A DNA stretch of 64,000 nt, from the NCBI RefSeq assembly GCF_002954265.1, contig NZ_PPSL01000001.1, positions 930,001 to 994,000 on the forward strand, read 5' to 3'. The notes below the pieces were generated by a model. The model did no database searches and had not been told where the DNA came from. It was given only the letters and a program-made list of their open reading frames with translations. This document shows, piece after piece, positions 1 to 64,000 of this stretch; position 1 is the first letter of the stretch, and every line of letters starts with the position of its first letter. Position numbers and translations under genes: made by a program. This stretch comes from Flavipsychrobacter stenotrophus. Lineage in GTDB: Bacteria; Bacteroidota; Bacteroidia; Chitinophagales; Chitinophagaceae.

Positions 1-337
1 AATCCTGCTGCGCTTTATTGAAGCGATGTATCTCGTCTATAAACAATAAAGCATGTCCGGCTTTGCGGGCCAGCTCTATGACCGCGCGCACGTCTTTTAC
101 ACCACTATCTATAGCACTAAGGGTAAAGAAAGGCATGTTTAGAGAATGTGCGATGATCTGCGCCAGCGTGGTTTTCCCTACTCCCGGCGGGCCCCAGAAA
201 ATAATAGAATGACCCTTACCACCATGCACAATCTGTTCCAGCACCTTACCCTTACCTACCAGGTGGTCCTGCCCTATAAAATCATTAAGTGTTTGTGGCC
301 TTACCCGCTCTGCAAGCGGCGCATTAGTTGCTGACAT
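1..337 (-). CDS. rarA: Replication-associated recombination protein A (AAA+ ATPase), partial
   Basis: The N-terminal part of a RarA/MgsA-family clamp-loader-like ATPase, cut by the left edge of the window. The reverse strand from an ATG at 335-337 reads without a stop to position 1. It shows the Walker A motif GPPGVGKTT and the Walker B segment [10 protein letters not shown], both preceded by the typical RarA opening ([17 protein letters not shown]). RarA proteins act at stalled replication forks and form tetramers. Only about 112 residues of roughly 420 are visible, so the C-terminal tetramerisation domain cannot be judged. The family assignment is strong because the order RPxTLxDFxGQ, Walker [11 protein letters not shown] is characteristic. 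Confidence 0.93.
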
Positions 338-531
338 AGTTTTCTCCTGTGTGCAATTTAGTGTTTATTCATCTGACACGGAGTTAGTGAAAAATCAAAA
401 AGAGAAATTTTATTAATTCAGCATCTAATGAAAACATATAGCATTCAGGATCATTGCTATAGAAATGTTAAATACAAAGTATTCGCTATGGAGAGTAGTT
501 GTTATTACGTCTTCTTATTAAACACATGCAT

Positions 532-2439
532 ATGAAAACTACAATAACATTGCTTCTGCTGTTAGTTACCTTTTCAATCAGCAGTTTTGCGCAGGAGATA
601 CTGGGAACAGTAACGGACAATAAAAAGGAGCCGCTGGTGAACGCTACGGTAATGGCCAAACAAGGTGGTGTATTGAAAGGATCAACGGTGACTGACTTTG
701 ACGGTAAGTATAGCATAAAACCACTTGACCCCGGGTACTATGATGTAACGGTAACCTATATTGGTTATAAGGCTAGTACAATAACAAAGGTGATCGTTTC
801 TCCTAATGAAAAAACCGGCTTGAATATTACTTTAACATCTGCCACATTACTCAAAGAAGTGATGATAACAACATACAAAAAACCTCTGGTGGACAAGTAT
901 AAGCATAGTAGTGTCAGGTCTTTTGACTATGGCTATTCAGCGGCACCCTCTTATTCAAAAAGCGAAAATTTCTCTGCACCTCCTCCCCCTCCAATATATT
1001 TCAATCCTAGTAACGAGAGCTATAAAAAGATGCCCGCCAATGATTTCATGACGGTAAAGAGCACGCCTGTATCTACTATGTCGGTTGATGTGGATAGAGC
1101 TTCTTACACCAATATCCGCAGGTTCATTCAAAGCAAACAAAAACCACCGGCAGATGCGGTAAGGATTGAAGAGATGATCAATTACTTTGATTACAATTAC
1201 CCCCAACCTACCGGCAATGACCCTGTAGCAATGGAAACACAACTTACTACTTGTCCGTGGCAGAAAGACCATTTGCTGTTACACATAGGCCTACAGGCAA
1301 AAACGATCAGTACGGATAATTTACCCGCATCAAACCTCGTGTTCCTAATAGATGTATCAGGCTCAATGATGGAAGCCAACAAACTACCATTGCTGCAGGA
1401 ATCATTAAAACTACTGGTAGACAAACTGAGAGAGAACGATAAGGTATCGATAGTGGTGTATGCAGGTAATGCCGGACTGGTGCTGCCGGCTACCACAGGT
1501 AATAATAAAAATACGATCAAGCATGCTATTGACGCACTTCAGGCGGGCGGGTCAACAGCCGGTGGTGCGGGTATAAAACTGGCTTATAATGTGGCACTGG
1601 GCAACTTCATTAAAGGTGGCAATAACAGGGTTATCCTCTGTACCGATGGCGACTTTAACGTAGGCGTAAGCAGCGATAATGAATTGGAAGACCTTATTGT
1701 AAAGGAGCGCGAAAGTGGCGTATTCCTTACCTGCCTGGGCTTTGGCATGGGTAACTATAAAGACAGCAAGATGGAAGTGCTGGCAGACAAGGGCAATGGT
1801 AACTATAATTATATAGATAACCTTGATGAGGGGAAGAAAACACTGGTAAGCGAGTTTGGAGGAACCATTTTTACAATTGCCAAAGACGTAAAATGCCAGA
1901 TAGAGTTCAATCCTACATTGGTGCAGGGCTACAGGTTAATAGGCTATGAGAATAGGTTGCTGAACACAGAGGATTTTAAAGACGATAAGAAAGATGCAGG
2001 AGATATGGGATCAGGGCATACCGTTACTGTGCTTTACGAGATCATACCCGCAGATACTAAGGCAGGCGAGGCAAGACCGGTAAATGACCTGAAGTATCAG
2101 AACGGACAGTTCACCGCATCGGCTTACAACAATGAACTGGCAAACTTAAAGCTGAGGTATAAGAAGCCCGCAGACAGCGTAAGCAAAGAGATGACTCATG
2201 CTGTAACAGGTACAATTGTACCATTGGAAAAAATAAGTGAGAATGCAGGGTTTGCTGCAGCAGTAGCCATGTTTGGCATGACGCTGAAAAGCGATAAATA
2301 CAAAGGCAGCGCCGGCTATGAAACTATACTGGCTATGGCCAACGCTCATAAAGGAAAGGACACAAATAAGTATAGAGCAGAATTTATAGAGCTTGTAAAA
2401 ACACAGGCTGAGTACGACTCAAAGACAACAGCAAAATAG
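532..2439 (+). CDS. Exported vWA-domain protein with carboxypeptidase-like N-terminal domain
   Basis: A 635-residue exported protein of the YfbK-like von Willebrand A family. The start at 532 gives a clean signal peptide (MKTTITLLLLLVTFSISSFA, cleavage near residue 20); an ATG two codons upstream is possible. Residues about 22-105 form a CarboxypepD-reg-like beta domain (GTVTDNKKEPLVNATV). A proline-rich linker (APPPPPI) follows, then a conserved N-terminal vWA-associated region (SVDVDRASYTNIRRF). The vWA domain carries the MIDAS motif DVSGS, and a C-terminal DUF3520-like region closes the protein. Proteins of this architecture in Bacteroidota are thought to sit in the cell envelope, but no function is established. 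The gene stands alone and ends in a strong terminator. Confidence 0.85.
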   Translation: MKTTITLLLLLVTFSISSFAQEILGTVTDNKKEPLVNATVMAKQGGVLKGSTVTDFDGKYSIKPLDPGYYDVTVTYIGYKASTITKVIVSPNEKTGLNITLTSATLLKEVMITTYKKPLVDKYKHSSVRSFDYGYSAAPSYSKSENFSAPPPPPIYFNPSNESYKKMPANDFMTVKSTPVSTMSVDVDRASYTNIRRFIQSKQKPPADAVRIEEMINYFDYNYPQPTGNDPVAMETQLTTCPWQKDHLLLHIGLQAKTISTDNLPASNLVFLIDVSGSMMEANKLPLLQESLKLLVDKLRENDKVSIVVYAGNAGLVLPATTGNNKNTIKHAIDALQAGGSTAGGAGIKLAYNVALGNFIKGGNNRVILCTDGDFNVGVSSDNELEDLIVKERESGVFLTCLGFGMGNYKDSKMEVLADKGNGNYNYIDNLDEGKKTLVSEFGGTIFTIAKDVKCQIEFNPTLVQGYRLIGYENRLLNTEDFKDDKKDAGDMGSGHTVTVLYEIIPADTKAGEARPVNDLKYQNGQFTASAYNNELANLKLRYKKPADSVSKEMTHAVTGTIVPLEKISENAGFAAAVAMFGMTLKSDKYKGSAGYETILAMANAHKGKDTNKYRAEFIELVKTQAEYDSKTTAK

Positions 2440-2462
2440 TTTGGAGCAGTATAATAAGTAGT

Positions 2463-2489
2463 AGCGGCGCGTATCTACGCGCCGCTTTT
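2463..2489 (+). terminator. Rho-independent terminator of the vWA gene
   Basis: Perfect 11-bp inverted repeat AGCGGCGCGTA / TACGCGCCGCT (2463-2473 and 2476-2486) with a 2-nt loop, followed by TTTT. It lies 24 nt after the stop codon. Confidence 0.85.
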
Positions 2490-2515
2490 CTATTGTAAAA
2501 GATCATTGATGTACG

Positions 2516-3820
2516 CTACACGCTGTGTGCACTCAACTCTTTTTCTATTGACTGAAAATCAGGGCGGATTGCTACATTGGTTGCCATACAAGCATCCCGC
2601 AATTCGCCAATTCTACTTAAAACATCTGAATCGGTTTCGGTACACAAAGGAAGCAGATCATCGAGCAGGCAACCAAATGCACTTACCTCCAGCCGTTCTA
2701 ATGCATGCGCAACCTCTGTGTTTGATTTGTCGTAAAAGCAGGCTGCACCAAAATCACCAAATAAGGTGTTTCCCTCATCATCTATTAGCGTGTTGTGAGC
2801 ATACATATCCCCATGCATAATACCCTTACTATGCAGCTTACAGGCTACAGAAGCGATTGTAGTGGTGATCTTCAATACCTGTTTAATCGACAACGCACTA
2901 CCCTCTTCAAAAACATCGCGGGTACAACTGGCAAATGATGGCGGCAACCCAAGATTATAGAAACTATCAGGAATCAATTCCATCACCAACCCTTTTTTGC
3001 CATCAGGATGCCCGCTTATCTGCCCTATCAATTGCACCAATCCATGGTGAAGACCCGCAGTGATAAAAGTGTTCATCTCATCTTCGGGAAGCCCATCGCT
3101 GGTTACTGCGCCTTTAAACACTTTGACAGCCACTTCTTTTTCCCCGGTGTTGGTACTTAAAGTCGCTTTAGATATTATTCCCGATGCGCCTTCTCCAAGC
3201 ATTTGATGGATCTCTAATAAATGCCAATCTATAACAGGTACTTCGGCAATAACCGGCTCAATACAAAACGGATTGCCGGAAAAAGCAAGCCATGATAACT
3301 TTGGCATAGATAACAACCATTCAGGTAATTCAGTAAGCCTGTTAGCGGATATACGAAGCAGTCCTAAGTTGCGGCATTTGCTCAACGCCTCGGGTAGCTC
3401 TGTCAGTTGGTTACCTGCAAGTGCCAGCTTTTGCATACGGGTGCAGTCACCTATCTCAGCCGGCAAATTTTTTATGCAATTGTTGGTCAATATTAGCCAC
3501 CGGAGATTAGGATTTACTGATCTTGCAGGAACAGTCTCTATCTTATTAGCTTTAAAGCCTACCATATCCAGCACCCGGCAATCGGCAAGTACCTCAGGCA
3601 TAACCGTAAACAAGTTATCTGAGCAAAATAATATTCTTAGTTTCTTCAACCTACCAAAATCCTTAGGTAATTCTTTTAGGTTATTGCGCGAAAGATCAAG
3701 CACCTCGAGTGTCTCTGCCAATTGAAATATCTCTTCGGGAAAATAAGTTAGTCCTTCGGAAAGTTTCAATGAAGTTGCACCCGAAAGTGCTCCGCTACGT
3801 AATTGCGCTAAGGTTTGCAT
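2516..3820 (-). CDS. Leucine-rich-repeat protein kinase-like protein
   Basis: A 434-residue cytoplasmic protein with no signal peptide or membrane segment. Residues about 15-190 are leucine-rich repeats (LEVLDLSRNNLKELPKDF and similar units every 22-23 residues). Residues about 203-430 are a Hanks-type kinase domain: glycine loop GEGASG near 209, VAVK with Lys233, catalytic loop HGDMYAHN with Asp338 and Asn343, and DFG starting at Asp356. The catalytic loop has HGD in place of HRD, so it is a non-RD type kinase. LRR-kinase fusions of this layout occur in many bacteria with unknown substrates. The gene converges with the vWA gene and is followed upstream by an amidohydrolase gene 42 nt away. 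Confidence 0.85.
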   Translation of the reverse strand: MQTLAQLRSGALSGATSLKLSEGLTYFPEEIFQLAETLEVLDLSRNNLKELPKDFGRLKKLRILFCSDNLFTVMPEVLADCRVLDMVGFKANKIETVPARSVNPNLRWLILTNNCIKNLPAEIGDCTRMQKLALAGNQLTELPEALSKCRNLGLLRISANRLTELPEWLLSMPKLSWLAFSGNPFCIEPVIAEVPVIDWHLLEIHQMLGEGASGIISKATLSTNTGEKEVAVKVFKGAVTSDGLPEDEMNTFITAGLHHGLVQLIGQISGHPDGKKGLVMELIPDSFYNLGLPPSFASCTRDVFEEGSALSIKQVLKITTTIASVACKLHSKGIMHGDMYAHNTLIDDEGNTLFGDFGAACFYDKSNTEVAHALERLEVSAFGCLLDDLLPLCTETDSDVLSRIGELRDACMATNVAIRPDFQSIEKELSAHSV

Positions 3821-3862
3821 TGCTGATAATTGGTGTAATTTGGCGAATATAGGGGATAGTAA

Positions 3863-5689
3863 TTACTTATTCATCCTTATATTCTTTATGCTGAAGTCTA
3901 AATCCATTTCCACATTAGCTTCAAAACTCAGGGAGGTTATTGTGCTCAGGTCTAGTGGTATACGGCTACCATAAAACTGACTTTGCTCCAGCTTACTAAA
4001 TGGAATGGTAACAGTAGCCCATGTATTACTTGCCTTGAAAGTTGCTGAATGGTAATTATAATCTTTGACATTGGCAGACAACATTCTAAAATAGTAATCT
4101 TTTCCATTTCCCTTTACTTCAAAGCTTATACTGCTATATGCTCTTATGTCAACTACACTTTCTGTACTCGCATCCTTACTCAAACTAACCCACAAACCTG
4201 CAAACATTATATAACCGGCAGGCAACACTTTACCGGTTAAATGCAGGTAGGTGTTACCATCAACATCTTTTTCCACATTGTACGCCGATTTAGAATTCCC
4301 ACCTATAACGCTGTCGGAATATGTTCCCACATTTGCTGCACCAGTATTACATAAATAACCATTTTCAAGTAGCGATTCATCAAAAGCCAAAGACCTTACA
4401 ACAGTATCAAAAAGAGCTGTATCCATTACTAATTTCCCTTTATGAATAATTAGATCTATGTCTTTTGTATTGGTAATATCTATGAGCGGATCAGTATTCA
4501 GCACAACAAGGTCCGCGTCATATCCTACCTTTATTCTACCCGTTTCTACATCGGGAAATATATTCGCTAACATAGTGCTGGCTGAATTAATTGCCGCGGC
4601 ATTGGTCATACCTGCAGCCACATATTGCTCTAGTTCGTTGTGTAGCGAATAACCGTAATATACATCAAAAAAGCCAGCATCCGTGCCCGCTAAAATAGGG
4701 ATACCAGCCGCAATACATCTTTTAAGATTGTTCTCAACGTCGAGCGACCCATAATACTCTACTCCCCATATCTTTGTTGCAGTATCTACATATTTTGCCT
4801 CTTTTTTTACCCCTCTTAGATAATCAGGGTTTGCCGTTTTCCACAACAGAGGATTCGAAATATATTCCTTACTATAACCATTCATAATTACATTATAAAC
4901 CGTCACCGTCGGAATAATAAAAATTCCCGACCTCTTTATCTTTTCTATCTGTGCATCTGTCAACGTGTTTACTGGCATATGTGCCAGCACATCTACACCG
5001 GCATCTATACAATCCATAGCTTCCTTAGCAGTATTTATGTGGGCAAACACTTTCTTATGCCTGACGTGTGCCGCCGTCACAATTTCCTGCATTATATCCT
5101 TGCTAAGATAAAACTTGTCGCTATACGCATCATAAACCAACTTTATGACATCTGCTCCATTATCGATTACCTGGTTAGTAATATTGCGGGCTTCTGTAAG
5201 CGTTGTAAGCGTGCGTGTGGGTATGCCAAATTCTGTCCCATGACCCTTTGGTGATGTAAGAATAGGTCCGGCCATTATAGGAATTGAATAAACGGCTGGT
5301 TGTCGAGCAGCAATTGTCTTAGTGGATATAACCTTATTTTCAGTAGAAAACAGATCTATAACAGTAGTAACACCACAGTGCAGAGAGCTTTTAAGGTTGT
5401 CTGTCTGCTCGGCACCCACATAGGGGTAAGCCGGGCTGCCACCAATATGTACGTGACCATCAACAAGGCCTGGAATAATGAACTTACCTTTCAAATTTAT
5501 CCTATTGCCCGACAGTTGCGTGGCAGCACTACTAATACCGACAATTTTACCGCCATTAATCACCATTTGCTTGAATGGAACAAACACTTTTCCGTTAAAG
5601 TAAGAACCATTCTCAAGAATGATACTTGTTGGTTGGGCATATAAACAGGTATGAAAATATAGCAGGCATATTGTTATCACCTTTTTCAT
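3863..5689 (-). CDS. Exported amidohydrolase (imidazolonepropionase-like) with C-terminal beta domain
   Basis: A 608-residue exported metal-dependent hydrolase. Residues 1-18 are a signal peptide (MKKVITICLLYFHTCLYAQ). The amidohydrolase domain shows the metal-binding HxH (GLVDGHVHIGG), the segment VIKLVYDAY, the histidines in FAHINT and LAHMPV, and the catalytic aspartate in LAGTDAGF. The amidohydrolase part ends near residue 420. The remaining roughly 185 residues form a separate beta-rich region resembling CIA30/carbohydrate-binding-like domains (ISFEVKGNGKDYYFRM; TITSLSFEANVEMDLDFSIKNI). The substrate is unknown; relatives are often annotated as prolidase- or imidazolonepropionase-like. 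The exported location suggests periplasmic peptide or amide breakdown. Confidence 0.85.
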   Translation of the reverse strand: MKKVITICLLYFHTCLYAQPTSIILENGSYFNGKVFVPFKQMVINGGKIVGISSAATQLSGNRINLKGKFIIPGLVDGHVHIGGSPAYPYVGAEQTDNLKSSLHCGVTTVIDLFSTENKVISTKTIAARQPAVYSIPIMAGPILTSPKGHGTEFGIPTRTLTTLTEARNITNQVIDNGADVIKLVYDAYSDKFYLSKDIMQEIVTAAHVRHKKVFAHINTAKEAMDCIDAGVDVLAHMPVNTLTDAQIEKIKRSGIFIIPTVTVYNVIMNGYSKEYISNPLLWKTANPDYLRGVKKEAKYVDTATKIWGVEYYGSLDVENNLKRCIAAGIPILAGTDAGFFDVYYGYSLHNELEQYVAAGMTNAAAINSASTMLANIFPDVETGRIKVGYDADLVVLNTDPLIDITNTKDIDLIIHKGKLVMDTALFDTVVRSLAFDESLLENGYLCNTGAANVGTYSDSVIGGNSKSAYNVEKDVDGNTYLHLTGKVLPAGYIMFAGLWVSLSKDASTESVVDIRAYSSISFEVKGNGKDYYFRMLSANVKDYNYHSATFKASNTWATVTIPFSKLEQSQFYGSRIPLDLSTITSLSFEANVEMDLDFSIKNIRMNK

Positions 5690-5730
5690 AAAGTATGGGT
5701 ATTACACTAAAGATACATACCTAAAAGCAG

Positions 5731-5760
5731 AAAGCCTCTCCGAATAAACGAAGAGGCTTT
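5731..5760 (-). terminator. Terminator downstream of fusA
   Basis: Inverted repeat AAAGCCTC (5731-5738) / GAGGCTTT (5753-5760), extended inward by imperfect pairs. On the minus strand it is followed by a T-rich stretch. It lies 21 nt after the fusA stop, and the symmetric A/T flanks could also let it work on the plus strand. Confidence 0.7.
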
Positions 5761-5780
5761 CTTTATAAACTTAAGATCTA

Positions 5781-7925
5781 CTAGTTATTGTTAGACCTGC
5801 CTTTTACCTTAGCTACTACTTCTTCCTCAATGTTACGAGGAGCAGCAGAGTAATGACTGAACTCCATTGTAGAAGTTGCACGGCCAGAAGACAATGAACG
5901 CAGCTGAGTTACATAACCAAACATTTCGCTCAATGGCACCTTAGCCTTGATCACCTGCAGGTTATTACGGCTATCCATACCTTCCAGCATAGCACGACGA
6001 CGGTTAAGGTCACCTGTTACATCACCCATGTACTGATCTGGAGTAGTTACTTCTACCTTCATGATCGGCTCAAGGATAACAGTCTTTGCTTTCTTACCGG
6101 CTTCACGGAAACCAGACTTAGCGCAAAGTTCGAATGACATACCATCACTATCCACCTGGTGGAAAGAACCGTCAAATATACGAACCCTCATACTTTCTAC
6201 AGGGAAACCAGCCAAAGGACCGTTGGTCATTGAAGCTTCAAAACCCTTCTGTATTGGCGCGATAAACTCACGAGGAATAGATCCACCGAAGATTTCGTTG
6301 ATGAACTGGAAACGTCCTTTACCTTCTGCAAGGAAAGCTTCGTCTGCAGGTCCTATCTCAAACTGGATGTCAGCGAACTTACCACGACCACCAGTCTGTT
6401 TCTTGTATATTTCACGGTGCTCAATTGTGAGCGTAAATGCTTCCTTATAAGCAACCTGAGGTGCACCCTGGTTGATCTCTACCTTGAACTCGCGACGCAT
6501 ACGGTCAACGATGATCTCAAGGTGTAGTTCACCCATACCGCTCAGGATGGTCTGGCCGGTATCTTCGTCGGTCTTAACACGCAACGTAGGATCTTCTTCA
6601 ACAAGCTTAGCAATAGCCATACCCATCTTATCAACGTCTGCCTGAGTTTTAGGCTCTACAGATATAGAGATAACCGGTTCTGGTATGAACATGTTTTCCA
6701 AAACAATAGGATGCTTTTCATCGCAAAGGGTATCACCCGTCTTGATTTCCTTGAAACCTACAGCCGCTCCGATATCACCTGCTTCGATGAAGTCGATCGG
6801 ATTCTGCTTGTTAGCATGCATCTGCATGATACGAGAGATACGCTCATTCTTACCTGAACGTACGTTCAATACATAAGAACCTGCATCCAGGTGACCTGAA
6901 TAGCACCGGAAGAACGCCAGACGACCAACGAAAGGATCGGTCATGATCTTAAACGCCAAAGCAGCGAATGGCTCCTTAGCATCAGGGTGACGAACGATTT
7001 CTTCACCTGTGTTAGGATCTGTACCAACAATAGACTCAACGTCCATAGGGCTAGGCAGGTAACGGATAACCGCATCCAGAGCAACCTGAACACCCTTATT
7101 CTTATACGCTGAACCGCAAAGCATTGGAACAATGCTCAGATCGATACAAGCCTTACGAACTGCAGTATATATTTCATCAACAGAGATGCTGTTCGGATCT
7201 TCGAAGAACTTCTCCATCAACTGATCATCATATTCAGCTATTGATTCTACAAGGTGAGCCCTCCAGAAATCAACGTCTTCCTTCATATCCTCAGGGATAG
7301 GAACTACTGTGTATGTCATACCCTGGCTTGCATCATCCCAGATGATAGCTTCCATGGTGATCAGATCCACAATACCCTTAAAGCCATCTTCAGCACCAAT
7401 AGGCAACTGCAATGGAACAGACTTTGCACCCAACATTTCCTTTACCTGCTTAACTACCATAAGGAAGTCAGCACCAACACGGTCCATCTTGTTTACAAAA
7501 CCTACACGTGGTACTTTGTAACGGTTAGCCTGGCGCCATACAGTTTCAGACTGTGGTTCAACACCATCTACAGCAGAGAACAAAGCAACAAGACCATCCA
7601 ATACACGCAAAGAACGCTCCACTTCGATCGTGAAATCCACGTGACCCGGAGTATCAATGATATTGAACTTGTAGTTCTTTGATTCAGGTAATTTCTTACC
7701 CTGTGTAGTTGGGAAGTTCCAGAAGCAGGTAGTTGCCGCAGAAGTGATCGTGATACCACGCTCTTGTTCCTGGGCCATCCAGTCCATTGTTGCTCCACCA
7801 TCATGTACTTCACCTATTTTGTGGTTTACACCGGTGTAGTAAAGGATACGTTCTGTCATCGTGGTTTTACCGGCATCAATGTGAGCGGCTATACCAAAGT
7901 TGCGCTGTAAGCGTAAGTCTGCCAT
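5781..7925 (-). CDS. fusA: Translation elongation factor G
   Basis: A 714-residue EF-G, the GTPase that drives ribosomal translocation and, with RRF, ribosome recycling. All G motifs are present: AHIDAGKTT (G1), the switch I region [16 protein letters not shown] (G3), NKMD (G4) and the G5 region CGSAYKNKG. Domains II to V follow, with the conserved domain IV segment GGRGKFA and the C-terminal [14 protein letters not shown]. The length is normal for a bacterial canonical EF-G. It is not next to rpsL or rpsG here, unlike the usual str operon; whether another copy exists cannot be seen from this window. A -7 box lies 43 nt upstream. Confidence 0.97.
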
Positions 7926-7967
7926 TTTTATTTTATATTAAAGAGATAAAATTTAAAAATTGAGGTG

Positions 7968-7975
7968 CAAAGGTA
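7968..7975 (-). promoter_or_regulatory. Candidate -7 promoter element of fusA
   Basis: TACCTTTG on the minus strand matches the Bacteroidota -7 consensus TAnnTTTG and lies 43 nt before the fusA start. No good -33 TTG was found at the usual spacing. Confidence 0.5.
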
Positions 7976-8050
7976 TGAAAATAATTGTAAAAAATATCTG
8001 GAAATATTGCTATCATAAAGTAGTAACATAATCTTATCATACCATCTTAA

Positions 8051-8081
8051 TTGACTGGGTTGAAGATAAATTATACCTTAG
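8051..8081 (+). promoter_or_regulatory. Candidate promoter of the kinase-kinase-LytTR operon
   Basis: TTG at 8051-8053 and TACCTTAG at 8074-8081 (one mismatch to TAnnTTTG) are separated by 20 nt, close to the Bacteroidota spacing. The -7 box is 18 nt before the first start codon. Confidence 0.4.
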
Positions 8082-8099
8082 CAACAATTAGCCAAAAAA

Positions 8100-11000
8100 A
8101 TGCCTGGAAAATTATACCGATCACTATTGTTACTGCTTCTGTGTTTAGTCACCGGCCATCGTACAGCGGGGCAAAACGCAATACCGCAGACATTCAATAT
8201 ATACAACGGCTTGCCCACCAACCATATTTACAATGGCATTATAGATAGAAATGGTTACTTGTGGATTGCGACCACAAAAGGCGTTGTGAAATATAATGGC
8301 TATTCCTTCAGGATCTTTAATTCATCTGATGGCCTGCCAAAGGAAGATGTATGGCGGCTTGTGGAAGACAAGAGGGGAAGAATATGGCTATGCTGCATCA
8401 CAGATGAATTGGGATACATTTATAATGATAAGTACTATGGCATTACCATCGGGCAAAACAGGAGCAGTGTTTATCCCCACTCATTATATCGTTTCGGCAA
8501 TGGTATAACATTCTCCACTTCCTATATCAACGGACAAAAGGGTGCAGAGTTATATAGGATAGACAGTATTTCTGCCAGCACCCTATCCATTCCTATACCA
8601 CCAGTCATTAAAGACCTTCACTTTACAAAAACAGATTCATTAAATTTTATAAAAGATGACACCTCTCTATGGGCTACCCGTACAAATATTGTTGACGATA
8701 GCTTAGTAACATCTCTTATAAAAAATTACGTCTTTCGTTTTGTCGCCAGGGGAAATAAATTAGTTTACAAGGATTATACGACCATATTATACCCGGATAT
8801 GGAGCGGATCATTAACGAGTACAGAGCAATCGCTGTCAATAACTACATCATTTGCCATTCAAATTATCCGTCAAATACATTTATTGTAGTAAACATAAAA
8901 ACCGGTATATACAATGAAGTGAGCCTTGCAAAATATGGTATCAAAGAAGATATTCAGTTCATTCACAACAACGGTAATGCTGATTCAAATATTTATGTAC
9001 TCACAGCAAATCATATCCTGCTTTTCAGCACTTTGAGTAATTTCAGCAAAGTGCTTATAGATAATTATAGACACTTTACTACCGATTCTACACTCGATGG
9101 CAATGAAATAAGGAGTATCTACAACAATAGCATGTGGGGTACCATCTTTGCAACCACATCCAGGGGTCTCGCAATAAGGTCAGCGCTCAAAAATTATTTC
9201 AAACCTGAGCCCACAATAAAACTTCAAGGTTTTAATTATGTGCAGGGTGTTCCGGATGAAAAATGTTATTGGTGGAACGTAAGCACATCAACTTTGGGGG
9301 AGGTGGACAAAAATTACTCAATAAAGTACAGCAAACTAAAGAATACATCTGTAATTAATGCTATACACCCATATAGAAGAGATACCCTGCTGATAGTGGG
9401 TCACAATAACTTCTATATGTCGAAAAGTAGTAAGAAAGCGTCTGTTGTACCTCTTACTTGCATGTCTGTGGGCATATTTTCATGGACAAGAACCCCAGAC
9501 AATAAATTCATTTATTCATGCAACGGGGGATTCAACATAGCCACCCCTGTTACTCATGACACATCCAATGTATTCATACTTGATAATATCAGGCTTCCCG
9601 GCCTGGTAGCAGATGCAAAAGGTGAAGAGTATTGGGCTTACAACAACCTGCATATAGACATCTACAACAATAAAACGCACCAGCTCACAAAATATACCAG
9701 AGAAAAACTAATTGCTGCCGGCATTCAAAAAGTAGAAAAAATATGCATAGATAGTTTCAACAATGTGTACATACTCGACAATAGCCAGCTACTATTATTT
9801 AACAACCGACACGCAAAGGTGCTTAAACAGGTTAGCAACATAAATATTAAAAATTGCGACATTCATATCTACAAAAACAAACTGATAATTACAGGAAAGA
9901 TCGGTATTATTTGTCTTGATATTTATGGAAAAGATTCCTTGTCAGAACCCGTCATATTTCCAAATAGCAACAATTACTACTATATCTATAATACGCAGAT
10001 CGCTTTCAATAAAATTCTTCTTAGCACCGATAAGGGATTTATGAGTGTTGATATTTCCGACACCGGATACAAATTTGCGTACAACCTAAAAAAAGTAATT
10101 GACAATTATCGCTTCGTTTGTAAATATGGAAATGCTGCACAAAACATAAATTACGGAGACACCCTGATTTTGGATCAGGAAGATCTTAAGTTGCAATTCG
10201 ATATTATCAATCCAAATGGCAAAGGGTCAGTTGTGTATTTTACTCAACTCGAAAATAATCTCCCTACTCAACTTACAACAAATGAATTGGGTTTGCCAAC
10301 TTTAAAACCAGATAGATATTACGCCTTAACTGTAAATGCAACTGATGAAATTTGGAAAAGTAATAATAAATTAATAATACTCTATGTAAAGCCATATTGG
10401 TATCAGACAAAGATCATGATGAGACTAATATGGGCAGGGATATTCATCCTATTGTTATTACTGATAGCAGTAATAATACTGGTAACGAGAAAGCTTGTGC
10501 TCAATGCCTCCCACAAAAAAAGCATCCGCATGGAAATGGAGCTAAAGGCTATCTACTCGCAAATAAACCCTCACTTTATTTTCAATTCCCTCAACTCAGC
10601 TCTTCTTTTAATAAGCAAAAACAAAATGGAAGATGCCTACACCCATGTATCCAAATTTTCGAGGTTGCTAAGGAGCTATATAAAATCTTCAAGAAACAAG
10701 TTTATCCCTGTTCAATCTGAGATCTTGAATTTAAGAAACTATATAGAATTGCAACAGGTAAGATTTAAAGAGAAATTTACATACGAAATAAACGACAACG
10801 AGATCGCGGGACGTTCAGAACTCGTCATACCCTCTTTGTTGTTACAGCCTTTTGTTGAAAATGCCATTGAGCATGGATTGCTTAATAAGCAAGGTGTAGG
10901 GCATTTAAGAATTGATTTTTCAATGGCAAACGACGCTACCCTGGTCTGCTCTATTGATGACGATGGAATAGGAAGGCTGGAGTCAAGAAAAATAAGCCAA

Positions 11001-11171
11001 CTCAATATTAGTAAAGAAGAATCTTACGGCGATCTTTTGATAAAAGATCTTGTTGCAATTTTCAACAAATATGAAAACGTACATGTTGACATAAAATATG
11101 AAGACAAAATAAGTCCGTTAACCGGCACACTTGTGACAATTACTATTAGATACCTAAAAACTGCACAATGA
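8100..11171 (+). CDS. Two-component-propeller sensor histidine kinase (LytS/YehU type), first of two
   Basis: A 1023-residue membrane sensor kinase. An N-terminal signal segment (SLLLLLLCLVTG) is followed by a large extracytoplasmic sensor with Reg_prop propeller motifs (YNGLPTNHIYNGIIDRNGYLWIATTKG is the first). A Y_Y_Y-like beta domain precedes the single membrane segment near residues 775-800. The cytoplasmic part is a His_kinase domain of the LytS family (phospho-acceptor His825 in NPHFIFNSLNS), followed by an HATPase domain (FVENAIEHGL, DDDGIG). Its stop overlaps the start of the second kinase by 4 nt (ATGA), so the two are translationally coupled. It is a close paralogue of the next gene. 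The signal sensed is unknown. Confidence 0.9.
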   Translation: MPGKLYRSLLLLLLCLVTGHRTAGQNAIPQTFNIYNGLPTNHIYNGIIDRNGYLWIATTKGVVKYNGYSFRIFNSSDGLPKEDVWRLVEDKRGRIWLCCITDELGYIYNDKYYGITIGQNRSSVYPHSLYRFGNGITFSTSYINGQKGAELYRIDSISASTLSIPIPPVIKDLHFTKTDSLNFIKDDTSLWATRTNIVDDSLVTSLIKNYVFRFVARGNKLVYKDYTTILYPDMERIINEYRAIAVNNYIICHSNYPSNTFIVVNIKTGIYNEVSLAKYGIKEDIQFIHNNGNADSNIYVLTANHILLFSTLSNFSKVLIDNYRHFTTDSTLDGNEIRSIYNNSMWGTIFATTSRGLAIRSALKNYFKPEPTIKLQGFNYVQGVPDEKCYWWNVSTSTLGEVDKNYSIKYSKLKNTSVINAIHPYRRDTLLIVGHNNFYMSKSSKKASVVPLTCMSVGIFSWTRTPDNKFIYSCNGGFNIATPVTHDTSNVFILDNIRLPGLVADAKGEEYWAYNNLHIDIYNNKTHQLTKYTREKLIAAGIQKVEKICIDSFNNVYILDNSQLLLFNNRHAKVLKQVSNINIKNCDIHIYKNKLIITGKIGIICLDIYGKDSLSEPVIFPNSNNYYYIYNTQIAFNKILLSTDKGFMSVDISDTGYKFAYNLKKVIDNYRFVCKYGNAAQNINYGDTLILDQEDLKLQFDIINPNGKGSVVYFTQLENNLPTQLTTNELGLPTLKPDRYYALTVNATDEIWKSNNKLIILYVKPYWYQTKIMMRLIWAGIFILLLLLIAVIILVTRKLVLNASHKKSIRMEMELKAIYSQINPHFIFNSLNSALLLISKNKMEDAYTHVSKFSRLLRSYIKSSRNKFIPVQSEILNLRNYIELQQVRFKEKFTYEINDNEIAGRSELVIPSLLLQPFVENAIEHGLLNKQGVGHLRIDFSMANDATLVCSIDDDGIGRLESRKISQLNISKEESYGDLLIKDLVAIFNKYENVHVDIKYEDKISPLTGTLVTITIRYLKTAQ

Positions 11172-14100
11172 AAGTCTTTCTAAACGGGCTTCTACTGACT
11201 TGCCTGATGATAGTAGTTTCATCTCAGCTGGCAGCTCAAAGTGAAAACAAATTCAATTTAAATAGTTCAAACGGACTACCAACAAACCACGTTTATAGTA
11301 CCGCGATAGACAAATATGGTTATTTATGGATAGCAACAGATAATGGAGTTGTAAGGTATAATGGATATGAATTGAAAATATTCACTACTGAGCAAGGACT
11401 TCCAACAGATGATGTCTGGCAACTTGCAGAAGACAGCCGGGGACGCATTTGGTTGGGTAGTATTGCCGACAGAATTGGATACATTTATCACGAAAAATAC
11501 CATTCTGCAATATTTTCCGATACTTCATACCATACAATATATCCTCAAAATTTATGTGCAGTAGGAGACCATATTGTTTTTTTTAGTTCTTATCTTAAAA
11601 ACAGTCTCAATTCCTCTTATTGTGTTTCGGACAACGATACAATAAGAAGTTATCACCTGGGCACAGAGTTAGCCAAAATAGTTCCTTATTTTAAAAAAAA
11701 TGAAAATGAGCACGTTATTGTCCCGTTCCTGAATTCTAATGGAAAGTGTGTCCTCGTTTACCGAAATAGTATTTATGATTTCCTTCTTGAAAAAGGCAAT
11801 ATAAAAGTGAAGTCGCCTGCGAAGATCAGCGATACTGACTATAATGTAATGTTGATTACAACGAGCAACTGCATTGTTAATAATTACATATTAAATTGCC
11901 ATATTGACATAATTAGGAATTATTTCACAACGTTAAACCTCACAACTGGTGATGTAAAAAAAGTATACATAAATAAACCTGAAAAATCAAACGACAAAAT
12001 TCTAACCATCAATCATGAGCCTAATAACAAAGACAGTTCTATATACGTCATAAGCGACAAATATATCATGAAGTACTTTATCAATGATTCGATTAAATAT
12101 ATTGAAAAGTATACCATACGTGACTTAGGTTCAGAAATGATAAAAGGAGAACATGTATCTACGCTGAATAGTGATAAAATCTGGGGGAAATTATTGAGCA
12201 CTTCAACCAATGGTTTATATATAAACTACACTACAGCGAATACATATTCAAAGCATCCAAATGTAAATTTGAATAATTATACATACTCAGGAACAACCAA
12301 TTCGGGTAGATCTTTATGGTGGAATGCAACAAGCCTTGTTTTGTGTAAAGTCAACAGGAACTTTGAGCCAAGTTTTATTAAGGTAGAAAAGGAAGCAAAT
12401 CTTACAGAAACAAACAAGGTAAAGGAGAGCATGTTTCACCTGGGCATAAAAAATTTATTTTATGATACAGTAACGGACCGCATATACCAACTTCCAGACA
12501 AACATTTTGCCATTATTAACTACTTCAAATTAGCAGACTCCCCTAAAGTTTGGTACGGATATTCAAATTTTGGCTTTCTCAGAACAGTGCCAAACGAAGG
12601 CTACAAGGTGGGCGAATATATTGATCAGGACAGATGTAAAGGCATTGCTTTCGACTCTCCGCGGCATGCATATTGGGTTTATAATCACAATAAGATTTTA
12701 ATCTATGACAGAAAGATCAACAAAACTTTCATTAAACAACAACTGCAACAATTTGGTGTTCCCATAGTAGAAAAAATATGCATTGATAATACATATGAAA
12801 ATATCTTCTTTAAAGGAGACAAAAATGTTACAATGTACAATAGCCGCAATGAATCATATACGTTTTTATTCACTGACTTTAACCTCAAGGAAGCATCCAT
12901 TGACCTATACAAAGACATATTGATAGTATATGGTAGATTTGGTGTGTTGTTCTGTAAAATTCTTGGCCAACAAAAAATTTCAAGGCCCATATATTATCCC
13001 AACATAAAAAATTACTATTTCAATACCATCACCAATATAGGTTACCACGAGAATGTACTTTCATTGAATACAGATCTGGGATTGGTATCGCTTAATATTC
13101 CTACTGAAGATAGTTCATATGATAAAGCCCCTGCTCTACCCGTCATCAGCAACTACATAGTCTCCTACAAAAATATTCAAGGGAATATAGCTAATGGAGA
13201 TACCTTAAATGTTGATCAAAATGACCTTAGGATACGATTCGATATGATCAACCCATTTGGCAATGGGAAAATAAAATTTCTTATTTCGAAAGATAAAATG
13301 ACCACCGAGCTTAATGAAAATGAGTTAAGCCTATCTTCCCAACAGCAATCACCCGGACACTATTATAAAATTACCCTTTCTGCATATGACAAAGTGTGGC
13401 GCAGTAAACCGGTTGATCTAATCGTTTATATCACTCCTTACTGGTGGCAAACTAAAAATATGCAAATAGCTATCTGGATATCCGGCTCATTAATAGTCAT
13501 ATTGCTATTTGTCGTTTCAACATTAATAACACGGAGACTTGTACTGAATGCATCAATGAAGCGCAATGTGAGAATGGAAATGGAACTTAAAGCTATCTAC
13601 TCACAGATCAACCCCCATTTTATTTTTAATTCCCTTAATTCTGCTTTACTGCTTGTTAGTAAAAATAGAATGGATGAAGCCTACACCCATATTTCCAAAT
13701 TCTCAAAACTATTAAGGAGCTACATAAAATCATCAAGAAATAAATTCATTACTGCTGAAGAAGAAATAATTAATCTACAGAACTACATTGAACTACAGCA
13801 AATACGTTTTAAAGACAGATTTACTTATGAAATTGATACTCTGCACCTCATAAGCCGATCTGTAAAAATTCCTTCATTATTGCTACAGCCGTTTGTTGAA
13901 AATGCTATAGAGCATGGATTGCTGAATAAAAATGAAAAAGGTCACCTTCTTGTAAAATTCAATATGACAAACAATAGTACTCTGGTATGTACTATTGATG
14001 ATGACGGAATAGGACGGGAAGAATCGAAGAAAATAAGCGGGCAAAATGTGAGCAAAGAAGAATCTTATGGCAATTTGCTGGTAAAAGATCTTATAAATAT

Positions 14101-14203
14101 TTTCAATAAATATGAAAGTGTAAATGTTGAAATAGACTACATCGACAAGCCACTCCCGCTTACCGGAACAACAGTAATAATTACCATTAAATATCACAAA
14201 TAA
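11168..14203 (+). CDS. Two-component-propeller sensor histidine kinase (LytS/YehU type), second of two
   Basis: A 1011-residue paralogue of the preceding kinase with the same plan: signal peptide, propeller-type sensor opening with SSNGLPTNHVYSTAIDKYGYLWIA-like repeats, Y_Y_Y-like domain, one membrane segment near residue 770, then His_kinase (His817 in NPHFIFNSLNS) and HATPase (FVENAIEHGL, DDDGIG). The kinase halves of the two proteins are nearly identical in motif order, while the sensor halves are clearly more diverged. The stop TAA overlaps the start of the response regulator (TAATG). The arrangement looks like a tandem duplication in which the sensors diversified and output stayed shared; that is an inference from the sequence. 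Confidence 0.9.
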   Translation: MKVFLNGLLLTCLMIVVSSQLAAQSENKFNLNSSNGLPTNHVYSTAIDKYGYLWIATDNGVVRYNGYELKIFTTEQGLPTDDVWQLAEDSRGRIWLGSIADRIGYIYHEKYHSAIFSDTSYHTIYPQNLCAVGDHIVFFSSYLKNSLNSSYCVSDNDTIRSYHLGTELAKIVPYFKKNENEHVIVPFLNSNGKCVLVYRNSIYDFLLEKGNIKVKSPAKISDTDYNVMLITTSNCIVNNYILNCHIDIIRNYFTTLNLTTGDVKKVYINKPEKSNDKILTINHEPNNKDSSIYVISDKYIMKYFINDSIKYIEKYTIRDLGSEMIKGEHVSTLNSDKIWGKLLSTSTNGLYINYTTANTYSKHPNVNLNNYTYSGTTNSGRSLWWNATSLVLCKVNRNFEPSFIKVEKEANLTETNKVKESMFHLGIKNLFYDTVTDRIYQLPDKHFAIINYFKLADSPKVWYGYSNFGFLRTVPNEGYKVGEYIDQDRCKGIAFDSPRHAYWVYNHNKILIYDRKINKTFIKQQLQQFGVPIVEKICIDNTYENIFFKGDKNVTMYNSRNESYTFLFTDFNLKEASIDLYKDILIVYGRFGVLFCKILGQQKISRPIYYPNIKNYYFNTITNIGYHENVLSLNTDLGLVSLNIPTEDSSYDKAPALPVISNYIVSYKNIQGNIANGDTLNVDQNDLRIRFDMINPFGNGKIKFLISKDKMTTELNENELSLSSQQQSPGHYYKITLSAYDKVWRSKPVDLIVYITPYWWQTKNMQIAIWISGSLIVILLFVVSTLITRRLVLNASMKRNVRMEMELKAIYSQINPHFIFNSLNSALLLVSKNRMDEAYTHISKFSKLLRSYIKSSRNKFITAEEEIINLQNYIELQQIRFKDRFTYEIDTLHLISRSVKIPSLLLQPFVENAIEHGLLNKNEKGHLLVKFNMTNNSTLVCTIDDDGIGREESKKISGQNVSKEESYGNLLVKDLINIFNKYESVNVEIDYIDKPLPLTGTTVIITIKYHK

Positions 14204-14946
14204 TGCTAAACAATCATACCTGCATAATTGTAGATGACGAACTGGATGCAATAGAATTACTCAGCTCAAGGCTATTGAAATTATATACCAACATCACTAT
14301 TGTTGCCACCTATTCTAACTGGCAAGAGGCGCTAAGTGCACTTCGTACCAGCCAATGCGACTTATTGATGATGGACATATCAATGCCCGGAAAGACAGGC
14401 ATCAATCTGTTAAAACTTATACCTGGTATAGAGTGTGAGATCATTTTTGTAACAGCTCACGACAATTATGCGATAGAAGCATTTGAACTTTCCGCCACCG
14501 GGTATATTCTAAAACCTATAGATGATCAGGAACTCTCGCAGGCTGTGGATAAGGCTATTGAAAGGATATTACATAAAAAGCAAGCTACATTACTACCCGG
14601 CAATAAGCCGCTACCACAACAATCCGGCGGAAAAATTGCCGTACCCGGCAAGCATGGAATTGACTACATAAATATATCTGACATATTATATCTGGAGAGT
14701 ACCAATAAATGTACTAAAATAACTACCCCAACAGAAGATTACTTAAGCACCAGCAATATAGGCCGTTTTCAGTATCTTATAGATAATCACGATTTCTTCC
14801 AGATACACCGCTCTTTTATCATTAATATAAAAGATGTTTTACGTTACGATTCGAAGGGATTCATTATTATGACTGACAAAAAAGAAATACCAATTTCCAG
14901 ATCAGCCAAAAGTGATTTTTTACGGATGTTCAACCTTGAACAATAA
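14203..14946 (+). CDS. LytTR-family response regulator
   Basis: A 247-residue response regulator and the only one in this operon. The receiver domain (residues about 5-120) has the acidic pair Asp11/Asp12, the phospho-acceptor Asp58 in MMDISMPG, the switch Thr in FVTAHDN and the Lys in YILKPI. A linker is followed by a LytTR DNA-binding domain (residues about 145-245; IDYINISDILYLES, FFQIHRSFIINI, IPISRS). LytTR proteins bind pairs of short direct repeats about 21 bp apart; two such pairs lie immediately downstream of this gene. The gene is translationally coupled to the second kinase, so both kinases probably phosphorylate it. Confidence 0.93.
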   Translation: MLNNHTCIIVDDELDAIELLSSRLLKLYTNITIVATYSNWQEALSALRTSQCDLLMMDISMPGKTGINLLKLIPGIECEIIFVTAHDNYAIEAFELSATGYILKPIDDQELSQAVDKAIERILHKKQATLLPGNKPLPQQSGGKIAVPGKHGIDYINISDILYLESTNKCTKITTPTEDYLSTSNIGRFQYLIDNHDFFQIHRSFIINIKDVLRYDSKGFIIMTDKKEIPISRSAKSDFLRMFNLEQ

Positions 14947-14983
14947 GTAAATAAATTTATTGAATTACCCTGTCGGATAATTA

Positions 14984-15018
14984 GGTCGTTTCAAGGCATA
15001 ATTCATGCATTTCATCAT
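14984..15018 (+). promoter_or_regulatory. Candidate LytTR operator, copy A
   Basis: Half-site GGTCGTTTC at 14984-14992 and half-site ATGCATTTCATCAT at 15005-15018, starting exactly 21 bp apart, the spacing LytTR dimers normally need. The first half-site matches the second at only 5 of 9 bases. Confidence 0.4.
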
Positions 15019-15249
15019 TTTTATTCCTGCTGTGTCAGACAATGAATTTACTTTGTTGCTCATTAAGATGTTAACTCTCCTATAAGCCCCGTCACCGTTA
15101 ATAATTAGATCCACAAGTCTGGCAAATGAGCCCTGGTAATTCCTTACCGGGGTTTGTCAATTTTAGACAAATCACGTGCTTAGCAGTGAATTTTATAGTA
15201 AAATTTACCATAATTCATTTTCGCAAAAAATAAACTCGTCGGATTTTCA

Positions 15250-15284
15250 ATGCATTTCGGGAGTAAAAACATGCATTTCGTCAT
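15250..15284 (+). promoter_or_regulatory. Candidate LytTR operator, copy B
   Basis: Two near-identical half-sites, ATGCATTTCGGGA at 15250 and ATGCATTTCGTCAT at 15271, start 21 bp apart in direct orientation. The site is about 300 nt downstream of the LytTR regulator gene and about 375 nt upstream of a small lipoprotein gene. Confidence 0.5.
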
Positions 15285-15657
15285 ATTTTTTCAAGGAGCC
15301 CTCTGATCGTAAGTAAATTACATCATAATTAACAACGCAGTTAATCAGCCCCTCTGGCCATCTTTTTGCTATGAAAAAAAATATACTTCTACTATGAGCT
15401 GACCTATCAGTTAGTCCTACCTTATGTAATGGCAATTGAACCTTGATATACTTATCAGGGTTTTGTCATTTTTAGTAGTCTTTTGATCGTTCAACCAAAT
15501 TCACAATATTATCTACGATCAAAGTTAAGATCCGGATTTACTGCTGAAAATATAAAAGCACTTATCACCCCTGCCAGCGTACTAAGATGAAAAAACTCAT
15601 TTTCAAACATTCGCAGAAGGCTAGGAAAAATAAATTATTTGATTAATTTTGAAGCCT

Positions 15658-15813
15658 ATGAAGTATAAACTGGCAAAAGCAATAGCTCTACTCCTGATCT
15701 TTTCTTTTCTCGCAAGTTGCGTTTCTCCCCGCCGTACACCATGGCGCAGAAAAAGGTTCAATGCACATAGCAATCGTGGCGGTGGCCGTTATTGGTATAC
15801 ACGTGGAAGTTAA
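15658..15813 (+). CDS. Small lipoprotein, function unknown
   Basis: A 51-residue predicted lipoprotein, too short for many gene finders. The ATG at 15658 opens a lysine-containing n-region and a hydrophobic core (AIALLLIFSF) ending in the lipobox LASC with Cys21. The mature part is short, very basic and arginine-rich (SPRRTPWRRKRF), with a glycine/tyrosine tail (GGGRYWYTRGS). It is followed 26 nt later by a strong terminator, which supports a real transcription unit. Candidate LytTR sites lie upstream. The basic mature part could bind DNA, RNA or an anionic surface, but no family is recognised. Confidence 0.6.
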   Translation: MKYKLAKAIALLLIFSFLASCVSPRRTPWRRKRFNAHSNRGGGRYWYTRGS

Positions 15814-15839
15814 ACACAGGGACATTCTGATTATAAAGG

Positions 15840-15885
15840 AATTGGTTGAGACAGCAGCAAATATTTTGCCCTATCTCAACCAATT
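15840..15885. terminator. Bidirectional terminator between the small lipoprotein gene and folC
   Basis: Perfect 12-bp inverted repeat AATTGGTTGAGA (15840-15851) / TCTCAACCAATT (15874-15885) enclosing a second small stem GCAAA/TTTGC. A T-rich tract follows on the plus strand. Confidence 0.75.
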
Positions 15886-15914
15886 ATATTTTTATAATAA
15901 GGTATAGTTGTTTA

Positions 15915-17237
15915 TTACGCTCTTTCGCTCCAGTGCGTCATCTCCAGTGCCTCGCCTACTATAAAGAAACTGCCCGTAATCAGTAAAGCATCATCACCGT
16001 TCATTTTGGCCATTGCTGCATTTACGGCATCCGCTACCGATGCATAAGTGTCTCCATTGAGACCCGCAGCAAGCCCCATTGCACTCAGATCAGCTACCGG
16101 CAATGCCCTTTGTATCTGTGCATTACAAAAATAATATGTTGCGTCTTTAGGAAATAGAGCCAACGCTTCTGCTACGTCTTTATCTTTTACAAATCCCAGC
16201 ACTATATGTTTATTGGTGGCATTAACCTGAGCCCACTGCTGCAATACATTTGTTAGCCCTGCAGTATTATGTGCCACATCGCATATTACTGCGGGTTGAT
16301 CTTGTAGCCAGTCCCAACGCCCCATAAGGCCGGTGGACTTTTTTACATTTTTGAGCGCATCTATGGCAGTTGATACCGACAAATTAAATCCCAGGAATGA
16401 AAGAACTTCAACCGCGGTAAGGACAGTCTTAATATTGTGCTGCTGGTAGTTGCCCGTAAGGTCTGTCTGAATATCGCAAAGCTCTTGTTTTGCTTTGTTT
16501 ACAGCCTTATAATACTGGTAGCGTGCATCTTGCTTTACCCTTACCATATCCCAGTGAGACTCGGCATAATAAAGAGGACTATGCAGTATTACTGAACGCT
16601 CAAAAAATACTTTATCGGTTTCATCGCCTTGCTCCCCTATTACTACAGGTATGTCTTCTTTAATGATCCCGGCCTTTTCCGATGCTATTTGTGCGAGGGT
16701 ATTACCCAACAGATCTTTATGATCATAGCTGATGTTAGTGATAATAGATAAAACGGGCGTAATGATGTTAGTACTATCCAATCTTCCACCCAGCCCTGTT
16801 TCTACTATTGCTATATCAACACTTTCTTCGGCAAATGCAAGGAATGCCATGGCAACAGTAATTTCAAAAAACGACGGATTGATCTCTTCTATCAAATGCC
16901 TGCACTTCCCTACAAAATCTACCACCCATTGTTCACTAACCGGCACGCCATTAATGCGAATACGCTCCCGAAAATCTATAAGATGTGGCGATGTATATAA
17001 TCCGGTTTTATAACCTGCCTGCTGGAATATTGCCGCCAAAGAATGGCTGGTACTACCCTTTCCATTGGTACCAGCTATATGTATGGACTTGAATTTATGC
17101 TGAGGATCGCCCAGTGCAGCACATAGCTTCAATGTATTGGTAAGGTCAGGCTTTAATGCTGCTTTCCCAATGCGCGAAAACATCGGCAGCTTTTCAAAAA
17201 TATAATTGAGTGTATCCTGGTAGGTGCTGGTAGTCAC
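15915..17237 (-). CDS. folC: Bifunctional folylpolyglutamate synthase / dihydrofolate synthase
   Basis: A 440-residue Mur-ligase-family enzyme that adds glutamate to dihydropteroate and to folates. Motifs seen are the ATP loop AGTNGKGST, the folate-binding segment LYTSPHLIDFRERIRING, IVETGLGGRLDSTN, the NISYDHKDLLGNT segment with SEKAGI, and the C-terminal region VCDVAHNTAGL. The start codon is GTG at 17237, only 8 nt after the stop of the TonB-like gene, so the two are probably co-transcribed. Length and motif order are normal for the family. Confidence 0.95.
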   Translation of the reverse strand: MTTSTYQDTLNYIFEKLPMFSRIGKAALKPDLTNTLKLCAALGDPQHKFKSIHIAGTNGKGSTSHSLAAIFQQAGYKTGLYTSPHLIDFRERIRINGVPVSEQWVVDFVGKCRHLIEEINPSFFEITVAMAFLAFAEESVDIAIVETGLGGRLDSTNIITPVLSIITNISYDHKDLLGNTLAQIASEKAGIIKEDIPVVIGEQGDETDKVFFERSVILHSPLYYAESHWDMVRVKQDARYQYYKAVNKAKQELCDIQTDLTGNYQQHNIKTVLTAVEVLSFLGFNLSVSTAIDALKNVKKSTGLMGRWDWLQDQPAVICDVAHNTAGLTNVLQQWAQVNATNKHIVLGFVKDKDVAEALALFPKDATYYFCNAQIQRALPVADLSAMGLAAGLNGDTYASVADAVNAAMAKMNGDDALLITGSFFIVGEALEMTHWSERA

Positions 17238-17245
17238 AGTAGAAA

Positions 17246-18049
17246 TTAACGCGCTTTAAATACAATGGTTACATCTCCGAATTGTTGTGGTGCAGATCCG
17301 GTGCTTTTGCTGAACTTCGCCTTGCTGATCTTGTCCATTGCAATGCGGGTTAGCTCAGGGTTAGAAGACGATTTCACAAACTTACTTACAATATTACCAT
17401 CTCGGTCTACAGTCACGCTTATCACTACCTTTCCACCTTCTCTAAATTCAGCTTCCAGCTTCTTCGGCGTGATATCTCTTCCTGTAAGTGTATGATATGT
17501 TCCTCCACCGCCTGACCCTGGTACTCCGGTATAATTGGATGCACCCGGTGTTCCGCCATTTACTCCCTGATCACCCGTGCCATGTGTTATACCTTCGCTT
17601 GTACCTGGCCTATTGTCTTTAGCGCCATTGCCTCCTTTACCATTGTTATCACCTCCATACACCGACTTAGGTACTGGTTTCGGTTCGGGTGTAGGCTTAG
17701 TTCCGGGTTGTCCTTTTACGTCTTTCTTATTAGGATCAGTCACAACAGGCGCGTCTGTAGCATCTGAATGCATCATCTCCTTTGGAAGCGGACTCTTCAC
17801 TTCTGAATTTTTATATACTACAGATGCACTGTAAGACGACGGATCTTCTTTTGACATTGGCTGATCATTGCCGCTACCGTTCTCGCTCGACCCCAGGTTC
17901 ACTTCAAGCCCATTACCTATTTCGGTTGTGACAGCCGGTATAGTATAACGCCACAGGAAAAATAGCAATAGTAAAAGCGCATGGATACCTATGGTCCACG
18001 AAAGTGCTTTTATATTTATGGTTGGTGGCTGTTGTTGGGCAGCTATCAT
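17246..18049 (-). CDS. TonB-like energy transducer protein
   Basis: A 267-residue inner-membrane protein. One N-terminal membrane segment (residues about 12-37, WTIGIHALLLLLFFLW) is followed by a long low-complexity periplasmic linker rich in Pro, Gly, Lys and Asn (residues about 50-185). The C-terminal domain of about 75 residues is a TonB-type fold (GGKVVISVTVDRDGNIVSKFV, ELTRIAMDKISKAKF). TonB proteins carry proton-motive-force energy from ExbB/ExbD to outer-membrane receptors, but no exbB or exbD is adjacent here. The linker is glycine-rich rather than the classic Pro-Glu/Pro-Lys repeat. It sits directly before folC. Confidence 0.82.
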   Translation of the reverse strand: MIAAQQQPPTINIKALSWTIGIHALLLLLFFLWRYTIPAVTTEIGNGLEVNLGSSENGSGNDQPMSKEDPSSYSASVVYKNSEVKSPLPKEMMHSDATDAPVVTDPNKKDVKGQPGTKPTPEPKPVPKSVYGGDNNGKGGNGAKDNRPGTSEGITHGTGDQGVNGGTPGASNYTGVPGSGGGGTYHTLTGRDITPKKLEAEFREGGKVVISVTVDRDGNIVSKFVKSSSNPELTRIAMDKISKAKFSKSTGSAPQQFGDVTIVFKAR

Positions 18050-18192
18050 ACGCAGTGGAGTGTCTTTTGATTAAAATTACAATAATTGATGTTAAACGAC
18101 ATAACGAATCTAATTATTACTGTCAGATTTTAACGTTTTTACATTTCAATGTTGTATTGAGAAGTTTAATGGTATTTACAACGAACATTTTT

Positions 18193-18200
18193 TACTTTTG
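18193..18200 (+). promoter_or_regulatory. Candidate -7 promoter element of yajQ
   Basis: TACTTTTG matches TAnnTTTG and lies 36 nt before the yajQ start. No clear -33 element is seen at the usual distance. Confidence 0.45.
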
Positions 18201-18236
18201 CTATAATAAACGCAACAATTAAATAATTCCATAATT

Positions 18237-18728
18237 ATGCCTTCTTTCGACATTGCCAGCAAAGTAGATCTTCAGACACTTGACAACGCCATAAACATAG
18301 CCAAAAAGGAAATAGACAATCGTTTCGACTTTAAGGGTACGCACGTTTCTTTCGAGCTCAACAAAAAAGAAATGAACATTTCTATGGAAGTGGAAAGTGA
18401 CATGAAATTGCAGCAACTGGAAGATGTGTTGTTGACAAAAGTTATGCGTCAGGGCCTTGAAGCCAATTGCTTTGACCTCACTAAAACACCTAATGCCAAC
18501 GGCAAATATATCCGCAAGACAATACCGGTAAAGAATGGTATTGATAAGGACTATGCAAAGAAAATAGTTAAGATCATAAAGGATAGCGGACTGAAAGTAC
18601 AGGCTGCCATCATGGATGACGTGATTCGCGTTACCGCCAAGAAAATAGATGACCTGCAGGATGTGATCGCTCTATGCCGTTCATCTAATATAGATCTGCC
18701 GCTGCAGTTCATTAACATGAAAGCATAG
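18237..18728 (+). CDS. yajQ: YajQ family nucleotide-binding protein
   Basis: A 163-residue full-length YajQ protein (DUF520). It opens with MPSFDIASKVDLQTLDNAIN and the conserved block NRFDFKGTHVSFELN, and ends with IALCRSSNIDLPLQFINMK, all hallmarks of the family. Members bind cyclic di-GMP in Xanthomonas and Pseudomonas, and nucleic acid binding has also been reported; the role in Bacteroidota is not established. The protein is cytoplasmic and the gene is probably monocistronic. Confidence 0.95.
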   Translation: MPSFDIASKVDLQTLDNAINIAKKEIDNRFDFKGTHVSFELNKKEMNISMEVESDMKLQQLEDVLLTKVMRQGLEANCFDLTKTPNANGKYIRKTIPVKNGIDKDYAKKIVKIIKDSGLKVQAAIMDDVIRVTAKKIDDLQDVIALCRSSNIDLPLQFINMKA

Positions 18729-18773
18729 TTTAGTTATTGGTAGTAAGTCATAAGTTGTAAGTCATTCCTGATT

Positions 18774-19973
18774 TTGAAAAGAAGCAAATTAGTATGTGTG
18801 CTATTGTATTGCCTTCTCGCGGGAATGTATCACGTCCATGCCCAGACTAAACTATATCCACATCGCATCTCGCTGAAGAAAGGCGTAGAGCTGAATCTCA
18901 CAGTACCTAAGGGCTACAACATAGTAGTGGCTGCTGAAGGACTGCACAGACTTCGCTTTCTGGCTAAAAGCCCCGATGGCAGATTGTTTGGAACAGATAT
19001 GCATAACCTCGACGACAATAAGGAAGGTAAGATCTACTTGTTTGAAGGATGGGATAATGCAAGCAAACAATTCACAAAAGTCAGCACATTTGCAGAAAAC
19101 CTGCATAACCCTAATCAGGTTCTATTTTATACCGATAAAGGCAAAGACTACATCTACATTGCCGAAACAGATAAGCTAAGCAGGTATGAATATCACAAAG
19201 GTGATAAGATCCTAACCGGCAAGCAACAAGTCCTGGCCAATTACCCCGACTATGGCCTAAGCTACAAATATGGCGGGTGGCATCTCACCCGCAGCCTTGC
19301 ACAGCACAATGGCAAGATATACGTAAGCGTAGGCAGTAGTTGTAATGCCTGCATTGAAAAGGAAAGTGTAAGAGCCACTATTCAGGAAATGAACCCCGAT
19401 GGAACCGGGCAACGCATATTTGCATCTGGCGTACGCAATGCTGTGGGCATAAAATGGGTGAACAATACCCTATAGGCAACATTTATGGGTCGCGATCTGT
19501 TGGGGCCGGAAAAGGTTGAAGATCTGTTTGGAACCATTGAAAACGGGAAGTTTTATGGCTGGCCGTTTTATATGCAATACAGGCAGCAGATACTACCTGA
19601 TGTAGCAATGATGGACAGCGCCAAAGCACAGCATATAAAAGTACCTGGCAAACCACCGGTAGCTTACTGTGGCTTCCTCTCTCACTCCGCTCCGCTTGGC
19701 CTGGAGTATTTTCAGAATTTCAATGACCCACTACTTAATAACTCTTTTCTGGTGGCACTACACGGCTCTACATCTGTATGGCGCAAAAGAGGTAATGCTG
19801 TAGTAAAAATTACCGGCAAGAATAAGTACGAAGATATTGTAAGCGGCTTTCTTGAAGGTAAGGAAGATAAAGACCGCAAAGGCCGTCCATGCGATGTAAT
19901 GATGAATGACGCTAGTTCATTTTTTGTTACTGACGACAAGAACGGTGTGCTCTATTACATCTACAAACAATAG
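18774..19973 (+). pseudogene. PQQ-dependent sugar dehydrogenase, interrupted by one in-frame amber codon
   Basis: A beta-propeller dehydrogenase of the glucose/sorbosone dehydrogenase type, about 400 codons, split by a single TAG at 19473-19475. Both halves are in the same frame with no insertion or deletion. The first half has a signal peptide from a TTG start (LVCVLLYCLLAGMYHVHA) and motifs such as RFLAKSPDGRLFGTDM, YVSVGSSCNAC and FASGVRNAVGIKW. The second half continues with MGRDLLGPEK and GFLSHSAPLGLEYF. The broken codon falls where relatives have NTLWAT-like sequence, so TGG (Trp) to TAG is the likely change. This is a recent inactivation, a sequencing error, or a suppressed stop. Confidence 0.8.
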
Positions 19974-19992
19974 AATGGCGTTCTAAAACAAT

Positions 19993-20031
19993 TAGCGGGT
20001 ATGAATGACAATACATCATTCATACCCGCTA
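19993..20031. terminator. Bidirectional terminator between the dehydrogenase pseudogene and sdhB
   Basis: Perfect 16-bp stem TAGCGGGTATGAATGA (19993-20008) / TCATTCATACCCGCTA (20016-20031) with a 7-nt loop, placed between two convergent genes. Confidence 0.85.
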
Positions 20032-20066
20032 AATATATTAAGCTACTTCGTAGCCAACAATCTCAA

Positions 20067-20846
20067 TTAAGCCATTCCTTCTACCTTAGAGCCAGACAAC
20101 ATGCTGCCTATGTACTCACGGTTCAGACGGGCAATGTTCTCCAGAGATATTCCCTTAGGGCACTCAGCTTCACATGCACCAATGTTGGTACAGCTACCAA
20201 AACCTTCAGTATCCATCTGATTAACCATGTTGAAAGCACGTGTCATACGCTCAGGCTCGCCCTGTGGCAACAGTGCCAGATGAGAAACCTTAGCTGATAC
20301 GAACAACATAGCAGAGGCATTAGGACATGCAGCAACGCATGCACCACAACCTATGCAAGATGCAGCGGCAAATGATTCATCTGCTTTCTGCTTGTCAATT
20401 GGCAAGGCATTAGCATCTTGTGCATTACCTGTATTTACAGATATAAAGCCACCAGCCTGTATGATACGGTCGAAACCGGTACGGTCTACAACCAGATCTT
20501 TAATAACAGGGAATGCATCGGCACGCCAAGGTTCTACAGTAATTGTATCGCCATCTTCATAGGCACGCATGTGCAGCTGACAAGTAGTGTTCTGTGACCA
20601 TGGTCCGTGTGCACGACCATTGATGACCATACTGCACATACCGCAGATACCTTCACGACAATCATGATCGAAAGCGATCGGCTCTTTTCCTTCAGAAACC
20701 AGTTGTTCGTTCAATACGTCGAACATCTCCAGGAAAGACATTTCAGAAGAAACGTTCCTTACAGGGTAAGTTTCAAAACCACCCTTAGTTTTACCATTTT
20801 TCTGCTTCCACACCTTCAAGGTGAGGTTCATATTATAATGTTGCAT
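20067..20846 (-). CDS. sdhB: Succinate dehydrogenase / fumarate reductase iron-sulfur subunit
   Basis: A 259-residue iron-sulfur subunit that passes electrons from the flavoprotein to the quinone site. The [2Fe-2S] cluster ligands lie in CREGICGMC and the later Cys of TTCQLHM. The [4Fe-4S] motif is [13 protein letters not shown], and the third cluster is bound by [15 protein letters not shown] plus the first motif's distal Cys. The protein is cytoplasmic on the membrane face. The gene is the last of the operon sdhC-sdhA-sdhB, 79 nt after sdhA. An internal Met (MNLTLKVW) five codons in is an alternative start. Confidence 0.96.
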
Positions 20847-20925
20847 ACTTTTTCAATTTGACAATTGGACAATTTGGCAATGAGCCAATTTACCGTTTGT
20901 GGGTAGCAATAATTTTTAGTTTCAA

Positions 20926-22902
20926 TTACTTGTAACTTCTAGAACTAGGATGAACAACCTCATAAATAAGATCTTCTTTGTGTAGTTCAAACTGACCAAC
21001 ACCCTTATATTCCCATGCAGCTACGTACATAAACTTTTCATCATCACGAAGCGCTTCACCATCTTCTGTCTGGTACTCCTCGCGGAAGTGACCGCCACAG
21101 CTTTCGTTACGGTTCAATGCATCAATACACATCAGCTCGCCAAGCTCTATAAAGTCAGCAACGCGGCCGGCCTTATCCAGCTCAGGATTGAACTCATCTA
21201 CATCACCCGGGATACGAACGTTACTCCAGAACTCTTTACGCAATGCGCCTATCTCAGCAATAGCTTCTTTCAATCCTTTTTCATTACGAGCCATACCGCA
21301 CTTCTCCCACATGATCTTACCCAGGCGTTTGTGGAAACTTTCCACGCTTTCAGTACCCTTAATGCTCATGAGCTTATTGATACGATCGCTTACTTCTTTC
21401 TCTGCAGCTACGAATGCAGGATGATCTGTAGGTATTGCCTTTGTGCGGATATCATCTGCAAGACGGTTACCCAAAGTGTAAGGGATAACGAAGTAACCAT
21501 CAGCAAGACCCTGCATAAGTGCAGATGCACCCAGGCGGTTAGCACCATGATCACTGAAGTTAGCCTCGCCCAAAGCATACAAGCCAGGGACGGTGGTCAT
21601 CAGCTCATAATCTACCCAAAGTCCACCCATTGTATAGTGTACTGCAGGATATATACGCATTGGCATTTCGTAAGGATTTTCACCGGTGATCTTTTCGTAC
21701 ATGTCGAAAAGGTTACCATACTTCTCCTTTACTACGCCCTTACCTAATGCAATAATTTCGTCTTTGCTGGTGTTTGGCTTACCTTGTTTGTTAGCTTCTA
21801 TCTTGCCATAACGCTCAATAGCTGCGCCGAAATCAAGATATACCGCCATCTTAGATGAACCTACACCATAACCTGCATCGCAACGCTCTTTAGCCGCACG
21901 GCTGGCAACGTCACGTGGTACAAGGTTACCGAAGGCAGGATACCTGCGCTCCAGGTAGTAGTCGCGCTCTTCTTCCTTGATCTCAGAAGGTTTGCGCTGA
22001 TCGTTCTTTTGTTTTGGCACCCAGATACGACCATCATTACGCAACGACTCAGACATCAGCGTAAGCTTAGACTGGTGATCGCCACTAACAGGGATACATG
22101 TAGGGTGGATCTGTGTAAAGCAAGGGTTACCAAAGAATGCACCTTGTTTGTGTGCCTTCCATGCTGCGGTAACATTGCTACCCATTGCATTTGTAGACAA
22201 GTAGAATACGTTACCATAACCACCCGTGCATAATAAAACTGCATGACCAAAATGGCGCTCCAGCTCACCTGTTACCAGGTTACGGGCTATGATACCACGG
22301 GCTACCCCGTCTACCATTACCACATCCAGCATTTCATGTCGCGAATGCATTTCTACATTACCCAAAGAAACCTGGCGCTCAAGACCCTGGTAAGCACCTA
22401 TCAATAACTGCTGACCTGTCTGGCCTGCAGCATAGAACGTACGCTGTACCTGTGTACCACCAAATGAACGGTTGCTTAGCAAGCCACCATATTCACGTGC
22501 AAACGGCACTCCGGCGGCTACGCACTGGTCAATGATGTTGGCACTCACTTCTGCAAGACGGTGCACATTGCCTTCACGGGCACGGTAGTCACCACCTTTA
22601 ATTGTATCGTAGAAAAGGCGATAAGTACTATCACCATCATTCTGGTAATTTTTTGCGGCATTGATACCACCTTGTGCAGCAATCGAGTGCGCACGGCGGG
22701 GACTATCCTGAAAGCAGAATGCTTTTACCTTATAGCCCATTTCACCAAGAGATGCGGCTGCAGAAGCGCCGGCGAGACCGGTACCTACTACTATGATCTC
22801 TAATGAACGCTTATTGGCAGGGTTAACCAACTTACAAGTCGCCTTGTATGTTTTCCATTTGGAATCTATCGGACCTGCTGGTATTTTAGAAATAAGTGGC
22901 AT
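20926..22902 (-). CDS. sdhA: Succinate dehydrogenase / fumarate reductase flavoprotein subunit
   Basis: A 658-residue FAD subunit that oxidises succinate to fumarate (or the reverse). The N-terminal dinucleotide-binding motif is [17 protein letters not shown], and the FAD-histidine linkage region is [18 protein letters not shown]. Active-site segments include [18 protein letters not shown] and the substrate-binding region [14 protein letters not shown]. The near-C-terminal [11 protein letters not shown] is typical. Length is normal for the epsilon/Bacteroidota type (type B) enzyme. The gene is 81 nt after sdhC. Confidence 0.97.
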
Positions 22903-22983
22903 ATATAAAAGAAGTCAAAAGTTAAAAGTAAAAACCTTAAATGCTGACCGCCGAAGCAGTAGCAGAACTTATGTGGATATAGA

Positions 22984-23652
22984 TCAGGCTAACCAGTTCA
23001 TAAAGAACGCAACCGGCATAGCAATGAATATCAACGGAACGATGATAGAAAATGCGATACCTGTAGTCTTGATCAAACCTTTATACCTTGAAGTACCCAG
23101 GCCCAGTGTCTGGAAAGCACTGTAGAAACCATGTACCAGGTGCCATCCCAGAGAGATACAACCAAAGATGTACACACCTACTACCCATGCAGTCTGGAAT
23201 TCTTCCTTCATCATGTGATAAAGATCCTTTTCACCATTACCTGTTATCTGTGAGAAACGGTTAGGCGCCCAGAACTTAGACAGGTGCATGATAAGGAACA
23301 ACAAGATCAGCGTACCAAGCAAAGCCATGCTGCGGCTGTACCAGGGGCTAGTAGCGCTACCTGCATTTACCGCATAACGGTTAGTACGGCGGCTCCTGTT
23401 TTTAGACCATAAAGCAAGGCCCTGAATAACATGCAACAGCAGGAAGCCCATCAGGCCTATCTCCACAGTGCGGATAAGGAAGTTCGTACCCATAAAATGG
23501 GCAGCTTCCGTAAAACGAGCGCCACCATCATTATAAAAGATCTGGGCGTTAATGTAACAATGGACGATCAAAAACGTAATGAGGAACAAACCCGTTAATG
23601 ACATTTGTAGCTTTTTCCCAATGGAAGTGCTAAAGTAATTTTTCCAGCTCAT
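22984..23652 (-). CDS. sdhC: Succinate dehydrogenase cytochrome b subunit
   Basis: A 222-residue integral membrane subunit, the single-polypeptide diheme type that replaces separate SdhC and SdhD. Five hydrophobic segments are visible (for example ITFLIVHCYINAQIFY, GFLLLHVIQGLALW, LGTLILLFLIMHLSKFW, VGVYIFGCISLGWHLVHGF and the C-terminal FSIIVPLIFIAMPVAFF). Membrane histidines available for heme are His31, and those in LLHVIQG, IMHLSKF and WHLVHGF. It anchors SdhAB and reacts with menaquinone. It is first in the operon, with a -7 box upstream. Confidence 0.94.
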   Translation of the reverse strand: MSWKNYFSTSIGKKLQMSLTGLFLITFLIVHCYINAQIFYNDGGARFTEAAHFMGTNFLIRTVEIGLMGFLLLHVIQGLALWSKNRSRRTNRYAVNAGSATSPWYSRSMALLGTLILLFLIMHLSKFWAPNRFSQITGNGEKDLYHMMKEEFQTAWVVGVYIFGCISLGWHLVHGFYSAFQTLGLGTSRYKGLIKTTGIAFSIIVPLIFIAMPVAFFMNWLA

Positions 23653-23695
23653 GCGAATCCGGCAGAATTTAGTGTAGAAAGTGAAAAATGTGGCA

Positions 23696-23703
23696 CAAAG
23701 ATA
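23696..23703 (-). promoter_or_regulatory. Candidate -7 promoter element of sdhCAB
   Basis: TATCTTTG on the minus strand matches TAnnTTTG and lies 43 nt before the sdhC start. Confidence 0.5.
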
Positions 23704-23824
23704 ATCATCAATTTTTTAAAAGCATAGCAATACTACAAATTGCTGAAAACTATTTACATAAAGCGAAATTTTAGATAAGATTAGCAATCATCACGACGTG
23801 TTATTTATAAGATCTTTAAGCATA

Positions 23825-24529
23825 TTATTTCTTATTAAATTGTTCATCGGTAAGACCTGTATTAATAGCGTAACTCAGGTAATTGATCTCTATCGTTCCC
23901 TTCTGCGCTTTGGGTGTAGCGTCCTTTGCCGCCGTTGGCACTTCATTATTATAGTCCATGGTCACGCCCTTGGGTAGCTTGTAATCCTTTACATCCATAT
24001 ATATGGTCACTTTATCTGGCAGGCCGTATGACATGTATTTATTGAAGTCAAGATCCATGATCACAGTACCATCGTTGCGGGTGGTAGTTTCTGCCCTTAC
24101 TGCTACCAGGTTAGCCTCATCTATCCACAGCTTGGTCAGCACAATGTTGTTCATATCATCTTCGGGTATCACTTTTACCAATCGCAGTTTCTTTCCCTTT
24201 ACGGTTACGTTGCCTATGTCTATCACAGTCACATTACCTACCGGTATCAGGTTGCTTATCGTCAGATTGATATTCTTCTTTGGCAGCATGGACAAACCTC
24301 CGTTCCTTTCCAACCGCATTTTATCCGGTGCCTTAAATAGTAATGTTCCCTTTAGTTGCGGTATGCGCATAAAGCTCACATCTATCTTCATTTTCACATC
24401 GGCACGGTAATCCTTTACAGTTGCTATCTTAGTACGTAAAGTATAAAAAAGTTTTGTAGCATCATCTGCACGTACCTTATAAGAAACTAACGTAAGCAAA
24501 ACGAACAATATTGATATATACTTCCTCAT
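23825..24529 (-). CDS. LolA-like exported outer-membrane lipoprotein carrier family protein
   Basis: A 234-residue exported protein with a signal peptide (MRKYISILFVLLTLVSYKVRA). The mature part resembles LolA/LolB-fold lipoprotein-sorting proteins: a TIATVKDYRADVKMKI opening, LKGTLLFKAPDKMRLERNG and the beta strand TKLWIDEANLVAVRAETTT. It could carry lipoproteins or lipids in the periplasm. Its start overlaps the ABC permease stop by 4 nt, so it belongs to a three-gene operon ATPase-permease-LolA-like. That suggests the exporter and this protein share a substrate, which is an inference. Confidence 0.8.
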   Translation of the reverse strand: MRKYISILFVLLTLVSYKVRADDATKLFYTLRTKIATVKDYRADVKMKIDVSFMRIPQLKGTLLFKAPDKMRLERNGGLSMLPKKNINLTISNLIPVGNVTVIDIGNVTVKGKKLRLVKVIPEDDMNNIVLTKLWIDEANLVAVRAETTTRNDGTVIMDLDFNKYMSYGLPDKVTIYMDVKDYKLPKGVTMDYNNEVPTAAKDATPKAQKGTIEINYLSYAINTGLTDEQFNKK

Positions 24530-25365
24530 GACTTAATATCTTTCTTGTTGAAATAAAACACTGTAAGTAACAGAAAACCAACAGTATATAACACCAGCAC
24601 TACCGCACTCTTACCTATTGCCGCGTATGGTACAGGATCATCAAAAAAGCCCTTCCACCCTATCATGTGCGTGGTAAGCAGATAAGGCTTTATGATGGTA
24701 AATAGCGGCAACTCCAAGTTAGAGAGTATGGTTAACACCACCACTATACCCATGGTTGATATGATAGGTCCGATTGAATTATCGGCAAATGCTGATAGGA
24801 GTAAGGACATAGATGCAATAGTGGTCATGGCTAGCACCGCAAAAGCAAAGGCAAGTCCATAGCGCCACATCACATCATTCTGCAAGATCATGATAAATGA
24901 ATCACTCTTCAGGTTGATCATATCTCCCTTTCCAAAAAGCAATAGCGAGAAGAACAGCGCAACTACCGCCAACCAAACAATTAACAATACAGTGTAGATA
25001 AAGCTACTTAAGAACTTGGCCATCACTATTTTAGGTCTGGAAATAGGCTTGGTCAATAACAGCCTTAATGTCCCCAGATTAGCCTCACCTGCCAGCGCAT
25101 CGCCCGCCACCAATGCCACCAACAGTGGAATGTGAATAAGTAGTGATTGCAGGATAATGTAGGTGATCAGGTACCCGTTAAGGATGTTCCCCTGTATATC
25201 GAACTGCTCGTTAACACCCGACAATGCAAAGTTCACAAACCCCTTACCATCAGTCAGCATAGCCAGCTGAATAACAAAAGTGATAGCAGTAACTATACCA
25301 AAACTGATATAGGTTCTTGGCCTCCTGAAAATTTTATATAGCTCTATTCGTAATAACTGTATCAT
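24526..25365 (-). CDS. ABC transporter permease (ABC-2 type)
   Basis: A 279-residue permease with six predicted membrane segments (for example SFGIVTAITFVIQLAML, YIILQSLLIHIPLLVALVAG, FIYTVLLIVWLAVVALFFSLLLF, AFAVLAMTTIASMSLLLSAFA, GIVVVLTILSNL, VLVLYTVGFLLLTVFYF). The start was set at MIQLLRIELYKIFRRPRTY, the usual opening of ABC-2 permeases, and not at the longer upstream frame. It overlaps the ATPase gene by 32 nt and the LolA-like gene by 4 nt. The segment LLTKPISRPKIVMAKFLSSF is typical of the DRA/GldF-like permeases. The substrate is unknown. Confidence 0.88.
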   Translation of the reverse strand: MIQLLRIELYKIFRRPRTYISFGIVTAITFVIQLAMLTDGKGFVNFALSGVNEQFDIQGNILNGYLITYIILQSLLIHIPLLVALVAGDALAGEANLGTLRLLLTKPISRPKIVMAKFLSSFIYTVLLIVWLAVVALFFSLLLFGKGDMINLKSDSFIMILQNDVMWRYGLAFAFAVLAMTTIASMSLLLSAFADNSIGPIISTMGIVVVLTILSNLELPLFTIIKPYLLTTHMIGWKGFFDDPVPYAAIGKSAVVLVLYTVGFLLLTVFYFNKKDIKS

Positions 25366-26287
25366 CTGTAAGGGATAAAAAGTAAGCTTCCAATGAATGT
25401 TTTGACCTGATCTCTGTAACACCTATACCCTGCCCCACCAGCCAACTATTCAACTGCGGCGTTCGTTCAGGATTCATCTTAAAGGTAAGCGAGCCATGTT
25501 TTGCAGTGCGGAGCATAGATTTCCATTCACTACCCTCAATTTTATGTTGTATTGCATCATCGGGCAAAATGTCTATCTCAATAAATGTCTCATCCGGGTT
25601 GAGCAATGAATTCACCTTGCCTTCAACCACCTTCTTACCCTTATGGATGATGATCATACTGGTGGCTACCTGCTCTATCTCGTACAAAAGGTGTGATGAA
25701 ATCAATATCGTCTTACCATGATCGCGACTGAGCGAAAGGATCAATGCACGCATTTCTGCTATTCCCTGCGGGTCAAGGCCATTGGTAGGCTCATCCAAAA
25801 TCAGCAGATCAGGCTTGTGTACAAGCGCTATGGCTATGCCCAGGCGCTGCTTCATACCTTGCGAATAAGCTTTTACTTTATCTTGCTCGCGGCCCTTTAA
25901 TCCCACAATTTCCAGAACCTCATGTAACCTTGCAGCTTTTATAGTGCTATCACTCAGTGCAGCAAACATCTTCAGATTATCCCAACCCGAGAGATATCCA
26001 TACATATCAGGGCGCTCAATGATAGCACCTATCTTACTTAGTAAATGCCTTCGTCCATTATTAAACTCCTCTCCATCTATATATATACTGCCACTATCCG
26101 GAAAGATAAGCCCAAGCAACATACGCATAGTAGTACTTTTCCCAGCACCATTCTGACCAAGAAAACCATAAATATCCCCATGGTTTATTGTAAATGACAG
26201 ATCGGTTACAGCCTTGAAGTGCTTAAATGACTTTGATAAATTCCGCGTTTCAATAATAGATCCCAAAACACAAGTTTGAACCTGCAA
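25334..26287 (-). CDS. ABC transporter ATP-binding protein
   Basis: A 317-residue ATPase of the multidrug/antibiotic exporter class. It has Walker A GQNGAGKST, the Q-loop region, the signature YSQGMKQRLGIA, Walker B LLILDEPTNGLDPQG and the switch His in ISSHLL. The C-terminal about 85 residues form the extra domain common to this class. No ATG lies at the front; the start is a TTG at 26287 or 26266 (the latter gives GSIIETRNLSKSF), so the exact N-terminus is uncertain. It is the first gene of the operon with the permease and LolA-like protein. Confidence 0.92.
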   Translation of the reverse strand: MQVQTCVLGSIIETRNLSKSFKHFKAVTDLSFTINHGDIYGFLGQNGAGKSTTMRMLLGLIFPDSGSIYIDGEEFNNGRRHLLSKIGAIIERPDMYGYLSGWDNLKMFAALSDSTIKAARLHEVLEIVGLKGREQDKVKAYSQGMKQRLGIAIALVHKPDLLILDEPTNGLDPQGIAEMRALILSLSRDHGKTILISSHLLYEIEQVATSMIIIHKGKKVVEGKVNSLLNPDETFIEIDILPDDAIQHKIEGSEWKSMLRTAKHGSLTFKMNPERTPQLNSWLVGQGIGVTEIRSKHSLEAYFLSLTDDTVITNRAI

Positions 26288-26520
26288 GTTACGTCACAAT
26301 CAGCCTATTGTACGACTTAACTATATACCTATTTCCAATACCGCTTATGCTTTGTTTAATATTTATTTAAAATAATTAAACATTTTGATGGAGCAGCAAA
26401 ACTGTTCTTGCCAATTATCCGTAAATAAGATAGCCACATATTGATAAACAGGAAATTGTGCATACCGGAACGTACAACTATGTACAACCCGTACAATCAA
26501 TTCCTAAAAACAACTGAAAT

Positions 26521-27252
26521 ATGATCACCAACGAAGAACAAAGACAGAATGCGGTAAAGCGCTTTGACAATTACAATTTCAACCTGAATAAGGGTCTGGA
26601 AGATATACTTACCCTTACAGCCGAGATCTGTGAAACGCCGGTTGCATTTATTACGCTTATAGATGCTGACGCGCAACAATTTAAAGTTTGCAAAGGCATG
26701 GATGTAGTGCAGATGCCAAGAGATACTTCATTTTGTACCCACACAATAATGGACACTGGCGTGATGGTGGTAGAAGATCCGCTAAAGGATGAGCGGTTTT
26801 CGTCAATTCCATTGGTTGCGAACCAACCTTATATCAGATTCTACGCCGGTGCACCTTTGGCAACAGAAGATGGGCAGAATATTGGCACCCTATGCGTGCT
26901 GGATGCACAACCCAAAAGTTTGCCACTGGCTAAGCAGCACATGCTGGGCATTCTGGCAAAACAGGCTATCCACCTTATGGAACTGGATCTGTGCCTGAAG
27001 CTACTAAACCAGAAAAACAACCACATAACGCTACAAAATAAAACCCTCCGGGATATTGCCTTTACCCAGGCACATGAATTCAGAGGGCCGCTGTCATCAT
27101 TAATAGGATTCATGAATCTTATAAAAGAAGATGACTATCAAGCGCCAAGAGAGTACCTGATAATGATGGATGAGGTGGTGCAAAAACTGGACGAGAAGAT
27201 ATTACTTGTTGTAAAAAGCACTGAACAAGCAAGAGAAGTGTACCTGGCGTGA
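26521..27252 (+). CDS. GAF-domain protein with a histidine-kinase dimerisation-like tail and no ATPase domain
   Basis: A 243-residue cytoplasmic protein. Residues about 22-150 form a GAF domain of the sensor-kinase type (ETPVAFITLIDADAQQFKV, FCTHTIMDTGVMVVED, FYAGAPLATEDGQNIGTLCVLD). A coiled segment leads to a histidine-kinase H-box-like motif AHEFRGPLSSLIGFMNLI with His185, and the protein ends about 58 residues later. There is no HATPase domain, so it cannot autophosphorylate by itself. It could be a phosphotransfer partner, a dimerisation adaptor or a truncated kinase. It stands alone and has a terminator. Confidence 0.8.
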   Translation: MITNEEQRQNAVKRFDNYNFNLNKGLEDILTLTAEICETPVAFITLIDADAQQFKVCKGMDVVQMPRDTSFCTHTIMDTGVMVVEDPLKDERFSSIPLVANQPYIRFYAGAPLATEDGQNIGTLCVLDAQPKSLPLAKQHMLGILAKQAIHLMELDLCLKLLNQKNNHITLQNKTLRDIAFTQAHEFRGPLSSLIGFMNLIKEDDYQAPREYLIMMDEVVQKLDEKILLVVKSTEQAREVYLA

Positions 27253-27277
27253 AAATAAAAAATGTAGAAATATACCC

Positions 27278-27307
27278 ACCCCGCACCTTGTGCGGGGTAT
27301 TTCTTTT
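27278..27307 (+). terminator. Terminator of the GAF-protein gene
   Basis: Stem ACCCCGCA (27278-27285) / TGCGGGGT (27291-27298) with a 5-nt loop, followed by a T-rich stretch, 25 nt after the stop. Confidence 0.8.
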
Positions 27308-27412
27308 AATATGATGCTGCGACGTGAAAACGAGCAAATGCTATCGTATGAGTGAAACACGTGTTTTCATCTAATGGGAAGTCACGAGGTGCTTATCATT
27401 GAAAAATATAAT

Positions 27413-27970
27413 TTACAATGAGTACCTCGGAGGAATAGCAAAATCATACGCCACATTATTCACCAACCTGATGAGATATTTACTAAAATCGAGCATATGA
27501 TATTCATGCACATCATCATCGGGCTTAGCAGCAAAACAAGACATACGGGTTGACGAATCCTGCCGTATTAAAATGTGGCTGGTGTATAACATGTTTGTGA
27601 ATTGTTGTTGCAATTCATGCTGAACTGCTCCTGGAAATGATTTGTACGTAAGTGTGTCTGCAATTACCATATACTGCCTATCATCTACTGCCAATATATC
27701 TTTCACTACATAATACTCATTCACTGTTGTATCTCTGATCTTCTCTAGCAAGCTAAAATCCGGAGTCAGCTCCCGTTCTACCTCTACATAATATATAAGG
27801 TGCGAAAGTGTTGCAGCATATGCTGCAGGTGAAAGTGATCCATTATGTAGATCATCAATTACATTCCACGATTTTCGCTTTACTCTTTCCCGCTTTTTGT
27901 ACCGCCGCCATAAAAAGAAACCAATTACTAAAAGGGCCAGGAGATATAAAGCGATCATAGGTGCAGGCAT
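27413..27970 (-). CDS. Membrane-anchored protein of unknown function
   Basis: A 185-residue protein not recognised. The chosen start (MPAPMIALYLLALLVIGFFLWRR) gives one N-terminal membrane segment followed by a basic stop-transfer stretch (RRYKKRERVKRKSW). The rest is predicted soluble and cytoplasmic, with no clear motif. A longer frame upstream lacks an ATG and runs into the divergent AraC gene, so it was not used. The gene diverges from the AraC regulator, from which it is separated by about 160 nt, so shared regulation is possible. Confidence 0.6.
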   Translation of the reverse strand: MPAPMIALYLLALLVIGFFLWRRYKKRERVKRKSWNVIDDLHNGSLSPAAYAATLSHLIYYVEVERELTPDFSLLEKIRDTTVNEYYVVKDILAVDDRQYMVIADTLTYKSFPGAVQHELQQQFTNMLYTSHILIRQDSSTRMSCFAAKPDDDVHEYHMLDFSKYLIRLVNNVAYDFAIPPRYSL

Positions 27971-28129
27971 AATGTAAAGATAATTGAAGCTAATGTGGTT
28001 GACAAACGCTAAATGTATTGATTGGTCAAATGCTATCCACGCAGAAAAATACTTAATGTAATTGTGGGAAACGAATTTTTTGGTGACCAAACCAATAACC
28101 ACGAAGATCCAAATAACTACCTTTGCTCC

Positions 28130-29032
28130 ATGCTCCCCCAGCTCACAGAAAACAACGTTCCCATCTATACACTCGAACAAACGAGCAGGCACGGCAGTAA
28201 AGAATTTGAAATAGTTCGGGCTGCCGGATTAACGCACTATCAAAAAGAGCTGTTTTTTGTGCCTCATAGAAAAAGGTTCTACCTTTTGGTTTTCCTTAGG
28301 TCAGGCAAAAGCCGGCATTGGGTGGATATGGTGCCCTATATTGTAAAGCCGGACACGCTTTATTTCTCTTCACCGTATCAGGTGATCTTAAAAGAAGAAA
28401 TATCATCAGGTATTCCATTTGAAGCCACGTCAATTTGTTTTACCGAAGAGTTTCTGGATATTGAAGATGATGGGCTACTAAGCAAGTTACCTATTATCCA
28501 AAACCAATACAACGGCCATGAGCTCAATCTCTCGCCGGCTGATGTTGCCTTCGTAGATGATATATCTCTAAAACTATTAGCAGAATTCCACAACAAACAA
28601 GGTTGGCAAAAGAACATGTTACTCGCCTACCTGCGGGTACTACTCATTTATCTCAGTCGCCTCTATAATGAGCAATTTACCGCACCCGACAAGTCGCCCG
28701 AACGTGAATTGTTCAATCGCTTCAAAGCTTTGGTAAGCAACCACTTTACTGAGCACCACGATGTGGCTGCTTATGCTGATATGCTCAACCTGTCTGCTGG
28801 CCATTTCAGCGAACTGATAAAGAAACAAAGTGGCAGAACACCTATTGAGCACATACACGACCACCTGCTGCTTGAAGCAAAGCGTATGCTTTTTCATACA
28901 GAGGCGTCCGTGAAAGAGATCGCCTTTCAGTTGGGTTTTGAAGAGGCATCCTACTTCAACAGGTTCTTTAAGCGCCTTACATCCGGCACTCCACTCAGCT
29001 ACCGCAGCACCATCCGCGAAATGTACTATTAA
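28130..29032 (+). CDS. AraC-family transcriptional regulator
   Basis: A 300-residue regulator starting at MLPQLTENNVPIYTLEQ. The N-terminal part (about residues 1-180) is a cupin-like sensing region (KELFFVPHRKRFYLLVFLRSG). The C-terminal AraC domain has two helix-turn-helix motifs: VAAYADMLNLSAGHFSELIKK and SVKEIAFQLGFEEASYFNRFFKR. It lies 78 nt before a short-chain dehydrogenase gene on the same strand, but that gene has its own promoter-like sequence. The SDR is a likely target, by inference from position. Confidence 0.88.
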   Translation: MLPQLTENNVPIYTLEQTSRHGSKEFEIVRAAGLTHYQKELFFVPHRKRFYLLVFLRSGKSRHWVDMVPYIVKPDTLYFSSPYQVILKEEISSGIPFEATSICFTEEFLDIEDDGLLSKLPIIQNQYNGHELNLSPADVAFVDDISLKLLAEFHNKQGWQKNMLLAYLRVLLIYLSRLYNEQFTAPDKSPERELFNRFKALVSNHFTEHHDVAAYADMLNLSAGHFSELIKKQSGRTPIEHIHDHLLLEAKRMLFHTEASVKEIAFQLGFEEASYFNRFFKRLTSGTPLSYRSTIREMYY

Positions 29033-29049
29033 TACCCGCAGAAGTATAA

Positions 29050-29078
29050 TTGTACCGTTCTGCCCCGTGCTACTTTTG
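29050..29078 (+). promoter_or_regulatory. Candidate promoter of the SDR gene
   Basis: TTG at 29050-29052 and a perfect TAnnTTTG box, TACTTTTG, at 29071-29078, with an 18-nt spacer. It would start RNA near 29085, which argues against an SDR start at 29078 and for the ATG at 29111. Confidence 0.6.
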
Positions 29079-29110
29079 TGCTGTGCCAAATGGCAATAAA
29101 CAAACAGAAC

Positions 29111-29848
29111 ATGAAAAAAGCACTGATCACGGGCGCCAACAGAAGCATAGGCTTTGAAGCAGCCCGCCAATTATTGAAGAAAGGATATTACGTGTACCTG
29201 GGCAGCCGTACATTGGCCAACGGACAGGAAGCAGTAGACAAACTAAAAGCAGAAGGGCTGACTGAAGTGGAAGCTATAGCGCTGGATGTGACTAATGATG
29301 AGTCGGTAAAAAATGCCCGCACGGAATTAGGTACAAAAACCAATGTACTGGATGTATTGATCAACAATGCCGGCATCAGCGGCGGTTTTCCGCAAACAGC
29401 CCAAACATCAAGTATAGACACTTTTAAAGAAGTATTTGACACCAATCTGTATGGCGTAGTGCGCACTACACAGGCGTTTATGGATCTGCTACAACAATCA
29501 GCCGAACCACGGATTGTAAATGTAACTTCAGGCCTCGGCTCCCTCACCATGCACACCGACACATCATGGAAATACTTTGCGGTTAAAGGTGCAATCTACG
29601 CCCCCTCAAAAGCAGCATTGAACATGTATACCATCACTTTGGCTTATGAATTGCGCGACACCCCCTTCAAAGTAAATGCAGTTGATCCCGGCTATACCGC
29701 AACTGAGTTTAATCACTTCAGGGGAACAGGTACTGTACACGATGCCGCCGCCCGCCTGGTGAAGGGCGCTACCCTAGCCCCGGATGGCCCAACAGGTACA
29801 TTCTTCAGCGATGACAACAACCCGGAGACTGGTATAAGTCTCTGGTAA
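29111..29848 (+). CDS. Short-chain dehydrogenase/reductase
   Basis: A 245-residue classical SDR that oxidises or reduces an unknown carbonyl substrate with NAD(P). The start MKKALITGANRSIGFEAA gives the cofactor motif TGANRSIG. Further motifs are LINNAGIS (NNAG), the catalytic Ser in VNVTSGLGS and YAPSKAAL with the catalytic Tyr and Lys. DPGYTATEF follows the active site. The length is normal. It follows the AraC gene and ends in a terminator. Confidence 0.92.
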   Translation: MKKALITGANRSIGFEAARQLLKKGYYVYLGSRTLANGQEAVDKLKAEGLTEVEAIALDVTNDESVKNARTELGTKTNVLDVLINNAGISGGFPQTAQTSSIDTFKEVFDTNLYGVVRTTQAFMDLLQQSAEPRIVNVTSGLGSLTMHTDTSWKYFAVKGAIYAPSKAALNMYTITLAYELRDTPFKVNAVDPGYTATEFNHFRGTGTVHDAAARLVKGATLAPDGPTGTFFSDDNNPETGISLW

Positions 29849-29870
29849 GATTAATGGCATGCCTCAATCC

Positions 29871-29909
29871 CAACAACGGTGAGTACCTCAAACTCACCGT
29901 TGTTGATTT
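29871..29909 (+). terminator. Terminator of the SDR gene
   Basis: Perfect 14-bp stem CAACAACGGTGAGT (29871-29884) / ACTCACCGTTGTTG (29892-29905) with a 7-nt loop and trailing TTTT. Confidence 0.85.
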
Positions 29910-29998
29910 TACTATCCGCAATGACATTTTTCTTAAATTGCAGTATAAAAGATAAATTTCTACTGAAAAGATAAACCGGCATTTCGACCACTAAAACT

Positions 29999-30475
29999 AT
30001 GAAAGACACTTACGACATTCATGCTGAAGAATTGAGCAAAGCGATAGATATTGCTATCGATGCTTTTCAAAAATATCGCCCTGATGGTTTTGACGACAAG
30101 CAATTAACACACGTCATTAATGTTTATAGAAAGTTCAAAGGCGATGCGCTTGCTCCCAAATTTCGCAATTTAAAAAGCTTAAAATATAATATTGTTGATG
30201 TCTTTACTTATTTCCAGGAAGCCTCAGGTAAGACTGTAGACTACTTCTGGCAGCAGATTAAGGAGCAAGAGCTGAACTACAAGCGCGACAATAAGATATT
30301 GAAAATATTGAAGCGGGGTAAGATAAACAACCGCACAGAATATGACTTTGTAACCGATGTGATCGTACCCTACCAACAGGAAGGAGTGATCACTGACGAT
30401 GAAGATGGAGCATTGAAAGAGATGATAGGGAAATTTGAGTTAAAAGAAAGTAGAAAGAGGAAGGTTGATTGCTAA
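29999..30475 (+). CDS. Hypothetical protein
   Basis: A 158-residue protein with no recognised family, no signal peptide and no membrane segment. It is rich in Lys, Asp and aromatic residues and predicted mostly helical (LSKAIDIAIDAFQKY, NKILKILKRGKI). It sits alone after the SDR terminator, followed by a gene on the other strand. Coding is supported by a long ATG frame with consistent codon use, and not by homology. Confidence 0.6.
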   Translation: MKDTYDIHAEELSKAIDIAIDAFQKYRPDGFDDKQLTHVINVYRKFKGDALAPKFRNLKSLKYNIVDVFTYFQEASGKTVDYFWQQIKEQELNYKRDNKILKILKRGKINNRTEYDFVTDVIVPYQQEGVITDDEDGALKEMIGKFELKESRKRKVDC

Positions 30476-30592
30476 CCTGATGGTAAAGTTTGTAGCCTCC
30501 GCAGTACCGCCATATGGCAGTAATCATCGTAATTTTCCGAAAACGGATACTTCCCATGGTTGTTGGCGAGAACACAGACCACGGTTAAAACC

Positions 30593-30898
30593 CTATGATT
30601 GAGATATTGCAGCTGACACTAAAAGACACAAGACAGGCACCATCCACGCAAACAATAATACTATCCCAAAGAATTGCTTATTGGGGCTGGATGCTATTTT
30701 CACAAATAAAACAACAGTATAAATAAAAGTAAGTAACATTAAGAGCACGTATAGCCCACCATTTCCTGCACCACATGTTGTTGGATTGCTTGTGCTATTA
30801 AATGAAGAAAACACAGGAAGCAGCCAGACTAAAACGTACAAGCTAAAGAAAATGGTAGTTTTAAGGTGCTTACGAAGTAGGCCTAATGTTGGGTTCAT
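30593..30898 (-). CDS. Small membrane protein, unknown function
   Basis: A 101-residue protein with three hydrophobic segments (TTIFFSLYVLVWLLPVF, GLYVLLMLLTFIYTVVLFV, FGIVLLFAWMVPVLCLLVSAAI), most likely an integral inner-membrane protein. No family recognised. It lies 30 nt downstream of the DUF779 gene on the same strand and may be co-transcribed with it. Confidence 0.6.
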   Translation of the reverse strand: MNPTLGLLRKHLKTTIFFSLYVLVWLLPVFSSFNSTSNPTTCGAGNGGLYVLLMLLTFIYTVVLFVKIASSPNKQFFGIVLLFAWMVPVLCLLVSAAISQS

Positions 30899-30928
30899 AA
30901 TGATTGTGGCAATTTAGTGAATAGTTGA

Positions 30929-31306
30929 TTACTCCCCACCCACCACCTCCACCAAATCCCCCACCTCATCATCCGTAAAAATCCGTGAGCGGGTAAGAAA
31001 CCGAAAACCGAGAGGAATCTCTATAGAAAAACTGGAGCCGCGCCCAGCAATTACATCAAGGGTCAGTTCGCTGTACTGCCAGAATTGGAACTGATCTTTG
31101 GCCATCCAGAATTCGCAGCCTTCTACCATGTCCAGGCGCACATCACTGCTGCCGGTGCGGAAGTCGCCCTTTTCATAGCACATGGGTTGTGACCCGTCAC
31201 AACATCCGCCACTCTGGTGAAACATCAATTCACCATGACTGGCTTTTAGCTGCGCTATCAGTTCTTTGGCTTTGTCTGTGGCTATAACCCTATGAATTTT
31301 TCCCAT
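30929..31306 (-). CDS. DUF779 domain-containing protein
   Basis: A 125-residue protein of the DUF779 family. The family's cysteine-rich motif is seen in FHQSGGCCDGSQPMCY, with the following YEKGDFRTGSSDVRLD block, and the C-terminal half has the typical GRGSSFSIEIPLGFRFLTRSR. Members often sit beside aldehyde dehydrogenases, as here, and are thought to have a linked but unproven role, possibly metal binding. It is downstream of the aldehyde dehydrogenase gene, separated by about 258 nt that include a terminator and a repeat hairpin. Confidence 0.9.
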   Translation of the reverse strand: MGKIHRVIATDKAKELIAQLKASHGELMFHQSGGCCDGSQPMCYEKGDFRTGSSDVRLDMVEGCEFWMAKDQFQFWQYSELTLDVIAGRGSSFSIEIPLGFRFLTRSRIFTDDEVGDLVEVVGGE

Positions 31307-31433
31307 TTTAATGAATTTGTTGACACGTTATTACACCCTTAGTAACCGCATGAGGAGAAGCTTAGCCTTCGGAAAACGGCAGCTCGCGCAGGCTTGTGCG
31401 GTGGCGCGTTTTTTCCGATCGCCTTTTCTTTTG

Positions 31434-31467
31434 TTACTTTTCTTTTGGCGAAGCAAAAGAAAAGTAA
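31434..31467. repeat. Palindromic hairpin element
   Basis: Perfect 14-bp inverted repeat TTACTTTTCTTTTG (31434-31447) / CAAAAGAAAAGTAA (31454-31467) around a GCGAAG loop, preceded by a GC-rich stretch from about 31350. It looks like a dispersed repeat of the kind found between genes in many Bacteroidota, and its AT composition differs from the neighbouring terminator. Confidence 0.6.
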
Positions 31468-31502
31468 GAGACGATGGTCACTAAACACACTCAAAACACA
31501 AC

Positions 31503-31535
31503 CAAAAAGGGAGCCATTTCCAGCAATGGCTCCCT
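31503..31535 (-). terminator. Terminator of the aldehyde dehydrogenase gene
   Basis: On the minus strand the 11-bp stem AGGGAGCCATT / AATGGCTCCCT (31508-31518 and 31525-31535) is followed by TTTTT, 29 nt after the stop. Confidence 0.85.
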
Positions 31536-31564
31536 ATAGACTATCACTACCGTTAACCTATGAA

Positions 31565-33112
31565 TTAAAAGAACCCTAGTTTTTGTTTGCTGTAAGAGAT
31601 CAGCATATTCTTGGTCTGCCTGTAGTGGCCCAGCATCATCTTGTGTGTCTCACGACCAAAGCCTGACTTCTTATAACCACCAAATGGAGCATGTGCAGGG
31701 TATGCATGGTAACAGTTCACCCAAACACGACCCGCCTGTATAGCACGAGGAACCTGGTACAACTCATGTGCATCGCGTGTCCATACGCCCGAACCCAATC
31801 CGTACAATGAATCATTAGCAATTTCTATTGCCTCTTCCGTAGTTTTGAAGGTTGTGACACAAACCACCGGTCCGAATATCTCTTCCTGGAAGATGCGCAT
31901 CTTGTTATTGCCCTTAAATATAGTTGGCTGCACGTAGTAGCCGCCTTCTATATCGGTATCTTGTTTTACCGGCGCACCACCCACCAGCAGTTCAGCACCT
32001 TCCTGTAGTCCTATATCTATGTAAGAAAGAATCTTTTCATACTGATCGTTAGATGCCTGCGCACCGATCATTGTAGCAGCATCCAGCGGATTACCTGTTT
32101 TAATAGCCTTTACACGAGCTACTACACGCTCCATAAACTTATCGTAAATGCTTTCGTGAACGAGGATACGAGATGGGCATGTGCATATTTCACCCTGGTT
32201 GAGCGCAAACATCACCGCACCTTCAATAGCCTTATCAAAGAAATCATCATCAGCCTCTGCAACCGACGGGAAGAAAATGTTTGGCGATTTGCCACCCAAC
32301 TCCATTGTAACCGGTATCAGGTTCTCAGATGCATACTGCATGATGAGGCGGCCCGTAGTGGTCTCACCTGTAAATGACACCTTAGATATTCTTGAAGATG
32401 TAGCCAACGGCTTACCAGCTTCAGGACCAAATCCGGTAACAATATTCAGCACACCTGCAGGCAACAGATCACCTATCAGTTCCATCAGCACGATAATGCT
32501 GGTTGGCGTTTGTTCAGCGGGTTTCAATACTACTGTGCAACCTGCAGCCAATGCCGGTGCCATTTTCCACGTAGCCATCAGCAAAGGGAAGTTCCATGGT
32601 ATGATCTGTCCTACGACACCTATTGGCTCATGCAGGTTAATGCTCACTGTATGTTCATCGTGCTCAGAAATTGTGCCTTCTTCCGCCCTTATAACACCTG
32701 CAAAATAACGGAAGTGATCTACTACCAATGGCAGATCGGCAGCCTTGGTCTCGCGGATGGGCTTACCATTATCAATAGTCTCTACTGTAGCCAGATAGTC
32801 AAGATTATCTTCTATCACCTGTGCTATCTTAAGTAATATATTGCTTCTGTAAGTAGCCGCTGTTTTGCTCCATGTTTTGAAAGCTTCCAGTGCGGCATCT
32901 ACAGCCAGCTCCACATCTTCTTTCTTAGACCGTGCAGCCTGTGTGAATACTTCACCGGTCACAGGAGAAATATTATCGAAATACTCGCCACCTACCGGTG
33001 CGGCCCACTTTCCACCTATATAATTTTCATAACGGCTCTTTATTGCAGGCCAGTTGTTCTTTGACAAACTATCGGCAAGGATAGTACTCTTGGGTGCTGT
33101 TTGCGTTGACAT
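31565..33112 (-). CDS. NAD(P)-dependent aldehyde dehydrogenase
   Basis: A 515-residue aldehyde dehydrogenase of the AldA/ExaC type that oxidises aldehydes to acids. Motifs seen are [22 protein letters not shown], the cofactor segment [12 protein letters not shown], the catalytic glutamate in [12 protein letters not shown], and the catalytic Cys in [11 protein letters not shown]. The C-terminal [10 protein letters not shown] and [13 protein letters not shown] are also typical. It diverges from an AraC regulator gene (160 nt apart) that probably controls it, and a DUF779 gene follows downstream. The exact aldehyde is unknown. Confidence 0.93.
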
Positions 33113-33140
33113 ATAATTAAGTGTTTGATTTAGTATGAAC

Positions 33141-33168
33141 CAAAGCTATTTTTATATCTGCCGACAAA
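33141..33168 (-). promoter_or_regulatory. Candidate promoter of the aldehyde dehydrogenase gene
   Basis: On the minus strand TTTG (33165-33168) and TAGCTTTG (33141-33148) match the -33 and -7 consensus with a 16-nt spacer, a little shorter than usual. Confidence 0.45.
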
Positions 33169-33272
33169 TCGGGTAAAACGTATCAGCCCAATCATACTAT
33201 TGTATCAATTATTTGCTTTTTCTTGCTGCTAACTCTATAATGGTTAAATTAGTACTGTAGAAAAAAGTCCGT

Positions 33273-34181
33273 ATGAGTTTTATTCAACAAATTCAGCTTA
33301 CCCCGCAGAAAAACCTGCTCACCGATGTGGAGAACAGGAAGATCTACACGTTGGACAAATGCGAGCTGAATGTTTTTGAAACTTACCGCACATCCGAGTT
33401 GGTGCAACTGACCTTTCACGATCTGGTCATTACCAGTATGGTGCGCGGCAAAAAGGTGATGCACCTGCCTACCAATCCCTCTTTTGAATATGTACCCGGC
33501 GAGACGGTTTTGGCTCCCGCAGGCACTAAAATGGCCATCGATTTCCCCGAGGCCGAAGAGCAAAACCCTACGCAGTGCATAGCTTTAACGATAGACAGAG
33601 AATCGGTAAGCAAAACTGTAAACTACCTCAATCATAATTTTCCACGCGAAGGCACCAATGCATCTTGGGATATCAATTTCAGGTTCACTCACCTAAAGAA
33701 CAGCAGTGTACTGGCCGACGTGATCAATAAAATGGTCAACATCTGCAGCGAGCAAAATCTGACAAAAGATATCCTGGCCGATCTCACTATGAAGGAATTA
33801 GTAGTGCGTCTGGTGCAGCTACAGAACCTCTACGAGATACATGATCATATTCCACCCACCAGTAGTGCATTCGGGTTTCTGTCACAGTTCATCAAAGAGA
33901 ATCTGCACAACAGGATAGATGTGGATACCCTTAGCCGCAAGGTATATATGAGCCGCCCCAATTTCTTCCGCCACTTCAAGCGGGAGTACGGCATCTCCCC
34001 TACTCAGTACATCATCAGCGAGCGACTGAAAATGGCCAAGGTTCTCATAGCCGGCACCAAAATGAGCATACAGCAAATATGCATAGAAACAGGCTTTGAA
34101 GACACCAACAACTTTATCAAACTATTCAAAAAGAGCGAAGGAGTTACTCCTGGTATGTACAGGAATAAACTGGCGAGTTAG
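33273..34181 (+). CDS. AraC-family transcriptional regulator of the aldehyde dehydrogenase cluster
   Basis: A 302-residue regulator. The N-terminal half is the cupin-like AraC N-terminal domain (VMHLPTNPSFEYVPGETVLAPAGTKM). The C-terminal half has two helix-turn-helix motifs (DVDTLSRKVYMSRPNFFRHFKREY and SIQQICIETGFEDTNNFIKLFKK). It diverges from the aldehyde dehydrogenase gene, so it most likely regulates it; the arrangement ALDH, DUF779, AraC is a common bacterial cluster. A hairpin lies after the stop. Confidence 0.9.
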   Translation: MSFIQQIQLTPQKNLLTDVENRKIYTLDKCELNVFETYRTSELVQLTFHDLVITSMVRGKKVMHLPTNPSFEYVPGETVLAPAGTKMAIDFPEAEEQNPTQCIALTIDRESVSKTVNYLNHNFPREGTNASWDINFRFTHLKNSSVLADVINKMVNICSEQNLTKDILADLTMKELVVRLVQLQNLYEIHDHIPPTSSAFGFLSQFIKENLHNRIDVDTLSRKVYMSRPNFFRHFKREYGISPTQYIISERLKMAKVLIAGTKMSIQQICIETGFEDTNNFIKLFKKSEGVTPGMYRNKLAS

Positions 34182-34208
34182 TGCTTAGCTATAGAAATTC
34201 GCACGGAG

Positions 34209-34240
34209 CGCCGTTGTTGGTCTTATGACCAATAACGGCG
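34209..34240. terminator. Hairpin after the AraC gene
   Basis: A 14-bp stem with one G-T pair (34209-34222 and 34227-34240) and the loop TTAT. There is no clear T-tract on either side, so terminator activity is uncertain. Confidence 0.4.
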
Positions 34241-34338
34241 AAAATAACGACGAAAACATACAGCTACACAGCATCACCGCATCACTATGTAACCAAATCG
34301 ACTCTTTCAACTTACAACTTATGACTTACGACTAAAAA

Positions 34339-35220
34339 CTACATCAATATATGCTCCACATTCTTCTTAATGTTCTCTGCTATCTTTTCCAGTGGCAGGT
34401 CATTAAATTCAGTACCAAACGGGTCTTCTATTTCTTCAGCGATCATCTCCAGACTGGCTAGTACATAGAACACAATACCCACTATCGGAATGCTGAAGTA
34501 AGTTAATGTAAAGACCAAACCGAAAGGGAGCGTCATGATGTAAAGGAAGATGAACTTTTTAATGAACGTGCTGTACGAGTATGGTATTGGTGTATTCTTG
34601 ATACGCTCACAGGCACCACATACATCCAGAAACGACTGGAACTCGGCATTTAAAATAATGGTCTGATCGCCCGTTAACGTCCCTTCATTATACATAAGGT
34701 TGAGCTTTGACGCCATTACAGATGCTATTTGATTAGGTACATGCTTGGTATGGTCAAGATCCGGAATCTCAGGGTGTGGATCACTATCGAGTTCCAGTCG
34801 AGTGGTTTCAGCCCGCAGGTGTAGATACAAGGCATGAGCAAACATCGGGATGATCTTTTTAAAGAAAGCTCTGTCTTTCTCATTGCCACGTGGCAGCATG
34901 GCATTCATTTTCACAGCCAGGTTGCGACTGTTATTAACCAGTCCGCCCCACAACTTGCGACCTTCCCACCACCTGTCATAGGCTGTATTGGTACGAAACA
35001 CCATCAACAAACTGATAATTGCCCCCAACAACGTATGCAAAGTAAGAATACTCTTAAATGGAGGAACATCGTGCAAGTGAAGCGTGGTGATCATTATAAA
35101 GTAGACAATGGCCGTATACACGCATACAGCCATTATGTATGGCAGCAACCTGCTGAAAGTATCAGCCTTACGAAGCTCGAAAATATTGATCAGGTTACCC
35201 TTCTTGCCTATTGTTATCAT
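34339..35220 (-). CDS. Bestrophin-family ion channel (UPF0187)
   Basis: A 293-residue integral membrane protein of the bacterial bestrophin-like family, a pentameric ion channel related to human bestrophins. The motif FRTNTAYDRWWEGRKLWGGLVNNSR is the family signature. Four hydrophobic stretches are visible: YIMAVCVYTAIVYFIMI, TLLGAIISLLMVF, FIFLYIMTLPFGLVFTLTYF and IVGIVFYVLASLEMI. The C-terminal part ends in EEIEDPFGTEFNDLPLEKI, also typical. It is alone on this strand. Confidence 0.93.
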   Translation of the reverse strand: MITIGKKGNLINIFELRKADTFSRLLPYIMAVCVYTAIVYFIMITTLHLHDVPPFKSILTLHTLLGAIISLLMVFRTNTAYDRWWEGRKLWGGLVNNSRNLAVKMNAMLPRGNEKDRAFFKKIIPMFAHALYLHLRAETTRLELDSDPHPEIPDLDHTKHVPNQIASVMASKLNLMYNEGTLTGDQTIILNAEFQSFLDVCGACERIKNTPIPYSYSTFIKKFIFLYIMTLPFGLVFTLTYFSIPIVGIVFYVLASLEMIAEEIEDPFGTEFNDLPLEKIAENIKKNVEHILM

Positions 35221-35687
35221 GTGAGGTGTAAAATACTAAAAACAGGGAAATAGACAATGAATGTTACAGACAGTTCATGCAAAGCGTGCATGGTGGTAGC
35301 TGTTCTTTACCCTGTAATTTAAAAAATTTCAATTGCCACGACCTTTAGGTCAATACTATCTGACTTAGGCGCTAATTGCATGTCATGATGCCGAAGGCAT
35401 CAGACATTGGATTGCAATCGATTGTAGATGAATTACTTATTTTTAGGGTCGATTTTTTAGTCGATCAATTTAAGAACTTTCTCTCTCACTCAACCTATCT
35501 TTACGCAGATGTAGCTATCATTACAAATATAGTAAATTGGGAATAAAATTGTGTGCATAATGTACACAAGGGTATATTCATACTTAGGCGTAACTACTTT
35601 TCTCAAATGAATTGTGTCGTTTGTAGCAATTGAGTCTAAGGCTTATTCCTGATGTTCTCATATGCAAATTTGCCTTTAAACATAGTG
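35221..35687. other. Gene-free stretch at the edge of the accessory region
   Basis: 467 nt with no convincing frame. It contains a short hairpin TGATGCC / GGCATCA at 35386-35392 and 35396-35402 and the palindrome CAATCGATTG near 35418. This may be the left boundary of the island that follows, but no attachment-site repeat was found by eye. Confidence 0.4.
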
Positions 35688-36494
35688 TCAATTTGATAAT
35701 GTCAGCTTAATTATTGAACCTATGTTAATTGAGTATCTGTTGGCAAATGAACCTTGATTCACTGCAATTTCAACTCTTCCGTAGTCATCCTTTAAAATTA
35801 AATTCTCACCAAAAGCTACTTCTCCAAATGTATCACATACAATTACGGTTATATCTTTTTTATTTGGGAGACTTATTACAACGGTCTGTGCAGACTTGAT
35901 CCCCCAGTTATCCCAATCTTTGTGTAAAATATTTAAGTGTACCGACCCAAATTTATTTATATGAATCACCTTAGCTGTAATTACTTCAGCTATTCTGTCT
36001 GCCTCATCATATGGGGATTCTACTAAATGATTTTTTTTCAATTTTGCGCCAAAACTCTTCAAGTCAACCCCATTAGCAAGATGTGCTGCTGCTGGCGAAA
36101 AGATATCTCTCCCGTGAAAAATCGGAGACACAGGAAGATTCATATAATTTTCATTGGTTATTTCATATACAGAACTAATACCACCAAGAACCCGAGATGC
36201 TGGAATCAAGACTCCATTATCAGGACCTATTAAATAATCACCGCGATTAACTTTAATAATAATTGCCTTTCGGGAAGTACCTACCCCCGGATCACATATA
36301 CACACGTGATAACCTAGGGGAACATATCTAACTGTTTCTAGAGTCCTTGCAGCAGCTAGAATATCAAAAGATGGTAATCCATGCATTAAGTGGATAACCT
36401 TAATGTGAGGGGAGATTGAAGCTATCATTGCTTCCATGATTCCTACCCCTTGAGATTGGACTCCAAAATCGCTGGTCAAAGTTACGATCTTCAT
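35688..36494 (-). CDS. SAM hydrolase (S-adenosyl-L-methionine hydroxide adenosyltransferase)
   Basis: A 268-residue enzyme of the DUF62/fluorinase-like family, which splits SAM with water into adenosine and methionine. The catalytic triad known for the archaeal homologue (Asp68, Arg75, His127) is present at the same numbers: Asp68 and Arg75 in CDPGVGTSR, His127 in FHGRDIF. The N-terminal TSDFG motif and LIGPDNG are also conserved. It starts 4 nt after the creatininase stop, the last gene of a three-gene operon with the STAND protein. Its place there suggests it depletes or tunes SAM during a response; this is inference. Confidence 0.9.
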   Translation of the reverse strand: MKIVTLTSDFGVQSQGVGIMEAMIASISPHIKVIHLMHGLPSFDILAAARTLETVRYVPLGYHVCICDPGVGTSRKAIIIKVNRGDYLIGPDNGVLIPASRVLGGISSVYEITNENYMNLPVSPIFHGRDIFSPAAAHLANGVDLKSFGAKLKKNHLVESPYDEADRIAEVITAKVIHINKFGSVHLNILHKDWDNWGIKSAQTVVISLPNKKDITVIVCDTFGEVAFGENLILKDDYGRVEIAVNQGSFANRYSINIGSIIKLTLSN

Positions 36495-36498
36495 ATAA

Positions 36499-37239
36499 TT
36501 ATTTAGTTAGTTCGTTAAGTAATTTGGAATATCCATTGACTGCTTCAGTTATCAATTTATCGCCAATTACTGCGCTTGCCAACTTTTGATTCGCATTTAT
36601 AACTCCAGATTTTGTATATAATTCATTCACCAAATCCCGGCTAATCCAATAGCTAACCTTGGCAAACTCATTTGAGAGAAGCTCTTTATTTACCAAAGTA
36701 TCATCTATTGCTAGGAGAATTGAAGCATCTGTAGCATCGGCATGGCCGCCGTTCGAATCACCAAACTCTGTCTGCATTATTTCACGAAAAGAAGGAAAAT
36801 CCCAAAAATCTTTTACAAAATACCTCATGCCGGACAATTCATTACCGAGTTCAGAAAATGCGGCCAGAATGCAACCATAGTTATCCCCGTGTCCATTTAC
36901 AACTAAAAATCTACGAAAACCGCCAATGTATAGAGAATTTATATAGTCTTTGATAACTGTTATTAAAGTTGTAGGCTTTAACGATATTGTTCCAGGGAAA
37001 TTCAAATGAATTAAAGAATCTCCAACTGCGATGGTTGGTGAAACCAAAACATTATTATCAAAGCCAACTTTTAGAGCAAAATACTCTGCAAGCAATGCAT
37101 CAGTATATAGTGGACAGGACATACCGTGCTGTTCAATTGCTCCAATTGGAACAATTACCAAATCAGATTTTGTCAAATAGGTCTGAATTTGTACCCAGGT
37201 CTTATATTTCAACTCAATACTCTTCGAATTCGGAATCAT
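36499..37239 (-). CDS. Creatininase-family amidohydrolase
   Basis: A 246-residue metal-dependent hydrolase of the creatininase fold. The metal ligands are visible in PIGAIEQHG (Glu36, His38) and LYTDALLAE (Asp47), the NGHGDN motif (His117), and GGHADATDAS, which replaces the usual Glu-containing HAGxxE block with aspartate at 171. The family includes creatininase, MftE and other ring-opening or amide-cleaving enzymes, so its substrate is not predictable. It sits 51 nt after the STAND gene and 4 nt before the SAM hydrolase gene. Confidence 0.88.
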   Translation of the reverse strand: MIPNSKSIELKYKTWVQIQTYLTKSDLVIVPIGAIEQHGMSCPLYTDALLAEYFALKVGFDNNVLVSPTIAVGDSLIHLNFPGTISLKPTTLITVIKDYINSLYIGGFRRFLVVNGHGDNYGCILAAFSELGNELSGMRYFVKDFWDFPSFREIMQTEFGDSNGGHADATDASILLAIDDTLVNKELLSNEFAKVSYWISRDLVNELYTKSGVINANQKLASAVIGDKLITEAVNGYSKLLNELTK

Positions 37240-37290
37240 AGGTTAATATATTTTGTGTTAAAATAATACGAAAATTCATTGAAATAACTA

Positions 37291-39921
37291 TTATGTTTTT
37301 TTTAAAATTATTAGGAGTTTTCTTACATCGCTGACTTCGGGAACATTTAGGCGTTCAAATATTTTGAGTGCCTCTTGAAAAGAGTCCATAGATTGCTGAA
37401 CATCTCCAAGCTCCAAAAGTGATTTTCCTTCTACATCATAGGAACGGCCAATTTGATAGTCATCACCAATTTTTGCTGCCACATCTCTAGCATCCCGACT
37501 GTAGTTAATTGCTAGGCGGTAATTTTCAAATTCAATTTCTAAATACCCAAGGTTATTTAAAACAACAGCTTCGCCGTGCCTATCATGATATGTTCGAAAT
37601 AGATGTAACGATTTAAAGAAACCAGAAGATGCATTTTCAATATTTCCCAAACGTAAGTGCGAAAAAGCCATGTTATTCGTTGTGCTTCCAATGCCAACCC
37701 AATCTTCTAATTTTTCTCTAATTTTAAGAGCTTTTTCAAAAAATGAAAGAGCTATTTCGTACTTCTCCATCCGCCAATAAACAGCTCCAGTGTTATTCAA
37801 AGTGAATGCTTGACCGTACTCGTTTTCACAAAACTCATGTACCGCTATGGCTTTTGTCAATATATTGAGAGCATCTTCGTATAGCCCTAACCGTTCTAAT
37901 GTAAACCCATGACCATTTAACGTGTATGCGAGTCCGTCGTCATTGGAAATACCTCCCCAAATTACCTCTGCTTTTTCAAACAACTCTATTGCTTTATTAA
38001 AATTACCGGACTCATGATACGCAAATGCAAGTTCTGTAAGAGAGGAGGCCTTCATTTCTAAATCATTACTCGTTTCAGAGAAGTTAAACGCATTTGAATG
38101 GATTTCAATCACACGAAAACTGGAAATACTCCTTTTTAGATAGCCTGCCATCATTTGTGAAAGCTGCCAATATTTGATGTCCCACTTTCTCTTAAATGCA
38201 AATTGAAGTATCGCGAATAAATTGTCAATTTCATCCTCAAACCATGCTAATGCCAACTCTATACTAGGGTGATCTTCTCTATTATTTATATCGTCTCCAA
38301 GCTCAATTTTCACTCTAAATTGATTAGGATATAAAATATTATTAGCATTACGGAGAAGGTGCAAATAATAATCTATTAATTGTAAAATGGCTTTGTTTTC
38401 TCCATCGTTGTCACCTGTAGCTCTATATTTATTACGTGAAAACTCCCTTAATAAATCATGTAGTCGATATCGTTCAAGACTGGTTTCTACTACCAAAGAC
38501 TCTTCAACTAAATACTCTACTAATTCTTGCGCCGTTTCGATTGGCAAACATAACATAGCTGCACAGGCTCCAACTGTAAAATTCAAACCCGGATACACCC
38601 CCATCATTTGAAACATTTTTTGTTCGTTTTGCGAAAGTGAACCATAAGACAATTCAAAAACTTCATTAACGAGGGCAAAATGAGAACTTTGCAGACCAGC
38701 CAACTTAGCCGATCTTTTGTGCAATTCAATCTCGTTATTTATTATGTCTCTACTATGCCTGCGCCAACGTCCTGCGACAATATTCAACGCTAAAGGAAGA
38801 TAGCCGCATTGCCTTACAATATCGGATAATAGTCCAAATGCTTCTTTATGGGGAACATGTCCCCGAACTTTTTGAATAAGTTCAATTGAATCTTCTTCAT
38901 TTAGAACATCCAATTGTAAAGGGTATGAACCTACCAAGCCAGTCAATCTATTTCTACTTGTGACCAACACAAGCTTCCCTGGTGTTCCTGGCAAAATTGG
39001 TTCGACTTGCTTTTGTGTTTTTACGTTGTCAATCAAAATAATTGCTCGTTTGCCTGCTAACTCTGATTTCCATATAGCAGACTTCTCGCTAACATTTTTC
39101 GGGATACTGTGAATTGGCACACCAAGTGCAAACAACAATGAATCAAGAATTTGTTCGGAGGTTAAAGGCTCCTGCCCCTCTGTGTAACCGTAGCAATCAA
39201 TATAAAGTTGAGCATCTGGAAATTCGGGCGTAAGTGTATGTGCAAGATGAACAGCCAAGGCTGTTTTCCCTACTCCAGGCATACCATCAATAGAAGAGAT
39301 TACAACGGCAGGAGTTGGACTGTGAAAATTATCTTCGATAGCCTTTCTTAATTCAAGAATTTGTTCTTTTCTTCCAATGAAGTTTGGAATGGCCCTTGGT
39401 AGAGTATTCGGTCGTTTATTATTACTTTCTCTTTTTATAGAAAGTCCTGTAATTTCTGTTTTAAGGTCATCTAGTTTTCGTATGATTTCATCCTCAATAA
39501 AAAATTGCATCCCGATTTCTGGATGCTTAGCTAATAAATTTCTTAATTTTGTTTCTCCCCACCATTCCGCTTTAATATCTGAGAAATCAATTGAGTCAAA
39601 CCAATGTTTTTCTGCTGGAGTATGATCATGAGGTATACACAATATCCATTTTGATAATCTCTTTTGCAAACGAGCATTTCTAAATGATTGTTTTATCTGA
39701 TTTTTTTGAGATGAAGTCAAACTTGGTATAAAATATTTCATCTGGAATATTTCCAAATTACCAAGTTCATTAACAATAAAGCAGTCAATCCCATCATCAC
39801 CTCCTTTACCATTTATGCTAATAGCGTTAATTTCTCTAGCTAACAGTTGGCAGATAAGCAGTTCAAAGTTTTCTTGGGCTGATAGCTTAGGGCCTCGAAT
39901 TTTCGAAAAATCGCAATTCAC
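37291..39921 (-). CDS. STAND ATPase: PD-(D/E)XK nuclease-like, NB-ARC and TPR domains
   Basis: An 876-residue protein with three parts. Residues 1-130 look like an Mrr-type PD-(D/E)XK nuclease: GIDCF with Asp46, then EIFQMKYF with Glu58, Gln60 and Lys62. Residues about 180-500 form an NB-ARC ATPase: Walker A GMPGVGKT (213-220), Walker B AIILIDN, LVTSRNRLTGL, CGYLPLAL and an LHD motif at 487-489. The rest (about 580-870) is a row of tetratricopeptide repeats, the likely sensor. The NB-ARC resembles actinobacterial AfsR/SARP-type proteins more than typical Bacteroidota ones, suggesting transfer. The start is a GTG. It heads the operon with creatininase and SAM hydrolase. Such STAND nucleases commonly act in antiphage defence; function here is inferred. 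Confidence 0.85.
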   Translation of the reverse strand: MNCDFSKIRGPKLSAQENFELLICQLLAREINAISINGKGGDDGIDCFIVNELGNLEIFQMKYFIPSLTSSQKNQIKQSFRNARLQKRLSKWILCIPHDHTPAEKHWFDSIDFSDIKAEWWGETKLRNLLAKHPEIGMQFFIEDEIIRKLDDLKTEITGLSIKRESNNKRPNTLPRAIPNFIGRKEQILELRKAIEDNFHSPTPAVVISSIDGMPGVGKTALAVHLAHTLTPEFPDAQLYIDCYGYTEGQEPLTSEQILDSLLFALGVPIHSIPKNVSEKSAIWKSELAGKRAIILIDNVKTQKQVEPILPGTPGKLVLVTSRNRLTGLVGSYPLQLDVLNEEDSIELIQKVRGHVPHKEAFGLLSDIVRQCGYLPLALNIVAGRWRRHSRDIINNEIELHKRSAKLAGLQSSHFALVNEVFELSYGSLSQNEQKMFQMMGVYPGLNFTVGACAAMLCLPIETAQELVEYLVEESLVVETSLERYRLHDLLREFSRNKYRATGDNDGENKAILQLIDYYLHLLRNANNILYPNQFRVKIELGDDINNREDHPSIELALAWFEDEIDNLFAILQFAFKRKWDIKYWQLSQMMAGYLKRSISSFRVIEIHSNAFNFSETSNDLEMKASSLTELAFAYHESGNFNKAIELFEKAEVIWGGISNDDGLAYTLNGHGFTLERLGLYEDALNILTKAIAVHEFCENEYGQAFTLNNTGAVYWRMEKYEIALSFFEKALKIREKLEDWVGIGSTTNNMAFSHLRLGNIENASSGFFKSLHLFRTYHDRHGEAVVLNNLGYLEIEFENYRLAINYSRDARDVAAKIGDDYQIGRSYDVEGKSLLELGDVQQSMDSFQEALKIFERLNVPEVSDVRKLLIILKKT

Positions 39922-40003
39922 AAATAAATATTTGAAAATTTGAGCATAATAAAATGTAAATTATATGTAAAAATGTGGCTACTTTCTGTCACTATCATAT
40001 AGG

Positions 40004-40558
40004 TTAAGGGTCAATTTTTTTAGCCAGACCTTCGACGATCTCTGCTCCAGGTAAATACATAAGCGCATTACTTGGAATTGATAATTTAGATTTCTTCAAA
40101 CCACCTCCAATAATGATGCGTTCTGAGGTCATAACTAGAGGGTCAATAAAAACCTGCCAATCCTTAGGCAACCCAATGGGGGTAATACTACCATACTCCA
40201 TTTGTGTTTTTGATATAACAAGATCAAGTGATGCAACTGAAACTTGTCTAGCATTTAGTTTTTTACGTACTACGCCGGACATATCATATCTATATCCAAC
40301 AGGAACTAGGCATACTACTATGCTTGAGATGCCACCACGCTTACCCTCAACAATTAAACAATTAGCGCCATGCCTAGGGTCAACTCCGTATTTAGCGCAT
40401 AGTTCAGCGCCGCCAGAAAACTCAGGATCAATCTCAGCAACTAAAAAGTCTGATGCTTTTTGCGGTCCTGTCCAAGATTTAATGGCTTCTGTTAACGAAG
40501 CCGGTACTAAATCTGGTCTTTCAAGTACTGGCGAAAAATTTAACGATGTTCCTTGCAT
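40004..40558 (-). CDS. YbaK/EbsC-family aminoacyl-tRNA deacylase-like protein
   Basis: A 184-residue protein of the YbaK/ProX editing family, which removes wrongly attached amino acids from tRNA(Pro) or tRNA(Cys). The motifs KASDFLVAEIDPEFSGG, NCLIVEGKRGG and the LPKDWQVFIDPLVM ending fit the fold. The chosen ATG (MQGTSLNF) trims a poorly supported N-terminal extension of 17 residues. It lies 82 nt upstream of the STAND gene on the same strand. It may be a stand-alone gene or part of the same conflict cluster. Confidence 0.82.
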   Translation of the reverse strand: MQGTSLNFSPVLERPDLVPASLTEAIKSWTGPQKASDFLVAEIDPEFSGGAELCAKYGVDPRHGANCLIVEGKRGGISSIVVCLVPVGYRYDMSGVVRKKLNARQVSVASLDLVISKTQMEYGSITPIGLPKDWQVFIDPLVMTSERIIIGGGLKKSKLSIPSNALMYLPGAEIVEGLAKKIDP

Positions 40559-40669
40559 AAATAAATAATTAACAAATGGTGATGAAATTAGATAGTACAA
40601 TAGAAACACATTTTTGCAAACCTTTTTATGGCAAATAGAATTAAATATTATTAGCTACGAATCCGTTGG

Positions 40670-40963
40670 TTATTCTCCATGTGTTCGTAACGTTGAGTGC
40701 TGCGAAGTAGTACCTAGTTTTAATTTGCTAAGTAATTGGGACAAACGTTCAAGCGCAGGAATCAGCTCTTCATCTCTTAAATCAATTTTATCATTGCTAA
40801 CAAAATTTACGCAACTTTGAATATATATTCCTATCAGGGCTGGATTTTCTTTTGCATAATTATTTCCAAATTTTTCATCTAAGCTTTTTATGCATCTGGC
40901 TAAATAAAAATCGATTGTGTCTGAAACTATCTCTGTCTCAAGTCTCTTTTCCATAATAATCAT
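40670..40963 (-). CDS. Hypothetical protein
   Basis: A 97-residue acidic protein without signal peptide or membrane segment and no recognised family. It is predicted helical (ETEIVSDTIDFYLARCIKSLDEKF, LIPALERLSQLLSKLKL). An internal Met three codons in (MEKRLETEI) is an equally good start. It lies 111 nt upstream of the YbaK-type gene on the same strand, so it may be the first gene of the cluster. Confidence 0.55.
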   Translation of the reverse strand: MIIMEKRLETEIVSDTIDFYLARCIKSLDEKFGNNYAKENPALIGIYIQSCVNFVSNDKIDLRDEELIPALERLSQLLSKLKLGTTSQHSTLRTHGE

Positions 40964-41269
40964 TAATTATTTTTATTATCAAATATAAGTATTTTCATTA
41001 GAGAATAAAAAAAGAAATGCGTGAGTTTAGAATCTAATCGCTTATTTGGGATGTGGGCAAAATGCGGTTTATATTGAACAAACCCGTCGGATGGAACACT
41101 CATATTTGCTGCGAGAAAAACTTGACAAGAAAATGCTACTGTACTTTAATTTGTACGATTTGCAAGATTGCATGTCGCCACGGCGACATATGCCAATCCC
41201 CACTATGTGGCGATTTACATCTTATGGGGGAGGTATCCCCTTACCCCTCAGTTACATCGATTCATAATG
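40964..41269. other. Gene-free stretch with several short inverted repeats
   Basis: 306 nt between the defence-like cluster and the mobile element. It holds a hyphenated palindrome ATGTCGCC-AC-GGCGACAT at 41172-41189, a related arm ATGTGGCGA at about 41205, and a GGGGG/CCCC stem at 41226-41240. Short frames present here are Cys-rich and not supported. The palindrome could be a recombinase or regulator binding site. Confidence 0.35.
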
Positions 41270-42436
41270 CTAAATCCGCTTAACAGACACGCCACTAAAT
41301 GGCTGCGATACAGTGCCATCTATCATCAATTTCAAATACATCGCATAGCGCGGAAGGTTAACCAGATCATCCTGGGTGAAGGTAGGATAGAACTCTTTGG
41401 CGAGGTATTCAGCATCATTAGCCCCAATCCGAAATGAGATCATCGTTCCTACATTCCCGAATATCGCAGCCTGCACCCGTACATCCATCTGTTCAAGATA
41501 TTGGTGCGCTAAAAACAATGACAATCCATACTTTCTCGCCTCAGCCAAGATAGTGGCGAATGATAGCGTCACGAAGGAATGGCATTCATCAATATACATG
41601 TAAAACGGCCTGCGCTGTACTTCCGGCTGAGATGCCCTGTAGAGTGCTGCAAGCTGCATGGCGTTGATTAACATGGCACCAATGAGGGATGAAGCGTCTT
41701 CTCCAATCTGCCCCTTAGAGACATTAACTATGAGTATCTTTCCTTTGTCGAGCACCTGCGATAATCGGAAACCATTGGTTTTCTGACCGACTATCTTTCT
41801 AAGTGCATTACTGGTAACGAATAAGCCGGTCTTATTGAGAATCGGTGCAATTGCCTCTGTCCTCAATCTAAGCGTGTATTTATCAAACTCGTTATGCCAG
41901 AAGTTTAGGATGTGGTCTTCGTTAACATATCTCAATGCGTTTTTACGAAAATCGCCATCTGTCAGCAATGGCTGGATATCTAGAAGCGTAGCATCAGGGA
42001 CACAAAGGAGTGTCAGAAGCGTATATTTTAGTATGTATTCGAGTCGTGGCCCCCAGCTGTCTCCCCATATTTTGCGGAATGTGGAAATTAGCCCAGATGC
42101 TACGAGGTCCTGGTATTTTGGATGAACAGCTTTAAGTGGATTGAATGCGATTGGGCGTTCGAGGTCGGTTGCATTGAGATAGATAAGGTCATGCTTTCTG
42201 CTCTCCGGAATGTACCGCACCAGGTCGGCTGCGATGTCTCCATGCGGATCAATGATGCACAGACCGTTACCCCGGTCAATGTCGCTTATGGCCATGTTCT
42301 TAAGCAATGTGCTTTTGCCGGTGCCGCTCTTTCCTATGATGTACAAATGCTGTAGCCTGTCTTTGTCCCGTATGCCGAACAGCTGGTTTGTGTTCCGATA
42401 GTTTGTGGTCCCGATTGGGGTGACGTCGCTGTCCAT
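41270..42436 (-). CDS. HerA/TraD-like DNA-transfer ATPase
   Basis: A 388-residue ATPase of the HerA/VirB4/TraD group. Walker A is GKSGTGKST (residues 35-43), followed by CIIDPHGD with Asp63, then Walker B YMYIDECHSF and the segment FLAHQYLEQMD. These motifs and LFGIRDKDRLQHLYIIG match conjugative coupling-type ATPases seen on mobile elements. Unlike canonical coupling proteins it has no N-terminal membrane segments, so it may act in mobilisation of the element without a complete secretion system. No relaxase or VirB genes are in the window. A shared promoter-like motif lies 63 nt (36 nt edge to edge) before its start. Confidence 0.82.
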   Translation of the reverse strand: MDSDVTPIGTTNYRNTNQLFGIRDKDRLQHLYIIGKSGTGKSTLLKNMAISDIDRGNGLCIIDPHGDIAADLVRYIPESRKHDLIYLNATDLERPIAFNPLKAVHPKYQDLVASGLISTFRKIWGDSWGPRLEYILKYTLLTLLCVPDATLLDIQPLLTDGDFRKNALRYVNEDHILNFWHNEFDKYTLRLRTEAIAPILNKTGLFVTSNALRKIVGQKTNGFRLSQVLDKGKILIVNVSKGQIGEDASSLIGAMLINAMQLAALYRASQPEVQRRPFYMYIDECHSFVTLSFATILAEARKYGLSLFLAHQYLEQMDVRVQAAIFGNVGTMISFRIGANDAEYLAKEFYPTFTQDDLVNLPRYAMYLKLMIDGTVSQPFSGVSVKRI

Positions 42437-42471
42437 ATTGATAGCATATAGCTTTAAAATGTGTCAGATAA

Positions 42472-42499
42472 GACAGGGGAAATATAGACAAGTGTATAC
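42472..42499 (-). promoter_or_regulatory. Element-specific 28-bp motif, copy upstream of the HerA/TraD-like gene
   Basis: Read on the minus strand: GTATACACTTGTCTATATTT then CCCCTGTC. The 5' end lies 63 nt before the start codon at 42436, the same distance as two other copies. The internal TATATTT resembles a Bacteroidota -7 box. Confidence 0.55.
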
Positions 42500-42671
42500 T
42501 CATCGTTTTCTAAATCGGCATTTACATTCTGGGTATATGAGATATTGTATTCCAATGAGAACAAGGGAGATGTTCTCCAAATGGTTTGTGGTTTAATTTC
42601 ACTCAACTGTGTTTGCTGGGCTGTTGTCGGATCAATAAAGTCGCTATTGTAACTATGTAGGTGCCGTTTTT

Positions 42672-44276
42672 TTAATCTGTATTCTTTAGAATATTTGATA
42701 ATCGCTTTATTTCTTCAGCATATTGTTGGCACTCAACAATATCATTCTCGCACCCACTTTTATTATCTTGTTCGTAATTCTGTCCCTTAGAGGGCACAGT
42801 AAGGGACAAACGAGGTAAAAAAAGTTCTTTAGCCTTAAAAATACTGGCTACTTCGATGGTTCGAAACCTCTTGCCATCAAATGTTATTCCTTTAGGGAAT
42901 TCGAACCACTGTAATTTTATCCGTTTCTCTAAGGATGCTTGCGACCAAACATAACTTGGGTTTTCTAAGTACTCTTCTGCAAATGCAAACGCTTCCTCTA
43001 AGTTTGTATCCCTTTCAGGAAGCCTAAGCAATTCGGAGGTTGTTGACGACAATTTCACCTCAATGTCTTCTAGTTGTCGGCGGAGGACTGTGTCATTGAT
43101 TATTCCTTTTACATTTTTGTCAATGAGCGTTGTCTGACGTTCCTCCAATTCTGAAATGTATGTTTTCAATTTAGCCGCAATTTTGTACTGCTCTTTCAAT
43201 GCACCATCCAATGCGTTAGAGAGACTTTTTTTAAATGTAGCCAGTTGGTTTCTGTCGAATACATATTGATCAAGAAAGGACAGATATTCACTTTCCATCC
43301 ATTCTTTTTGGTAGTTGGAATTTTCAACGCCGATAAAGCGGTAATAGGCGTATTTGCTATGTCTGCCCTGTGACCAGGCACCTGTTATTTTTTTGCCTGT
43401 AGGATGGAAGACAAAACGCCTGAGAGGAAAATCAGGATGTTCATTCCTGTAAATACCATTACTACGGTGCGAACGACGCTTTAGTATACGTTGCACTTGA
43501 TCAAACAACTGCTGCGAAATAAGTGCCTCAAAAGTACCTTTATGTCGTTCACCAAATTTTACAATCCATCCCGCATATACTGGGTTATTGATCAGCCTGT
43601 AGTAATGTGATTTAGTGAATTTTTTTCCAGTTTTGGTAGTAAGACCTTCTTTGAACAATAACTTACGAACGGCGTCAACTGCTATTTCGTCTCTACCGAT
43701 TTCTTCAAATATCTTCCTGATCAATGGCGCTTTTTCGTTCGGTAGAATCGTTGACTTCCCTGCCACCTTTTCGTTGGAATAACCATATGGGGCACCCCAA
43801 ACATACCTGCCTTCACGCATGGCGTCACGACTCCCGTTTATGCTGCGCTCGGTACGGACATCGTTATCAAACTGCGCAACATTGGCGATGATATTCTCCA
43901 TAAACCTCCCTGCGGGATTATCCTCAAAATATTCAGTAGTAGACTTAATTTCTATCTTATACTGTTTTAGAAGAAGCCTAATTTGTCTGTAATCATCAAT
44001 ATTTCGTGCAATGCGGTCAATTTTATAGGCGATGATAGCCGTAACGCCATTTTTCTTGTTTGCGCAGTAGCTAAGTAGTTTCTTCAATTCGGTCCTGTCT
44101 GCATTTTTTGCGCTCTCTCCTTGTTCGATAAATATTTCTGAAATCTGAAATCCATTTTTGATTGCGTAATCCTTGCAAATTCTTTCTTGGGTTGCCAGGC
44201 TCCCGCCTTCGTCAACCTGTTCCTTAGTTGATACCCGGCAGTATATCACAGCCTTTTTTAGGGATGGGTTTTCCAT
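42672..44276 (-). CDS. Large serine recombinase (integrase)
   Basis: A 534-residue recombinase that cuts and joins DNA through a catalytic serine. Residues about 8-150 are the resolvase catalytic domain with Ser16 in YCRVSTKEQ and the conserved arginines in KIDRIARN. Residues about 165-275 are the recombinase domain. Residues about 284-313 are where the zinc ribbon normally lies, but the stretch PLRRFVFHPTGKKITGAWSQG has lost every Cys ligand. A coiled segment follows (around 350-410). It is the probable integrase of the element. It overlaps the small upstream gene by 53 nt. Confidence 0.9.
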   Translation of the reverse strand: MENPSLKKAVIYCRVSTKEQVDEGGSLATQERICKDYAIKNGFQISEIFIEQGESAKNADRTELKKLLSYCANKKNGVTAIIAYKIDRIARNIDDYRQIRLLLKQYKIEIKSTTEYFEDNPAGRFMENIIANVAQFDNDVRTERSINGSRDAMREGRYVWGAPYGYSNEKVAGKSTILPNEKAPLIRKIFEEIGRDEIAVDAVRKLLFKEGLTTKTGKKFTKSHYYRLINNPVYAGWIVKFGERHKGTFEALISQQLFDQVQRILKRRSHRSNGIYRNEHPDFPLRRFVFHPTGKKITGAWSQGRHSKYAYYRFIGVENSNYQKEWMESEYLSFLDQYVFDRNQLATFKKSLSNALDGALKEQYKIAAKLKTYISELEERQTTLIDKNVKGIINDTVLRRQLEDIEVKLSSTTSELLRLPERDTNLEEAFAFAEEYLENPSYVWSQASLEKRIKLQWFEFPKGITFDGKRFRTIEVASIFKAKELFLPRLSLTVPSKGQNYEQDNKSGCENDIVECQQYAEEIKRLSNILKNTD

Positions 44277-44487
44277 TACATTTTAGTTCCATGAAAATGT
44301 CTACGAGAAGCTTTGCCAGATAATCTATCTGCATGTCTTCGGTGACCAATGGAGAATTACTTATAAAATCCAAAGAAGGGGAGCGTACATTGGCTTTGTT
44401 GCTACACAAAGGCTTCTGTAAACGCTCCCCTTCTTTGGGTTCGACTTTTGCACCAATGCCAGATAATCCTTTGTGTAGCTCACTCAT
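44224..44487 (-). CDS. Small protein upstream of and overlapping the recombinase gene
   Basis: An 87-residue protein starting at MSELHKGLSGIGAKVEPK. Its 3' end overlaps the recombinase gene by 53 nt in another frame, and the start sits exactly 63 nt after a shared element motif, which supports it. The C-terminal part (MQIDYLAKLLVDIFMELKCNG) is a conserved-looking helix; the middle is encoded by a long perfect inverted repeat. No family assigned. It may be a translational or excision helper of the recombinase. Confidence 0.6.
   Translation of the reverse strand: MSELHKGLSGIGAKVEPKEGERLQKPLCSNKANVRSPSLDFISNSPLVTEDMQIDYLAKLLVDIFMELKCNGKPIPKKGCDILPGIN
44371..44437. repeat. Long inverted repeat inside the small coding gene
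   Basis: Perfect 16-bp arms CAAAGAAGGGGAGCGT (44371-44386) and ACGCTCCCCTTCTTTG (44422-44437), with an inner CTTTGT/ACAAAG pair. The whole hairpin is 67 nt and falls within the reading frame of the small gene. Confidence 0.75.
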
Positions 44488-44522
44488 ACTACCATCTTTC
44501 CATTTTCCTGTTAAGCGGGTAA

Positions 44523-44550
44523 GACAGGAAAAATATAGACAAGTAAATAC
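44523..44550 (-). promoter_or_regulatory. Element-specific 28-bp motif, copy upstream of the recombinase unit
   Basis: Minus strand: GTATTTACTTGTCTATATTT then TTCCTGTC. The 5' end lies 63 nt before the start at 44487. Confidence 0.55.
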
Positions 44551-44652
44551 ACAAGTCGATGTTTTCGAGTTGAGATTTCCTTTAAGAGCATTTGTGTTTA
44601 CTATTGGTGTATGCCTATCTCTTGCCGGCAATTTGTTATAGCAGATTCCAAC

Positions 44653-44680
44653 ATATCCATAAGTGTATATTTTACCTGCC
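44653..44680 (+). promoter_or_regulatory. Element-specific 28-bp motif, copy upstream of the XRE gene
   Basis: Plus strand: ATATCCATAAGTGTATATTT then TACCTGCC. The 5' end lies 63 nt before the start at 44716. It diverges from the copy at 44523-44550. Confidence 0.5.
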
Positions 44681-44715
44681 TTATGGTCGCGTTCCGTAAT
44701 TGCTAACGTTTATAC

Positions 44716-44994
44716 ATGACTTCACGGATACCATCTTTGGGAGAACAGCTTCGCAAGCACCGTGCTCTTATGGGCTATTCCATCCGTGAAGCAGCAAAGG
44801 AAGCAAAGATTGCGCCAATACGGCTGTCACAATGGGAGCGTAATTTGAGAAAGCCAAGCATTGAGAATATATCAATTCTTGCAGTTGTGTATCGTGTCCT
44901 AATAGACGAGTTGTGCGTAGAACTTCGGCACAAGGCGGTGCAGAAACACCAAACCCATTTTGGTATACATACTGGCAGCGACAAGCCTCCCTAG
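44716..44994 (+). CDS. XRE-family helix-turn-helix regulator
   Basis: A 92-residue Cro/CI-type DNA-binding protein. The helix-turn-helix covers residues about 8-63: LGEQLRKHRALMGYSIREAAKEAKIAPIRLSQWERNLRKPSIENI. The last 25 residues are polar and unassigned. It diverges from the recombinase/small-gene unit. It is a candidate regulator of the 28-bp motif found before several element genes; this is inference from position. Confidence 0.88.
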   Translation: MTSRIPSLGEQLRKHRALMGYSIREAAKEAKIAPIRLSQWERNLRKPSIENISILAVVYRVLIDELCVELRHKAVQKHQTHFGIHTGSDKPP

Positions 44995-45156
44995 CTAATA
45001 CCTGTCCGAATTTTTACGGTTTTTTCTTGTACCTTCTTCCTGTATTCCCTCTTTACTGTATCGTCGCTCTTACGCTCGACTTATTTATTTAATAATAAAT
45101 AACGATAAGCGAACGATAGTAAGGGATGTGGAAAAGATAGCAAGTTATTAACAGAA

Positions 45157-45180
45157 ATATCCATTTATATATACATTCTA
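45157..45180 (+). promoter_or_regulatory. Partial match to the element-specific motif
   Basis: ATATCCATTTATATATACAT followed by TCTA, abutting the start codon at 45180. It matches the front of the motif but lacks the CCTG end, and its position differs from the other copies. Confidence 0.25.
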
Positions 45181-45410
45181 TGGCTACCACAAAAGAAACA
45201 AAGCTTGCCCGTGAGATTGCGGATGCGCTCGGTGACAATGATTCCCTCGCTGTGCATATAGGTTTCTGTGAAAAGTTTTCGGAAGCGTTCCTTAGAAAGA
45301 CACTGCAAAAGGTGCTCTCCATTCCTGAGGACCAGATACGAAAGACCCGTGGCGCATTATTCACTTACCTCGTCAACCAGAACTATGGCAAAGGCTCTTC
45401 TCGGGATTAG
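45180..45410 (+). CDS. Hypothetical element protein
   Basis: A 76-residue soluble protein of unknown family. It is predicted helical, with motifs ETKLAREIADALGDNDSLAVHIGFCEKFSEAFLRK. Its stop overlaps the next gene by 26 nt, showing translational coupling to the RuvC-like gene. Confidence 0.65.
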   Translation: MATTKETKLAREIADALGDNDSLAVHIGFCEKFSEAFLRKTLQKVLSIPEDQIRKTRGALFTYLVNQNYGKGSSRD

Positions 45411-45864
45411 CCCCGGAACCCGTATAGTTGGGTTGGCAGTGATTGAAGAAGGAGAACTGGTCAAATGGAAGGTAAAGACTTTCAAAGCGGCATGGTCAAG
45501 CAAGAAACGCAAAATGATACTTGATGCCATAGATAATATCTGCGGGAACTACAACATACATAAGATCGCCATCAAGAAGATAGATGCGCAGAGGAGTTCG
45601 CCGCAACTGGATAGGCTGATAGTGGCTATATCCAAGCTATCGGAAAGGAATGCCATTCCGATAGCAGAATACTCGTTATCCGACCTCGATTATGATAAAA
45701 GAAGCAATGCCAGGCTAACCAAAGGGCGGCTCTCCGAAGAGGTTGCAGCCAGACACCCTAAACTAAGGTACAAGCTGCTACGGGAACGTGGCAACCGCAC
45801 GGAATACTACACTAAGATGTTTGAGGCTATCGCAATGGCGGAGCGTTGCAGGGATGACGAATAG
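45385..45864 (+). CDS. RuvC-like RNase-H-fold protein of the element
   Basis: A 159-residue protein resembling RuvC-type Holliday-junction resolvases. It opens with LLGISPGTRIVGLAVIEEG, where active RuvC proteins have GIDPGTR; the first catalytic aspartate is therefore replaced by Ser (Ser9). Later segments IHKIAIKKIDAQRSSPQL and YYTKMFEAIAMAE recall the remaining active-site strands. If the change is real the enzyme may be inactive or use another residue. It is co-transcribed with the small upstream gene. Confidence 0.75.
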   Translation: MAKALLGISPGTRIVGLAVIEEGELVKWKVKTFKAAWSSKKRKMILDAIDNICGNYNIHKIAIKKIDAQRSSPQLDRLIVAISKLSERNAIPIAEYSLSDLDYDKRSNARLTKGRLSEEVAARHPKLRYKLLRERGNRTEYYTKMFEAIAMAERCRDDE

Positions 45865-45910
45865 AGAGCGGGAGAGCCTGGCATCGTCCAAGCTTTTTCT
45901 TGCCCTTATA

Positions 45911-45934
45911 GTATCCATTTATGGATACAGCCTG
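45911..45934 (+). promoter_or_regulatory. Element-specific motif, copy upstream of the methylase gene
   Basis: GTATCCATTTATGGATACAG followed by CCTG. The 5' end lies 64 nt before the start at 45975. The first half contains the palindrome TATCCAT/ATGGATA. Confidence 0.4.
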
Positions 45935-45974
45935 AAGAATATGCCTTTGCTATGCTTTTCATAAAACAAGCTCC

Positions 45975-46754
45975 ATGAAAAGTAAAAAAGAAACATTTGC
46001 GCAGATGATGGCGACCTCAACGTATCATTACGATCTCCGCTCCGTCTTTGACGACCTCCTGACAATGTCGCTCTGCGCCCTGAGCTACAATCCGCTGACC
46101 GGCAAATTTCACGATGAAGACCTATACATGGCTACCGTCGGCAAATATCAAACTAGCGACTTCAGATTCCAGTTCCCCAAGCTGTTCGCCCAGCTCGTGG
46201 CCGAGATGGAAGAGCGTGTCGATGACAGCCAAGGCAACGACATATTAGGAGCGTATTTTGAGCAGCACTTGTGCCGCAAGAACTCAGGCCAGTTCTTCAC
46301 GCCGTTCCACATCTGCACATTTATGGCCGAAACCCTCCGTGACGGAAGTAAGGACAGCAGCCGAAGGCAGCGGGTGCTTGACCCCACCTGCGGCAGCGGG
46401 AGGATGCTGCTGGCAGGCTCCAAGAGCTTGGGAAAAGATCATGAGTACTATGGCATAGACGTAGACCATACCTGCGTGAAAATGGCTGCGATTAACCTGT
46501 TCCTCAACGGGGTGTTCCATTCCGAGGTGATGTGGGCGGATGCGCTGCTTCCCGACGATTTCCATATGTCGTATCGGATATCTTTCCTGCCCTTCGGGAT
46601 ATTCAGGATACAGCACAAGGAGCAATCCAAGCTATGGCATATGTACAGGAACTCTTTCCCTGAAAAGAAGGTGGTCACTAAGCAGCCAATAGTATGGCCA
46701 TCCCAAACGAGTGAAAGACATAGTGGTGACGGGTCTCAATTAAAACTGTTTTGA
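45975..46754 (+). CDS. N-6 DNA methylase-like protein lacking the catalytic NPPY motif
   Basis: A 259-residue protein of the HsdM-type N6-adenine methylase family. The SAM-binding motif X is GQFFTPFHI (105-113), motif I is DPTCGSGRML (136-145) and the acidic loop is YGIDVD (159-164). Where the catalytic (N/D)PP(Y/F) motif IV should lie the sequence reads MSYRISFLPFGIF, so methylation activity is doubtful. There is no target-recognition or HsdS/HsdR gene. It may bind SAM or DNA as a regulator or antirestriction protein. A terminator follows. Confidence 0.8.
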   Translation: MKSKKETFAQMMATSTYHYDLRSVFDDLLTMSLCALSYNPLTGKFHDEDLYMATVGKYQTSDFRFQFPKLFAQLVAEMEERVDDSQGNDILGAYFEQHLCRKNSGQFFTPFHICTFMAETLRDGSKDSSRRQRVLDPTCGSGRMLLAGSKSLGKDHEYYGIDVDHTCVKMAAINLFLNGVFHSEVMWADALLPDDFHMSYRISFLPFGIFRIQHKEQSKLWHMYRNSFPEKKVVTKQPIVWPSQTSERHSGDGSQLKLF

Positions 46755-46756
46755 TC

Positions 46757-46790
46757 AAGGCCTGGCAATCATTGCCGGGCCTTCTCTTTT
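46757..46790 (+). terminator. Terminator of the methylase-like gene
   Basis: Stem AAGGCCTGGCAA (46757-46768) / TTGCCGGGCCTT (46772-46783) with a 3-nt loop and one G-T pair, then CTCTTTT. Confidence 0.8.
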
Positions 46791-46800
46791 GACACTTAGC

Positions 46801-46828
46801 GTATCCACTTGTATATATTTCTCCTGCC
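46801..46828 (+). promoter_or_regulatory. Element-specific 28-bp motif, copy upstream of the ArdC-like gene
   Basis: Plus strand: GTATCCACTTGTATATATTT then CTCCTGCC. It lies 98 nt before the start at 46899, farther than the other copies. Confidence 0.5.
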
Positions 46829-46898
46829 TCCCTTGTTATCCACGGCTGTCATACACTGTCATTGAACAAATATTCATTAACAACAAAAACGTAAACGT

Positions 46899-47783
46899 AT
46901 GGCAAAAGAAACGATTGCTAAAAATGATGCACGCAAGGACGTACATGAAATTATTGCCAGCAAGTTCATAGAACAGCTGGAGCAAGGCAGAGTTCCGTGG
47001 CGGACTATGTGGGCAGATGGTGGAGTGCCTACCAGCCTTGTATCCAAGCGGCCGTTCAGGGGCATCAACACGTTGCTGCTTGCAACTCTGGGCTACGATC
47101 GTAATCTATTCGTTACCCCTAAGCAGCTTGAGGCGATAGACGGGAGCATCAGGCCGAGTGAAAAGCCCCACATCCTCACATTTTATGGCGAGCCTCAAGG
47201 CGATGCCAGCGGAGAAAAGAAGGTCGCGAAATTGGCGTACTACAACGTGTACAACATTGTCCAGTGCGTAGGCATTCCTGAAGTGATGGTCTCTCCTGTG
47301 GTTAAGGAGCAGGAGCCTTTCGGCGTCTGCGAAAAAATTGTAGAGGGCATAGTCCACATGCCGGCCATTCGCAACATAAAAGATCAGGATGTGCTATATG
47401 ACCCGTGCGAGGATTACATCAACATTCCAAAACTGAAAAGTTTTGCGAACCCTGGAAGCTACTATGCAGCGTTGTTCCACCAACTGGCGCATAGTACAGG
47501 CCATCACACACGGCTCAACAGGATGGGTTTGGTGCAGATGTCTGAATACGGTTGTGATAGGCATACACTCGAAGAACTAGTGGCAGAGATAGTGACCAAC
47601 TATCTTGAAAACATTGCGGGAATCCCCTGTCCTTTTGAGCCTGACGAAGAATACATAGACGGATGGCTGGAAATCTTCAGGAAGGACCGTTACTTCATCT
47701 TCAATGCTTGCAACCTTGCGCAGAAAGCCATCGACTTCATAATGAACATTCAAGATGAAGAGAAGGATCAGGTTGAAGAATAA
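46899..47783 (+). CDS. ArdC-like antirestriction protein with altered zincin motif
   Basis: A 294-residue protein of the ArdC family carried by plasmids and conjugative elements to protect entering single-stranded DNA. The N-terminal ssDNA-binding region (ASKFIEQLEQGRVPWRTMW, RPFRGINTLLL) is followed by a zincin-like metallopeptidase region. The usual HExxH reads HQLAHSTGHH (His194-Gln195-His198), so the catalytic Glu is replaced by Gln, though the second half TLEELVAEIVTNYL with candidate third-ligand Glu is kept. Metal binding may persist without peptidase activity. A terminator follows. Confidence 0.85.
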   Translation: MAKETIAKNDARKDVHEIIASKFIEQLEQGRVPWRTMWADGGVPTSLVSKRPFRGINTLLLATLGYDRNLFVTPKQLEAIDGSIRPSEKPHILTFYGEPQGDASGEKKVAKLAYYNVYNIVQCVGIPEVMVSPVVKEQEPFGVCEKIVEGIVHMPAIRNIKDQDVLYDPCEDYINIPKLKSFANPGSYYAALFHQLAHSTGHHTRLNRMGLVQMSEYGCDRHTLEELVAEIVTNYLENIAGIPCPFEPDEEYIDGWLEIFRKDRYFIFNACNLAQKAIDFIMNIQDEEKDQVEE

Positions 47784-47817
47784 CGTTTGTGAGTGATCGC
47801 CATGAGAACAAACAAGC

Positions 47818-47845
47818 AAGGTCCGACATCTGTGTCGGGCCTTTT
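47818..47845. terminator. Terminator between convergent genes
   Basis: Stem AAGGTCCGACA (47818-47828) / TGTCGGGCCTT (47833-47843) with a 4-nt loop and one T-G pair, followed by T's on the plus strand. It ends the ArdC-like gene and touches the end of the convergent XRE gene. Confidence 0.8.
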
Positions 47846-48077
47846 ATTGTGTAAGCGGTTTGTCGGGAAGTAATATTTGCGGACTGCACTGTAATATTAT
47901 TGCCAGCTTGTTCAAATGCGAAATGTTGTACTTCTTATCGTATTTCCCGCTCTCAATCATCGCAATGAAACCTGTAGACATGTCCATCTCAAAAGCCAAC
48001 TGAGACTGCGAAAATCCTCTCTCTTGCCTCAGCATTCTTACCTTATCAATGACGTACTGATCAATTTCAGAAACCAT
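47844..48077 (-). CDS. XRE-family helix-turn-helix regulator
   Basis: A 77-residue Cro/CI-type regulator made almost only of the helix-turn-helix domain (residues about 10-65: KVRMLRQERGFSQSQLAFEMDMSTGFIAMIESGKYDKKYNISHLNKLA). Its start codon lies inside an inverted repeat and a perfect palindrome lies 41 nt upstream, so autoregulation is likely. It diverges from a membrane-protein gene cluster starting at 48193. Confidence 0.9.
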   Translation of the reverse strand: MVSEIDQYVIDKVRMLRQERGFSQSQLAFEMDMSTGFIAMIESGKYDKKYNISHLNKLAIILQCSPQILLPDKPLTQ

Positions 48078-48096
48078 AGTTAGAGTGTAAACTATG
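48075..48096. promoter_or_regulatory. Inverted repeat over the XRE start codon
   Basis: CATAGTT (48075-48081) / AACTATG (48090-48096). Possible operator of the 77-residue XRE protein. Confidence 0.35.
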
Positions 48097-48117
48097 CACC
48101 ACTGAAAAAATATACAG

Positions 48118-48157
48118 TCACCTATAGGTGATTATTTGTATTTTTTATCTACGTTTG
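48118..48157 (+). promoter_or_regulatory. Candidate operator palindrome and -7 box of the divergent membrane-protein gene
   Basis: A perfect 14-bp palindrome TCACCTATAGGTGA (48118-48131) lies 18 nt before TACGTTTG (48150-48157), a TAnnTTTG match. The palindrome occupies the place of the -33 region, as expected of a repressor site. Confidence 0.45.
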
Positions 48158-48192
48158 CATATTAGTATTGTTCACATAAAAACTTCAAACAA

Positions 48193-48609
48193 GTGGAAAC
48201 AAACAATCAGTCAAATAAAATGCAAGTGAATACAGGGTTCTTCTCAGGAATGGGCGGCGTAATAGCGATAGTAAGTATCCTGTTCTTGCCGATAATAGGC
48301 TGTGGAGGAGATACGATCACCGGAGTGGGAATATTCAAGTCAAATCAAGTGAGCAGTGAGATAAAGCTGTTCATAGGCATTGCAGTACTCATGGGGTTGG
48401 TACTCATCTTTCTCAGAAAGTACTTAGTGGCCGCCATTACCGGAATTGCAGGGTTAGTAAGCTTATTGATTGCTTACAGTATTGCCCACAGCAAGATCGC
48501 CGGCATAGAACTGAAGTTTGGGGCGTTTTTCGCAATGATAGGTTTTGCAATCTCATCGTTGGTAAATTTCCTTAAAATGTCTAACACAGAGGACGCCAAA
48601 AAGCTGTAA
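48193..48609 (+). CDS. Membrane protein, unknown function
   Basis: A 138-residue protein with four hydrophobic segments (GGVIAIVSILFLPIIGCGG, LFIGIAVLMGLVLIFL, YLVAAITGIAGLVSLLIAY, LKFGAFFAMIGFAISSLVNFL). The start is GTG at 48193 or ATG at 48220. No family recognised. It heads a run of three genes on the plus strand with no apparent gaps for other promoters. Confidence 0.6.
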   Translation: METNNQSNKMQVNTGFFSGMGGVIAIVSILFLPIIGCGGDTITGVGIFKSNQVSSEIKLFIGIAVLMGLVLIFLRKYLVAAITGIAGLVSLLIAYSIAHSKIAGIELKFGAFFAMIGFAISSLVNFLKMSNTEDAKKL

Positions 48610-48649
48610 CGGAGTTTATTCAATTGCTCATTTTTAAACAAACACGCAT

Positions 48650-49108
48650 ATGTGTTCAAAAACATCATTTATTTACGTTATTTCCTTGTCCGTTATATTC
48701 TGCATTTTACCGGTAAATTCTTACGCTGCCTTTCCATGTGGCAGTGTTAAGGATTCGATAGTAGAAACAAGCAGTGCGCAGAACTCAACGTCGCTCAATC
48801 AAAGCATAGTCGGGCATTTGCATAAACCGGCAGCACTACTTGCTTCTCCGACTGGTCAAGACCGTTCATTCAAGCACGGTTTCACCGCATATTTTGCAGC
48901 TGGGCTAGGGGTGCTCGGCTTGCTCTTCTTTCCCATACAGGCGACCCTCCTTATGATGCTTTTTGGATTGGGTGCAGGGGTGTTCGGGAAAATAGGCTTA
49001 AAAATGTACAAGCATGACAAGCTACTCAAAGCTTTGTGTTACATCGGAATTATACTTGGCGCACTGCTTGTTCTGTTCGCAACCATTCCCATTCTCTTCC
49101 TCCTTTAA
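48650..49108 (+). CDS. Exported membrane protein, unknown function
   Basis: A 152-residue protein with a signal-peptide-like opening (SFIYVISLSVIFCILPVNSYA), a polar Ser-rich stretch (residues about 30-70), and two to three C-terminal hydrophobic segments (AYFAAGLGVLGLLFFPIQATLLMMLFGLGAGVFGKIG and CYIGIILGALLVLFATIPILFLL). No family recognised. It begins 40 nt after the previous gene and ends 10 nt before the next one. Confidence 0.6.
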   Translation: MCSKTSFIYVISLSVIFCILPVNSYAAFPCGSVKDSIVETSSAQNSTSLNQSIVGHLHKPAALLASPTGQDRSFKHGFTAYFAAGLGVLGLLFFPIQATLLMMLFGLGAGVFGKIGLKMYKHDKLLKALCYIGIILGALLVLFATIPILFLL

Positions 49109-49118
49109 AACCCGACAA

Positions 49119-49667
49119 ATGAAAACATTATTAACTACTGCACTGTATTTTCTTATGACATGGAGTGCGGATGCCCAATGCGACCTGCATAAAAAGACTG
49201 ATGACTTTACCAACAAGACCTCTGTATGGACAGACAAAGTGAAAATTACTTCTGGTGGAACTCCGAGTTTGCTTAAGTCCTATGGTGACAATTGCCGCTA
49301 CAAGATCTATTTTCGGCTTATAGAACAAAATGGAAAAGTTTTCATCTCCATGTCTGAGAATTCGGATCAGTGCGTGTGCTCAATAGAAGCAATTGCTCTG
49401 AAATTCAAAGATGGGAAAGTGATAATCAAGAATAACTATAAAGACGGGGAAACCATAAAGACACCTCTCGGTGAAGAACGGTTTACTTTCTTTGAAATTA
49501 CCAACGATGAGCTATCCCAGTTATCTACCGGATCAGTAACTAAATTCAGAATAACAGAACCTGGGTGCAGAGATCATCCGGTATTAGAGGAAGAGATGGA
49601 AGATGCATTTGCTACCAAAATACTGCAATATGCTGGATGTGTTCTGCAAAATACGGGTGATAAATGA
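49119..49667 (+). CDS. Exported hypothetical protein
   Basis: A 182-residue secreted protein with a signal peptide (MKTLLTTALYFLMTWSADA, mature at Gln20). Cysteines at CDLHKK, NCRYKIYF, QCVCSIEA, GCRDHPV and AGCVLQ could form disulfides. It is predicted beta-rich. No family recognised. It is the last of the three-gene run and is followed by a terminator. Confidence 0.65.
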   Translation: MKTLLTTALYFLMTWSADAQCDLHKKTDDFTNKTSVWTDKVKITSGGTPSLLKSYGDNCRYKIYFRLIEQNGKVFISMSENSDQCVCSIEAIALKFKDGKVIIKNNYKDGETIKTPLGEERFTFFEITNDELSQLSTGSVTKFRITEPGCRDHPVLEEEMEDAFATKILQYAGCVLQNTGDK

Positions 49668-49720
49668 TGTTGCATTTTTATTGATGCAAGATTTGTAGGC
49701 ACACTCAGTCAATTGTAAAA

Positions 49721-49760
49721 TATAAAACCCTATGCGTCATACATGGGGTTTTATACTTTT
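49721..49760 (+). terminator. Terminator of the three-gene run
   Basis: 14-bp stem with one T-G pair, TATAAAACCCTATG (49721-49734) and CATGGGGTTTTATA (49742-49755), followed by CTTTT. Confidence 0.75.
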
Positions 49761-49783
49761 CACTTTCTTTGACAGATACGTTA

Positions 49784-50227
49784 TCAGCACTGATTAGATA
49801 CCTGCTTACCGGCTCTTGCCAGTCCTTCTTTGGTGCGTTGGCTTATCAGCTGGCGTTCTATCTCTGCCGACAAACTGAACGCAAAGGCCAACACTTTTGA
49901 GCTTATATTTTCTCACAGTTCAAAGCCTTCTTTGATACTTATAACCTGCACATCCTTTGCCATAAGATGCCCCAATATTTCCATCACCTCAAACAACGAA
50001 CGCCCTAAGCGGCTTAGTTCGCTTATCAATAAAACATCGCCCGTTTGCAGATCCTCGACCAATGCTCCCAGCTGCCTGCTCTTATAGCTTTTGGTTCAGC
50101 TCTATGTTTCTGATACCCGCACTATATTATCCGGCAGGCTTTAGGTTTTAATATAACTGCTGATGGACAGCTTTTGATTTTCCACTGTTTGCTTGTCTGT
50201 TGATACCCTGACATATCCGTACAACAT
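49784..50227 (-). pseudogene. Decayed serine resolvase/invertase
   Basis: The minus strand from the ATG at 50225-50227 reads as a small serine recombinase of the resolvase/invertase family without frameshift, but with at least four in-frame stops (two early TAA/TAG, two TGA). Recognisable parts are YVRVSTDKQ with the catalytic Ser near the start, GDVLLISELSRLGRS, and EIERQLISQRTKEGLARAG. The C-terminal DNA-binding helix-turn-helix is missing after VSNQC. It is a fossil of an older mobile element and marks the end of the island. Confidence 0.8.
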
Positions 50228-50250
50228 GGTGCGATAGGCTACAAAATAAA

Positions 50251-50292
50251 ACTGTTGCACTTATACCCATTTACAGGGTTAAATGCAACAGT
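50251..50292. repeat. Inverted repeat beside the resolvase remnant
   Basis: Perfect 9-bp arms ACTGTTGCA (50251-50259) and TGCAACAGT (50284-50292) with a 24-nt spacer, 24 nt upstream of the resolvase start. Possible old recombination site. Confidence 0.35.
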
Positions 50293-50373
50293 ATTTGTAA
50301 CGATTATTAGTATTGCAGTAGTGTACATTTCTGTACCGATTAAACGTTCGTTTTATCGGCACAGTTACTTGCT

Positions 50374-50604
50374 TTACTTACCCTGCTTTGCAGGCTGGGC
50401 GGGAGCAATATACATAGACCGACCAACACGCGGGTCACGTTCCCGCTCGTTATACTGCACGTGTTTTGTTGTATCAACTTGTTGGGCTGATTGCTGCGGC
50501 TTAGGGTTTAAGACTGTGCTTTTTGCAGTAGCCTTGTGGTTTTTTTCTGCATAGGCTGTAGCCGTTATCGTTACCAGCAGCAGTATTGAAAGGAGTTGTT
50601 TCAT
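50374..50604 (-). CDS. Small exported hypothetical protein
   Basis: A 76-residue protein with a signal peptide (MKQLLSILLLVTITATAYA). The mature part is about 57 residues, polar and Gln/Lys/Arg-rich (KPQQSAQQVDTTKHVQYNERERDPRV). No family recognised. It is the last of three genes downstream of the RHS gene, separated by 63 nt from its upstream neighbour. Its size and place fit a remnant or accessory of the toxin locus, but no evidence is direct. Confidence 0.55.
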   Translation of the reverse strand: MKQLLSILLLVTITATAYAEKNHKATAKSTVLNPKPQQSAQQVDTTKHVQYNERERDPRVGRSMYIAPAQPAKQGK

Positions 50605-50667
50605 ATTTGTGTTCTGAAATGAATAATAAACACAGAAAATTAAGAAAGTAAGACACTTACAATCGCA

Positions 50668-51117
50668 TTAATCAGTAGCGATTTGTTTCGCCAGCATGTC
50701 ATTTAAAGTTGCCATTGCACTTGAGTCACCCTTTTGGGCGGCCATTTTTAAGTATGTAAAAGCAAATTTTCGGGTCTTATCGTCCATATTAAAAATGGCA
50801 GAATCAATGTTGTAACTTTCTTCCATCGTTCTAAACACGTCTTCATACGCATAAGCGTAATCATACTTGTTTGCCATGTACATTGCCCAAAAAAGAAAGT
50901 TCTCCGGCGGATAATCTCGATATTCGCCTCGGAGTTTTGTATAGGCTTCTATATCCCCATGCAATACTTTACTTTTCAAATTGTCTATAGAAGACAAGGC
51001 AAGCCGACTACTGTTTATTTCTGTTATCTCCCGCCTTTCATAAAAGCGCGTACTTATGACACCTATAATAATGCCTATTATTAGTGCTGATATACCATAT
51101 AGCAGTTTGCTCTTCAT
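50668..51117 (-). CDS. Membrane-anchored hypothetical protein, Sel1-like tail
   Basis: A 149-residue protein with an N-terminal membrane anchor (LLYGISALIIGIIIGVIS). The rest is soluble, probably periplasmic, and helical; its C-terminal segment KFAFTYLKMAAQKGDSSAMATLNDMLAKQ resembles a Sel1/TPR-like repeat. No family assigned. It lies 48 nt downstream of a small secreted-protein gene that follows the RHS toxin gene. It may be an immunity or accessory protein. Confidence 0.6.
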   Translation of the reverse strand: MKSKLLYGISALIIGIIIGVISTRFYERREITEINSSRLALSSIDNLKSKVLHGDIEAYTKLRGEYRDYPPENFLFWAMYMANKYDYAYAYEDVFRTMEESYNIDSAIFNMDDKTRKFAFTYLKMAAQKGDSSAMATLNDMLAKQIATD

Positions 51118-51165
51118 ATTTATTGTTTGCAAAACACCTCATCTACTATTTTTACTTACCTAATC

Positions 51166-51534
51166 CTACCAATTACTAATTTTAATAATCTCGTAACGAA
51201 TAAAATCAGACTCTCTAAGTGCGTATTCAAATTGGTCACTGTGTAACATAAATGTATTCCCAGAACTAGGCACAGGGTATGATATATATGTTATTTTATT
51301 GTACGACCCAACCTTTAGTTTATTTAATAAGCTTCTGCCTCTCAAATTAAATACTATTCTTTTTATCGAATCATTATTTGAAAGTCCTAGAATTAAATAT
51401 TTATTCTTGTAATGAATGTCTTCTCCGAAACGTATACTGTCGATGTAAATAATTTTAAAATCACCTTTAAACGTGTCAACTTTGTTTTGCGCAAATAACG
51501 AGAAAGGGAACAATATCAGGAATAAACATTTCAT
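51166..51534 (-). CDS. Small exported protein next to the RHS gene, candidate immunity protein
   Basis: A 122-residue protein with a signal peptide (MKCLFLILFPFSLFAQ). The mature part is mainly beta (FKIIYIDSIRFGEDIHYK, YLILGLSNNDSIKRIVFNL). It starts 10 nt after the RHS stop codon and its DNA is clearly more AT-rich than the RHS core. Position, size and composition fit a cognate immunity protein of the RHS C-terminal domain, which is inference; no family is recognised. Confidence 0.6.
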   Translation of the reverse strand: MKCLFLILFPFSLFAQNKVDTFKGDFKIIYIDSIRFGEDIHYKNKYLILGLSNNDSIKRIVFNLRGRSLLNKLKVGSYNKITYISYPVPSSGNTFMLHSDQFEYALRESDFIRYEIIKISNW

Positions 51535-51544
51535 ATTTTGAAAA

Positions 51545-54500
51545 TTATTTAACTGGTTGAACATCTATTATATTTCCACTTTGTGTGCTTGGCCCTCCAG
51601 GAACTCCCGCTGGAAGTATGTTTAGAAATTTTGCTGTAGTATAATCATTCAAATGGCCTGCAATTCCTCTACCTGCTGGTTTCCCAAGTAAAGAGGCATC
51701 TCCCTTTTCTATTCTCTCCGTTGCGCCAGGATGTGCTTCTGCCATTATGTCTTTCTCAATATCTTTACCTTGATTATGTGCAACATCCATTATTTGATCC
51801 GGCGTTAAAATCGTGGATGTTCGAACTGGATTACTCCTTTCTTTAATAAAATGACCAATCAGCGCGGCTTGGAATTCCGGGTAGGAGATTGCGCTGTTAA
51901 GATCAGCCATATCAACACTGTTCGTCCAATAGTCATCATAAGGTACAGCGGGCAGTTGTGTTGCACTTACGTTTAATGTTACAGGTTCAATATTGGCCCC
52001 CCCATCAATTGTCTCCATTACTATATTTCTCAGATGTGTACTTGTAGGACCACTAGATACATTTACAACAGGTGTTTTTTGAGCCGATGTACTACCATCT
52101 ACATATTGAATTTCATATGCATAACTAAGAGTGCCATTAACATCTTTAGTAATATTCAAACCCGTTAATATTGATAATAAATTAATAAATTGATCAGCAC
52201 CTGTTCCGGAAATATACATTTCCTTTCCATCTAAATCAGTAAACTTAATTGGACTATTTCCAGAAAATTGATATGGAGTGAAAAATGGGAATTTTTTACT
52301 CAGTGGGTCGACGCTTCCAAATCTTGCTATTCTCGTATCAAGCCCCCTCGCACCATAATCCAAATAATTCCCTACGCCAGCCCACTCGTTATCTTTCATC
52401 TTACCGTTAAAGCCATACTTATACTCATTATCACTGCTTATCTGAGAGACAGCCATTGTTGGTATAAATGCAAAGGTATCTAATTGTATGGAAGATATAG
52501 ATATCTGGCTGTGGGTGCCAAAATTCCTTATGGTGAGGGTAGCGGTGCCCGATAATGGCGCGTAGAAGCTTGTGGTATGGCCACCTACCGTGTTGATGGA
52601 GAATGTTGCCAAAGTACTACTTCCCTGTTTTAGCGTTGCCCCCCAGTTGCCCCCGGAGGTAACTGCAGTTACAGTAATAGTAAAGCCAGTATGAAGGCCG
52701 CTGCTTACCGGATGAATGATATAGGTGAGCCCACCTCCCGTGCTTGGGTCATTCAAAAGCAGCGGGGAACCTGAACTTGCTGTTACCCCACTTCCAAAGG
52801 GGGTTGCTCCGCCATCTGCCCAAGGTATTATTATAGTATGCAGCTGCGGTGCCAGCACTGTCTGCGTAACAGTGGTCGTATGCCCGCTGTTGTCGTCGAA
52901 GTAGCGGGAGGGCATCAGCATGCCATAGGGATAGTAGTCATTCATAGACTTGACGGCAGGGCTGTAGTCCAGTATGGCAAGGCTGTCAGTATGGGTAGTA
53001 TCGCCATTGCTCTGCCTTGCATCGCTTACTGTTGCCAGCACATTGCCCAGGTGGTCGGTCACCTCATACTGCTTTTGCCCGGTAAGATGGGCGGTTACCA
53101 GCTTGGTGGTAAGGGTATGTCCGTAAGGTTCCAGCTCATCATGCTTTATCACATCCTGATATTCCAGGCTGTACCATGGCTTGCGCTCCCAGAGCCGAAC
53201 AGTGTCGTAGATGCCGGTATAGTAGTCCCATCCCTGGCCCAGCTGTAGTGGCCAGTAGCCCTTTGTCCCCAGCCGTGCCGAGCCATACACTTCGTGCCCC
53301 GAAAGCGAGAACATACGGGTGTCGGTATTGGCAGATGGTGTTTGCGTGATAACATCGCGGTAGGTGGCGAGTATGTTGCCCTGCGCATCGTGTACATAAT
53401 AGTCCGTCTTCTTTTCTAATGTGGTGCCATTGTCGGCAGTCACAGTCTTTGACACCCTGTTACCCATGCCATCGTATTTGTAGCTAAGGGTATGCACTCC
53501 GTCCACATTGCGGGCACGGGTCACCTTGTTATACAGGTTCCACTCTATGCTGTCCTGCCCAGCCACCAGGTCTTTGGTGGTGTTGCCCGTAGGATCGTAC
53601 TGGTACATGGCTATGGTGCTGTCGGTACGGTACACTACATCCTGGAAGCCTATATTGGCTGCATTGTCGGTAAGCGATGACAACCTGTTGTCCATGCCGC
53701 TAGAGAAGTAGTAGTAATTAAAGCTATCCATCAGCTGCGGCCCAAGCGCAGGCGGCTTGGTAAAGGCATACCTGTTGAGCGTAAGCAGGTTACCATCCGG
53801 GTCAAAGGTGTAGTTGTTCCTGTATTCATCGGTAGGCGTTATGGTAGTGGTTGCAGCATCTATAGTTCCATAAGCAGTATTTCGCAGGCGGTTCATCTGG
53901 TCATACAGGTAATTGCGGGTATAACGCGGGAACGCGTGGCGCAGGCTGTCATTGGCATGCGCTATGGTCTGCCGGGCTATATTGCCGTTATACAGGTTCT
54001 TTATCTGCGGCTCTACACTTGTTATTACCGATCCGTTTATGGCCTTGTAGTCGTCCTTAAAATAGTTGAGCGTAAAGCCCACCGCATCATTGGCATTGAT
54101 GGTGAGGTCGCCATCGCGGCCCATGTCCAGCGTCTTATTGGTTGTATCGCCATTCACCGCCTTCAGCCACCCCTGTATTGTATAGGCATAGTCAAGCCCC
54201 TGCACCCTCAGGTCCCCAAATTCTGCACGGCCCAGCGGACCATGCTGGTAATACATATATTCAGCATCGCGCCGCCATATGTAGCCGTCACTGCTAGTCT
54301 CTACCTTGGTAAGGCGGTTATCATCGTCATAGTTATACCGCTGGTAATACTGGTCGGCAAAGCTGCGGTTATAACTGAGCATGTTTACCTTACCGCTTAT
54401 CAGGTCATAGTCATAGTCTATGCGCTTGTAGCGCTGCCTTACGGCATCCAGCACAGGAAAATCCTGGGTAAGCGTCTTTACGCTGCCTTCTATATCATAG

Positions 54501-57500
54501 CTGTAGTGGGTGGCATAGGTATAGTTGAGCAGGGCGCTGTCGGCCATATACAGGCTGTCGAAGTATTTCACCACTGCCACCCTTTTGCGCAGGTTAGTCT
54601 GCTGTTCCAGCCCTGCAATGGTTTGTAGGTTGGTAGCTTCGGTATCATATACTGTCACTACCACATCACGGCGATCCATGTGCTTATAATAATTGAAAAG
54701 ACCATCTAAATCATTTGCGTCAAACAGTGCAAACATGTCAGGCCAGTATGTATCTTCTTCACCTGTTTCTATTATCCTGTTTTGTTTGTCGTATATATTA
54801 TATGTCAGGCGTTGAGTGTCTGAGCTATAGGCAGAAGTTTGCTTATCATTTAAAGAAAAAATAAGTCTTCCAGCTGCGTCATAAAAATGTTCCACATTTC
54901 CACCATCTGGTGTATGCTGGTGGACAAGCTGGTTACGGCTATTATAATTATACTCATTGATTTTGTTATGGTAGGCATATACAGACCCGCTGGAATAATC
55001 ACGGTGTTCCCTGGCAGAGTTAACACTGTTAAGCAGGCTTGTATCAAGTGGCACAACACCTGCCGGCGATACTGTCTTGATCAGGTTGCCCGCCCGGTCA
55101 TAATAATAAAGCGTGACCCCGAACTGCTGGGTAAGATAGCCATGCAACAATTGCTCTTTAGATGAATCCCGAAGCTGAACCAGTAAAGAGTCGTATAACG
55201 CTGCGCGTGCTGAATCCATATAACTCTGGTAGTCGAGTTCGCCGTGCGCCACAGCTCCCCTCAGCAAGATCCGTTCACAATTATTAAAGGTGTCAGGCAT
55301 TGACAGCCCCGGATGGCTGGTCAGCGGGTTACCCAACAGCACGTCGCGTAGCCGGAGCGATTTTGCGAGTACATAAGTTGTCATACCCCTGGCATGTACA
55401 GTGAGCGTGTCCCCTGGTTTTTGCAGGTCAATAGTAAAATGCCTGAGATTGGTATCTGTCATGCCAAAATAAGCACTTGTCAAAAGGTATTGCGGATATG
55501 TCCAGACCGGCACCCAAGCAGGCATGGCAATATATGTATTCCATAAAGTGTCGCCCGCGCCAAAATACATATACCAGTAACTATTGTCGGCACAACGTAT
55601 TGCCAGTAGTGACGAATCCCCATAAATATCCATCACGCTGGTGTCGAAGAACAAATGCCCAACGCCAACAGGGTTATCATTCATTACACCAACTATCGTC
55701 TGCTGAAATATATCAATACGCTCGACAGTAGTATCGACCATGTATAAGTTCGTGACCAGGTTGGGGTTAAGAATATTGTTGTAAGTAGAGAGGCGACCGC
55801 TGTATGAAGGAATATTTGCATCAAGATATACAGCCTGCAATGCATCCAGAACCTCATAAGGAGGCAATCCCTGGTAGCCATACGCGTAATTAAGATAGTC
55901 AATTTTTTCAGGCCTGAAGAAATCTTCATTGATAGCGCTCTGATATGTGTTGTAATAAGCGATTCCTGCGCTAGGGTTGTTATAGATATAGCGCTGCAGT
56001 TCGTAAACATCTCTTGATATCTCCCAGGGGAGAGTGGTGCCGGGTATAGATTGAAGAGTATACACATCCTGCGCCAGATAGTGATTACCTACCCATAAAC
56101 CATATGTGCCACTGCTATTAATAGAAACAGTACCCCCGCTGCCAAACAGCGTTGCCGCAGAAGGAATAACCGTGCCCGGCGGAGCAAAAACATACCCTAA
56201 TAAACCGCCACTTGTCCCTACTGAAACATCAGTGAGTTTAGTCAGATTAGGCCCGGTGAATGTATCAATAAACAGTTTGTATTTCCATAAAAGGTTAAAG
56301 GGGACAATATCAAAATCAACGAAAATAGAAACGCTGCCTGTCCCGTCCTTAAAACGCAACAGGTAGTCAAATGCGTAATTTGTATCAAGGCGGTTGTAAC
56401 GCACGGTAAAAGTATCCGCATCATCATTATTGGCAAAACTTATCACGGAATATCCCAGGTACAAAGGCATAGCAATACTATCAGCCAATGCGCAACTTTC
56501 TATAAAATTCTCATACTGGTGCGTGCCAAATACTTTGCCCAGTTTGCGGTTCATAAAGTTCCGCAACATATCGCCATACAGCGGGTGGCCGGGGCCCCAT
56601 ACGTGGATAGCCAGCATGGAATCGTTGAACTCTTTGTACAAGGAGCGCATCTGTGTGCAGGGCACACATTCGGCAATAACATTGTCACCCGTGTTCAGCG
56701 TCTTTACCGTATCGCTCCAACCCAGCATAGAGCATACATTTACAGTAATACCACTCATGGTGTGCTGGTACCAAACAGCATCCGCAACAAAGCTGTATTG
56801 CTTTATCAGACCGAGTGCAGGTGCCGATGTAAGCGTATTGATGCAGGATACGTCATACACAGAAATGCTATCCCCCAGGCTGAACACGTTTCCGCAGCCA
56901 CCTACTCCCCTAAAATATAATTTCACAGTATCGGAAACACCCAGCGTATGGTCTTTATAAACGTAGAGTTTGTACAATGTGTCCGTTATGCTCCAATCTG
57001 CAAACATTTCTACATGGTCATGGCCTATTACATTGTATAGTTCCAGTTCCATCTCACTGGCAGCAATGTCAAGCGTATGAGGATATATACTACTTATGTT
57101 CCGAAGTGAGTTGAGGACAGCAGTTTTATTAAGAAATCCATTAAATGATCTGTAGAATGAATCAGAACGGCAATTCTGCCCTGAACTGAATGAAGGGCCT
57201 GCAAAATCGCAAGCAACGAGATAAGGATTACAGAAGTCGGTAAGGCTGGCGCCGCTCCTTAATATGGCATACCTTATTATCTCGGGCGTAAACCCTCCAT
57301 ACGCTACGGCATGTGCCGAACACATACTGTCGAGCGTGTTCCTAATTATGCTAAGCGTTATGGTGTCATTATTGGCACAGTTTACCAGGTGCGCCATAAT
57401 GTTATCTACACGGCCAAAGCACAGTACGGAGTCGGCAGCAGCACATATGGCCGTGGCACTGTCATGCATAACCAGCAGGAAAGTATCCATAGCGGTAGTG

Positions 57501-60500
57501 CCATAGCCCGGCATTGTGGCAAAAGCAGACATGAGCCATGGCGCATGTGCCATCCCGGTCCACGAAGAGTCAAGTAGGATGGGAGGAGTAAGGCCGCTTG
57601 ATGTCACAGCATTGTTGAAAACAGGAGTCGGCGTAAGAATCATACGAACATCAGCGCAATGTGCACAGCTATCGCCAGCGCCATTAATGACCAGGTCAAT
57701 AAAGCGCTGCCTGTTGATCATGTACATTCCGACCAGCTGATCGAAATATGCTTTTTTCACGAAATCATTGATAAGCAACCGGTTCTGTATCTCGTAACCG
57801 TAAATGTTATTGATACATTCTTTGTTCATGACCGAGTCTCCGCAACTGCAATAAACGGAAGAGTATAAAAATGAATCAAGCCTGATATGTCCGCCGACAA
57901 AATAAGCAAGAGAATCGGGCAGATAACCTGCGGAAATCATTAAAGGCACCACCGGATCCTGGCTGATAATGCTATCTAGGTAAAGTAAGTTGTAATGCTC
58001 CGCAATATGAAAATCATCAATTGCCAGCAACCTGGCGCCAAAGGTATCTGTAAAGCAGCGCTCCAACTTACAATACTCAGGGTGTAATGGTAATAATGCC
58101 TCGGCAATAGGATCCAGAGGGTCGAAAGTAGACGCAATGTAAATCTGCAAAAAGGAATCAGCTGACATTGTGCGCAGGTTAGTGTAAGTGATACCCGCTA
58201 CAGTGATTGTGTCCGGCAATGAAAAAGAGGTACAAGTATCCTGATAACGATACCTCGGATGGTATTCCAGATGGCCATTATTGCTTACCGTGTCATAGCC
58301 CATAATCGTAAATACCGAGTTTCCATTGCCAACCACCAAAGGGCCGGTCCAGTGTGCGCTCATACCGCCGTATTTTTCATACGGATGCAATTCGTACTTC
58401 AGCTCTTTTCTCCTGACAGTACAGTAATCATCCGGCGCCTTACATGGAAAATCCATTTCCTTTACTCTCTTTTTTATAAAATAGGGCTCAGAAAGCAAAC
58501 AAGAAAACGAACTATTGAGTGCCTGGTCAATGACCGATCTAATACTATCCTCCTCTACCGTTAATTCTTTATGCAGGGTATAATCACCTTCATCAAGAGT
58601 TGCGCTTATTACATTACCTACATAGGGAGCATATGAGGTAGAAATACCTGAATGGCTGATCACACTGTCGTCAGTAGCCACGGTGTCTCCGCATTGGTTA
58701 GTAACATAATAGTTATACTTCGCCCCGATACCAAGGAATAAGCTGTCACACACTTTTAATGGTTTAAAATCATACAGGTATTGAAATGTGACCGTTCCCG
58801 TTGTGGCGTTATGGAAAAAATCATTGTATATTTTAGTATGGTCGGTCCATGTTTGCCTTGCCCCACTTAGTACATCTTCATTATAGAAAACGGAATCCGG
58901 TGCATCTGCTGGTATAATTGCATGGTCTTCCGGCTTCCATCCCCTTCCGGACATTGCCGACAAGACCTGGTGCCCCTTGTAGTCCTTTACAGACAAGGAC
59001 ATCTGCATATTAGGATCCCTTGTCAGTACCTTATTATAAAAACTATGGAAGCCAATATTAACGCCGAAATACCGGTCTAGCTCCTTCTGCCCTGCACCCA
59101 CATAATAGTTGGAAATAATGTTGCTGTCGGCTATCTGTAACCTGGGGCCGGCACCGCCCTGTTTTTCCACCCTGTCATTTATTGCAGGGCTGAACTGTGT
59201 ATGCACCAATGGATAGCCTTCTGCGTCGGGAACAAATTTTTGCACGCCAGCGGTATCACTGTTTAAGCTGGAATAATATACGCTTGCCAGCGCGCCGGTA
59301 GCCAGCGGGGATAGCCTGGCATCGACAGGGCATGTATGCATTGCGGTATCAAAATCATCTGCCTTGTATGGCAGCGAGGTAGCCGAGTTCAGGTCGACAT
59401 CATGAACAAAGCCAAAGGCGTAAGACGAAACAGGGGTAGGCAATATCTTAATGGCTGGCCGCCCCTCAAAATCATAAATATTCTTTGTGACAATCAGCCT
59501 GTCAGGGGTACTGTTGAAACGGGTGATGCTTTCCCTGTTCTTCAACAAGCCATCGTAAAAACTGACCACATGCTTATACCTTCCCCCTTCCGCAAAACTG
59601 ATCGTGTACTGCCAGTTGAGGCTATCGCCCGTGTAAGGCGTACCGATATGGTAGAGGGCATCTGCATTCAGCGAAGCCAGGGTGCCATTATCCGTCGTGG
59701 AATACGACCAGTCGCTATATATCGGGTACTTGAATAAAATAGAATCGGGCCTTACCGTGCGCACCCTGTAGATAACATAGCCACTGGGATATGCAAGCGG
59801 AATCTTGTATCGGTTGTCATTGAGCCAGACGCGCGTACAGTTGTGGCTAAAATCATAGCTGAGGTCAGAAGAGGAAATAGTTGATCTTGTTTCAGTAGGC
59901 ACATCAGTACTATAGTCATCTACAAATGTCCATTCCAGTTCATAATTTAGTGGCGTGTATTGTATGACTGAAGTATCAGATGCCGCAAAATTAAAAAAAA
60001 CAGAAAGGTAATTTTTGTCAGGATGTGGGTCGGGAGTGATCTGCAGCGAAAAAGAATTCCCGTAATAGGGACCGTATGTTGCAGATATCTTGTCATACCT
60101 CTGGCTAAGTATAGAACTTTCAATATTATAATTGAAACGCATCGTATCGGTTAATACAGCGGGCGAAGGCGTACCCCCAATCGAAAAGGCATATATACCA
60201 GTAAGGATAACAACAGTCTTATAATAGTTGCTGAACTTGGCCAGGTTGATGTCCTGGTAGGCATTCAGTGGATCCATATAGCTGACATTGCTGATCGTCA
60301 AAGTATCATTGATGGTATTATACAGCGTTGTATCCGACATCGTATAATAGCCATGCAGCTCATAGGTAAGCTGGTAGGTATAGTCCAGCTGCTGTATCGG
60401 ATGTTTATTGTCGACCTGGAACTTTAGGAAAGAGTGCAGGCTCTTGAACTTGAGGCTGTCCCCCCATGTGGTAGGCCCTCCTATAAGCTTCGGCCACTCA

Positions 60501-60673
60501 TTACACCAAGTCGTGAGTGTCACAGGTAACCCTGACACAGCCAGGTCCCTCCCGGTAACGATACTCGAGGCCTCCGAGGTCTTATAATTAAATGTCTGCG
60601 CTTTTGCAGAGATCCCTGCAAAAGACAAAATAAAAATATTCAGCAAGAACGCTGCTGAACAAAACAGTTTCAT
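51545..60673 (-). CDS. Giant RHS-repeat polymorphic toxin-like protein
   Basis: A 3042-residue exported protein. The start at 60673 gives a signal peptide (MKLFCSAAFLLNIFILSFAGISA). The N-terminal about 1800 residues are unique and beta-rich. Residues about 1850-2700 carry RHS/YD repeats (YYDRAGNLIKTVSPAG, FYDAAGRLIFSLNDKQ, YDGMGNRVSK). The RHS core ends with YGARGLDTRIARFGSVDPLSKKFPFF and YQFSGNSPIKFTDLDGKE. After GKE come 225 residues of variable C-terminal domain (51545 to about 52228), the probable toxin, of unrecognised fold. An inserted beta-sandwich near 2500-2650 (WADGGATPFGSGV) interrupts the core. A second protein with signal peptide lies directly upstream. Confidence 0.9.
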   Translation of the reverse strand: MKLFCSAAFLLNIFILSFAGISAKAQTFNYKTSEASSIVTGRDLAVSGLPVTLTTWCNEWPKLIGGPTTWGDSLKFKSLHSFLKFQVDNKHPIQQLDYTYQLTYELHGYYTMSDTTLYNTINDTLTISNVSYMDPLNAYQDINLAKFSNYYKTVVILTGIYAFSIGGTPSPAVLTDTMRFNYNIESSILSQRYDKISATYGPYYGNSFSLQITPDPHPDKNYLSVFFNFAASDTSVIQYTPLNYELEWTFVDDYSTDVPTETRSTISSSDLSYDFSHNCTRVWLNDNRYKIPLAYPSGYVIYRVRTVRPDSILFKYPIYSDWSYSTTDNGTLASLNADALYHIGTPYTGDSLNWQYTISFAEGGRYKHVVSFYDGLLKNRESITRFNSTPDRLIVTKNIYDFEGRPAIKILPTPVSSYAFGFVHDVDLNSATSLPYKADDFDTAMHTCPVDARLSPLATGALASVYYSSLNSDTAGVQKFVPDAEGYPLVHTQFSPAINDRVEKQGGAGPRLQIADSNIISNYYVGAGQKELDRYFGVNIGFHSFYNKVLTRDPNMQMSLSVKDYKGHQVLSAMSGRGWKPEDHAIIPADAPDSVFYNEDVLSGARQTWTDHTKIYNDFFHNATTGTVTFQYLYDFKPLKVCDSLFLGIGAKYNYYVTNQCGDTVATDDSVISHSGISTSYAPYVGNVISATLDEGDYTLHKELTVEEDSIRSVIDQALNSSFSCLLSEPYFIKKRVKEMDFPCKAPDDYCTVRRKELKYELHPYEKYGGMSAHWTGPLVVGNGNSVFTIMGYDTVSNNGHLEYHPRYRYQDTCTSFSLPDTITVAGITYTNLRTMSADSFLQIYIASTFDPLDPIAEALLPLHPEYCKLERCFTDTFGARLLAIDDFHIAEHYNLLYLDSIISQDPVVPLMISAGYLPDSLAYFVGGHIRLDSFLYSSVYCSCGDSVMNKECINNIYGYEIQNRLLINDFVKKAYFDQLVGMYMINRQRFIDLVINGAGDSCAHCADVRMILTPTPVFNNAVTSSGLTPPILLDSSWTGMAHAPWLMSAFATMPGYGTTAMDTFLLVMHDSATAICAAADSVLCFGRVDNIMAHLVNCANNDTITLSIIRNTLDSMCSAHAVAYGGFTPEIIRYAILRSGASLTDFCNPYLVACDFAGPSFSSGQNCRSDSFYRSFNGFLNKTAVLNSLRNISSIYPHTLDIAASEMELELYNVIGHDHVEMFADWSITDTLYKLYVYKDHTLGVSDTVKLYFRGVGGCGNVFSLGDSISVYDVSCINTLTSAPALGLIKQYSFVADAVWYQHTMSGITVNVCSMLGWSDTVKTLNTGDNVIAECVPCTQMRSLYKEFNDSMLAIHVWGPGHPLYGDMLRNFMNRKLGKVFGTHQYENFIESCALADSIAMPLYLGYSVISFANNDDADTFTVRYNRLDTNYAFDYLLRFKDGTGSVSIFVDFDIVPFNLLWKYKLFIDTFTGPNLTKLTDVSVGTSGGLLGYVFAPPGTVIPSAATLFGSGGTVSINSSGTYGLWVGNHYLAQDVYTLQSIPGTTLPWEISRDVYELQRYIYNNPSAGIAYYNTYQSAINEDFFRPEKIDYLNYAYGYQGLPPYEVLDALQAVYLDANIPSYSGRLSTYNNILNPNLVTNLYMVDTTVERIDIFQQTIVGVMNDNPVGVGHLFFDTSVMDIYGDSSLLAIRCADNSYWYMYFGAGDTLWNTYIAMPAWVPVWTYPQYLLTSAYFGMTDTNLRHFTIDLQKPGDTLTVHARGMTTYVLAKSLRLRDVLLGNPLTSHPGLSMPDTFNNCERILLRGAVAHGELDYQSYMDSARAALYDSLLVQLRDSSKEQLLHGYLTQQFGVTLYYYDRAGNLIKTVSPAGVVPLDTSLLNSVNSAREHRDYSSGSVYAYHNKINEYNYNSRNQLVHQHTPDGGNVEHFYDAAGRLIFSLNDKQTSAYSSDTQRLTYNIYDKQNRIIETGEEDTYWPDMFALFDANDLDGLFNYYKHMDRRDVVVTVYDTEATNLQTIAGLEQQTNLRKRVAVVKYFDSLYMADSALLNYTYATHYSYDIEGSVKTLTQDFPVLDAVRQRYKRIDYDYDLISGKVNMLSYNRSFADQYYQRYNYDDDNRLTKVETSSDGYIWRRDAEYMYYQHGPLGRAEFGDLRVQGLDYAYTIQGWLKAVNGDTTNKTLDMGRDGDLTINANDAVGFTLNYFKDDYKAINGSVITSVEPQIKNLYNGNIARQTIAHANDSLRHAFPRYTRNYLYDQMNRLRNTAYGTIDAATTTITPTDEYRNNYTFDPDGNLLTLNRYAFTKPPALGPQLMDSFNYYYFSSGMDNRLSSLTDNAANIGFQDVVYRTDSTIAMYQYDPTGNTTKDLVAGQDSIEWNLYNKVTRARNVDGVHTLSYKYDGMGNRVSKTVTADNGTTLEKKTDYYVHDAQGNILATYRDVITQTPSANTDTRMFSLSGHEVYGSARLGTKGYWPLQLGQGWDYYTGIYDTVRLWERKPWYSLEYQDVIKHDELEPYGHTLTTKLVTAHLTGQKQYEVTDHLGNVLATVSDARQSNGDTTHTDSLAILDYSPAVKSMNDYYPYGMLMPSRYFDDNSGHTTTVTQTVLAPQLHTIIIPWADGGATPFGSGVTASSGSPLLLNDPSTGGGLTYIIHPVSSGLHTGFTITVTAVTSGGNWGATLKQGSSTLATFSINTVGGHTTSFYAPLSGTATLTIRNFGTHSQISISSIQLDTFAFIPTMAVSQISSDNEYKYGFNGKMKDNEWAGVGNYLDYGARGLDTRIARFGSVDPLSKKFPFFTPYQFSGNSPIKFTDLDGKEMYISGTGADQFINLLSILTGLNITKDVNGTLSYAYEIQYVDGSTSAQKTPVVNVSSGPTSTHLRNIVMETIDGGANIEPVTLNVSATQLPAVPYDDYWTNSVDMADLNSAISYPEFQAALIGHFIKERSNPVRTSTILTPDQIMDVAHNQGKDIEKDIMAEAHPGATERIEKGDASLLGKPAGRGIAGHLNDYTTAKFLNILPAGVPGGPSTQSGNIIDVQPVK

Positions 60674-60697
60674 ATGTCGGGCACCCATAAAAAATAT

Positions 60698-61435
60698 TTA
60701 TAGTTTTGAACTCAATTTGTAACTATTGTATTTTTTTAATGTCAGCTTACTATTATTCACAACAAAGAAATTATCAATGCCATATTCAACCGAGGCATCA
60801 GCATCACTGAAATGCGAACAAGCAATGGTATTGGTTGTTCCCTGTTTATTGCCCGGGGCTGATCCTTGCTCGGGAAAGAATGTCACCATGCTATACCTGA
60901 ATAGTTTTTTATGCCCTTCATCATAGCCAAGCTGGATGCTCCTGATAGCATAATTGGCAGGAAATGAAAGTTCAATATTTATGGTATCATTACTCTTTTT
61001 ATAACTTTTCATCAAAGCCCGCTTCATTACAACAGAGTCAAGGAAAACACTTAGGGCATTGTTCTGGAACATTTGTTTTTCCATCTCATGCCTGTACTCT
61101 TTGCTCAGATGCTTTTCATTATTTCTAATAGCTATCTCTTTCTCAGTATGGTCTGCCTGATAGCTCCACTTGTCGGTGTAAATAATGGTCTGCAGGTCAT
61201 TGTCGTTGTACAATTCATGTCTGTTGTTATCTACATACACATGCCCATTCAGTTTTTGCTTGCTGTTATCGGGAAAAATGAAGGATACTGTATAGTCATA
61301 TTTGATCCGACTGACATCCTTCAATCCCGCTAGTATATTTTTCAATACGTCTTTCCCGTCCTTGCTTTGTGATGATGCAAACAAGGGCAAACAGATAAGT
61401 GCCAATAAAAACCTTCTACACAATTGTTGTCTCAT
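60698..61435 (-). CDS. Exported LolA-like protein of the RHS locus
   Basis: A 245-residue protein with a signal peptide (MRQQLCRRFLLALICLPLFASS). The mature part recalls LolA-fold proteins or related beta-half-barrel carriers (ISRIKYDYTVSFIFPDNSKQKLNGHVYVDNNRHELYNDNDLQTIIYTDKWSYQAD). It lies between the two giant proteins of the locus, 24 nt before the RHS start, and so probably is part of that operon. It may help export or fold the RHS protein; this is inference. Confidence 0.7.
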   Translation of the reverse strand: MRQQLCRRFLLALICLPLFASSQSKDGKDVLKNILAGLKDVSRIKYDYTVSFIFPDNSKQKLNGHVYVDNNRHELYNDNDLQTIIYTDKWSYQADHTEKEIAIRNNEKHLSKEYRHEMEKQMFQNNALSVFLDSVVMKRALMKSYKKSNDTINIELSFPANYAIRSIQLGYDEGHKKLFRYSMVTFFPEQGSAPGNKQGTTNTIACSHFSDADASVEYGIDNFFVVNNSKLTLKKYNSYKLSSKL

Positions 61436-61438
61436 ATG

Positions 61439-64000
61439 CTAGTTTGCAGGATTATTGCTCCTTGATTCAGATACCGTCATTACACCTTTTTCCGTCTCTT
61501 TTTTTACTCTTACAAGGTTGCCTTCCAGGTCATACTCATACATCTTAGCGAAATTATTTTCATCCAACGTAGCCATTAGTTTTTCATTTATTGGATTGTA
61601 CACAAAAGACTTTATGTTAGCGTCGGCTGGAAACATTCTCATGTCATCTATATAAAATGCTTCAGGTAACCACAGATCCGCAGATGCAGAACAGATAAAT
61701 GTGGCTTCTATCTGCTGCCATCCATCAATGATGTTTGTTTTCTTGGTGAATGGGAACGTCCCAAGATCAGTGTAAACTCCGCACGCTGTATTAAACGTAA
61801 GTGTATAGTCGGTGGCATTAGCAGGATTAGAAACATCTTTTACCCAGAATGATAAAATGAACTTTTTGTTGGGCGTTACCTGGAAAGGCAGATATTCATT
61901 GTTACCGCTGAAAGTGTATACTCCAGGCGGATAATACAAATTATACATGCTCCTTAAGCCTGCATAAGAGGTATTATTTACCGGTACTGTTACCTTGTAG
62001 TACCCTGTTCCTGTAGTCGGGACTTCTAAAGAAAATAAGCCTGTATGCGCCGCGCTATTATTTATGCTCAACGCGCTTGGGTTGCTTAACTGGAGCAGGT
62101 CATATTGCGTAGAAGTACCCAACGACGTTGTGCCAAATAACGGACGGATAAACGAATGGTTATAGCCCATCAGGTTGTACAACAGGTGCAGCATGCTATA
62201 GTCTTCAAACCCTTCGGCAATAACTTCCCCCTGCCTGGCATTGGTGGCTATAGCTACAGGCAGGTCTTCATTGTGACCAAAAACAGCGGTTGAATAGTTG
62301 CCAGTAGCATCCCTGTTTTCAATCTCTACCCCAAATGGCGACCACTTGGTAATAGTTCGTACCAGTTTCCAGTTCTGGTCAATAGTAAAGTTGATATCAG
62401 GCTGGAAGTAGTTGTAAGGGAACCGTATGCATTCATCATAAAAATTGAGGCTGTACAAGTTGTATCCTTTAAATAGGCCTTCCTCTCCCGGGCCACCATT
62501 GCTTCTTCCTTTTGTATATACGTAGTCACTCAACAGTCTGTATATTCCCCTTTGCCCAATTGCATACGGATTAATGCTATCAGCATTAGCCAGGTAGTTA
62601 TGTGGCATTACGGTATTTGAATCACAATAGGTACTCGCTGTAAGATTGATACGTCCTCCGTTATAGATGTCTAAGGTCCCTGTTCCAAAAGGCAATGTCA
62701 GCTGGCTGTAGTTCTCTATTGTATTGATAAGCATATTCCTGTTGCCTGAACGGACAACCTTAAAATGAACGTCCTTTAGCACATTGCCGGTATCCCATCC
62801 TGCCGTATTCAGTGGAAATCTCGGCAACACAGAACCTACACAAGCCTCTTTGTGAGAAGGACTGCAATCCAGGCAATAGACGGTACCCATAAACCAGGTG
62901 GTAGTGCGGTAACTTGTATGAGAAGCACTATCTGTAAAGTCAAAGAGCAACTCATCTCCAACTCTTAAACCGGAATCAGAAAAATAGAATTTCCCAATGT
63001 GGTTGCTGTCAATCTTTACACGGGCTATGTCCGCTTCATACTTGATGTTTTCATATGCAGGAGCCATACCTGAATATGCCCAATAAGCTGGAACGTTCGT
63101 TGTAAATTCCCGTTCCCCATACTCGTTGTCGACCGAGGTGATGACTACCTGGCCCGTTTCGGGGTCGTACACTTCATTTCGCTGTGTCACGCTGGCACCT
63201 TCATTAAACGTCTCAACGCTTTCTAAAATGCCATATTGCTGTACCACTTTCGTTACCGTTGCTGACCTAAACAGATTACGGTAGCGCGCATACCATGGAT
63301 AAGCAAACAGGATCGGGATGATCGCTGTTGCATAGCCTGACACATTGAGGTTGATATTAAAACTAATATTGGTGGTCCGTTCGTGTTTTTCCCTCGTATC
63401 TATGGTGACATCGGCATCCACACCCAACTGACGGTTTACAAATTCTAACTGGTTAGTGACTTTATTAAAAATGAGACAGGACACATTATTCTCCAATCTG
63501 TCAATCGCCGAATGCTTATAGTTATAGACCTGCGAGCTGATCAATTGCAGTTCTCCAGTCTTTGGTTTTCGAATGTGATGCTCTATAGATTTTGGCTTAC
63601 CATGCATATCATTCATAACAAGTGTAAACCCTTGTTCTGCTTTTACTGTGGTCTCCTGCTTAACGATGAGGTATAGCCGTTCGGTGGAAGGCACAAGCTT
63701 AGATGCCTTGCTATATATCGGGAAATCTTTGGCCGTATAGTAGCGGTATATATCCAATCCCTGGGACGACTTGCCGACATCAGAATGTATGCTCGAAACA
63801 GTAACCTTGCTATACCCGACGCTTCCCATTGGAAATAACGACTCCCCTAGTGGAAGTTCCTGGAATAAGTCGACAGGGTCCATGGGCGGCCAATGGCGGC
63901 CTTCAGCCCCATGGTAGGGCACCGGCTGCCGTAATGGGTTTTCGTCCCCGCCTATCAATGGTTCATAACTGGCAACACCACTGCTGACATCACTGTTATC
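61439..64000 (-). CDS. Large exported RHS-locus protein, partial
   Basis: The C-terminal part of a large protein; the frame runs to the right edge without a stop and without a secure start codon, so the gene begins outside the window. At least 853 residues are visible. The segment SGVASYEPLIGGDENPLRQP matches the style of Bacteroidota proteins that sit upstream of RHS genes. Later parts are beta-rich, contain a carbohydrate-binding-like stretch (LPFQVTPNKKFILSFWVKD) and end with YNPINEKLMATLDENNFAKMYEYDLEGNLVRVKKETEKG, an RHS/YD-like unit. It lies 3 nt before the LolA-like gene. Confidence 0.78.
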   Translation of the reverse strand, partial: DNSDVSSGVASYEPLIGGDENPLRQPVPYHGAEGRHWPPMDPVDLFQELPLGESLFPMGSVGYSKVTVSSIHSDVGKSSQGLDIYRYYTAKDFPIYSKASKLVPSTERLYLIVKQETTVKAEQGFTLVMNDMHGKPKSIEHHIRKPKTGELQLISSQVYNYKHSAIDRLENNVSCLIFNKVTNQLEFVNRQLGVDADVTIDTREKHERTTNISFNINLNVSGYATAIIPILFAYPWYARYRNLFRSATVTKVVQQYGILESVETFNEGASVTQRNEVYDPETGQVVITSVDNEYGEREFTTNVPAYWAYSGMAPAYENIKYEADIARVKIDSNHIGKFYFSDSGLRVGDELLFDFTDSASHTSYRTTTWFMGTVYCLDCSPSHKEACVGSVLPRFPLNTAGWDTGNVLKDVHFKVVRSGNRNMLINTIENYSQLTLPFGTGTLDIYNGGRINLTASTYCDSNTVMPHNYLANADSINPYAIGQRGIYRLLSDYVYTKGRSNGGPGEEGLFKGYNLYSLNFYDECIRFPYNYFQPDINFTIDQNWKLVRTITKWSPFGVEIENRDATGNYSTAVFGHNEDLPVAIATNARQGEVIAEGFEDYSMLHLLYNLMGYNHSFIRPLFGTTSLGTSTQYDLLQLSNPSALSINNSAAHTGLFSLEVPTTGTGYYKVTVPVNNTSYAGLRSMYNLYYPPGVYTFSGNNEYLPFQVTPNKKFILSFWVKDVSNPANATDYTLTFNTACGVYTDLGTFPFTKKTNIIDGWQQIEATFICSASADLWLPEAFYIDDMRMFPADANIKSFVYNPINEKLMATLDENNFAKMYEYDLEGNLVRVKKETEKGVMTVSESRSNNPAN

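What the first reader, a model, noticed from the sequence alone, without database searches (positions are those of the whole stretch)
35688..39921. STAND nuclease-ATPase operon with creatininase and SAM hydrolase: candidate new conflict system
A protein with Mrr-like PD-(D/E)XK residues (Asp46, Glu58, Gln60, Lys62), an NB-ARC ATPase and TPRs is followed within 51 and 4 nt by a creatininase-family hydrolase and a SAM hydrolase with an intact Asp68-Arg75-His127 triad. The pairing of a sensor-switch-nuclease with two small-molecule hydrolases is not a layout I can name. SAM breakdown and an amide- or ring-opening step could make or remove a signal that gates the nuclease, or starve an invader's methyltransferases. 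The NB-ARC looks actinobacterial. This is the strongest candidate for an undescribed system in the window.
Basis: partly seen in the sequence, partly recalled or inferred. Interest (0 to 1): 0.8.

Follow-up and report, generated by a model that had tools for sequence, protein, structure and literature searches.

The report
Mobile-element immune-type nuclease gene block
A block of five low-GC genes sits at the end of a mobile DNA element in this bacterium; its core is a nuclease-switch-repeat protein that looks like a bacterial immune sensor, and the small enzymes beside it, one of them most like those of tiny archaea, were not found next to it anywhere else searched.

Summary
On the minus strand, a nuclease + NB-ARC + TPR protein (37291-39921) is followed, after 51 and 4 nt, by a creatininase-family hydrolase and a SAM hydrolase with Asp68, Arg75 and His127 intact. 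The unit is larger than reported: five co-directional genes (35688-40963, adding a YbaK-like protein and a 97-aa ORF) share GC3 0.245-0.300, against a host mean of 0.440. They lie at the left end of a 54.3-kb integrative element: 16-bp direct repeat, tyrosine integrase, relaxase, coupling protein, and an empty site in a sister species. The N-terminal domain is the nuclease module of Avs2 and Lamassu LmuA; the NB-ARC-TPR core is AfsR-like, so the protein is not Avs2. The 'new three-gene system' is not supported: within limited searches the set was found only here. The SAM hydrolase's 12 fetched relatives are all DPANN or CPR, 6 of them on one stretch with enolase; in 37 other phylum genomes printed with both families, creatininase and SAM hydrolase genes are never shown as neighbours. 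Best reading: a mobile, NLR-like, probably DNA-cleaving immune protein with co-carried metabolic hydrolases whose link to immunity is unproven. New variant of a known kind.

The parts
37291..39921 (-). STAND protein, 876 aa: Avs2/LmuA-type PD-(D/E)XK nuclease domain (about 1-155), NB-ARC switch (P-loop 213, Walker B 293, TSR 319, LPLAL 375, LHD 486), TPRs (about 615-860)
   Evidence: motif roles recalled
36499..37239 (-). creatininase-family metal hydrolase, 246 aa; candidate ligands E36, H38, D47, H117, D119, D171
   Evidence: ligand roles recalled from the Pseudomonas creatininase structure
35688..36494 (-). SAM hydrolase (DUF62/SAM_HAT), 268 aa, D68/R75/H127 intact, DPANN/CPR-type subfamily
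40004..40609 (-). YbaK-like protein (ATG at 40558 is an alternative, perhaps likelier, start); conserved YbaK Lys replaced by Asn, as in its Streptomyces and Nonomuraea relatives (about 38% identity)
   Evidence: role of the Lys recalled
40670..40963 (-). 97-aa ORF of unknown function, same low GC3
35387..35402 (.). left copy of the 16-bp direct repeat (GATGCCGAAGGCATCA) at the end of the integrative element; right copy at 89701-89716 on the window's scale, outside the window
42672..44276 (-). large serine recombinase inside the element
41270..42436 (-). TraD/HerA-like P-loop ATPase inside the element

Best explanation
The core is a single-protein, NLR-like immune sensor-effector carried as cargo by an integrative mobilizable element. 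Inferred working: the C-terminal TPRs recognise an invader-derived or stress cue, the NB-ARC exchanges nucleotide and the protein oligomerises, which brings the N-terminal Avs2/LmuA-type nuclease domains together to cut DNA and stop the invader or kill the cell. The creatininase-family hydrolase, the SAM hydrolase and the YbaK-like protein travel and are probably transcribed with it, but are separately recruited metabolic proteins; whether they serve immunity (for instance by lowering or editing a SAM-derived metabolite) or are passenger functions is open. Shown: gene content, motifs, shared composition, mobile element, absence of the set elsewhere in what was searched. Inferred: sensing, oligomerisation, DNA cleavage, co-transcription, any joint role.
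For: The N-terminal 152 residues match an Avs2 profile (3.3e-14) and residues 15-134 LmuA (6.9e-9). Of nine loci fetched with the same domain, seven were scanned: two encode Avs2 (1424 and 2412 bits), one an Avs2-like protein (228 bits), one LmuA (337 bits), one has weak hits only and two have none. Avs1-Avs4 nucleases are reported to kill by cleaving phage and host genomes (PMC12931631, passage). NB-ARC and TPR core with switch motifs, best solved relative AfsR over 130-870. Five-gene block with GC3 0.245-0.300 against 29 host ORFs with mean 0.440, sd 0.060, minimum 0.335. Exact 54.3-kb insertion: empty site in sister species G498, 16-bp repeat, integrase, relaxase, coupling protein. A second low-GC3 pair with defence-profile hits (DUF4365-dynamin) is cargo of the same element.
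Against: No immune activity has been tested. The only structure prediction, of the nuclease domain from a single sequence, failed (mean pLDDT 43.6), so the fold rests on sequence and motif; Pfam Mrr_cat is sub-threshold (E 0.051, 14.1 of 21 bits). The nearest relatives of the core are regulators (AfsR, HaaT), so a regulatory role is possible. The nearest genes with PADLOC hits (mad8-like ATPase, mad2-like methyltransferase) look like element backbone, so no certain defence gene adjoins the block.
Confidence: 0.5

Rival explanations
1. A true multi-gene conflict system: the SAM hydrolase, creatininase-family hydrolase and YbaK-like protein make, edit or remove a small-molecule signal (SAM-, aminoacyl- or amide-based) that gates the STAND nuclease, or deplete SAM in the infected cell as a second effector arm.
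For: 51- and 4-nt gaps and co-direction; one shared and unusual GC3 across all five genes although the nearest relatives found come from different lineages, which suggests a history together; catalytic residues kept.
Against: No second copy of the set in the searches made; in 6 of 12 DPANN/CPR loci the SAM hydrolase shares its stretch with enolase; no PADLOC profile matches either hydrolase at 0.01.
Confidence: 0.2
2. A resistance or detoxification cassette: hydrolases of a nucleoside-, aminoacyl- or amide-type compound with an AfsR/HaaT-like NB-ARC-TPR protein as regulator that also carries a nuclease-like DNA-binding domain.
For: Best core relatives are AfsR/HaaT regulators; three hydrolase-type folds in one block.
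Against: The N-terminal domain keeps the D-x-G-x-D...Q-x-K residues and is shared with immune effectors; no transporter or biosynthetic gene among the five.
Confidence: 0.12
3. A chance assembly: an immune STAND gene and unrelated metabolic genes accreted as cargo, with no joint role.
For: Different nearest relatives found (SAM hydrolase DPANN/CPR; YbaK-like actinobacterial; creatininase at most 43%, over 125 residues, to anything found); set seen once.
Against: Uniform GC3 and tight spacing of the five genes.
Confidence: 0.18

Closest known systems
Avs2 (AVAST type 2) and Avs family
   Same: N-terminal nuclease module of about 155 residues; nuclease-switch-sensor order
   Different: 876 aa against profile lengths of 1375-1576; the ATPase is a clear NB-ARC of AfsR type and the C-terminus TPR; the four matching Avs2 profiles reach no further than residue 152
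Lamassu LmuA nuclease
   Same: same N-terminal nuclease module
   Different: no SMC-like partner among the genes scanned around the block
AfsR / HaaT / SARP-type NB-ARC-TPR proteins
   Same: NB-ARC plus TPR core aligned over 130-870 and 172-764
   Different: no SARP DNA-binding domain found by Pfam; nuclease domain instead; scores far below the NCBIfam cut-offs (370.6 of 1125 for HaaT, 337.1 of 1430 for AfsR)
DUF62 (R)-SAM hydrolases
   Same: fold family and D/R/H triad
   Different: groups with DPANN/CPR proteins; below the curated cut-offs of the named (R)-SAM hydrolase models (144.4 of 470 and 137.6 of 350)
Creatininase family (creatininase, MftE, IolN, ArfB)
   Same: Pfam family and metal-site residues
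   Different: below the cut-offs of all four NCBIfam equivalogs it matches; Asp where Pseudomonas creatininase has Glu at two acidic positions

Membership tests
Avs2 | N-terminal Avs2-type nuclease domain | tested here: met
   PDLC02164 3.3e-14 over residues 1-152; motif alignment
Avs2 | Avs2-type STAND core and C-terminal sensor over the whole protein | tested here: not met
   four Avs2 profiles match, all within residues 1-152; NB-ARC/AfsR core instead
Lamassu | LmuA with SMC-like LmuB | tested here: not met
   no SMC-like gene among the ORFs Pfam-scanned between 34339 and 51132
STAND NTPase (NB-ARC clade) | P-loop, Walker B, TSR-like, GLPL-like and MHD-like motifs | tested here: met
   NB-ARC 4.4e-12, over its cut-off; motif positions 213, 293, 319, 375, 486 (motif roles recalled)
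Active PD-(D/E)XK nuclease | D...D/E-x-K or Q-x-K residues | tested here: met
   D42, G44, Q60, K62 invariant in 8 and in 10
Active PD-(D/E)XK nuclease | fold and cleavage | tested here: inconclusive
   single-sequence model pLDDT 43.6; cleavage not testable here
SAM hydrolase (DUF62) | both SAM_HAT domains and D/R/H triad | tested here: met
Creatininase family | metal-binding E/H/D/H residues | tested here: met
   alignment; residue roles recalled
Conserved three-gene conflict system | same genes together in unrelated genomes | tested here: not met
   actinobacterial and cyanobacterial chromosomes not reached with the STAND or creatininase
Anti-phage defence system | protection against phage or plasmid | not testable with these tools
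   needs bench work

The most novel reading that the evidence does not exclude
The five genes are one mobile immune unit in which an NLR-like nuclease is coupled to enzymes that cleave or edit SAM- and amide-type metabolites, assembled in part from a gene of DPANN/CPR type: a metabolite-gated STAND nuclease not described before.
Probability: 0.12. Interest if true: 0.78.

Novelty: new variant of a known kind. Interest (0 to 1): 0.42.

Why it matters
It shows an Avs2/LmuA-type nuclease joined to an AfsR-like NB-ARC-TPR core; in the 40 printed of 187 plasmid records matched by the whole protein the alignment never reaches into the first 147 residues, the nuclease domain. It sits on a mobile element whose empty site is mapped to the base. 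If the hydrolases do belong to it, SAM hydrolases, whose physiological role is debated (PMC12120602, passages seen), would gain a role in immunity. The DPANN/CPR affinity of the SAM hydrolase is a case of likely gene flow between tiny archaea or CPR and a larger bacterium.

Tried and rejected
Rejected: that the protein is Avs2 (only the first 152 residues match); that the SAM hydrolase is the host's housekeeping copy (two other SAM_HAT genes; tblastn finds 23% identity to one and nothing to the other, though one search counts three matches in the own genome); that the three genes form a recurrent set (see membership test).

Led nowhere: viral-contig scans with the SAM hydrolase, STAND, creatininase, SAM hydrolase alignment, nuclease domain and YbaK-like protein fetched no relative; phage records gave only 27-34% matches for the two hydrolases (7 records each) and none for the STAND; plasmids gave 9 records with a SAM hydrolase at 25-32%, of which I looked at 3 without finding the set, and 411 with a creatininase match, whose neighbourhoods I did not read; the 97-aa ORF has one weak match type (44% over 45 residues, 2 Vibrio plasmids); Rfam none in 33000-46000; promoter and terminator patterns near chance (26 found against mean 23.9, sd 4.8; 7 against 4.0, sd 2.0); nuclease-domain structure prediction too poor to search with. 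The relatives' GC3 (0.283-0.573 in 13 loci) does not point to a donor. Literature: searches for creatininase with SAM hydroxide adenosyltransferase, with NB-ARC and defense, and with STAND NTPase held no paper; some searches were seen as listings only, and as listings from each of which one paper was opened for passages; one search likewise a listing. Kaur et al. 2020 and 2021 were searched by term only and do not hold 'creatininase' and 'creatinin' respectively.

Limits: only one scan of all species genomes was available, with exact 8-residue patterns from the SAM hydrolase; actinobacterial and cyanobacterial chromosomes could not be searched with the STAND or creatininase, so a relative set there is not excluded. 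In some searches at most 4 and 2 first-look candidates per genome were scored. The adjacency count covers 38 of the 73 genomes with a creatininase match, those whose SAM hydrolase match was printed; in 29 of the 38 the two lie on different contigs, so adjacency across contig ends is not excluded. The DPANN/CPR loci hold 3.9-20.8 kb each. From the tree L002 (no tblastn match) and L044 (132 aa) were dropped and L045 was not entered; it warns of long branches, L042 and three plasmid rows among them.
Full report
Observation. The three genes are at the stated places on the minus strand with gaps of 51 and 4 nt. The first product has an N-terminal nuclease-like domain, an NB-ARC domain (208-387) and TPRs. 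The second is a creatininase-family protein (1.6e-52) and the third has both SAM_HAT domains. The SAM hydrolase residues D68, R75 and H127 are as reported; of the nuclease residues D46, Q60 and K62 are right and the glutamate is E57. The NB-ARC motifs looked for are present (roles of the motifs recalled).

Extent. Upstream on the same strand lie a YbaK-like gene (82 nt before the STAND start) and a 97-aa ORF (60 nt further, or 111 if the YbaK-like gene starts at the ATG at 40558). All five genes have GC3 0.245-0.300. The 29 host ORFs of at least 90 aa in the same stretch have mean 0.440, sd 0.060, minimum 0.335; the other 34 ORFs of the element have mean 0.477, the lowest three being 0.275, 0.303 and 0.316. 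So the block 35688-40963 is a compositional unit unlike the host and most of the element.

Mobile element. In a sister species (G498: bestrophin 100%, 99.7%, 95% DNA identity across the flank) the bestrophin gene lies next to an acyl-CoA thioesterase-like gene (gene name by my reading). In the window's genome the same two flanks are at window 35402 and at 89701 on the window's scale (outside the window), and the two flank alignments overlap by 16 bp in the empty site: a direct repeat GATGCCGAAGGCATCA at 35387-35402 and 89701-89716. The right end carries a tyrosine integrase, an HTH protein of excisionase type (my reading), a MobA/VirD2-type relaxase and a TraG-type coupling protein. The operon is the element's left-most cargo: the SAM hydrolase gene ends 285 nt from the repeat. 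Four further genus genomes whose flank I fetched (L069-L072, 15-17 kb upstream of the bestrophin gene) hold none of the block's genes there.

The STAND protein. Residues 1-152 match an Avs2 profile (3.3e-14) and 15-134 LmuA (6.9e-9). A tblastn of 1-172 against 72,556 plasmid records matched 30; I fetched 9 of the 30 and scanned the 7 with an annotated gene at the match. Two encode Avs2 (1424 and 2412 bits), one an Avs2-like protein (228 bits), one LmuA (337 bits), one has weak hits and two none. D42, G44, Q60 and K62 are invariant in 8 aligned domains and in 10. The NB-ARC-TPR core aligns with AfsR over 130-870 (4.4e-71) and, in plasmids, with 187 records at 1e-20, 156 of them Streptomyces; in all 40 printed the match begins at residue 148 or later, without the nuclease domain. 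No match at 1e-30 in the other 194 genomes of the family and only two TPR-region matches at 1e-25 in the other 394 of the class, with the caveat that few candidates per genome were scored. The protein is a chimera of two known kinds of module and, by the test above, not a member of Avs2.

The SAM hydrolase. One scan of 84,980 species genomes returned 12 relatives, all in DPANN archaea or CPR bacteria by their record titles (grouping recalled), ten of them covering most of the protein at 48-60% identity. The best printed match in the other 295 sampled genomes of the host phylum is 38%. A tree of 44 rows puts it in one set with the 10 DPANN/CPR rows (support 100/99); its place inside the set is open and several other branches are long. 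On the DNA held for the 12, no relative of the creatininase, STAND, YbaK-like, TraD-like or recombinase protein is found at 1e-3, and 0 of the 12 genomes has a creatininase match. Enolase lies on 6 of the 12 stretches, directly upstream in 4. I read the ORFs of two of these loci. A further search found the subfamily, at 1e-40, in 3 of 148 genomes of the phylum of one of them, that one included; the two new ones show no such neighbours and no enolase on the stretches held. Literature: DUF62 enzymes hydrolyse SAM, one of them preferring the (R,S) epimer, and their role is debated (PMC12120602, passages).

The creatininase-family protein. Closest solved relative 3no4 (9.2e-33), with the E/H/D/H positions kept; D119 stands where Pseudomonas creatininase has Glu and 3no4 Gly, and D171 where both have Glu (roles recalled). 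Matches at 1e-20 in 7 of the other 295 phylum genomes are 31-34% identical. In 192 genomes of one CPR phylum 7 match, best 43% over 125 residues; in the four of those seven regions that I fetched (one of only 3.8 kb) the other block genes are not found. Of 38 genomes printed with both a SAM hydrolase and a creatininase match, 9 have them on one contig; the window's genome has them 826 bases apart (low coordinate to low coordinate) and the next closest is 222,870.

The YbaK-like protein. About 38% to Streptomyces clavuligerus and Nonomuraea proteins; the lysine that YbaK uses (role recalled) is Asn here and in both relatives, so it looks like a subfamily trait rather than decay. Within 8 kb of those two no STAND, creatininase or SAM hydrolase relative is found. 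In the host phylum only 6 of the other 147 sampled genomes match, at 21-28%.

Judgement. The immune nature of the STAND is likely by its parts and its place on a mobile element; the three-gene conflict system is possible but rests on one locus. Shared GC3 and spacing argue that the five genes have travelled together; different nearest relatives, and the enolase neighbourhood of the SAM hydrolase in several DPANN, argue for recruited passenger functions.

Noticed in passing
own genome C14, window-scale 74893-76083 and 76304-77194 (L081:11893-13083 and 13304-14194, minus strand), outside the window: A second low-GC3 pair (0.275, 0.303) in the same element: the second ORF has DUF4365 plus a dynamin-type GTPase start and both have PADLOC LeoBC hits, one also Aga_REase; possibly one split dynamin-like defence gene or a two-gene system.
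   Followed up: partly
beside 35387-35402; L068:2949-3060: The sequence next to the insertion site gives about 23 partial matches (roughly 43-112 bases) around the host genome, so the integrase may target a dispersed repeat.
   Followed up: no
L034-L036, L039, L042, L043: DPANN SAM hydrolases of this subfamily lie on the same stretch as enolase in 6 of 12 loci, directly downstream of it in 4; a hint to their cellular role.
   Followed up: partly
41270-42436 (-) and 45975-46754 (+): TraD/HerA-like ATPase with a PADLOC mad8 hit (3.8e-20) and a short N6-methyltransferase with a mad2 hit (5.9e-14); may be element backbone rather than a MADS remnant.
   Followed up: no
51545-60688 (-): A 3047-aa ORF with a run of co-directional ORFs up to about 72.6 kb within the element, not examined.
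   Followed up: no
40004-40558 (-): YbaK-like subfamily shared with Streptomyces and Nonomuraea in which the YbaK lysine is Asn.
   Followed up: partly
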